35,065 nt of DNA from Verrucomicrobiota bacterium. Its GTDB lineage: Bacteria > Verrucomicrobiota > Kiritimatiellia > UBA8416 > SLMC01. Below, one piece after another: positions 1-35,065 of the stretch. Both the position numbers and the translations under genes were made by a program. Positions within the stretch are counted from its first letter, which is position 1, and every line of letters starts with the position of its first letter. The notes below the pieces were generated by a model. That model made no database searches and had not been told where the DNA came from. It worked only from the letters and a program-made list of their open reading frames with translations. The stretch is taken from contig JASEHE010000007.1 in the NCBI GenBank assembly GCA_030018915.1, forward strand, positions 1 through 35,065, given 5' to 3'.

Positions 1-57
1 CCGAAAATCGTCCGCGAAACTGCCCGTACTCTCGCCGCCTATCATCGCACCCGCCAA
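1..57 (-). CDS. Possible 5' end of a minus-strand gene running off the left edge
   Basis: A minus-strand reading frame begins at ATG (position 45) or at an in-frame TTG (position 57) and is open to the window edge, giving MIGGESTGSFADDFR from the ATG. A GGAGG motif lies 5 nt before the TTG and about 16 nt before the ATG, so the TTG is better placed for ribosome binding. With only 15 to 19 codons the product cannot be identified. Plus-strand frame 1 is also open from base 1 to a TGA at 133-135, so the tail of a plus-strand gene is an alternative. Confidence 0.3.
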   Translation of the reverse strand, partial: MAGAMIGGESTGSFADDFR

Positions 58-131
58 AACAGCCTCCTGCCGCGCTCTCCCTGCGCTCCTCTCCGCCAGC
101 TTGCGGAATCGCTGGCCTGGTGTCGGCGGTG

Positions 132-158
132 TTGACAAAAGACAGGCATTGTCCTAAT
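132..158 (+). promoter_or_regulatory. Candidate sigma-70 promoter for the LysM lipoprotein gene
   Basis: A perfect TTGACA (132-137) is followed after 15 nt by CCTAAT (153-158). Both the spacing and the -10 are suboptimal, so this is tentative. It lies about 120 bp before the lipoprotein start, in the gap between two divergently oriented frames. Confidence 0.35.
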
Positions 159-242
159 TCTTTGGCGCATGAAACTCAGTTGGAGTCCCGAGAATACTTG
201 ACGGTAAAAACCGGCTAAAGGCTACGGAACAGGGCAATGCGT

Positions 243-259
243 CGCGGGCAAAGCCCGCG
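243..259 (+). promoter_or_regulatory. Strong hairpin in the leader of the LysM lipoprotein gene
   Basis: CGCGGGC-aaa-GCCCGCG forms a perfect 7-bp GC stem with a 3-nt loop. It ends 18 nt before the ATG at 278 and just before the Shine-Dalgarno-like GGAAGAGAG (267-275). No U-run follows, so it is not a simple terminator. It could be an mRNA-stabilising leader structure or a copy of a short palindromic repeat. Confidence 0.5.
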
Positions 260-277
260 CCATCCTGGAAGAGAGTC

Positions 278-865
278 ATGAAGACACCCGCAGCGAGTTT
301 TTGGGCGATCGTCGTCTCATTGGCCGGCCTGGCCGGATGCGCCGCGTTCCCCAACGAGCGACGGATGGCGGCTATCCGGGAAGACCTGGACATGGCGCGC
401 CTGAATGGCGAACTGAAAACTCTCCAGGCCCGGGTCGAAGGCATGGAGACGGTTCAGCAGCGAATACTGACCGAAATGGAGGCGCTTCGCGCCGAGCGGG
501 GCAGGCCGGACGCGAGCCTGCGGCTGGCGGCGCTGGAGCAGGCGATAAAGACGGTGGACGCCGGCCGGGAGGAGGACAAGAAAGAAATTCTCAAGTTCAT
601 GCAGTCGCTGGCCGCGCCGCCGCCGGCGGCTGGCCGCCGGCCTGTTTCGCCCGGCCCGGTGACGGTTTCGCCGACGGGCGAGCATGTGGTGCAGGCGGGC
701 GAGACTCTGTCGAAGATCGCCGCCGCGTACCAGACGACCGTGGACGCGATCGCAAGGGCGAACAACATGTCGGGCCGTGATATCCTGCGGGTGGGACAGA
801 AGCTGGTCATTCCGGGAGCGGAAGGCGGCAAGTCACGGGCGCTGCCTGGCCGGGAACCGCGATAG
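278..865 (+). CDS. LysM-domain lipoprotein
   Basis: This 195-aa protein starts with a lipoprotein signal peptide whose lipobox LAGC puts the acylated cysteine at residue 21. A helical, probably coiled-coil stretch follows at about residues 30-115, then a Pro-rich linker. The C-terminus is a single LysM domain (residues 135-179, HVVQAGETLSKIAAAY to GQKLVIP), which in this family binds peptidoglycan glycan strands. The likely role is an envelope-anchored protein that contacts the cell wall; no enzymatic domain is present. The ATG at 278 is preceded by GGAAGAGAG at suitable spacing. Its last 59 bp overlap the 3' end of the convergent membrane protein gene. The exact biological role is unknown. 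Confidence 0.85.
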   Translation: MKTPAASFWAIVVSLAGLAGCAAFPNERRMAAIREDLDMARLNGELKTLQARVEGMETVQQRILTEMEALRAERGRPDASLRLAALEQAIKTVDAGREEDKKEILKFMQSLAAPPPAAGRRPVSPGPVTVSPTGEHVVQAGETLSKIAAAYQTTVDAIARANNMSGRDILRVGQKLVIPGAEGGKSRALPGREPR

Positions 866-1562
866 AGACGAGGATGGTCGGCGGCAGAGCAGGCTGTGGC
901 GAGCCCGCCAGGAGGGGCGTCTTGGAGGAGGAGGCGGTTTCCGCAGGGGCTGGGATGTCGGGGGCGGGCTTGAGACTGTTCGTCATGCGCGGCCATTCTT
1001 CCCTCAGGTTTTGAATCTCCCGTTGGAGCTTCAACTGTCTGAACTCCATGGCCGCCAGCAGATCGTTCATCTGCCGGAACCGGTCGGCCTGGGCTAGGCC
1101 ACGCGATTCCAGGTCGGCGCCGGCCTGGAGGATAGACCGGTGTCTTGCATCGAGATCCGCCTGAACGCGGACGGTATGCTGTTGGACCCCTGTTATGGCG
1201 GCCCGTGTGTCTTGATTGAGCGCCGCGGAGAGTTCCTCGAACCGGGCAACATGCCGCTGGACGTCGCGGAAGTCGCCTCGAATTCCGCGGACGCAGGCGA
1301 CGGTGAAGGCGATGCCGGCGGCTGTGATCAGGAGCAACAGGAGCGTGAAGAACGCGGCCAGAATGAAGACGCGGCGGCGGGCTTGGCGGCGTTCCGCCTC
1401 CAGGAAGTCGCGGAATTCCTGGAGAACTGGCAGCGGCTCGGCTTCCGGGTCCGGAGCCGCGGAGAGGCCCAGTTGACTCATGACAAGGGAGGCGGTGCTC
1501 CGCGCGAGTTCGCGGTGCTTCTCCATGTGTTGCTTAAGCGCTTTCGGGGGAGCGTCGTCCAT
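807..1562 (-). CDS. Single-pass membrane protein with periplasmic coiled coil
   Basis: The product has 251 residues. Residues 1-64 are hydrophilic. One strong transmembrane segment (about 65-90, FILAAFFTLLLLLITAAGI) follows an Arg-rich stop (RRQARRR), suggesting an inside-N topology. Residues 92-205 look like a long helix or coiled coil (RDVQRHVARFEELSAAL, LDARHRSILQAGADL), and the C-terminus is a Pro-rich tail. No enzymatic motif is visible and I do not recognise a family. It lies 81 bp downstream of the large coiled-coil gene on the same strand, which suggests a shared operon. A 20-bp palindrome sits just before its start. Its 3' end overlaps the LysM lipoprotein gene on the other strand. 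Confidence 0.7.
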   Translation of the reverse strand: MDDAPPKALKQHMEKHRELARSTASLVMSQLGLSAAPDPEAEPLPVLQEFRDFLEAERRQARRRVFILAAFFTLLLLLITAAGIAFTVACVRGIRGDFRDVQRHVARFEELSAALNQDTRAAITGVQQHTVRVQADLDARHRSILQAGADLESRGLAQADRFRQMNDLLAAMEFRQLKLQREIQNLREEWPRMTNSLKPAPDIPAPAETASSSKTPLLAGSPQPALPPTILVSIAVPGQAAPVTCRLPLPE

Positions 1563-1577
1563 GCGTCACCACGCTTC

Positions 1578-1597
1578 TTGTGCCACTAGTGGCACAA
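1578..1597. promoter_or_regulatory. Perfect 20-bp palindrome upstream of the membrane protein gene
   Basis: TTGTGCCACTAGTGGCACAA is a perfect inverted repeat centred 26 bp upstream of the start at 1562, in the gap after the large coiled-coil gene. A second pair of arms, ACAAAGA (1594-1600) and TCTTTGT (1611-1617), shares bases with its right arm, so two exclusive hairpins are possible. No clear terminator U-run follows on the minus strand. It may be an operator for a dimeric regulator or an RNA switch between the two cistrons. Confidence 0.55.
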
Positions 1598-1643
1598 AGA
1601 GGCGCAAACTTCTTTGTTTTTCGGTTACTGCGGCTCTGAGGCG

Positions 1644-4600
1644 TTAGACCTGGCCGGGCGACTGGCTCTTGGCATGCTGGGATTGCTGCCAGAGCTTCAA
1701 CTCGCGCGCGGCTTCGGCTTCCAGATCGGCGAGTGTCAAACCAGAGCCGTCCGCGGCGCCTCCGGAAACGTCGGCCGCTTCGATCGGCTCCAGTAGGACC
1801 GACTCGCCATCGGCCTGCCCTGCGGCCAGGTCGAGGCGCTGTGTTTCCAGAGCTTTTTTCTGGATCAGCTCCAGCCGGGCGGAGATTTGAGTTTTGGCCC
1901 GCTGGAGCTGTTCGAGGCGGCGGAGCAGCGAGGTCTCTTTCTGGCGTTCGCGCCGGATTTCGTCCTCGTAGAGCTTTTTCTGATGGGCGAGCTGCTGGTC
2001 CTTCTTGCGCAGTTGGAGGGTCGAGTCCTGGATGGCCTTTTTCTGCTGGATGAGTTCCTGTTCCTTTTGCCTGCGCTGCTCGCGTTCCTCGTCGTAGAAC
2101 TTCTTGTGCTGGTCAATCCGCGCGGCAGAGGCCTCCAGTTCCTGCTCCAAATGCTCGATTCGCTGTTGCAGAGTCTCAGCCTTGAGGCGGCCGGTTTCCT
2201 GCTGGTCCTCATGCAGGATGCGTTGCTGCTCGGAGCGGTGAAGGGCCTGTTCGAGTTCGGCGCTGATGGCCTGCTGCTCCTGATGCATCTGCTCGGTTAG
2301 GGCCTGGAATTCCAATTCCCGCTGCTGCCGGCGGTCCTGTTCTTCCGCAAGGAGGGGTCTTTGGTGGTCCAAGTCGCTGGCGGCTTCTTCGAGCTTGTGC
2401 AGGAGCGCCTGGCGGGTCTCGGTGAGCTGCTGAATCTGCGCGGAGAGCTTCTGCTGGGCCTCGGCGTGCCGGTCCTGAGCCTCGCGCAGCAGCGCATCGC
2501 GCTGCTCGGTTGCGGCGGTCAGTTGCTGAATCTGCTCCTGGCCGATTGCAAGGTTCTGCTGGACCGCTGCGACGGTCTCCTCCAATTCCTGAATGCGGCG
2601 CGCGCCCTGCTCGCGCTCAGCCCGGATCTCGGCCGTCTGGGCGCCTGCCTGCTTGCTGGCGGCTTTCTCGTCGGCAAGTTCCTTGTAGAGTTGGGCGGTC
2701 TCCTGTTCCTTCTGTCGGCGAATCTTCTGCTCGTCCTGGATGAGCTTCTTATGGCGCTCTATTTCCTGGAGGCGGTGCTGGGCGCGGGTTTGTTCGTTGG
2801 CCGATGTCTTGCGCGCCTGGTCGAGTTCGGCGGCTAGTTCCTGTTGTTTCTGCCGCAGCCCCTGGACGACGTCTTGATGGCGGTCCTCCTGCTCGGCCGA
2901 TTCCACACGCAGCGTCTCGTAGAGCTTCTTGAGTTCGGACAGGTCCTGCTCCCGCTGCCGAAGCTGGGCGAGGTTCTCGTCCAGCATGGCGTTCCGTTCT
3001 TCGAGATACCGCCGCAACTCCTGGTGTTTCTGGGTCAACTGGTGCAGGCGCTCGACCGCCTCCGTTTCCTTCTGCGCGAACTGCCGGCTGACAGCGTCGA
3101 ACGCCGCCTTTTGGTCCTCCAGGTCCTTTCTGCTCTTTTGGACGGCGTCGTTGGCCTTTTCGAGGCTCTGCGCGAGTTGCTCGATTCGCTGATTGAGATG
3201 GCGTTCGCGGTCCTTGACCGCGTTCTCGCTCTGCAGATGCAGATGCTTCTCGGTTTCGAGCGATTGCTGGAGCCGCGCGATCTGGTCGGTGAACTCGTCG
3301 CGTTCGTTCTGGAGCTGCTGGACGGTCTGCCCAAGAGTCGAGAGCTTCTCCTGCCCCTCGGCCTGCGAGGCGACGATGGCTTGATTGAACCGGGCGAGCT
3401 CCTCGCGGGACTGCTGAAGCGCTTTGCGGGCCTCGCGGGCTTCGTGGCCGGCGGCTGCGAGTTGCCGTTCGAGGTAGGCCTTGACCTTCTTGTCGGATTC
3501 GACTTCCTCCGACAGGCCGTTGACCTTCTGCTCGGCTTCCCATTCGGTCTGGTCGAGCTTGCTCGTGAGAGCGGTGATCTGATTCTGGAGGTCGTCAACG
3601 CGCTGGCTCAACTCGGCCTCGCGGTTCTGGTTTTCTTCCACGGCCTGGTTGTAGCGGGAGGTCTGATACAGCAGTTCCTCGTCCTTCTGCTTCAGGTCGG
3701 CGAACATGTCGTTCTTTAGTTTGACCGTCTGGTCGAGTTGGACTTGGGTGTCGCCGAGCTTGCGCGAGAGCTGCTGGCGCTCGGTCTGGAGTTCATCGTA
3801 GCGGGCGCCGACCTCTCCGCCGGACTTGCGGATGTGCTGCTGAAGTTCCTGCGCGCTCTTTTGGAAGTGTTCGACGTCCTGTTCGGATCTGGAGAGTTTG
3901 CGGCGGAGCGATTCGTTCTCGGCCTGGATTTGCTCCAGGCGGGTCTGAATCCGGCGCCGTTTTTCTTCGTCCTCGGGGCTGGTCTTGACCTCGACCGCGA
4001 ACTTGTCGAGCAGGAGCTTCTTGACCTGGACGATTTGGGTCTTGAGCGCCTCCTGCTGCTCCTGGCTCTGAACGGCGAAAGTTTCGTGGGCCTGGACGCG
4101 GGCGCGCAGTTCCTCTTCAGACGCGGCGAGACGGGCGGCAAGGTCCCGGCGCTCCTGCTCGAAGGCTGCGATACGCTGGGCGAGGGCGGTTTCCTTCCGC
4201 GCCAGGAGATTCTCGGCCTCGACATGCCGCGCTGTCAACTGCGCGAGTTCATCCTGAGCCTTTTGGAGTCGCGCGGCCGCGGAAACCGAGACATCGCGCA
4301 GGCCCTCGATTTCCTTTCGGAGGCCCGCCTCGGCGGCCGCCTGCCTCTTGATTCGAGCTTCGGCATCGGTTGCTTGAGCGGCCAGCGCAAGGAGGCGTGA
4401 TTCCATTTCGCCGGCGCGCTTGGCGAATTCGACCTTGCGCCGGCCGTCGGCGCGGGCCAACTCGGCATCGCGAGTTTGATGGGTCTCGGATTCCCGGCAC
4501 GTCTTTTCCGGCTCGGCGGTCTCGGCGAGCCGGCGGTTCAGCGCCTCGATCTCTTGCTTCAGCGCGGACTCCGTTGCCTGAGCTTGCTCGCGCAGTTCCT

Positions 4601-5927
4601 CCATTTCCCGGGTCTTTTTTTGGAGATTCTTTCCGGAAACGCCCAGCCGGCAGATCGAGGTTTGCGTCCGCTTCTGCAGATCACGGATACGGTCCTGCAG
4701 TTCGGTTTCACGCCGGGCGGCTTCGACATCGAGAGCCGACTGACCGGCGCGCTGGGCTTCGAATTCCTGGCGAGTCTGATCGAGGCGGACGCCGGTCTCG
4801 CCGAGCGCGGCGTTGAGCCGCTCGATCTCGGCCTGAAGGCGCTGCTCGGTGTCGTGGGCAGTCTGGCCGACTGTCGCGAGGGCTTCGCCGGCTTCCCGGA
4901 ATCGGCTCTGTGTCTCCTCGAGTTGCGCCGCAGCGCGCTGCAATTGTTCCGTGAGTTCCTGGACGCGGTTTCGAAGGATCGTTTCCTGTTCCGGGGATGG
5001 GCCCACGGTGACGCGCTTGCCCTGGGTCCAGTCGATTTGCTCGGTCGGTTCGGCCGCCTTGGCTAGTTTCTCCTCGGCCTTTCGGAGGGCGGCGGTGGCC
5101 GCCGCTTTCTCCTTCTCCAACGCGGCGATGGTCTGCTGCCACTCCGCCTCGGCTTCCTCGTGGCGCTTCAGGGCAGCCTGCGCTTCGGCCGGACCAGCCC
5201 CGGTCGCCTGCGCGGCGGATTGCAGTTGTCGGCTGAGATTCTCGATTTGGGCCGTCAGCTCGGCGGCGCGAGCTTCCAACTGCCGCTTCTGTTCGTCGGC
5301 GCGCCGGCGCAACTGGTCGGCCTCGCGGGTTGCGTCCGCCGCAGTCTGCGTGGAGGATGCCAGCTTGGCGTTGAGTTCCTCGACCTGCCGGGTTAGGTCG
5401 GCGATCGAGGCCTTGACGCATCGGCGTTCTTGGTCAAGTTCCAGCTGCTGCTTGGAGGTGTCGGTTTTTTGGAGCGGCGCGCGCGTTTCGCGCGACGGCG
5501 CGACGGCCTGGGCCGGCTTGGGTTCGCGGGACAGGATGGTTTCCGGCGCCGCCTCGCCGAGGATGGCCGGCTTCATGCGTTCGACGGTGGAGCGCTGCCG
5601 GGTGGTTTCGTTGATGATGCGGGCGTCCAGGGTAACGGTTCCGTCCTCCAGGGAATCGGCGAGAGCGCGGATGTTCATCGGGCCGTAGAACATGCCGTCC
5701 GCGAGTTCGACCTTCCAAACCATCTCGAGATCCGGGAGGCTTTCGGCGGGAAGCCAGGTTTTGCGATCCGTGGAAATCCGGCTGCCGGGAACGATGCGGG
5801 CCTGTTCGACCCAGTCGCGGAGCGTAGCGACGGCGACTGGGCCGAAGACGGAGCCATCGTCAATCTTCAGGAACCAGGGTTTTTCTTGGGAGGACAGCTT
5901 CGGCGCGTCATTTGATGGGTCTGCCAT
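1644..5927 (-). CDS. Very long coiled-coil protein with two N-terminal GYF_2-like domains
   Basis: The ORF track begins at 5984, but the ATG at 5927 (MADPSNDAPK) is preceded by a GGGGGG run at normal spacing, giving 1427 aa. Two GYF_2/DUF4339-like modules open the protein: WFLKIDDGSVFGPVAVATL at about residues 18-70 and KVELADGMFYGPMNIRAL at about 71-115. In other bacteria such modules are thought to bind proline-rich peptides. Residues from about 150 to 1370 are almost wholly Gln/Glu/Lys/Arg/Ala-rich heptads, an extended coiled coil with no ATPase motifs, so it is not an SMC protein. No signal peptide or membrane segment is seen; it is probably cytoplasmic and scaffold-like. It sits between dnaE and a membrane coiled-coil gene, which may anchor it. 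The function is not known. Confidence 0.8.
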   Translation of the reverse strand: MADPSNDAPKLSSQEKPWFLKIDDGSVFGPVAVATLRDWVEQARIVPGSRISTDRKTWLPAESLPDLEMVWKVELADGMFYGPMNIRALADSLEDGTVTLDARIINETTRQRSTVERMKPAILGEAAPETILSREPKPAQAVAPSRETRAPLQKTDTSKQQLELDQERRCVKASIADLTRQVEELNAKLASSTQTAADATREADQLRRRADEQKRQLEARAAELTAQIENLSRQLQSAAQATGAGPAEAQAALKRHEEAEAEWQQTIAALEKEKAAATAALRKAEEKLAKAAEPTEQIDWTQGKRVTVGPSPEQETILRNRVQELTEQLQRAAAQLEETQSRFREAGEALATVGQTAHDTEQRLQAEIERLNAALGETGVRLDQTRQEFEAQRAGQSALDVEAARRETELQDRIRDLQKRTQTSICRLGVSGKNLQKKTREMEELREQAQATESALKQEIEALNRRLAETAEPEKTCRESETHQTRDAELARADGRRKVEFAKRAGEMESRLLALAAQATDAEARIKRQAAAEAGLRKEIEGLRDVSVSAAARLQKAQDELAQLTARHVEAENLLARKETALAQRIAAFEQERRDLAARLAASEEELRARVQAHETFAVQSQEQQEALKTQIVQVKKLLLDKFAVEVKTSPEDEEKRRRIQTRLEQIQAENESLRRKLSRSEQDVEHFQKSAQELQQHIRKSGGEVGARYDELQTERQQLSRKLGDTQVQLDQTVKLKNDMFADLKQKDEELLYQTSRYNQAVEENQNREAELSQRVDDLQNQITALTSKLDQTEWEAEQKVNGLSEEVESDKKVKAYLERQLAAAGHEAREARKALQQSREELARFNQAIVASQAEGQEKLSTLGQTVQQLQNERDEFTDQIARLQQSLETEKHLHLQSENAVKDRERHLNQRIEQLAQSLEKANDAVQKSRKDLEDQKAAFDAVSRQFAQKETEAVERLHQLTQKHQELRRYLEERNAMLDENLAQLRQREQDLSELKKLYETLRVESAEQEDRHQDVVQGLRQKQQELAAELDQARKTSANEQTRAQHRLQEIERHKKLIQDEQKIRRQKEQETAQLYKELADEKAASKQAGAQTAEIRAEREQGARRIQELEETVAAVQQNLAIGQEQIQQLTAATEQRDALLREAQDRHAEAQQKLSAQIQQLTETRQALLHKLEEAASDLDHQRPLLAEEQDRRQQRELEFQALTEQMHQEQQAISAELEQALHRSEQQRILHEDQQETGRLKAETLQQRIEHLEQELEASAARIDQHKKFYDEEREQRRQKEQELIQQKKAIQDSTLQLRKKDQQLAHQKKLYEDEIRRERQKETSLLRRLEQLQRAKTQISARLELIQKKALETQRLDLAAGQADGESVLLEPIEAADVSGGAADGSGLTLADLEAEAARELKLWQQSQHAKSQSPGQV

Positions 5928-5963
5928 TTGAGAACCCCCCGTTCGTTCTTGTCGCCGACTCAG

Positions 5964-5980
5964 CCGCGCGCGGCGCGCGG
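5964..5980 (-). terminator. GC-rich hairpin between dnaE and the coiled-coil gene
   Basis: CCGCGCG-cgg-CGCGCGG forms a 7-bp GC stem about 60 bp downstream of the dnaE stop on the minus strand. No U-run follows, so it may only attenuate or pause transcription. Confidence 0.3.
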
Positions 5981-6038
5981 TCAAGCTCCATTGGCTACGG
6001 CCAATCGCGCGGATACTGCCGCAGGAATGGTGGCTAAG

Positions 6039-9000
6039 TCAAGCAGGTTTGGAACGCCATTTGTCTCTTGTGGCGCGATTTTCCCTGCCGGTCGCGCGGT
6101 GGGTGGCGACGTAGACGCTGCGTTCTCCAAGCAGGGCTTCGAGGTTGTGGATCAACTCCATGTCCGCCATGACGTGAAAGCCGATGTCGGTTTCGAGAAA
6201 GACTTTTTCGCCGGAGGGGAATTGCAGGCAGATGACGACGGGGATCCGGCCGGGATGGCGGCTGAGGATTTGGCGGATGCGTTCGAGCTTGTCGTCGTCG
6301 AGATGGACGGCGGGGACATGGATGCTGAGGCGGGCGGCGAGGTGTTTTGGGGCGTCGGCCAGCGGATAGATTTCCTGAGCGATCAGGTTGGGGTTCGGGC
6401 CCCGGCGCGACACCTGGCCGCAGACGAGCACGGCGGCGTCTTGGACAACGAGGTCGCGGTATTTCCGGTAGATGTCGGGCCACACGACGACCTCGATGGA
6501 GCCGCCGAGGTCGTCGAGCGTCAGCACGACCATGTCCTCCTTGCTCTGCTTGACGATCTTGCGGATGATCCGGGCGATGATGCCGCCGAGCCGCGTGTAG
6601 GCGCCGTCCTCCAGCTTGAGGATGCTCTCGACGGCGGCAAGCTGGTAGCGTTCCAGTAGCGGCTTGTAACGGGTGAGCGGATGCCCGCTCATGTAGACGC
6701 CCAGGAGCTCCTTTTCGCCGGCGAGGAGTTCGCTTTCGGACCAGGGCTTGACCTCGGGCAGGGCCTCGGTTTCGGCCGGCGGCCGGTCAATGTCGAACCG
6801 GTCGAAGAGGCTGATTTGTCCCGAGCGGCGGTCGCGCTGGACAGCGGCGGCGCGGGCCATGGCGAAGTCAATGCCGTTGAAGAGCCTGGCGCGGTTGCGT
6901 TCCACGCTGTCGAAAGCGCCGGACTTGACAAAGGCTTCGATGACTTTCTTGTTGACGAACTGTGGGTCTATCCGGTCGCAGAAGCTGACGAGGCCGGCAT
7001 ATGGCCCAGCGGCCGCGCGTTCCCGGACGACGGCGTCGGCGGCGTCGGTCCCCACGTTCTTGATTCCGGCGAGTCCGAAGCGGACGGTCCCGTCGGACGG
7101 CGTGAAACGGACCTGACTGGCGTTGACGTCCGGCGGGAGAATCCGCAGGCCCATATTCTCGGCCTCAGCGGTGAAGACCGGCAATTTGTCGGCGTTGCCG
7201 ATTTCGCTGGATAGGAGCGCGGCCATGAACTCGGCGGGAAAGTTGGCCTTGAGGTAGGCGGTCTGGTAGGCGACGACGGCGTAGGCGGCGCTGTGCGACT
7301 TGTTGAACCCGTAGCCGGCGAACTTCTCGATGGCGGCGAATATCCCGTCGGCGAGTTCGACGCGGATTCCATGCAACCTGGCGCAGCCGGCAATGAACTT
7401 AGCGCGCTGTTGCGCCATTTCGCCCGCCTTCTTCTTGCTCATTGCGCGGCGGAGGATGTCGCCTTCCGCGAGGGAGTAGCCGGCCAGGACATTGGCGGCC
7501 TTCAGGACCTGCTCCTGGTAGATCATCACTCCGCAGGTTTCCTCGAGGATGGGCCGGAGCAGGTCGTGCGCGTAGTGGACTTTCGCGCGGCCGGTCTTGC
7601 GGTTCACATAGTCTTCGAGCATGTTCATGGGGCCTGGACGGAATAACGCGATCATGGCAATGAGGTCCTCGATTTTGTCGATGCCGACGCGGCGGATGAG
7701 GTCGCGCATGCCCGAGCTTTCAAGCTGGAACACGCCAACCGTGTCGCCCCGATTGAGAAGGCCGTAGGTGGGTTTGTCGTCAAAGACGAGGGCGTCGAGG
7801 TCTAGCGTCTTGCCCTGGGTGGTTCGGATCAGGTCAAGGGCTTCCTGGATCACGGTGAGGGTCTTGAGCCCGAGGAAGTCCATTTTGAGCAGGCCGAGCG
7901 CGCCGAGCGGCTCCATGGCGTACTGGGTGACGACTTCGTCTTCTTTGCCGCAGGCGAGCGGCGCGATCTCGATCAGCGGCTTCTCGCCGATGACGACACC
8001 GGCGGCGTGGGTGGCCAGGTTCCGGTACAATCCTTCGAGGACGAACCCGTAGTCCAGGATGCGCCGGCAGCCCGGATCGGTCTCGTAGGTCCGCCGGAAC
8101 TCCGGGTTCAGTTCGAGCGCCTTGCGGAGCGTCATCTTGGGGTCTTCGGGCACGAGTTTGGCGATCAGGTCGCACTTCGTGTAGGGGATTTCCAGGACGC
8201 GGCCGACGTCGCGGATGACGTTTCTGGCGCCGAGCGAGTTGAAGGTGGCGATCTGCGCGACGTTCTCGCGCCCGTACTTGTTCTTGACGTACTCGATGAC
8301 CTCGCCGCGGCGGGCCTGGCAGAAGTCAATGTCGAAGTCTGGCGGTGAGACCCGTTCCGAGTTCAGGAATCGCTCGAAGATGAGGCCGTAGCGAAGCGGT
8401 TCGATGGCGGTAATGCCGAGGACGTAGGCCACGAGACTGCCGCCGCCGGACCCGCGCCCGGGACCGACGGGGATATGCCGCTCGTGGGCGAATCTGACGA
8501 AGTCCCACACGACGAGGAAGTAGTTGACGAATCCGGTTTTCTCGATGACGGCCAGTTCGCCGCGGAAGCGGTCGAGAATCTGTCGCTCGCGTTCGTCCCG
8601 AGGATGGGCCGGGTCCGGAACGCCGTAGCGGCGGCGGATTCCCTCCATGCCGAGGCTGACAAGATAGTCCTTCCGCTCGATACGCATTGGCGCCTCGAAA
8701 GTGGGGAAATGAAGACGGCCGAACTCCAGCTCGACGTTGCAGCGATCGGCGATCCGCGCGGCGCAATCGATCGCGTCCGTGAAGCCCGGGAGGCGGCGCT
8801 CCATTTCCGCGCGGGTCTTCATGTAGAACTCGTGGGTCGGGTAGCGCATTCGCTTCGGATCGCGCATGACCGTCTGGGTCTGGAGGCAGAGCAGGACCTC
8901 GTGCGCTGGCGCGTGTTCCTTCTTGAGGTAGTGGACGTCGTTGGTGGCGACCAGGGGGATGCCGGTTCGGAGAGAGAGGTTGCGTATGGCCGCGTTGACG

Positions 9001-9569
9001 CGGACCTGTTCCTCGATGCCGTGGTCCTGGATTTCGAGGAAGTATTTGTCGCGGCCGAAAATCTCGGCGTGTTCGCAGGCCGCCCGCAGGGCGGCCTCCT
9101 CGCCTTCCTCGACGAGACGCGAGGCGACTTCCCCCTTCAGGCAGGCGGACAGGGCGATGAGCCCGCCCGCGTGGCGGGCGAGCAGTTCCTTGTCAACGCG
9201 GGGCTTGTAGTAAAACCCTTCGAGGTGGGCCAGCGACACCAGCCGGATGAGGTTGTGGTAGCCGGTGTCGTTCGCGGCAAGCAGAACCAGGTGGTCGGAC
9301 GGGTTGTTGGCGGCGCCCTTGCGCTCGAATCGGCTTCGGCGGGCCACGTAGACTTCGCAGCCGATGATCGGCTTGACGCCCTTGGCCAGGGCAGTCTTGT
9401 AGAAATCAATCACGCCGAACATGCCGCCGTGATCGGTGATGGCCACGGCGGGCATCCCGTTGGCCAGGGCGGTGTCCATGACCTGGTCCAGGTGGCACGC
9501 TCCGTCGAGCAGGCTGTACTTGGTGTGCAGATGGAGATGGACAAAGGGCGTGGTTTTCACGGGCGACAT
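6039..9569 (-). CDS. dnaE: DNA polymerase III subunit alpha
   Basis: This 1176-aa protein is the replicative polymerase catalytic subunit, close in length to E. coli DnaE (1160). The N-terminal PHP domain keeps metal-binding motifs: HLHLHTKYSLLDG at residues 11-23, AITDHG, GCEVYV, FLEIQDHG and ATNDVHYL. E. coli has lost most of these, so this copy may proofread through its PHP domain. The polymerase core shows GPGRGSGGGSLVAY, catalytic aspartates in PDFDIDF (D411, D413) and KMDFLGLKT (D564), then YQEQVL and NKSHSAAYAVVAYQTAYLK. An OB fold lies near residues 970-1060 (LGGIIARIIRKI). The start ATG has only a weak Shine-Dalgarno but is followed at once by the PHP domain. It is divergent from the gmhA-like gene. 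Confidence 0.97.
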   Translation of the reverse strand: MSPVKTTPFVHLHLHTKYSLLDGACHLDQVMDTALANGMPAVAITDHGGMFGVIDFYKTALAKGVKPIIGCEVYVARRSRFERKGAANNPSDHLVLLAANDTGYHNLIRLVSLAHLEGFYYKPRVDKELLARHAGGLIALSACLKGEVASRLVEEGEEAALRAACEHAEIFGRDKYFLEIQDHGIEEQVRVNAAIRNLSLRTGIPLVATNDVHYLKKEHAPAHEVLLCLQTQTVMRDPKRMRYPTHEFYMKTRAEMERRLPGFTDAIDCAARIADRCNVELEFGRLHFPTFEAPMRIERKDYLVSLGMEGIRRRYGVPDPAHPRDERERQILDRFRGELAVIEKTGFVNYFLVVWDFVRFAHERHIPVGPGRGSGGGSLVAYVLGITAIEPLRYGLIFERFLNSERVSPPDFDIDFCQARRGEVIEYVKNKYGRENVAQIATFNSLGARNVIRDVGRVLEIPYTKCDLIAKLVPEDPKMTLRKALELNPEFRRTYETDPGCRRILDYGFVLEGLYRNLATHAAGVVIGEKPLIEIAPLACGKEDEVVTQYAMEPLGALGLLKMDFLGLKTLTVIQEALDLIRTTQGKTLDLDALVFDDKPTYGLLNRGDTVGVFQLESSGMRDLIRRVGIDKIEDLIAMIALFRPGPMNMLEDYVNRKTGRAKVHYAHDLLRPILEETCGVMIYQEQVLKAANVLAGYSLAEGDILRRAMSKKKAGEMAQQRAKFIAGCARLHGIRVELADGIFAAIEKFAGYGFNKSHSAAYAVVAYQTAYLKANFPAEFMAALLSSEIGNADKLPVFTAEAENMGLRILPPDVNASQVRFTPSDGTVRFGLAGIKNVGTDAADAVVRERAAAGPYAGLVSFCDRIDPQFVNKKVIEAFVKSGAFDSVERNRARLFNGIDFAMARAAAVQRDRRSGQISLFDRFDIDRPPAETEALPEVKPWSESELLAGEKELLGVYMSGHPLTRYKPLLERYQLAAVESILKLEDGAYTRLGGIIARIIRKIVKQSKEDMVVLTLDDLGGSIEVVVWPDIYRKYRDLVVQDAAVLVCGQVSRRGPNPNLIAQEIYPLADAPKHLAARLSIHVPAVHLDDDKLERIRQILSRHPGRIPVVICLQFPSGEKVFLETDIGFHVMADMELIHNLEALLGERSVYVATHRATGRENRATRDKWRSKPA

Positions 9570-9597
9570 CGTAGGACAGGCGGCGGGGAAAAGGAAG

Positions 9598-9626
9598 ATT
9601 TTTCCCGGCCTGTTTCTTTAGTTCAA
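9598..9626 (-). promoter_or_regulatory. Candidate sigma-70 promoter for dnaE
   Basis: Read on the minus strand, TTGAAC (9621-9626) is followed after 17 nt by AAAAAT (9598-9603). This would start transcription a short distance upstream of the dnaE ATG at 9569. The -10 matches the consensus at four of six bases. Confidence 0.35.
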
Positions 9627-9790
9627 GATAATGAACGGGCACAATCAGCCGCTCCTGGATACTCGCGCCACAAAGCGGGCGCTCGATTCAGGGCGGCGCC
9701 GTTGGATAAACGGAGGACGGCAACTTTCTGTCCCCAGTCTCTTTCTCAATTGCCCCTGTTGCGCGCGACGGCGCGCCAGAAGAGCAGGGA

Positions 9791-9820
9791 TTGACCCTTG
9801 GGGCGCATATCGGGTAGAGA
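9791..9820 (+). promoter_or_regulatory. Candidate sigma-70 promoter for the gmhA-like gene
   Basis: TTGACC (9791-9796) is followed after 18 nt by TAGAGA (9815-9820), about 30 bp before the ATG. The -10 is weak. The intergenic region 9570-9851 otherwise holds only short repeats. Confidence 0.3.
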
Positions 9821-9851
9821 AGAGGCGAGCGCGCGACGGCGGTGAGGCGTC

Positions 9852-10445
9852 ATGATGAAAACACGCAAACGGGCGAAGCGGATCGATGGGATCGCGGCGA
9901 GCATTCTGCGGAGCGCGGGCACGATCAGGCGGCTCCTGGGCCGACGCCGGGCGATCGCTGCCATGAGCGAGGCGGTGGTCGCGACGTTGCGATCGGGCGG
10001 GAAGATTCTGACCGCCGGCAACGGGGGCAGCGCCACGGAGGCCATGCACATGGCGGAGGAACTGGTCGGGCGATTCCGCGGGGACCGCGTCTCCCTGCCG
10101 GCGGTGTCGCTGACCGCGGACTCGTCGGCGCTGACGTGCATCGGGAACGACTTCGGCTTTGACCGGGTCTTCAGCCGGCAGGTGGAGGGGCTGGGCAGGC
10201 CGGGCGACCTGCTCGTGCTGTTCAGCACGAGCGGCCGGGCCCGGAACCTGAGCCTGGCGCTGGACGCCGCGCGGCGCAAGGCGATGCGTACGGCATGCCT
10301 GCTGGGGCGCGCCGGGGGGGCGCTGGCGGGACGGGCGGACTTCGAGGTGATCGTGCCGGGATCGGAGACGGCCAGGATTCAGGAAGCCCACCAGGTCATC
10401 CTGCACTTGATCCTGGAAGTGGTGGAGGAAGTTTGGAGTCGTTAG
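9852..10445 (+). CDS. gmhA: SIS-domain sugar isomerase, phosphoheptose isomerase (GmhA) family
   Basis: The product has 197 residues and a single SIS fold. Family hallmarks are AGNGGSATEAMHMAEELVGRF, IGNDFGFDRVFSRQVEGLGR, the phosphosugar-binding FSTSGRARNL, and the C-terminal helix IQEAHQVILHLILE. GmhA converts sedoheptulose 7-phosphate to D-glycero-D-manno-heptose 7-phosphate, the first step of heptose supply for lipopolysaccharide core. DiaA, a DnaA-binding relative, has the same fold, and proximity to dnaE makes that worth keeping open; the motifs fit GmhA at least as well. The ATG at 9852 has a GGTGAGG 4 nt upstream; a second ATG follows directly. A short hairpin lies at the stop codon. 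No other heptose gene is in the window. Confidence 0.85.
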   Translation: MMKTRKRAKRIDGIAASILRSAGTIRRLLGRRRAIAAMSEAVVATLRSGGKILTAGNGGSATEAMHMAEELVGRFRGDRVSLPAVSLTADSSALTCIGNDFGFDRVFSRQVEGLGRPGDLLVLFSTSGRARNLSLALDAARRKAMRTACLLGRAGGALAGRADFEVIVPGSETARIQEAHQVILHLILEVVEEVWSR

Positions 10446-10459
10446 GCGCTTACAGCGCC
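10445..10459 (+). terminator. Hairpin at the end of the gmhA-like gene
   Basis: GGCGCT-tac-AGCGCC forms a 6-bp stem starting at the last base of the stop codon. It lacks a U-run, so it is a weak terminator candidate. The rest of the 182-bp gap up to 10628 contains a pyrimidine-rich stretch and a weak TTGAAC-N17-CATTTT promoter-like pair (10498-10526), and nothing else I can name. Confidence 0.35.
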
Positions 10460-10627
10460 CAACTCGACAATTTCTCGCGCGCTTTCATGCGGCGACGTTG
10501 AACAGTTCGAAAAGACCCTGCATTTTCTTTTCCTTTTGGATGTTGTCGTAATGAAGGTCGGCGCGGCCGTGGGCTCATTGGTTGTGATGCGCGGCAGGGA
10601 CGGAGAGTCGCGGAGGACAAGCGGTCT

Positions 10628-11374
10628 ATGACAACACTCGCGTACATCTCGCTCTTTGCTATGCTCGCCAGCTTATGCGCCATTGCCGCCGCTGGAATCA
10701 TCCTGGCCTTGCCGGAACGGCTGACCCACCGACTGGTTCCGCACCTGGTCAGCTACGCGATCGGGACCTTGCTCGGAGCGGCCCTGCTCGGCATGATCCC
10801 GCACGCCCTTGAGCATCTCGCTGCGGGGTCCGTCATGACCACGGTCCTTGCCAGTCTGATCGGCTTTTTTGTCCTCGAAAGCGTGGTGCTCTGGCGCCAC
10901 TGCCACGAGCGGGATTGCCGTGTTCACGAGACGACGGCTATCTTGATCCTGGTCGGCGACGCCTTCCACAACTTCGTGGATGGCCTGGTCATTGCCGCCG
11001 CTTTTCTGGCTTCCGTGCCAGTGGGGGTCGCGGCATCCTTGGCCGTGATTGCGCACGAAATTCCCCAGGAGGCCGGCGATTTCGGCATCCTTCTTCACGC
11101 CGGCTACAGTCGCCGCAAGGCGCTGACGCTCAACTTGCTCTCGGCCTCGACGACCCTGGCCGGGGCCTTGGGCGGCTATGTCGGCATCCAGACTCTGCGG
11201 TCGGTGGCGCCCCACGTCTTGTGCGTGTCGGCAGCCAGTTTCCTTTACATTGCGCTGGCGGACCTTATCCCAGGCCGCCGCGGACAACGGGGCGCGCGCG
11301 GGCTGGTCGTCGAGTTGATCCTGATCGCGGCGGGGGTAGGGACCATCCTCGCCCTGCAGGGGCATCATCCGTGA
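10628..11374 (+). CDS. ZIP-family divalent metal transporter
   Basis: This 248-aa inner-membrane protein has about eight hydrophobic segments. It carries the two ZIP metal-site signatures: HNFVDG in the fourth helix (His114) and HEIPQEAGDFG in the fifth (His143). A histidine-containing loop (RHCHERDCRVHE) lies between the third and fourth segments. ZIP proteins bring zinc, iron or related divalent metals into the cytoplasm; substrate preference cannot be read from sequence. The length is normal for bacterial members. GGAGG lies 11 nt before the ATG. Its stop overlaps the GTG start of the truncated ATPase by 4 bp (GTGA), indicating translational coupling. Confidence 0.92.
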   Translation: MTTLAYISLFAMLASLCAIAAAGIILALPERLTHRLVPHLVSYAIGTLLGAALLGMIPHALEHLAAGSVMTTVLASLIGFFVLESVVLWRHCHERDCRVHETTAILILVGDAFHNFVDGLVIAAAFLASVPVGVAASLAVIAHEIPQEAGDFGILLHAGYSRRKALTLNLLSASTTLAGALGGYVGIQTLRSVAPHVLCVSAASFLYIALADLIPGRRGQRGARGLVVELILIAAGVGTILALQGHHP

Positions 11375-11622
11375 AGGAAATCGCCGTCATCAGCGGCAAG
11401 GGTGGCACGGGCAAGACGAGCCTCGTCGCCTCGTTTGCGGCGCTGGCGGGAACCGTTGTGCTCGCCGACTGTGACGTGGACGCCGCGAATCCGCGTCTGG
11501 CGCCGGCGCCGACGATCCGCCAACGCGCGGAGTTCCGGCGCGGGCATGAGGCCATGATCCGGCAGGCGGAAGAAGATATCCAAGCCGTCTGGAGGCAACC
11601 ATGCCGCAGGCCATCCAGTTGA
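11371..11622 (+). pseudogene. Truncated MinD-type P-loop ATPase
   Basis: A GTG start overlapping the ZIP stop opens an 83-codon frame: VKEIAVISGKGGTGKTSLVASFAALAG, then ADCDVDAANPRL. These are the deviant Walker A and the following switch motif of the MinD/Mrp superfamily. They look most like the type with an inserted 4Fe-4S ferredoxin domain, where a stretch like EFRRGHEAMI leads into the first Cys cluster. Here the frame instead runs into RQAEEDIQAVWRQPCRRPSS and stops, so the ferredoxin cysteines, Walker B and the rest of a normal roughly 280-aa protein are missing. The end overlaps the amidase start by 22 bp. I read it as a gene remnant; a small functional product is less likely. Confidence 0.7.
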
Positions 11623-12635
11623 TTGTCCGTTCCGCGGCGGGACTGGCGATCGTCTTGTTGCTCGGCTGCCGGTCCGCCCGGGACCTCCCGGAGCGCGCCG
11701 CCGCCGCGGGCGATACGGTGGCGATCTCGAAGGTGGCAAGCCGCTTCGGGTTCGAGCGCTTCGATGTCGAAGACAAGCAGATCGTCCTGCGGGAAAAGCC
11801 CGGCGTCCTGGAAATGGAAGGCGACAGCCGGCGCGCGATGTTCAACCGGGTGGTTTTCTGGCTCAGCGCGCCGCCGGTTCGGCGGTGGGGCCGTTGGCGG
11901 ATGCTTCAGAGCGACGTTGAGGAGATGCTGGCGCCGCTGATCGTTCCGTCCGAGGCGGTCAAGTCGGAAGGAAACCGGGTCGTCCTGCTGGATCCCGGGC
12001 ACGGCGGAGAAGACAGCGGCGCCACCAGCGGACTGTACAATATTCAGGAGAAGCAGGTCACGCTGGAGTTGGCCGGCGCCGTGGCTGACCTTCTTCGCCG
12101 TGAGGGCATTGACGCGCGCCTGACCCGGACGGACGACCGCGCCATGGACCTGCCGGCCCGCTGCGAGCACGCCGCAACGGTTCGCGCGGATGTCCTGGTC
12201 AGCATTCACCTGAACTCAGCCACCAACACGGGCTCGTCCGGAATCGAGGTCCACATTCTTCCGCCGGCGTGGCATCCCGGCACAGCCGACAGGAAGGCGT
12301 CATGCGGGAACTGCATGCGATATCCGGGCAACCTTCACGACGGGGCCAACCTGGTCCTGGGGCACGCTCTGCAGGCCAGCCTGCTGAAACACACGGGCGC
12401 CGAGGATCGGGGCGTCCGCCGCTCCCGGTTTCACGTGATCAGGTGTGCTCCCTGCCCGGCGGCGCTGGTCGAATGCGGGTTCATCTCCAACCTCCGGGAA
12501 GCGCAGAAGCTCCTGACGCCGGGCTACCGCGCTCAAATTGCCCGCGCCCTGGCCGAGGGACTTGTCGCCTATCTGGACACGGTCAAACGCGCCCATTCCG
12601 AACAATCCGCTGTCCCTCCATGGAGGCCCAAATGA
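11601..12635 (+). CDS. N-acetylmuramoyl-L-alanine amidase (Amidase_3), lipoprotein
   Basis: This 344-aa zinc hydrolase should cleave the bond between N-acetylmuramic acid and L-alanine in peptidoglycan. A lipobox LLGC puts the acylated Cys at residue 23, so it is probably membrane-anchored outside the cytoplasm. Residues 25-125 form an N-terminal region I do not recognise. The catalytic domain (about 127-330) shows the expected zinc and catalytic residues: His134 in LDPGHGG, Glu150 in NIQEKQ, His203 in SIHLNS and Glu291 in ALVECGF. A segment with two Cys (KASCGNCMRYPGN) is inserted near 233-245. GGAGG is 5 nt before the ATG. It overlaps the truncated ATPase and is convergent with the sigma-54 activator gene. 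Confidence 0.92.
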   Translation: MPQAIQLIVRSAAGLAIVLLLGCRSARDLPERAAAAGDTVAISKVASRFGFERFDVEDKQIVLREKPGVLEMEGDSRRAMFNRVVFWLSAPPVRRWGRWRMLQSDVEEMLAPLIVPSEAVKSEGNRVVLLDPGHGGEDSGATSGLYNIQEKQVTLELAGAVADLLRREGIDARLTRTDDRAMDLPARCEHAATVRADVLVSIHLNSATNTGSSGIEVHILPPAWHPGTADRKASCGNCMRYPGNLHDGANLVLGHALQASLLKHTGAEDRGVRRSRFHVIRCAPCPAALVECGFISNLREAQKLLTPGYRAQIARALAEGLVAYLDTVKRAHSEQSAVPPWRPK

Positions 12636-12652
12636 CAATCAGGCTTGAAGTC

Positions 12653-12677
12653 CTGCCGTTCGTTGTCGTCGCGGCAG
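12653..12677. terminator. Weak hairpin between convergent amidase and activator genes
   Basis: CTGCCG and CGGCAG form a 6-bp stem with a 13-nt loop in the 72-bp gap between the two convergent stop codons. No U-run follows on either strand. Confidence 0.2.
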
Positions 12678-12707
12678 CCCGGAAGGCGGGAGTGAAGCAT
12701 CCGGCGA

Positions 12708-15137
12708 TCATGTAGTTCCCTGACTCGCGGATTCGGGCGCTCGGTCCGTGGCCGGTCCATGGTCGGCCGGCGGCGATGTCTCGATGGTCGGGGCCGCCTT
12801 GAGCGCGAAGTAGTAGGAGCGGGTGGAGGCGCTGGGCTCTACGCGCTCGATGAAGCCTTCGTTGCACAGGTCTCTCAGGTACTTGGTGGCCGTGTTGGGT
12901 GAGATGTTGAGGATTTCGATGACTTCGCTTCGAGTTAATTTCTTGTGCTTTTGGAACAGCTCGCGGAGACGGTCGCCCTGGCGGATGCGCGAGCGGCTGA
13001 GGAGGAAAACCTCCGCAGAGTTGGGCGCCGCGGGTTCGGCGGCAGCGGCGGGCTTTCTCTCCAGCTTCAAGCGGGCCGTTGCCGCGGCGGTTTCCTGGAA
13101 CCGGAGGTCCATGTCGGACAGGTCGTACCACAGCTTGTCCGAGTGCATGAGGCGCATGCGCTCGATCACGTTCTTCAGTTCGCGGACGTTGCCCGGCCAG
13201 TCGTAGGAGCGAAGCGCCTCGCGGAGTTCCTTTGACATGGTGGCATGGATGCCGATGCGCCGGCCGAGGTCGAGGAAGTGCCGGGCCAGCAGGAGTATGT
13301 CGTTTCGCCGTTCCCGGAGCGGTGGGATATTAATCAGTAGTCGCTGCAGGCGGAACAGGAGGTCTTTGCGGAACTTGCCGTCGTCGGCCAGTTTCTCCAG
13401 TTCCACGTTGGTGGCAGCGACGATCCTGCAGTCGGTCCGGCGGGTCTTGGCGCTGCCCACGGCCCGGATTTCGCCGGTTTCCAGGACGCGCAGGAGTGTG
13501 GCCTGGAGCCGCAGGCTGATGTCGCTGATTTCGTCAAGCAGGATGGTGCCCTGGCCGGTTTCTTCGAACAGTCCCTTGGTGGCGCGCTCGGCGCCCGTGA
13601 ATGCGCCCCGCTCGTGGCCGAACAACTCGGACTCGAGCAGGGTTTCGGTCAGGGACCCGCAGTTGACTGGGATGAACGCGCGCGCGCGGCGGCGGCCGGC
13701 GTCGTGCAGGGCGCGGGCCACGAGGTCCTTGCCGGTTCCGGTCTCGCCCGTGATGAGCACGGGCGCGTCGAGGTTGGCGTAGCGGATGATCGCCTCACGA
13801 ATTTCCGAGACGGCCGTGCTGCCGCCGAGAATCATGTTCGCTCCGTGCGGAGTCAGTCCGGCCGCCTCGGGGGGGAGTGGCGCCGACGTGTCGGCGCCCA
13901 TGCCTATCGGCGCCCTGACGACACCCGCTTCCTTGAACTGGCGGATGAGCCGCTCGGCGGACTGGCTGAGCCGCAGGACGTCGCCTTGCGACATCTCGCA
14001 GGCCAGCTTGAGCTCGAAGTCGAGCCGGCCGCGCGCGTCGTAGCGCTCCACGGAATTGAGAACGCCGGCGAAATGCCGCGCCGCGTTCGCGCGGCTGTCG
14101 AGCAGCAGATTGGCGCGGGCAAAGAAGAAATCGTCCATGTACTGCCGGTTGCCGCGCGCCTGGCGTATCTTGAGCAGGCGGAGCGCGCTGTCCGCGTTTC
14201 CGGCGGCGAGCTCGGCGCGGATGAGCCCGAAAGAAGCGAATCCCGCGCCGAAGATTGAGCCGCGCAGCTTTGACGCCTCGAGCCGGGCGAGCCGGAGCGC
14301 TTCGTTCGTGTCGCGCAGAATGAGCGAGTAAGCGATGCGGACCGAGTTCGGGACGTCGGGCGACGGGCGGCTGCCCGGGAGAAGATTCGCGTCTACTCCG
14401 CCCTGCATGAGGCGCAGGAGGGCAACGCCTGTTCGGAACGCCGGCCCGGCAAAGCGCCGAATTTCCTTTTGCTCCGGAGTGAGCTGAACAAGCAGCCTGG
14501 CAGCCTCCTGGATTTGACCGGTCTCGACGTGGTTGACGAACCGGACCACAACGGCGCGGTTGAGCGAGAAACGCTCGTCGCTCTGCCACGATATGTCCTT
14601 CAACTCGGATGGGGCGTCGGATGCGCGCCCTTGCTGCGCGAGCAGGAAGGTCAGTTCCCAGAGGCAGAACTTTCTGCGGGGCGAGTAGGCGGGCAGGAGT
14701 TCGAGGGCATTGCGGATCAGCTCTTCGCGCCGCGCGAGGTTGCCGATCGTCTCCGCGACGACGCTCTCCACCAACACGGTTTGCGCCAGGATTTCCGGCG
14801 GGGTCGAATCGGATACCATGTCCTTGATCCGGTGGAGCAGGCTTTCGGCGTCGGACGGTCTGCCGATCCGACAGGCCAACTCGGCCCAGGCGCTGAGCAT
14901 CAGGATCAGGACTTCGGTGTCGGCCTCTTTCAGGGGGACCTTTTGAGCCGAGCGTATGGCCTCTCTGGCCAGGCGTTTGCCCTGGAGGCATTCGAGGAGG
15001 GAAAGGAGGGCAGCTGGGACCGGTTTCAGGGGGCTGGGCATGTCAGCAAGGATGCCCTCGAGTGGAATATCGCTGGTGCAATACTTCTCGATGATGGGGT
15101 GAAGCTGTCTATTCTTTTGGACGGATGCGTCTGCCAC
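12708..15137 (-). CDS. Sigma-54-dependent transcriptional activator with helical-repeat sensor region
   Basis: The product has 809 residues from a GTG start. Residues 1-420 are a run of amphipathic helices, TPR-like ([39 protein letters not shown]), in place of the usual receiver, PAS or GAF sensor. The AAA+ domain has Walker A GETGTGKD (464-471), the sigma-54-contacting GAFTGA loop (511-516), Walker [10 protein letters not shown], an FRKDLLFRL arginine-finger region and WPGNVREL. The C-terminus (about 725-785) is a winged-helix-like unit, [25 protein letters not shown] with wing [16 protein letters not shown], where most such activators have a Fis-type helix-turn-helix. No phosphorylation site is visible, so control is probably by protein or ligand contact. 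A sigma-54 promoter lies divergently 280 bp away, making the secreted-protein operons likely targets. Confidence 0.9.
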
Positions 15138-15169
15138 GTTTCTTGAGCCTTTGTGCTGGTTTTGCGCTC

Positions 15170-15198
15170 ATTATGGGCGAACATTCCCCCAGTGTCAA
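15170..15198 (-). promoter_or_regulatory. Near-consensus sigma-70 promoter of the activator gene
   Basis: On the minus strand, TTGACA (15193-15198) is followed after exactly 17 nt by CATAAT (15170-15175). Transcription would begin near 15163, leaving a leader of about 26 nt before the GTG at 15137. This is the best sigma-70 promoter in the window and suggests constant expression of the activator. Confidence 0.75.
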
Positions 15199-15234
15199 GG
15201 GACCATCGCACCGGCCTGGGCAGGAAGATTCGGC

Positions 15235-15383
15235 ATGGTTCAAAGTTCACGGTTCAATGGTTCCCGCCTGCGCGCGGAAGCTCCGGCGGGCAGGCAAGGT
15301 TGCCTGCCTGCAGCTTGGCAGGCGGGTCGGAACCAGGACCCGTGAGAAACGACCAACCGTTGAACCCTGAACCGTTGAACTAT
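15235..15383. repeat. Nested inverted-repeat element A, copy 1
   Basis: The left arm (15235-15262, ATGGTTCAAAGTTCACGG onward) and the right arm (about 15353-15383, ACCGTTGAACCCTGAACC onward) are imperfect reverse complements built from GGTTCA units. Inside lie CCCGCCTGC (15263-15271) with GCAGGCGGG (15318-15326), and a perfect inverted repeat GGCAGGCAA-gg-TTGCCTGCC (15289-15308). The element fills much of the gap between the activator and operon 1. No coding capacity is evident. It resembles a small non-autonomous repeat; a related copy lies at 22691-22790. Confidence 0.65.
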
Positions 15384-15418
15384 GCCGACAGGGTTCAAAA
15401 CACAAATTGGCCCGGATA

Positions 15419-15437
15419 TTTGGCACGAACAATGCGG
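15419..15437 (+). promoter_or_regulatory. Sigma-54 promoter P1 of operon 1
   Basis: TTTGGCACGAACAATGCGG has the -24 element TGGCACG, with GG at 15422-15423. Exactly 10 nt later comes the -12 GC (15434-15435) within ATGC. This matches the sigma-54 pattern TGGCACG-N4-TTGC except for one base. The predicted start is near 15447, about 165 nt before the first ATG of operon 1 at 15613. The adjacent divergent gene encodes a sigma-54 activator. A small hairpin GCGGC-gcaag-GCCGC follows in the leader. Confidence 0.8.
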
Positions 15438-15612
15438 TATTTCCGCGGCGCAAGGCCGCAGGGACGCCACCCCGTGGCCACACGTTACGTGTCGCGGTGC
15501 AGAAGAGTTGACATGTCCGGCTGAAAAGAGCAAAGTAACAGACAACGTTCATGGAAATCCAGATCCGTGAACGATGCAAAGGCCGCAATATAAGCGATGG
15601 CGTAATCTAACC

Positions 15613-16245
15613 ATGAAAAACAACCTGTCAGATATCGGTCGTTTGGTGGTTTGCGTCTTGTTCTGCGTTTGGTTCTCATGTTCGGTTATGGGCGCGAGTT
15701 CCGAAAGCAAGCCAGCGACGCGGAAGCCGGTCTCGGCGCCGGCCGGCGCCGAGACGGACAAGACGGAAGAGGAGAAAAGAAGGGCGGAATTGACCGCAAA
15801 AGCGGACGCGGCCGGCGCCCAAATTGCCGCCTTGAACAAAGAGGAAGAGGAGTGCTCCGGCAAGCTCCGCGATGTCATGAAAGCCCTGACCTGGTTTACC
15901 ACCGGTGATTCCACTTCCATCACGAACAAAGGAATCGTGGCGATGCAAGAAAGGCTGAAGGAACTTCAGGCGGAGACCAAGAAGATCAAGGCGGAGTTGA
16001 AGCCTCTGATCGAAGCTTTGCCGGAATTTCAGGGACTGAGCCTGGCATCAAAGGACGGATACGCAAAGCTGGCCGAGCTGCGCGAGAAGCGAATGGCGCT
16101 CACGAAAGAGAAAGACAGCGCGGTTGCGACGTTGTGGCAGATGAACCGAAGGGAACAGCTCGATCGTGAGAATGCCGAGAAGAATAGGGCCGCGGCAGAG
16201 TCCGGCGCCGGTCAATCCATTACGAATCGGACGGAATCGCGTTGA
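15613..16245 (+). CDS. Small secreted coiled-coil protein, first gene of operon 1
   Basis: The ORF track starts at 15574, but the ATG at 15613 gives a clean signal peptide (MKNNLSDIGRLVVCVLFCVWFSCSVMG) and a 210-aa precursor. After a short Ala/Pro-rich stretch, residues 50-200 are two long charged helices (AELTAKADAAGAQIAAL, ERLKELQAETKKIKAEL, KLAELREKRMALTKEKDSA) separated by loops, as in an antiparallel coiled-coil hairpin. No catalytic motif is seen. It precedes the M4 protease gene by 42 bp and lies downstream of sigma-54 promoter P1. It resembles in layout, more than in sequence, the coiled-coil proteins at 22172 and 23017. It may be a chaperone, adaptor or anchor for the giant protease; this is inference. 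Confidence 0.75.
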   Translation: MKNNLSDIGRLVVCVLFCVWFSCSVMGASSESKPATRKPVSAPAGAETDKTEEEKRRAELTAKADAAGAQIAALNKEEEECSGKLRDVMKALTWFTTGDSTSITNKGIVAMQERLKELQAETKKIKAELKPLIEALPEFQGLSLASKDGYAKLAELREKRMALTKEKDSAVATLWQMNRREQLDRENAEKNRAAAESGAGQSITNRTESR

Positions 16246-16287
16246 TCAGAATGACAATCTGAGAGATTCTGGCAAGGGGGCCAAAGC

Positions 16288-19200
16288 ATGCAAACGGACG
16301 GAAGACGTTTTCGCCCGGTTGTCGCCGGACTGGTTCTTCTTGTTGCCGCGACATGGAGCTTCGCGTTTCGGGGAGAGGACCAGGCGCCGGAGCCGGGCGC
16401 ATGGGTCGCGCCTGCGCCAGCGGCCTTTGTGCGGCCGCCCGATGCAAAGGTCCGCGCCGCGGCGGCTGTCCCCGGGTTGAGGGTGCGGTGGGATGAGCGG
16501 ACCGGCCGACCGTTGTCGGTTGTCATGTCTGACGTTGCGGCAACCGCGAAAGCACTGGCGGTCAAGCGATTGAAGGTTGCCGGCGCTGGTGATTTCCGGA
16601 AGGACGCGATTGCCGTATTGGACAACGTGGGCAAGCTCTATGACGTGAAAGACGCGGAACGGGAATTCGCTCCCATGACCGACGATCTGGACGTTCACGG
16701 GTTCCGCCATGTGAGGGTTGAGCAGCGCCACGCCGGGCTCCCAGTGGTGGGCGGCGCGATGGTGGCACACTTCGATCGAGCCGGCAAGCCGTTTGCCGTG
16801 AACGGGTCGTACGTGCCCGGTCTCGCGGTGGATACGATTGCCGCGCTGACTGCGGAACAGGCCACGGCAGCCGCTCAGGCGGACCTCCAGGCAATGGGGA
16901 AGCCCGAAGGAACGACATTCGGCAAGACGCGCCTCGTGATTTTCGCGCGGACGAAGATTCCGGCGCTCGCGCATGAACTCATCCTGGTTTACGATGACGC
17001 GGCAGCCGGTCCAGGGAGATGGCGATATTGGGTGGACGCCAGGAACGGGAATATTCTCTCGCGGTACAACGATATTCAGACGGCGAGCGCGAGTATTTTC
17101 GGTCGTCTTCTGCCGGGGGAAGGCGGCGCCGGCGTGACGATTTCGGCGGAGCTGAACGCGTCCGTTTACAGCATGGAGAACTTCATCCGCATGTGGACGG
17201 TCCGCAACGACGGTGGAGGGCGCGTCGGCGAGATGTACAACGACGCCATTGACGCGGGGGCGATCGCGTTTCGCCATACAAACAACTGGACAATTCCGGC
17301 GCCGCGCCATGAAGACCGGGCCGAGGTTTCCGCCGCCAATAATTTCAACGCAATCCAGACGTACTATTCCACCGTGCATGGCCGGAGCAGCTTCGACGGC
17401 TTCAACGCGCTGGCTTTGGCGCGGGCGCACGTTGGCGTCAATCTTGTCAACGCCTACTGGAGTCCTACCGAACAGAACTTCTTTTTCGGCGACGGCGACG
17501 GGACGACGGCGAATTCGCTCTGCGTACTGGACGTCTGCGCGCACGAGATCCAGCATGCGGTGACGGAGCACAGCGCCGGCCTTATTTATCAGAACGAGTC
17601 CGGCGCATTGAACGAGTCGTTTTCCGATATATTCGGCGCGCTGGTCGAGTTCAATACGCAGCCGGACAATCGCGCGGCTTATCCGAACATCACGCCTGGA
17701 ACGGCCGACTGGCTGATGGGGGAGGACTGCTGGCTTACCTCGACTGCGCTGAGGGACCTCAGGAACCCGAAGAACGCGGCGACGGTGGGCGCGGGCAACG
17801 AAATGCCCACGTACTATCAAGGCGACTACTGGCACTTCGGCGCGGATGACAACGGGGGCGTGCACCGGAACATGAGCGTGCAGTGTTTCATGTTCTATCT
17901 CTTGTGCGAGGGAGGCTCCGGGAACAACGAAGGGCGGGACTACCACGTGCCGGGCATCGGCATCCTGGACGGCCGTCTGTTGGCCTATCTTACGCTGACT
18001 CAGTATATGACGGCGGACACCGACTATCGCATGGCGCGAGAGGCATGGATGCTTGCCGCGCTGGAAATGGACGCGGCTGGCGGCTATACGACTCACTACT
18101 ACGTGAGCGCCTGGGCGGCCTGGCGCGCCGTGGGAATCGGGAGTCCCGACTTGATCGAGCCGTATGCCGATTTCTATTCGGCCGGCCGGGTCGGCGTTGG
18201 GCCATTCAATCCGACGAACAAGACCTACACGATTTTCAACCCTTATTCGGTGGCCCATACATGGGCGATCGCCGCCGATTATTCGTGGGTTGTCATTTCT
18301 CCTTCGAACGTGACGTTGCCGGCTTTGTCGCGCACTAATGTGGTGGTATCCATCACGTCATTGGCCGCGACTCTGCCAGAGGGCGTTCACACCAACGTCG
18401 CGCGATTCGGGAATACGACCATGCCCGCGAAAAGCGCAACGCGAAACGTGATTCTCATGGCGCTCGACAACTATCATTGTGTTTCCACGAACTTCAGTTG
18501 GGTTGGCGACGCGAACGTATGCCGGAATGTGGTCCTGGACGACGACGGTGTCAGCGAGGCCCTTGCCGCGCCGTTCCCGATCAACTACTACTTCCGCTCG
18601 TTCACCAATTTTTATGTCTCGGCAAATGGGATGATCGGGTTCTACAACGAAGGCTTGGATGAGTGGAACAACGCGGATATTCCCGCGAACAGCCTGCCCA
18701 ACGGCATGCTGTGTCCGTTTTGGGACGATCTGGACCCCTCAGTGACTCCGGGCATGATTCGCTGGGGCGTGACCGGGACGGAGGCGCAGAGCAACCGTCA
18801 GTTGGTCGTGTCGTGGACTGATGTTGCGCACGCATCCGATAAAAACGCGCGGTTTTCGTTTCAAGTTGTCATCCCGGAGAGGAGTGGTGTCAACCCCAGC
18901 GATTTCGTTTATCAGTACCGCGAGGTGGGCCAGAAGCATGAAACGCTCGGCATGGGAATGAGCGCGACGGTGGGGTTGGAGGAGCCATATGGGGTGCTGG
19001 GGGCGAAGTACTCGCGCAACGGAAGCGCGTGGCTGGCGAACAACCAGGCCCTGCTGTTCACTCAGCTTCCACCTCCCGACTCGGCGAGGCCGACTGGCGC
19101 GATCAGCGTCTGGAATTGGACCACGTCGAGCGTGACGTTCGAGTTGCGATTCAACGAGATTGTGACGAATTTCACGTCGTCCGACGTGGTCATGGGCGTT

Positions 19201-22170
19201 TCTCCCCGGTCGGCGCCGTACACTGCGGTGATCGTCAGGGGAGGCGGCGAGCGATACCTGGTTGACGTAACAGGAATTACGGGATTAGGAACTCTTGTTA
19301 TCCGTCTGCCGGAGAATGTCGTTTTCGATCTTGCCGGCAATGGGAATGTGGCCATTGCGCCGTTCTTGTTCGTGATGCCGACGCTGCAAACGGCTTTTGA
19401 GGACACCATGGAGGAAGGAGTCGGTTTGTGGACACGTACGGACAAGAATTACGAACAGGTTCGTTCCGACGCGTGGGAGTACGGCGCGCCGACCTATGCG
19501 CTCGGGCCGCCTGGGGCCTACAGTGGAACAAACTGCTGGGGAACGGTGCTGGACGGGCCGTGTGACAACACTCCGGATTGCGTGACGAAGGCATGGTTGA
19601 CGAGTCAGCCCATTGCCGTGGGCGAGAACCCGGTGCTTAGTTATGCGGTGTGGCACGATCTTACGAACGACACGGACATTTTTGTGCCGCCTCCTGAGCA
19701 TCCGTGGATAAACTGGTATGGCCGGGTGGAAGTGGAGAATGGGCACGGATGGTTGCCGGTCGCCACGTACAAGGGCCCGTCAGGCGGTTGGTTGCGGGAA
19801 GAGCTATGGCTGGACAACGACCAATTCGGCAATCGGACGATTAAAGTGCGTTTTGTGCTTTGGCAATGCGCCGGCCCTGGATTGTATGTGGATGACGTGT
19901 CCGTTTTCAGTCGGAAGGCGCCGGGCTTGTGCGTGGCGCAGGTGAACACGGCGCCGACCCCGATTTCGCCGATCGATACGGTCAATATGGATGTCCGGCT
20001 GTACAACAGCGGCACAGTGACGTATTCGAACGTGTCCGGCTTGGTTTCCAGTCTGAGCCCCGGCGCGACCGTGAACAGCAATTCCGTTCCAGTGTCCTAT
20101 GGGACCATGCTGCCGGGACAGCTTGCCTGGAGTTCGGGGTTTGTTCAAATCGCAATGGGCGGCATAGGCGCGTTGACCGGACCGCGGGTTGCCATGACAC
20201 ATGACGCTTTGAGCGGCCTCTCATCCTGGTCGGATGCAATCTACCTGACGGTTTCTGGAATGCCGCCGAGTGAGAGCAGCAATATCATTGCCGTCGGATG
20301 TTCCGAGGGGGTCAAGAACTGGATGGGCGCTTTTCTCCAGGGTGATGGAGGGCAAGGCTCTTCGATCTTCCAGTTGATCGGCGCCGGCCCGGATGGAACG
20401 CGCAATCCTCCTCAGTTCGACGGTATGCCTTCCGGAGACGACCGCTTCCTCCATGGTCAGGGCGCTGCCTCCGCTGTCGGCCTTTTTGGGGAGGGGCCCG
20501 GCGCGCCTGCAGACTTGGGGCAATTCTTCAAGCTTTTCAAGCACAACCTGTCCACTAACGATCGCGTCTATGTTCGGGCGTGGGACAGCTATTCGTTCCG
20601 GGATTCCGTGGCCTACGGCGATTCCGATCTCTGTTCGATAACGAACTTGCCGGCGCAAACCAACGATTTTGCGCAGTGGATCGTGAATACTGTCATAGAC
20701 CCGAACAGCGACTACAATGGCGACTCAATACCCGACGCCTGGGATATTGAGCATGGCCTGGATCCGCGCAGACCGGTCGGCGAGCCTCTGACGAGCGAAT
20801 GGATTTGGATGTCGCATGTCGGAAAACGAGGCGCGGCGGACGGCCAATTCACCACGCCGGCGAGAGTTGCGGTGAAAGACCCGTTCCTGTTTGTTTTGGA
20901 CACGGGCAACGCCAGGATTCAGATATTCAATCGGAACGATCTATCCTTTGTTCGATCGTTCGGAAGCGCCGGCACAAACGATTCGCAATTCTCGTTTCCG
21001 GGCGGACTGGCGCTGGATCCGCGGCCTGGCATTGATCGGATTGCCGTGGCCGACACGCACAACAACAGAATTCAAATGTTCTCGTTCGATCCGGTCACAA
21101 CGAACCTTACATTCCTCTGGAAAGTCGGACAGCCCGGTCCAATGGGAGTAGGGGCCAACAACGATCAGTTTATGAACCCTGAGGGTGTGGCCATCGGCTA
21201 TGGAGGCAACGTTTATGTTGCCGACACGGGCAATGGGGCGCACGTGTTGGGGTGTCGAATTCAGGTCTACGACTCTTCCGGCGCCTATTTGAGGACCATC
21301 GGCCCCGGGCACCCAACCGGGAGCGCCGGGGGTTTCATGTGGCCGCGCGGGGTGTGCGTGACGACCAATGAAACGGTGATTGTCGCCGACACCGGCAACC
21401 ACCGCATCCAGGCATTCAACCAGTTTGGCGTATTCCAGTGGCAGGCGGGGACAATCGGCAACGGCAATCTCCAGTTCAACTCGCCGCGCGGCGTCCAAGT
21501 GGGGCGATTGGGCCGCATCTATGTGGCGGATACCCTCAACAACCGGGTGGGGGTGCTTGACGCTTCCCGGAATTACCTTGCCGCATTTGGAACGTCCGGT
21601 TTTGCGGTGGGTCAACTGAATCATCCCTATGATGTCTGGCCTGCCGCAGACACGAACCTTGCCTACGTTGCCGACACGTTCAACAACAGAATCCAGGCGT
21701 TTTCCGTCATTATTGACGCGGATGGCGACGGCATGAACGATTTGTGGGAGGATTTGCACGGCTTGAACGCGACCGACCCGAACGACGCCTATGGGGACCT
21801 GGACGGCGACGGGCTCGGCAATCTGGCGGAGTACCTCCTGGGCTTCAATCCGGAAAGCATTGACACGGACGGCGACGGTCAGAGCGACGGCGCCGAGATC
21901 GGAATCCCGAATGATCCGCTCTCAATTCCGCTGCCGCCAGATCAGGTTGCCCTTGTGAAACTAGGGTCCGGACAGATCGTGTTCCTGTGGCGGGTATATA
22001 TCGGCGCGCGATACGCCGTGGAGCGCGGCGCTGACTTGCGCAATCCGGCGGGCTGGACCCGGCCGGCCGGGATCATTACGGCTTCGTTCGATGGAATCTA
22101 TGTTTGGGTGGACGACAATCCGCCGAGCTCGGGTCCCTGCTATTATCGGGTGGTGAGGTTTGTGCCGTGA
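16288..22170 (+). CDS. Secreted M4 (thermolysin-like) metalloprotease with NHL and TSP3 repeats
   Basis: This 1960-aa protein has a signal peptide (residues 1-26). Residues 80-260 look like FTP/PepSY propeptide regions, followed by an M4 catalytic domain (about 270-620). The zinc site is HEIQH (419-423) with Glu443 in NESFSD; the catalytic His526 lies in DNGGVHRNMS, all as in thermolysin. Next come a beta-sandwich region, a nidogen-like segment (FYVSANGMIGFYNEG), an Ig-like domain (LRFNEIVTNFTSSDVV), a jelly-roll region (1033-1208, ending LYVDDVSVF) and a TSP3 motif. About five or six NHL repeats (1505-1807, VADTGNHRIQAFN) and TSP3 calcium motifs follow. The last 75 residues (YAVERGADL to CYYRVV) match the end of the 3370-aa protein. 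AAGGGGG lies 7 nt before the ATG. It is predicted to degrade or process external protein. Confidence 0.93.
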   Translation: MQTDGRRFRPVVAGLVLLVAATWSFAFRGEDQAPEPGAWVAPAPAAFVRPPDAKVRAAAAVPGLRVRWDERTGRPLSVVMSDVAATAKALAVKRLKVAGAGDFRKDAIAVLDNVGKLYDVKDAEREFAPMTDDLDVHGFRHVRVEQRHAGLPVVGGAMVAHFDRAGKPFAVNGSYVPGLAVDTIAALTAEQATAAAQADLQAMGKPEGTTFGKTRLVIFARTKIPALAHELILVYDDAAAGPGRWRYWVDARNGNILSRYNDIQTASASIFGRLLPGEGGAGVTISAELNASVYSMENFIRMWTVRNDGGGRVGEMYNDAIDAGAIAFRHTNNWTIPAPRHEDRAEVSAANNFNAIQTYYSTVHGRSSFDGFNALALARAHVGVNLVNAYWSPTEQNFFFGDGDGTTANSLCVLDVCAHEIQHAVTEHSAGLIYQNESGALNESFSDIFGALVEFNTQPDNRAAYPNITPGTADWLMGEDCWLTSTALRDLRNPKNAATVGAGNEMPTYYQGDYWHFGADDNGGVHRNMSVQCFMFYLLCEGGSGNNEGRDYHVPGIGILDGRLLAYLTLTQYMTADTDYRMAREAWMLAALEMDAAGGYTTHYYVSAWAAWRAVGIGSPDLIEPYADFYSAGRVGVGPFNPTNKTYTIFNPYSVAHTWAIAADYSWVVISPSNVTLPALSRTNVVVSITSLAATLPEGVHTNVARFGNTTMPAKSATRNVILMALDNYHCVSTNFSWVGDANVCRNVVLDDDGVSEALAAPFPINYYFRSFTNFYVSANGMIGFYNEGLDEWNNADIPANSLPNGMLCPFWDDLDPSVTPGMIRWGVTGTEAQSNRQLVVSWTDVAHASDKNARFSFQVVIPERSGVNPSDFVYQYREVGQKHETLGMGMSATVGLEEPYGVLGAKYSRNGSAWLANNQALLFTQLPPPDSARPTGAISVWNWTTSSVTFELRFNEIVTNFTSSDVVMGVSPRSAPYTAVIVRGGGERYLVDVTGITGLGTLVIRLPENVVFDLAGNGNVAIAPFLFVMPTLQTAFEDTMEEGVGLWTRTDKNYEQVRSDAWEYGAPTYALGPPGAYSGTNCWGTVLDGPCDNTPDCVTKAWLTSQPIAVGENPVLSYAVWHDLTNDTDIFVPPPEHPWINWYGRVEVENGHGWLPVATYKGPSGGWLREELWLDNDQFGNRTIKVRFVLWQCAGPGLYVDDVSVFSRKAPGLCVAQVNTAPTPISPIDTVNMDVRLYNSGTVTYSNVSGLVSSLSPGATVNSNSVPVSYGTMLPGQLAWSSGFVQIAMGGIGALTGPRVAMTHDALSGLSSWSDAIYLTVSGMPPSESSNIIAVGCSEGVKNWMGAFLQGDGGQGSSIFQLIGAGPDGTRNPPQFDGMPSGDDRFLHGQGAASAVGLFGEGPGAPADLGQFFKLFKHNLSTNDRVYVRAWDSYSFRDSVAYGDSDLCSITNLPAQTNDFAQWIVNTVIDPNSDYNGDSIPDAWDIEHGLDPRRPVGEPLTSEWIWMSHVGKRGAADGQFTTPARVAVKDPFLFVLDTGNARIQIFNRNDLSFVRSFGSAGTNDSQFSFPGGLALDPRPGIDRIAVADTHNNRIQMFSFDPVTTNLTFLWKVGQPGPMGVGANNDQFMNPEGVAIGYGGNVYVADTGNGAHVLGCRIQVYDSSGAYLRTIGPGHPTGSAGGFMWPRGVCVTTNETVIVADTGNHRIQAFNQFGVFQWQAGTIGNGNLQFNSPRGVQVGRLGRIYVADTLNNRVGVLDASRNYLAAFGTSGFAVGQLNHPYDVWPAADTNLAYVADTFNNRIQAFSVIIDADGDGMNDLWEDLHGLNATDPNDAYGDLDGDGLGNLAEYLLGFNPESIDTDGDGQSDGAEIGIPNDPLSIPLPPDQVALVKLGSGQIVFLWRVYIGARYAVERGADLRNPAGWTRPAGIITASFDGIYVWVDDNPPSSGPCYYRVVRFVP

Positions 22171-22171
22171 A

Positions 22172-22786
22172 ATGAAGAATCGAAGCGCCAACGCCAAGTT
22201 GCGCGGTCTCCTGGCGCCGTTTGCGTCCGCCTGGCGGGCGCATCATGGCCCTAAAAGCGCGTATTTCGCGCGAGAGCGTGAAATATGCGGGCCGGCGATT
22301 CCGGCAATCGTCATTGGGCTTGCCGTTGCCGGAGTCTTTCTTGCGCTCGCGCCTTTCCCGGCAAAGGCGGAAAAGAAGGCGGTGTCCGAGTCCGATGGCG
22401 ACATCGCCGACGCCAGGAAAGCGGAGAAAACGAGCTTGGACTCGAATCTCGCCGACATGGTGCGCAAGATTCTGGCGGTCAACAATAGATTGAAGAGCGC
22501 CCGAGATCGGGCAATCCGGAGCGACCAGGAAATAGCAATGCTGCAGAAGGCGATCACTGAGAAGCAGGCGGAACTGGAAAGAAGACTGATTCAGAAGCGC
22601 CCAGATATCGCCAAGATGACCGGCGAGCGGGACAAACTGCTCAAGGAACATGCGGCTATTGTCGAACGTCTCGCGGAAATCAATAAGGGAATGGTTCACG
22701 GTTCCAAGTCCACGGCCAGCGAGGTTGATCCCGCATGCGGGATCAACGATTCTCAGCCTGAAGACCTGAAGACAGAGAAACCGTGA
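22172..22786 (+). CDS. Small coiled-coil protein, third gene of operon 1, with repeat elements at both ends
   Basis: The ATG at 22172 lies one base after the protease stop, giving 204 aa; the track's TTG at 22160 is less likely. Residues about 40-67 (PAIPAIVIGLAVAGVFLALAPFPAKA) are a signal peptide or membrane helix, unusually far from the start. Residues 75-175 are one copy of a coiled-coil module also found twice in the protein at 23017: SDQEIAMLQKAITEKQAELERRL, then KRPDIAKM and LLKEHAAIVERLAEI. The segment before the signal is coded partly by palindromic element B. The last 30 codons (HGSKSTASEVDPACGIND onward) are coded by element A. The true gene may therefore have been shorter at both ends. 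Function unknown. Confidence 0.65.
   Translation: MKNRSANAKLRGLLAPFASAWRAHHGPKSAYFAREREICGPAIPAIVIGLAVAGVFLALAPFPAKAEKKAVSESDGDIADARKAEKTSLDSNLADMVRKILAVNNRLKSARDRAIRSDQEIAMLQKAITEKQAELERRLIQKRPDIAKMTGERDKLLKEHAAIVERLAEINKGMVHGSKSTASEVDPACGINDSQPEDLKTEKP
22256..22299 (+). repeat. Palindromic element B, copy 1
   Basis: TATTTCGCGC-gaga-GCGTGAAATA (22262-22285) forms a 10-bp stem with one G-U pair and a GAGA loop, followed by TGCGGGCCGGCG. The reverse complement of 22981-23018 aligns with it (TATTTTCGCGC, GTGTGAAATATCCGGGTTAGCG). It lies inside the 5' part of the coiled-coil gene at 22172. Confidence 0.6.
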
Positions 22787-22790
22787 ACAT
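22691..22790. repeat. Inverted-repeat element A, copy 2, with 24-bp palindrome
   Basis: Terminal arms ATGGTTCACGGTT (22691-22703) and AACCGTGAACAT (22779-22790) are reverse complements apart from one extra base. Between them lies a perfect 24-bp palindrome (22724-22747, half-site GTTGATCCCGCA). The arms resemble those of the element at 15235-15383. The right arm contains the stop codon of the coiled-coil gene, and the palindrome might also end transcription of operon 1. Confidence 0.65.
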
Positions 22791-22798
22791 CCGGCTTC

Positions 22799-22853
22799 CC
22801 GGACCGCGATGGGCGCATTGTGAGCGAAGATTGAGCGCGTAAACCGGACCGCG
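22799..22853 (+). promoter_or_regulatory. Direct repeats upstream of promoter P2, possible activator sites
   Basis: CCGGACCGCG occurs at 22799-22808 and again at 22844-22853. They lie roughly 95 to 150 bp upstream of the predicted P2 start, a usual distance for sigma-54 enhancer sites. The same sequence was not found near P1, so the assignment is weak. Confidence 0.35.
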
Positions 22854-22922
22854 CGTCGGTCTATCGTTGGTGATATGAGCGTCTGATTGTCCGTCAAGGG
22901 GTTAGCGATGCTTGTGCGCAGT

Positions 22923-22940
22923 TTGGCATGTATCCTGCGT
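22923..22940 (+). promoter_or_regulatory. Sigma-54-type promoter P2 of operon 2
   Basis: TTGGCATGTATCCTGCGT has GG at 22925-22926 and GC at 22937-22938, exactly 10 nt apart. The flanks fit the sigma-54 consensus (TGGCATG for TGGCACG, CTGC for TTGC). The predicted start is near 22950, about 67 nt before the ATG at 23017. It lies in a 230-bp intergenic region that otherwise holds direct repeats and element B copy 2. Confidence 0.7.
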
Positions 22941-22980
22941 AGCTATAGCAGGAGTTGAAGATCAGCCATCCGTACTGAGG

Positions 22981-23018
22981 CGCTAACCCGGATATTTCAC
23001 ACGGGAGCGCGAAAATAT
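22981..23018 (-). repeat. Palindromic element B, copy 2
   Basis: Read on the minus strand, ATATTTTCGCGC-tccc-GTGTGAAATAT folds into a stem with G-U pairs, then CCGGGTTAGCG follows. It is inverted relative to copy 1. It ends on the start codon of the coiled-coil gene at 23017, so it forms the end of that mRNA leader. Confidence 0.6.
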
Positions 23019-23853
23019 GACGCAGGGGAAGCCAATTGTTCCGGCGATGCGGTTGGGGTGGTTGTTTGTGGCGCTGTTGTGCGGCGTCATGTGGCTTGGC
23101 GCTTGGAACGCCGCCTCCGACGCAGCCGAACCGGAAGCCGGGCCGGCGGAAGCAGGACCCGTTGAAGCATTGACGGCTGAAGACATCAAGGCGCTGGAAG
23201 CAGAGAAGAAGACGCTGGATGGCCGCATGAACGAAGTGGCGGCCAAGATCATGAAAGCTTATGGGCGTCTCAGCGATTTGCGCGAACTGGCGTTCAAGAC
23301 GGATGCCGAGGCGAAGGCTGCGCAAGATGAAATCGCGGAGAAGCAGACGGCCATGGAAAAAACGCTGAAGGCGAAATATCCGCGGATCGTCGAAATGGCC
23401 CGGGCAAATGAAGACGCGATCCAGGAGGCTACGGCTATTCGCCGGCGACTCTCGGAGACCCAGATGAAGCCGGCGACTGGGAAGTCCGACTCTGACGCGG
23501 CGCAAAAGGAAGCCAAGTCCGCTGAAACCCTGCCGGCCGCTGACTCCAAAGCGCAGGAAGCCGAGCGAGAGACGCTGAATGCCCGCCTGCGCGGGATCGA
23601 GGCCGAGATCAATGCGAACAGCTGGCGTCTCCGCGACTTGCGCGAACGGAATCTCAAGACGGACGTGGAATTGAAGACGCTGCGAGACGACATCGCGAGG
23701 AAACAGGCAGAGTTGGAAAAAAAGTTGAACGCGAAATATCCGGATATGGCCCGAACGAACGGGGAGAAGGATTTGCTGGTCAAGGAGCATGCGGACATTC
23801 GCAGGCTGCTCTTGGAGATCGCCGCGAAGCTGGCAGGAACTAGACAGGGGTGA
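23017..23853 (+). CDS. Small secreted coiled-coil protein with duplicated module, first gene of operon 2
   Basis: This 278-aa precursor has a signal peptide (hydrophobic core LGWLFVALLCGVMWLGAW) and a short Ala/Glu/Pro linker. Two copies of one coiled-coil module follow. Copy 1 (about 60-145) reads LDGRMNEVAAKIMKAYGRL, then DEIAEKQTAMEKTLKAKYP. Copy 2 (about 190-275) reads LNARLRGIEAEINANSWRL, then DDIARKQAELEKKLNAKYP. Each looks like two helices joined at a KYP turn, ending in a second helix (EHADIRRLLLEIAAKL). The gene at 22172 carries a single copy. The stop is 7 nt before the ATG of the 3370-aa protein, so both are probably translated together. No catalytic motif is present; a structural or partner role for the giant protein is an inference from pairing. 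Confidence 0.8.
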   Translation: MTQGKPIVPAMRLGWLFVALLCGVMWLGAWNAASDAAEPEAGPAEAGPVEALTAEDIKALEAEKKTLDGRMNEVAAKIMKAYGRLSDLRELAFKTDAEAKAAQDEIAEKQTAMEKTLKAKYPRIVEMARANEDAIQEATAIRRRLSETQMKPATGKSDSDAAQKEAKSAETLPAADSKAQEAERETLNARLRGIEAEINANSWRLRDLRERNLKTDVELKTLRDDIARKQAELEKKLNAKYPDMARTNGEKDLLVKEHADIRRLLLEIAAKLAGTRQG

Positions 23854-23860
23854 TTCACGC

Positions 23861-26800
23861 ATGAAGCGACAAAACAGAACGACAAAGAAGCAATTGTGGC
23901 TGTTGGCGGCGATGGCGGCTTTGTGCGGCGCGCTGCCGTCAACCGCGCCGGCGTACGATCTCTATATCGGGCCGATACCGGACGGTGGCGCCCGGGGAAT
24001 CATTATGCAGCCGGTCGTGACGGCGACGTCCACGATCATCACTACGACTGCTGTCCAAGTGACGGTAGCGGCGCAAGGCGCCAATGGATATACTTTTGAC
24101 CACTGGGTGGTTATGGACTATGGGACGGGTATGGGCCTGAATAGCACTACATCGAACCCCGCCTATCTGCGGGGACCGGCAAGCAGCGGCAATGTATTTG
24201 TGGATGCCTGTTTCAGACCGGAGCACCGCGTCACTCTTGCCGTAAGCGGAGATGGCAGCACGACGCCGGCGCCTGGTGTCTACGATTACACGAACGGTCA
24301 GGTAGTGGCATTCATGGCGGCGCGGACGGGAAATAATTACTTTCACTACTGGACGATTGACGCCGTATTCTACAGCCAGAATGAATCAATCAGTATTACA
24401 GTGACCAACGACTTTGCCCTAACCGCTGTTTTCAAGGTGGAGAACCCCGACGACTTTGACGGTGACAATGACGGCATGCCTGACTCATGGGAGATACGAT
24501 ACGGGCTGAATCCGGCAATCTTCGGGGCCTACGATGACCCCGATAATGACGGGCTGCCCAACCTTCTCGAATACCATTTTTCAACGACTCTTGTGCACTA
24601 TGTGTCGAGCCCGATCCATGCGGACAGCGATGGCGACGGCATGGACGACGGATACGAATACTATCACATCGGCATCCCGGGCGCGCGGGGCGTCGTCGGG
24701 CTGGCGAGCAACATGCTGGCTATTGTGCGCGCTGGCGGTGAATACGGACCGAACGGCAATCCGGATGCGGACTACATCTGGAACACGTTGACCGGCTATG
24801 AAACGGGCATCGGACTCAGCAATATAAAGGAGTACAACGGGCCGGACCTGGTGGCGCCCGGAACGTGGCCGCCGGTGGTTGTGCCCAACGTGACAATGCT
24901 CGTCAATCGCTATGAGCCGAGTCCGTCCGATTCCGGCGATCAAAGCTATTCGGATACGACCGATTCGGAGGACGACGGTTTCGACGACGGCTACGAGTAT
25001 TCGTGGGACATCTGGCAAGGCGGTCATGAAGGCGCGCAAGTGGGCGATCCGCTCGGGCACCTTGTGCCCTACCGGTTTGGAATGGCGGCGTTGCCGTCCT
25101 CGGTTGTGATTGGGGACTGGAATCTAGACGCCACGCAGGATGTTGCTGTCGCCAATTTCGGGCAAGACAACGTCACCATATTGTTCGGCATCGGGCGCGG
25201 CCGGTTCGGCGGGCCGGCGCTCACCAACACCTTGCCTGTCGGCGCCGGGCCCTGCGCCCTGGTGAGAAGCGATATCAACGGAGACGGCTTCATGGACTTG
25301 GTGACCGCAAATCGCAACACGAACAGCATCTCCATACTCTACGGACTGGGGGACGGCAGATTCCTCAGCGCCGTGAACTACACCGTTGGAACCTACGTGG
25401 CGGGCGACAATGCGTCGTGCGTGGCCGCGGCGGATTTCAACGGGGGCGGGGTTGATATTGCCGTTGCTCACCAGGGCAACGACTGCGTCTACATACTCAG
25501 CGCTCCGGCTTTCACGGTGACTCAGACGATCCCGCTCGGCGCCGGCGCGCGGCCCTCATACATCGCGACGGGAGCGATATGGGGGGGGGCTGACCTGGTG
25601 ACGGCCAACTGGGGCGCCAATACCGTTTCTGTCCTGCGGAACAGCGGGGGGGTGTTCTCCGTTTTCACGAATCTCGCCGCGGCCGGCCAACCGAGCTGCG
25701 CGCTTCTGGCTGACTTCACGCATGACACAATCAACGATGTCGTAGTCTCCTGTTTTGGCGGCAGGGCCGTGTACGGCTGGAAGGGACTCGGCGCCGGCGC
25801 CTTTGCCGCGCCGATCGTGACCAGCCTTGGGGGGGCATCCAGTCCGCGACATATGGCGATGGGACAATTCGAAGGTGATGTCAATTGGCCGGCGCGTAAC
25901 GACAGTCCGGACGTGGCCGTGGCCAATGAGATCTACAGCACTGCTTCAATTCTGCTGGGCAGCGCATTTGACATGTCTTTTGGCCAGGATTCCGAAGTTG
26001 CCGCGGAGCAGGGTCCGTACTGGATCGCGGCCGGCGATTTGAACGCGGACAACCTGGACGATCTGGCCGTTGTGAACCGGAACAGCGACAGCATGCAAGT
26101 GTTTTTCGGCATAGGCAACGGACGATTCGGCGCCGGCGTTTCCTACGCCGCGTCGGCGCGCATCGTTGACAGACGGTTTAATCCCGCCGTTGCGCATGCT
26201 CTGCCGCCCGACAACGGAAAGCCGGACTATGATTTCATCTACAACAAGGATACGGCGTTTGTCGGCAGCTGGCTTACGGACGAGATGGAGTATATGGCGT
26301 GGACAACGGCCGCGACCAATGTGTCGTGGGCTGGGACGAACGGGCTGCTCCGGCCCGAATTTCCGAATCGCCGCCGGTGCACGCACCCGTTCCTCTGGGA
26401 CTGCGACAAAGACTTCCTTCCGGACGGATGGGAACTGGCGTTCGGGTACGATCCGTGGGATATAAACACGGACGACAACGACCGCAACGACGGACAGGAG
26501 AACCCGGACGGCGACTGGTACGCGCTGGGCCCGGGCGGAACCAATCACAACAGCCTGTATCTCGCCATCGGCTTCGATCCGCGCACCGCCTACGGCTGTC
26601 TGAACAGGCAAGAGCTTGTAACGTCGGCAAACAACGAGGAGTTTTCCAACTATCAGGAGTTGATCGGCCCGCGAGGATTCGCGGCCATTATGCCGAACGA
26701 TCCGGACGACCGATGCACGCACCCGTTCAGAAACGACACGGACGGCGACGGTATATGGGACGGCTGGGAATGGTACGTGGGCCTGAACGCCAAGAATTCG

Positions 26801-29800
26801 AGTGACGGTCCTCTTGACCGGGACACGGGGGGAGGTGACGGCCTGACGAATTTCGAGGAGTTCCAGAGCTACTACACGTCAACCAACGTTTGGGGGAATT
26901 GGTCCATTCTGACGAATTGGGCGAATAAACTGCGGCCATGCGACCCGTTTGACCGGGATACGGATGCTGACCAGGCTCCAGATGGCTCTGAGCGCGACGC
27001 TTTCAATTTCTCCGGCGGTATGGGAGTGTTGCGCCAGATAAGCGGTGAGGATTTTTACTATACGGGCGGCGGTCTGAATCCCTGCACGGTGGATACGGAC
27101 ATGGACTACCTGCCGGACTACTGGGAGGCTTCTTTTGCGGGCGCGGTGGGCACCAATGCCGATGGGAACCTCACATGCACAAACAGCGGCATGGATGGAA
27201 CCGAGGTCGACTACTTGATGGACCCTGACCGCGACGGTTTGCGCAATTACCAGGAGTATCTTGCCGGCGCGACGTATCACTGGCAATGGTCCTACAACAA
27301 CCCGTTTCAATTAACGAACGGCTGGAGATCATTCTACCAGATTGATATGGTTCAGGGCAGATACAATCCCTGGGATTTCTTTGACGTGCGGATGTCCGCC
27401 ACTCCGGCAAGGCCCTATGGAGATGCCATGCTCGGACCTGGCGGACGCGAGCCGAAAAGGTGGGATCCTCGCTTCTGGGCGGCGCTGCGAGTTCCTCCTG
27501 TCCCCTATCGATTCATCACGGCGGGCGAACCGATGGGGCCTCCGCTGGCCATCGGGGGTGCGGTGTTGTACAGCACGTGTTTCCCCAACACTCGGGATAC
27601 GGACGGCGACGGGATGGACGACTACTTCGAAATATATCACATGATGAATCCGATCGGCGGAGTGATGTTCGATCGGGTGTTGGACAAAATACGGGGTTCC
27701 CCAGATCTTCCGCTGGGTCCACCAGGCGGCGGGGAAGACCTGGAATTCGCTCCATGGATGAACGGGTGGCACCATCTGGATTGGGATCAGGACGGGCTGC
27801 CGAATATCTATGAATCGGTTCAGCCGCTTGCGCCGGATCCGCAATTCTACCATACGGATCCGTCCCCCTATTGGTTGAGCGACATCAGCCACGTCAAGAG
27901 CTGGGCCAGCATGTACTACTGGCTGGGCCCGGAAATGGGCTCCCTGGGGTACTGGTATTGGAACCCGCTGGTGCTTATGCGTGGGCCGAACGTTCCGTTC
28001 ACGCCGCCTGCGTACTTCTTCGATTTCGAGATGCACGAGGGGTTCGATACGGACAACGACGGCATTGCCGATCGCGCCGAACTCGTGGACACAACCGCAG
28101 GACCAGGCTCCACGGACCCGCTGACCGGCGAAGACCCTATCAAGAGGCGGGCGCTTCGGCTGAACGGACAGGCGGCGGCAAGGACACAGGGCCAGGGCTA
28201 TGTGCATGATCCGTGGACTGCATTCCGGGAATTCGCCGCTGAGGTCTGGGTGCGAGCGGACAATCCCCAGGCGGGTCGAGACCAGGTTGTGGTGGAGCGG
28301 CCGGCATTGGTGCCAATTGGCAATCCGATGTCCCTGACCCCTGGTCTTCGGCTGAATTTCCGAATCGCCGTTGATTCGAACGGATGTCCGTATGTCGGAT
28401 ACCATGGCAGCGGCACGGACGCTGTTTTCGAGGAAGCCAGGGCGCCGGTCGCGCAACGTTTGATTGCCGATCAGTGGTATCATCTGGCCGGAGTGTACGA
28501 CGGCCAGGCCAACGAGTTGCGGCTCTACGTGAACGGCCGGCTTGCCGCCATGAAGCCTACCGCGGAGATTCCTCACAATGGGTGGTATGGGGGTGAGTTC
28601 GGCAATCCCGATATCCCTCAGGCCTATATCTGGTCGTTCATGCCGATCATTGTCGGCGCCTGCGAGCGGAATCCAGGGGGATGGATCGGCGGCGTTCCAA
28701 TGTCGTTTAGTCCGTGGATGTATAATCGCGGGATTCCATGTCCGTGGCCGGGCATCTATCCGGGTCATTCGCCTCCCGACTTGGGTCTGTTTTTCGCGGG
28801 CTATGTTGACGAGGTCCGAGTGTGGAACGGGCGTCGAACTCAGGCTGAGATTCGCGGAAACATGAACCGGACATTCCGCCGGGTTGATGTTATGGCGGCC
28901 AACCTGGCGGCCAGACAGAGTGGGGGCAGCGAGCTTTTGTACTGCTATGGATTTGACGATCTTCCGGACGTTGACTATGCCGGGCCGGCGCCCGAAGGGT
29001 TCAATCTGCTGACCGGCTATCCGCACGACGGCAGCTATATGTACACGCCGTGGTGGGCCACAGCGCCTGATGTTTCGATGGTGTACAACGACTACAAGTA
29101 TGTGCCCTGGCTGGAGAACGTCGCAGGGCACTTACCTCTTGATCCTCCAGCCGATACGACACTTGTGTGGAGCAATCGGTATCCGAATACTCTCAATCCG
29201 TATGTCTATGTGTACGGACACGCGACCGAAGGCTTTTTCGAGCAGCATCCGTTCTACTACTCGCCTTTGGAGCGCGACATGTTGCCGTTGCGATGGGCGG
29301 TGGCGGAAGAGGACGTTGCCATGTGGGACAAAGGCGGCGTGCCGGCGCGCGATCCGTACGACAGCGACGGCGACACGCTGCCGGACGATTGGGAAATCGC
29401 GCATGGCCTGGACCCGCTGGTTGCCACCGGCGCCGACGGCGCGGACGGCGATCCGGACGGCGACGGCCTGTCGAACATATATGAGTACCTGACCGGCAAC
29501 GATCCGCACAGCGGGGATTCCGACGGCGATTCGATCCCGGACAGGGACGAAGACTATGACGGCGACGGCCTGAGCAACAGGGCGGAACTGAATATCGGTA
29601 CCATGCCCCACCGCGTGGATACCGACGACGACGGCGTGACGGACTGGGAAGAAACGACCGGCTCGACGGATTCCAGGTACAACGCGATCCGTCCGAACAC
29701 GAGTCTGCCGCCAAGCGGAATGACGGACCCGCTTGATGCGCTCTCGCCGTTCATGCAGCGGTCAATGTATTTCAACGGAAACGCGCGCCTGATCGTGCCG

Positions 29801-32800
29801 CCGTCGAATAAGCTGATGGCGAAAGACTGGTCGCTCGAGATGTGGGTTCGCCCGATAACAAACGGCGACGGCGGCGTGTTGGTGTGCCGGTATATCACGG
29901 CGCCGGTCCCCGGAGAATTCGGCGTCAACTATGAACTCGGCCTCTCAACGAACAGCCCGGCGGGCGCCGTGCGTCCGTATGTTCAATATGTCGCCAATGA
30001 CGGCGCCACGGTTCGGGTTGACGGCACGGGACCGACGGAGGTCACCGCCCAACTGCATAGGGTGACGATCCCGCTGGATACGTGGTCTCATCTGGCGGCG
30101 ACGTACGACAGCGTTGCGTACAGGCTGTCGTTGTACGTGGACGGCGAACTGGCGGCCTATCGGACGGACGCCACGGTGACGCCGCCGACGGTCTTCGGTT
30201 ACTTCACCGATCATACCGCCGATGAAGTGACGATTGGGGCATATCGGTCAATCGGAGCGATTACCAATGCGTACGAAGGCTATATTGACGAAGTCCGAAT
30301 ATGGCGCGGGGTCAGATCGGCCGCGGATATCCAGGCTCGGTACAACGCGCCGGAGGTTGTCCCGGGCGGTTTGCGCGGCGGCGACCTCGTGGCGCTCAGG
30401 AATCGGGCATGGGTTCCGAATGAGGGCTTGAGCGCGGCCGTTATGAGCCTGCCGGAGAATCAAGCGGCGCGCGTCTTGGTCCAATTCCGCGCGGAGCCGC
30501 CGACGCAGGGCATTCTGGCGTTGGAACGGGCGGGCGCTCGAATTATGAACTATGTTTCGCGGAGCGTGCGGCTGGTTTCCGCCACGCCGGCGCAATTGCG
30601 CGCCGCGCGGGACGGCATTCGCTGGGCCGACGCGCCGGCGGCGAGCGACAAGATTTCCGCGGACCTGTGCGTGGACGGAAGCCACGCGGCCAGGAAGGTG
30701 CTGGTTCAGTTTTTCGATGACGCGCCTTTGGCCGACGCGCTGGCGGCGATTTCGAGCGTCGGCGCGAATATCGTGGGAGAACGGAAATACCTCGCCTCGA
30801 CCTACATGGTTGTCGAGGCCGACGATGCCAAGCTTGCCGCGCTGGCCGGTAGCGACGCGACAGCCTGGATTATGAGGTGCCCGAATCGGTTGCCGTTCGG
30901 CAGCCCGGCTCATGTCTGTTCCGGACCGATGGTGCAGGGCCTGAAACTGGCGCCGTTTGCCGTCGTGGGCGATGGATGGGACGGGCCGGGACGGGGGTCC
31001 GCCGATCTTCTCTATTGCTTCATGAACGTGACGCCCGATCTGCCGGAGACGGCGGCGCGGCAGGCGGTCATTGACAGCATGAAAAAGTGGGCATTTGAGG
31101 CTGCCTTGTCCTTTACCGAGACGCCCGCGCAAGGCCGGAACAATTCCATTGATATCGGATGGTACGCCGGCGATCATGGCGACGGCGATCCGTTCGATGG
31201 GCCGTTCGGCGTGCTCGCGCACGCTTTTTTACCAAACGATGTCAATCCGGAACCGATTGCGGGCGATGTTCACTTTGACGAGGATGAGACCTGGAGGGTC
31301 GGCGTGGGAGCGGGCATAAGTCTTCCGTGTGTGTCTCTGCACGAACTTGGACACTCGCTCGGGATGGATCATTCCACCGATCCTGATGCGATTATGTTCC
31401 CGTTCTACCAGGATGTGGCGGATCCTCAGTTGACACAGGACGACATTGACGGCATTCAGTCCATCTACGGTTCTCCCGTGGGGCGCGGCGTGAGCACTTC
31501 GTTCCGGTTCGACGACGGCGGAACGACGGCGGAAGATTTCGGTGAGCCGCAAGACTGGCTGAATGACTGGGCGTCCGCCGCAGTGCTGGATGGGTGCGCG
31601 TTTGCCACGAACCAGTTCGCGCCGTTGGACAAGGATTCGGACGGAGATGGCATGCCGGATTTGTGGGAGATGGCGCATGGACTGGATCCGTACGGCGCCA
31701 CGAGCCCCAATGGGGCATGGGGAGACCCGGACCGGGACGGCCTGAACAACATTTCGGAGTATTGGGCCGGCACGGACCCGATGGATTCGGACAGCGACAA
31801 TGACGGCTTTGGCGATTATGACAGCCGCAGCAGCCCGAACGCGAGGACCTGGGGCGAGATGTACGACGACGGCGACGGCATACCGGACGAGTGGGAAATG
31901 CTCTATCCGGGCCCCGCGCCGACCACGGGCAAACGGGGGCTGGACCCGGCCTACTACGACGCCCATCTCGATCCGGATGAAGACGGCTGGAGCAACTACG
32001 CGGAGTATATGGGTTCCTATCTCGATGCCACCCGGAACCTGGTTCGCAGTTCCGATCCGTTGAATCCGGCAAACTATCCGGAACCGCTCCTGACCTTGCA
32101 TGCGCGGTACCATGGCGCGCGAGGGAATATGATCGAAGACGTATTGGCGCAAGGCGCACAGATTCATATTGACTTCTATACCACTGCCGCGATGGACGGC
32201 TTCCCGGTCGGCGCGTTGAACATGACGACGGCGTCGAGCCAGACGCGCGCGCTGACGACCGGTCACCTCGTTGAGGGAACGAACTATCTATTCTGCTATC
32301 TCGATCTGGACGTGAACGGCCAATGGGATCCGATAAACGAGCCGGCCGGCATACCGACGGAACAACCGTTGATCGGGTGGGACGATTCGAACGACATCGA
32401 GATCGGGCTGACGGACAGTCAGCCGGCCCGGCCTCGTTTCGGCTGGGGCGCCGTCACGACCGCCGTGTATCGTATCGAAATAAAGCAGGGCGCGACAACC
32501 GTGTTCACTCGACTCATGAATGCGCCGCGCAACTATGTTCATGAGGGCGACTACCTGTATGCGGGCCTGTCCGCCCTGGCCAGCAACAACAACGCGTACA
32601 CCTGCCTGATCTACACGAACGCCGACTTCTATGGGCACAAAGAATGGCTGTACTATACCTACGCGATCAAGTTCGTGGAAACTCCGCCGCTGTCGCGGCC
32701 GTCGCTCTACGGGCACGATTGGACGTATCCCTATGCCAGAAACGTCATGGAGTGGACCATGGACGCGAATTCCACGAGATACAGCATGGATATTGCCGCC

Positions 32801-33973
32801 TTGACGAATGGGCCCATCCTTATGACCGTCGCGGATCGGCCGGCGCCCTATCGCAACCGGCACGGAAACTACGCGACCGAGATTCCGAGCGCCAATCCGG
32901 CCGGGCTCTTCTACGCCGGGGACACCTACACCCTCGGCGCAAACTGGGCCAACGGCAGGTATTGGATGCGAATTCGTTCCGGAGCGGGATCGAATCGCGT
33001 GTCAATCAACTCGGCCTGGCGCGCGTTCAACCTGGGCCTGGCGCCGCCGGCCGGCGCCGGCAAGTCCATGATAGATGGAGACGTGCGCTACTTCGGAAAG
33101 GTGAGCCGCGGATACGGCGATCCTCAGAGCAATCTCGTCATTGTCGTGCAGTCGTTTATGTCGCAAGGGTTCAGCGGAAACCCGGACGGGCAAGTTCAGA
33201 TCGTCTATGTTTGCGACCCAAACAGTCCTTCGCCGCTCAAGGGTTCCTACCGGATCATGGGGCTGCACAATGGCCGGCACTACGTCCGCGCGTTTATTGA
33301 CATGAATGCCAACAGAAAACTGGATCGCTTCGAGCCCTATGGATTCGCCAAGGATTCCGTTACGGACACCGACTATGTCCCGAGGATGGTCAACCTTTCC
33401 GGCCAAGGCGGCGTGGCGGCGACCGACATCGACATCGTCATTCGCGATCGCGACACGGACGACGATCAACTGCCGGACGGCTGGGAATGGCAGTACTTCG
33501 GCACTCTCGCCTACGGCGCGCACGACGATCCGGACAACGACTTGGCCGACAACCTGCAGGAGTACATGGACACCTTGTACGATTCCGACCCCTCGGATCC
33601 TGATACCGACGACGACGGGCTGCTCGACGGGCAGGAATTGGCGCTCGGGTTGTCAACGCATAATCCGGACACGGACAGAGATGGCGTCTCGGACGGCATC
33701 GAAGTGCTGCGGACCAAGACCGACCCGCTCGATGCGGCGGACTACCTGAACATTAACGCTGTCGAGATGCTCGCCGTGCCGTTCGATGGCGTGAGCTTCA
33801 CGCTCCGCTGGGTGGGCAAGGATGGCGTGCTGTACGGGGTCCAATACAGCGACGATCTGAGCTCGTGGCAGAGCGTTACCAACATCTGGACCGGCGCCGG
33901 AGTGCACGAGTACAGAGACCCGCAATCTCCGACGTGCCCGAAACGCTACTACCGCGTGATTGTGCCGTGGTAA
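23861..33973 (+). CDS. Giant secreted matrixin-type metalloprotease with FG-GAP, LamG and TSP3 modules
   Basis: The ATG at 23861 (AGGGG 10 nt upstream) precedes a good signal peptide and gives 3370 aa; the track start at 23789 lies inside the previous gene. Domains in order: InlB-B-repeat-like (about 45-195); TSP3 calcium motifs; FG-GAP/VCBS beta-propeller repeats (405-770, INGDGFMDLVTANRNTNSI); Cys-containing CTHPF modules with TSP3 (850-1110); LamG-like domain (1430-1676); TSP3; second LamG-like domain (1966-2163); two inhibitor-I9-like propeptide units (2200-2345); a matrixin catalytic domain (2363-2545). The last has HELGHSLGMDH (zinc ligands His2494, His2498, His2504) and the Met-turn AIMFPFY. 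More TSP3, beta-rich modules and a shared C-terminal domain (VQYSDDLSSW to RYYRVIV) follow. Likely a surface or extracellular protease and binding protein. Confidence 0.92.
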   Translation: MKRQNRTTKKQLWLLAAMAALCGALPSTAPAYDLYIGPIPDGGARGIIMQPVVTATSTIITTTAVQVTVAAQGANGYTFDHWVVMDYGTGMGLNSTTSNPAYLRGPASSGNVFVDACFRPEHRVTLAVSGDGSTTPAPGVYDYTNGQVVAFMAARTGNNYFHYWTIDAVFYSQNESISITVTNDFALTAVFKVENPDDFDGDNDGMPDSWEIRYGLNPAIFGAYDDPDNDGLPNLLEYHFSTTLVHYVSSPIHADSDGDGMDDGYEYYHIGIPGARGVVGLASNMLAIVRAGGEYGPNGNPDADYIWNTLTGYETGIGLSNIKEYNGPDLVAPGTWPPVVVPNVTMLVNRYEPSPSDSGDQSYSDTTDSEDDGFDDGYEYSWDIWQGGHEGAQVGDPLGHLVPYRFGMAALPSSVVIGDWNLDATQDVAVANFGQDNVTILFGIGRGRFGGPALTNTLPVGAGPCALVRSDINGDGFMDLVTANRNTNSISILYGLGDGRFLSAVNYTVGTYVAGDNASCVAAADFNGGGVDIAVAHQGNDCVYILSAPAFTVTQTIPLGAGARPSYIATGAIWGGADLVTANWGANTVSVLRNSGGVFSVFTNLAAAGQPSCALLADFTHDTINDVVVSCFGGRAVYGWKGLGAGAFAAPIVTSLGGASSPRHMAMGQFEGDVNWPARNDSPDVAVANEIYSTASILLGSAFDMSFGQDSEVAAEQGPYWIAAGDLNADNLDDLAVVNRNSDSMQVFFGIGNGRFGAGVSYAASARIVDRRFNPAVAHALPPDNGKPDYDFIYNKDTAFVGSWLTDEMEYMAWTTAATNVSWAGTNGLLRPEFPNRRRCTHPFLWDCDKDFLPDGWELAFGYDPWDINTDDNDRNDGQENPDGDWYALGPGGTNHNSLYLAIGFDPRTAYGCLNRQELVTSANNEEFSNYQELIGPRGFAAIMPNDPDDRCTHPFRNDTDGDGIWDGWEWYVGLNAKNSSDGPLDRDTGGGDGLTNFEEFQSYYTSTNVWGNWSILTNWANKLRPCDPFDRDTDADQAPDGSERDAFNFSGGMGVLRQISGEDFYYTGGGLNPCTVDTDMDYLPDYWEASFAGAVGTNADGNLTCTNSGMDGTEVDYLMDPDRDGLRNYQEYLAGATYHWQWSYNNPFQLTNGWRSFYQIDMVQGRYNPWDFFDVRMSATPARPYGDAMLGPGGREPKRWDPRFWAALRVPPVPYRFITAGEPMGPPLAIGGAVLYSTCFPNTRDTDGDGMDDYFEIYHMMNPIGGVMFDRVLDKIRGSPDLPLGPPGGGEDLEFAPWMNGWHHLDWDQDGLPNIYESVQPLAPDPQFYHTDPSPYWLSDISHVKSWASMYYWLGPEMGSLGYWYWNPLVLMRGPNVPFTPPAYFFDFEMHEGFDTDNDGIADRAELVDTTAGPGSTDPLTGEDPIKRRALRLNGQAAARTQGQGYVHDPWTAFREFAAEVWVRADNPQAGRDQVVVERPALVPIGNPMSLTPGLRLNFRIAVDSNGCPYVGYHGSGTDAVFEEARAPVAQRLIADQWYHLAGVYDGQANELRLYVNGRLAAMKPTAEIPHNGWYGGEFGNPDIPQAYIWSFMPIIVGACERNPGGWIGGVPMSFSPWMYNRGIPCPWPGIYPGHSPPDLGLFFAGYVDEVRVWNGRRTQAEIRGNMNRTFRRVDVMAANLAARQSGGSELLYCYGFDDLPDVDYAGPAPEGFNLLTGYPHDGSYMYTPWWATAPDVSMVYNDYKYVPWLENVAGHLPLDPPADTTLVWSNRYPNTLNPYVYVYGHATEGFFEQHPFYYSPLERDMLPLRWAVAEEDVAMWDKGGVPARDPYDSDGDTLPDDWEIAHGLDPLVATGADGADGDPDGDGLSNIYEYLTGNDPHSGDSDGDSIPDRDEDYDGDGLSNRAELNIGTMPHRVDTDDDGVTDWEETTGSTDSRYNAIRPNTSLPPSGMTDPLDALSPFMQRSMYFNGNARLIVPPSNKLMAKDWSLEMWVRPITNGDGGVLVCRYITAPVPGEFGVNYELGLSTNSPAGAVRPYVQYVANDGATVRVDGTGPTEVTAQLHRVTIPLDTWSHLAATYDSVAYRLSLYVDGELAAYRTDATVTPPTVFGYFTDHTADEVTIGAYRSIGAITNAYEGYIDEVRIWRGVRSAADIQARYNAPEVVPGGLRGGDLVALRNRAWVPNEGLSAAVMSLPENQAARVLVQFRAEPPTQGILALERAGARIMNYVSRSVRLVSATPAQLRAARDGIRWADAPAASDKISADLCVDGSHAARKVLVQFFDDAPLADALAAISSVGANIVGERKYLASTYMVVEADDAKLAALAGSDATAWIMRCPNRLPFGSPAHVCSGPMVQGLKLAPFAVVGDGWDGPGRGSADLLYCFMNVTPDLPETAARQAVIDSMKKWAFEAALSFTETPAQGRNNSIDIGWYAGDHGDGDPFDGPFGVLAHAFLPNDVNPEPIAGDVHFDEDETWRVGVGAGISLPCVSLHELGHSLGMDHSTDPDAIMFPFYQDVADPQLTQDDIDGIQSIYGSPVGRGVSTSFRFDDGGTTAEDFGEPQDWLNDWASAAVLDGCAFATNQFAPLDKDSDGDGMPDLWEMAHGLDPYGATSPNGAWGDPDRDGLNNISEYWAGTDPMDSDSDNDGFGDYDSRSSPNARTWGEMYDDGDGIPDEWEMLYPGPAPTTGKRGLDPAYYDAHLDPDEDGWSNYAEYMGSYLDATRNLVRSSDPLNPANYPEPLLTLHARYHGARGNMIEDVLAQGAQIHIDFYTTAAMDGFPVGALNMTTASSQTRALTTGHLVEGTNYLFCYLDLDVNGQWDPINEPAGIPTEQPLIGWDDSNDIEIGLTDSQPARPRFGWGAVTTAVYRIEIKQGATTVFTRLMNAPRNYVHEGDYLYAGLSALASNNNAYTCLIYTNADFYGHKEWLYYTYAIKFVETPPLSRPSLYGHDWTYPYARNVMEWTMDANSTRYSMDIAALTNGPILMTVADRPAPYRNRHGNYATEIPSANPAGLFYAGDTYTLGANWANGRYWMRIRSGAGSNRVSINSAWRAFNLGLAPPAGAGKSMIDGDVRYFGKVSRGYGDPQSNLVIVVQSFMSQGFSGNPDGQVQIVYVCDPNSPSPLKGSYRIMGLHNGRHYVRAFIDMNANRKLDRFEPYGFAKDSVTDTDYVPRMVNLSGQGGVAATDIDIVIRDRDTDDDQLPDGWEWQYFGTLAYGAHDDPDNDLADNLQEYMDTLYDSDPSDPDTDDDGLLDGQELALGLSTHNPDTDRDGVSDGIEVLRTKTDPLDAADYLNINAVEMLAVPFDGVSFTLRWVGKDGVLYGVQYSDDLSSWQSVTNIWTGAGVHEYRDPQSPTCPKRYYRVIVPW

Positions 33974-33981
33974 CCGCTCCT

Positions 33982-34035
33982 GGCCGCCTTGCGCGACAAG
34001 AGCGAGAGATCGTTGGGAAACGCGCGGCCGTTTTT
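33982..34035 (+). terminator. Candidate rho-independent terminator of operon 2
   Basis: GGCCG and CGCG on the left pair with CGCGCGGCC on the right. This gives a 9-bp GC stem with a 5-nt bulge and a 25-nt loop, followed by GTTTTT (34030-34035). It starts 9 bp after the stop codon of the giant protein. Confidence 0.5.
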
Positions 34036-34047
34036 CCTCCTGTCCTG

Positions 34048-34075
34048 AATCTTGCGCCGACCCGGCGCAAGGTTC
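34048..34075 (+). terminator. Second hairpin downstream of operon 2
   Basis: CTTGCGCCG-acc-CGGCGCAAG is a perfect 9-bp stem, extended by GAA and TTC after one mismatch. No U-run follows directly. It may support termination or be an RNA-end stabiliser. Confidence 0.45.
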
Positions 34076-34080
34076 GGGTC

Positions 34081-34110
34081 TTGACTTTACGTGGCTCGTC
34101 AGGCGAGAAT
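34081..34110 (+). promoter_or_regulatory. Candidate sigma-70 promoter for the last lipoprotein gene
   Basis: TTGACT (34081-34086) is followed after 18 nt by GAGAAT (34105-34110), 68 bp before the ATG. The -10 is imperfect, and no sigma-54 site was found here. Confidence 0.35.
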
Positions 34111-34177
34111 GGTCGCTGTGATTTATGATTTCAGGGCGAAGGGTAACGACTAAACGTTGGAAGGAGCCGACAGAACT

Positions 34178-35065
34178 ATGAAGACATCGTGTGTTTTAGT
34201 TTCCGTCCTCGCCGTAGCAAGCGTGTGCATGGGGTTGGTTGGCTGCGAATGGAAAATGGCCGGAGACGACGGATTCAATTCGTGGAGCGATCGGTACAAA
34301 TGGGTCAATTTCAGCGGCACCTATCGAGGAGACAACGACCTTCTAGTCAAAAAGGCAAGTAAGTCCCGGGGAGGCGGCGGTGGCGGCGGTGACGATGACG
34401 GCGACAGGGTGACCATCAGGAATGAGCCGGACGGGGTGGCGCCGCCGTATACGGGCTCGCTGTCGGGGAATATGGAGCACCTTCCGGTTGTGCCTGGCTC
34501 GATTACCATCGTGTTTGGCTGGTCGCAGAGCGGAGCCTTCGGTTCGTTCACCGACGATGGCGAGGGAGTGCTGGATGGCTGGTTTAGGCTTTTCGGTCCG
34601 GATCCGCCCCTTCGGGGCAACGGCAGGATCATATACGACACCGGTGTTTGGACTCTCTCATTGGCCCAGCCCGGCTTAATGAACGAACAGCCCATCACGC
34701 TGAACTATCAATACACACTGACCAACATTGTTATTGTTGATAAAAAGCCGACGAATGATGTAGACATTGTAACAGCCGGCGGGTCCATCTATACGTTTCA
34801 GGTGTTTCAGAACGGCGAGGACCTGGAAATTCTCGACAACAACGGCTATCGCTATCATGGTGTTATGGCCGGCGTGAAAACAGCGGGCGGAGACGACACT
34901 GGAATGACATCCGGAGACGTCATCGCGCAATACGAGGCGCGGGGCGGCAAGAAAGCGAGCGTAACCATTGAGGGCACGTTCCGAGGGGTGTACACGGCGC
35001 CGGCGAATACAGGTCTTTCCGGCATCCTCAGGAATCGAGTGATTGAGGGCACATGGATGGAGGAT
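34178..35065 (+). CDS. Lipoprotein of unknown function, incomplete at the right edge
   Basis: The frame is open from ATG 34178 to the window end (296 codons) and so is missing from the ORF track. AAGGAG lies 11 nt upstream. The signal peptide ends in lipobox LVGC with Cys23 as the lipid site. After FNSWSDRYKWVNFSGTYRG comes a linker of seven glycines followed by DDDGD. The remainder is beta-rich, with repeating phrases such as DLEILDNNGYRYHGVMAG and VTIEGTFRGVYTAP, ending IEGTWMED. It reminds me of beta-rich lipoproteins common in Kiritimatiellota and Lentisphaerota genomes, but I cannot name a function. It is separated from operon 2 by hairpins and probably has its own promoter. Confidence 0.8.
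   Translation, partial: MKTSCVLVSVLAVASVCMGLVGCEWKMAGDDGFNSWSDRYKWVNFSGTYRGDNDLLVKKASKSRGGGGGGGDDDGDRVTIRNEPDGVAPPYTGSLSGNMEHLPVVPGSITIVFGWSQSGAFGSFTDDGEGVLDGWFRLFGPDPPLRGNGRIIYDTGVWTLSLAQPGLMNEQPITLNYQYTLTNIVIVDKKPTNDVDIVTAGGSIYTFQVFQNGEDLEILDNNGYRYHGVMAGVKTAGGDDTGMTSGDVIAQYEARGGKKASVTIEGTFRGVYTAPANTGLSGILRNRVIEGTWMED

Follow-up and report, generated by a model that had tools for sequence, protein, structure and literature searches.

The window analysed here, a stretch of 35,065 nucleotides from a Verrucomicrobiota bacterium, carries on its minus strand (12711-15137) a gene for a sigma-54 activator (bEBP) of 809 aa and, divergent from it, an operon for exported proteins preceded by the sequence TTTGGCACGAACAATGCGG (15419-15437, plus strand), a predicted -24/-12 sigma-54 promoter. 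The initial annotation had proposed that this site faces a secreted-protein operon, and this is indeed the arrangement found: a gene for a small exported protein (15613-16245, plus strand, 210 aa), which by its translation has a signal peptide and is probably coiled-coil and for which no trusted family match was found, is followed by a gene for a secreted M4 (thermolysin-type) protease of 1960 aa with NHL repeats (16288-22170, plus strand; PF07504, PF01447, PF02868, PF01436). This first unit closes with a gene (22172-22786, plus strand) for a small protein of 204 aa that is either exported or anchored in the membrane and is probably coiled-coil. A second unit, with a predicted promoter at 22923 and an operon at 23017-33973, encodes a small exported protein of 278 aa that is probably coiled-coil as judged from its translation (23017-23853, plus strand) and a secreted protein of 3370 aa with a matrixin (M10) domain (PF00413), LamG (PF13385) and TSP3 (PF18884) (23861-33973, plus strand). 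The 22172-22786 protein is 41% identical to the small protein of unit 2 over 107 aa, and the latter holds two copies of a repeat from the former; these small exported, probably coiled-coil proteins have no database family and are repeatedly paired with giant secreted proteins. An Rfam search of the window returned no matches.

The divergent neighbour had been described as a GAFTGA activator, and its product does possess a GAFTGA-type sigma-54 activation domain (PF00158, 203 bits, E=2.9e-60), together with AAA_lid_14 and HTH_24, so that the sigma-54 interaction AAA+ domain, the Walker A/B motifs and the GAFTGA motif by which a bEBP is recognised are all present. In an AlphaFold2 model for which 14 orthologues were used (mean pLDDT 82), residues 14-403 form an entirely helical repeat region, followed by the AAA+ domain (432-690), structurally closest to FleQ, FlrC and NtrC1, and by a winged helix (717-779); the isolated C-terminal domain is likewise confidently predicted as a winged helix, with MarR proteins as its nearest solved folds. 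No Pfam TPR match was obtained in the helical region, and therefore "TPR-like" would be a description only. A search of the activator for HTH_8 (Fis-type) gave no match, HTH_24 standing in its place, and the protein thus falls outside the HTH_8-type (type I) bEBPs of the scheme of Francke et al. 2011 (PMC3162934). This scheme distinguishes bEBPs with HTH_8 C-termini, with an N-terminal DNA-binding domain (PTS type) or with none, and a C-terminal winged helix is not among its DNA-binding types (PMC3162934). Against TIGR02915, the PrsR model, the activator reaches 245 bits, the cut-off being 502.6. The gene's own sigma-70 promoter, as earlier predicted, is recognisable at 15170-15198 on the minus strand, where TTGACA (15198-15193), a 17-bp spacer and CATAAT (15175-15170) agree with the consensus at 11 of 12 positions.

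At the sigma-54 site itself the GG-N10-GC spacing (GG at 15422-15423, ten bases, GC at 15434-15435) and the full TGGCACG -24 element were confirmed exactly in sequence and coordinates, and since a C sits at -12 the transcript is predicted to start at 15447. Relative to the consensus the site reads TTGGCACG-N4-ATGC, with one mismatch, in the -12 element (ATGC, consensus TTGC). A consensus-weighted scan of all positions ranked it first among sigma-54 matches on both window strands, 0.35 equal or better matches per 35 kb (both strands) being expected by chance in simulated sequence with the window's dinucleotide make-up, and a weight matrix built solely from other genomes scored it at 16.3. It had been suggested that a genome scan would reveal how rare such a score is; the site is the window's top match, but the 2.1-Mb host genome contains TGGCACG-N5-TGC four times (exact matches) and TGGCAYG-N5-TGC seven times, against six for the backwards pattern. 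The genome-wide count was accordingly rejected as proof, and because it matches the reversed control the score is not decisive, so that location and conservation must carry the claim. The absence of sigma-54, which would have been fatal to the prediction, is excluded by a complete rpoN gene with the RpoN box ARRTIAKYR. Taken alone, the sequence of the site is weak evidence, whereas the comparative evidence is convincing: 15419-15437 is very probably a real sigma-54 switch used by the neighbouring activator for very large secreted proteins.

About 14 genomes encode near full-length orthologues of the activator, 41-60% identical; a single one of these genomes falls outside the order of the host. 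This winged helix was found in 10 of 289 genomes of the phylum, mostly from that order; the recognition helix SPNTATKDL is near-invariant among orthologues. At orthologous loci the divergent intergenic region mostly carries a sigma-54 site directed away from the activator gene. When 13 such regions (window included) were each compared with 500 dinucleotide shuffles, with estimated gene starts as borders, a significant site lay on the expected strand in 11 (p <= 0.04) and on the opposite strand in one, conservation which backs both the predicted regulator-target pair and its orientation. At the majority of these loci the operon divergent from the activator comprises a gene for a small exported coiled-coil-like protein, genes similar to 15613-16245 occupying the orthologous place in relatives, followed by one for a giant exported protein. 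The latter is in many cases a protease, of the M4 type in the window and at L048 and of the S8 type at L043, L047 and L052; L044 and L046 have LamG/TSP3 proteins. One genome (G002) has kept the activator without the divergent giant-protein operon or the sigma-54 site.

Alignment of the divergent intergenic regions revealed a conserved block, TATGNGCGCAT-TATGNGCG, consisting of two direct repeats with an 11-bp period and found at 12 loci, window included. The 16 copies compared show no variation at positions 3, 4, 9 and 10, and 15 of them have A at position 21; because this A mirrors the invariant A at position 10 the block is read as direct repeats. A palindromic reading was considered and found weaker, the conserved A21 and the poorly conserved end fitting the direct register. 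In the window the block is TTTGCGCTCAT-TATGGGCGA (15161-15180, plus strand). This candidate enhancer (UAS), assigned to the activator, precedes the sigma-54 site by 259 bp; it scores 20.9 with the weight matrix, matches the consensus with zero mismatches and covers the -10 CATAAT of the activator's sigma-70 promoter. A motif model trained on 11 relatives, with the window excluded, placed its best match in the whole host genome at 15162-15182; candidates are pre-filtered in this genome-wide search, and two of the host's three sites escaped it, to be recovered later by weight matrix and pattern. Perfect consensus copies number exactly three in the 2.1-Mb genome, the next-best having two mismatches and lying near control level; this three-copy consensus was drawn up after the sites had been seen, whereas the weight matrix that located them was not. 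All three sit 115-283 bp upstream of sigma-54 sites, that is, of three of the seven TGGCAYG-type sites, and the chance that three of seven such sites fall no more than 300 bp downstream from three points of a 2.1-Mb genome is about 3e-10 (7 choose 3 times (900/4.24 million) cubed). Among relatives, a sigma-54 site is absent beside most motif matches outside the training set.

A bEBP enhancer is expected to lie ~100 bp or more upstream of its promoter and to be bound by the activator; the candidate enhancers in the window are 259 and 115 bp upstream of their promoters. Enhancer-promoter distances are mostly 106-123 bp and are longer at unit 1 (259), at the copy on host contig C132 (283) and at L051 (about 290). 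In unit 1 the gap holds a dispersed-repeat-like segment (15238-15400), from which pieces of 24-54 bp recur at seven other places in the genome, and an inserted repeat may be the simplest reading of the 259-bp spacing. This segment includes GGTTCAAAGTTCACGGTTCAA and pieces related to it, copied only in part at those seven places; a repeat search within 15140-15612 itself found nothing beyond one 12-nt inverted repeat.

Copies of the motif also occur away from the activator gene. The second in the window, GATGGGCGCAT-TGTGAGCGA (22808-22827, plus strand; weight-matrix score 20.4, zero mismatches to the consensus), is a candidate enhancer 115 bp upstream of a second predicted sigma-54 promoter, TTGGCATGTATCCTGCG (22923-22939, plus strand), and this pair gives a composite score of 31.5, whereas the highest value obtained from 40 simulated sequences was 21.7. 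The third host copy, at C132:60546, lies 283 bp upstream of TTGGCACGCTTGCTGCG. At L047, in a related genome, a near-perfect sigma-54 site has a second copy of the motif about 110 bp ahead of it; this pair stands before a second unit of small and giant genes, with no activator gene nearby. None of these three copies (22808, C132 and the second unit of L047) has an activator -35 opposite. In G010, where no orthologue was detected, one enhancer and sigma-54 pair 119 bp apart precedes an exported-protein gene (L178 9250-9400, G010:C285), and either the activator gene is missing from the MAG or the motif is read by another protein. A strong new match to enhancer and promoter at L115 (G016) was not counted as independent, because the activator locus of G016 is broken and this match may simply belong to its other half. 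The initial annotation missed the enhancer, unit 2 (22808-33973), the C132 unit and the activator's atypical DNA-binding domain; the motif is newly recognised here and is the likely enhancer, a candidate for binding by the activator. The arrangement, including the candidate activator-binding motif, recurs across one bacterial order.

The C132 copy (G000:C132:60267-60563; L057 8267-8566) is located between the gene for an FHA-domain sigma-54 activator and divergent exported-protein genes, one of them PEP-CTERM-like. This FHA-domain activator has a Fis-type HTH, and its divergent operon bears the motif of the winged-helix activator; cross-talk or a cascade between the two is possible.

From the sequence elements, domains, conservation and co-occurrence observed at these loci we infer a mechanism in which the activator would be expressed from its own sigma-70 promoter and would bind, through its C-terminal winged helix, the two head-to-tail 11-bp repeats. 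Once bound, it would loop the DNA to RNA polymerase-sigma-54 at 15420, where its GAFTGA loop and ATP hydrolysis would remodel the polymerase and open the promoter of the small exported protein and the giant M4 protease. Because the repeats cover the -10 of the activator, the bound protein should repress its own gene while activating the divergent operon; the helical N-terminus presumably receives the signal. The same activator would switch on the second operon of the window (promoter 22923) and probably the one on C132. We consider it probable that the divergent activator acts in this way, binding the tandem repeats, driving the 15419 promoter, repressing its own gene and controlling the second operon and probably C132. 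With rather less assurance, we lean towards the wider view that these proteins constitute a lineage-specific activator class (helical sensor, AAA+, MarR-like winged helix) that acts on head-to-tail 11-bp repeats, as opposed to the inverted repeats of Fis-type domains, represses its own sigma-70 promoter and governs a small regulon of giant exported proteins (proteases, adhesin-like).

The overlap between the candidate enhancer and the sigma-70 -10 implies that part of the conservation seen at activator genes could reflect promoter function. An improbable extension of this idea is that the 11-bp motif is no more than the -10/discriminator of the housekeeping promoter from which the activator is expressed, with a real sigma-54 promoter and an activator that binds elsewhere: the motif overlaps the CATAAT of the TTGACA-N17-CATAAT promoter, and every training copy adjoins an activator gene. 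Nevertheless, the copies at 22808, C132:60546 and the second unit of L047 are not promoters of this activator and yet precede sigma-54 sites, and a general -10 would occur at hundreds of genes, as opposed to three perfect copies in 2.1 Mb. That the sigma-54 site works but is driven by another host activator (five other matches exist, for example the FHA-domain protein on C132) appears slightly less probable still. Such activators are encoded in the genome, one copy of the enhancer is situated in the region separating the FHA activator from its divergent operon, and G010 has the enhancer and promoter pair with no orthologue detected; in many genera of the order, however, it is this activator gene that is accompanied by the motif and the sigma-54 site, and the DNA-reading helix is near-invariant wherever the motif is conserved.

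It would be more surprising if the sigma-54-like sequence were a chance match and the operon used another promoter, a reading that we regard as very improbable. The genome count no higher than its reversed control, the -12 element ATGC instead of TTGC and the location of some host matches inside genes (e.g. mreB) speak in its favour; position and strand are nonetheless conserved across orthologous loci, and a search for a forward sigma-70 promoter in 15100-15650 found none. Control of the 15419 promoter by the divergent activator through the direct repeats is the preferred reading.

In the NtrC-type paradigm (glnA-ntrBC), a single binding region can repress the activator's own sigma-70 promoter and at the same time enhance a sigma-54 promoter, and the candidate enhancer described here similarly overlaps the activator's own sigma-70 promoter. 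NtrC, however, has a receiver domain and a Fis-type HTH dimer that acts on inverted repeats, in contrast to the MarR-like winged helix and 11-bp direct repeats of this system. Winged helix proteins of the OmpR/PhoB type bind head to tail on tandem 11-bp direct repeats and act with sigma-70; the spacing is shared, whereas the winged helix of the present protein is joined to a sigma-54 AAA+ activator and has MarR proteins as structural neighbours. The PrsR/PEP-CTERM regulon (Haft et al. 2006, PMC1569441) is also comparable: there a sigma-54 activator goes with enhancer and sigma-54 motifs that precede the genes of a variety of exported surface proteins, and here too a candidate enhancer motif and a sigma-54 motif stand ahead of exported-protein genes. 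PrsR differs in its response-regulator receiver, its Fis-type DNA-binding domain and its partners PrsK/PrsT, the present activator combining a winged helix with an N-terminus of helical repeats. The targets differ as well, being giant proteases or adhesin-like proteins in the present case. One-component bEBPs of Desulfovibrio can be divergent from a sigma-54 operon with predicted sites upstream, e.g. DVU3142/ohc genes (PMC4641369); those regulons have other targets and other motifs, and the available part of that article describes no MarR-like winged helix on phased direct repeats.

A sigma-54 activator beside its divergent target is a classical arrangement, and exported proteins are known to be under sigma-54 control, as in the PrsR/PEP-CTERM system (PMC1569441). 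Control of the "bacterial exterior" is an established theme (PMC3162934), which is here extended to giant secreted proteins; the literature searches returned no report on the regulation of such proteins. The present analysis turns a single promoter guess into a small regulon in uncultured bacteria, with regulator, enhancer, promoters and cargo named, and suggests that the Fis-type domain usual in sigma-54 activators can be replaced by a winged helix that acts on phased direct repeats.

In the host, the type II secretion regions contained no convincing sigma-54 site except before the gene for a 2564-aa exported protein on C111. This strong site, ATGGCACGGCGGATGCT at L121 9386 (G000:C111:29386), lies immediately ahead of that gene, beside GspK/pseudopilin-like genes and without the enhancer motif. 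In two other genomes the activator has paralogues, L053 (G011:C70) and L055 (G005:C105), that are transcribed divergently from a pseudopilin/type II secretion-like operon, and the family may therefore govern both secretion machine and cargo. The regions upstream of these two paralogues contain a sigma-54 site and an AT-rich block of another sequence, TATAATAAGAT CATAATAGAAC, which seems to repeat every 11 bp. Two paralogues, L054 (G006:C21) and L055, are broken by in-frame TGA codons, one and two respectively, and decaying copies of the gene thus seem to exist.
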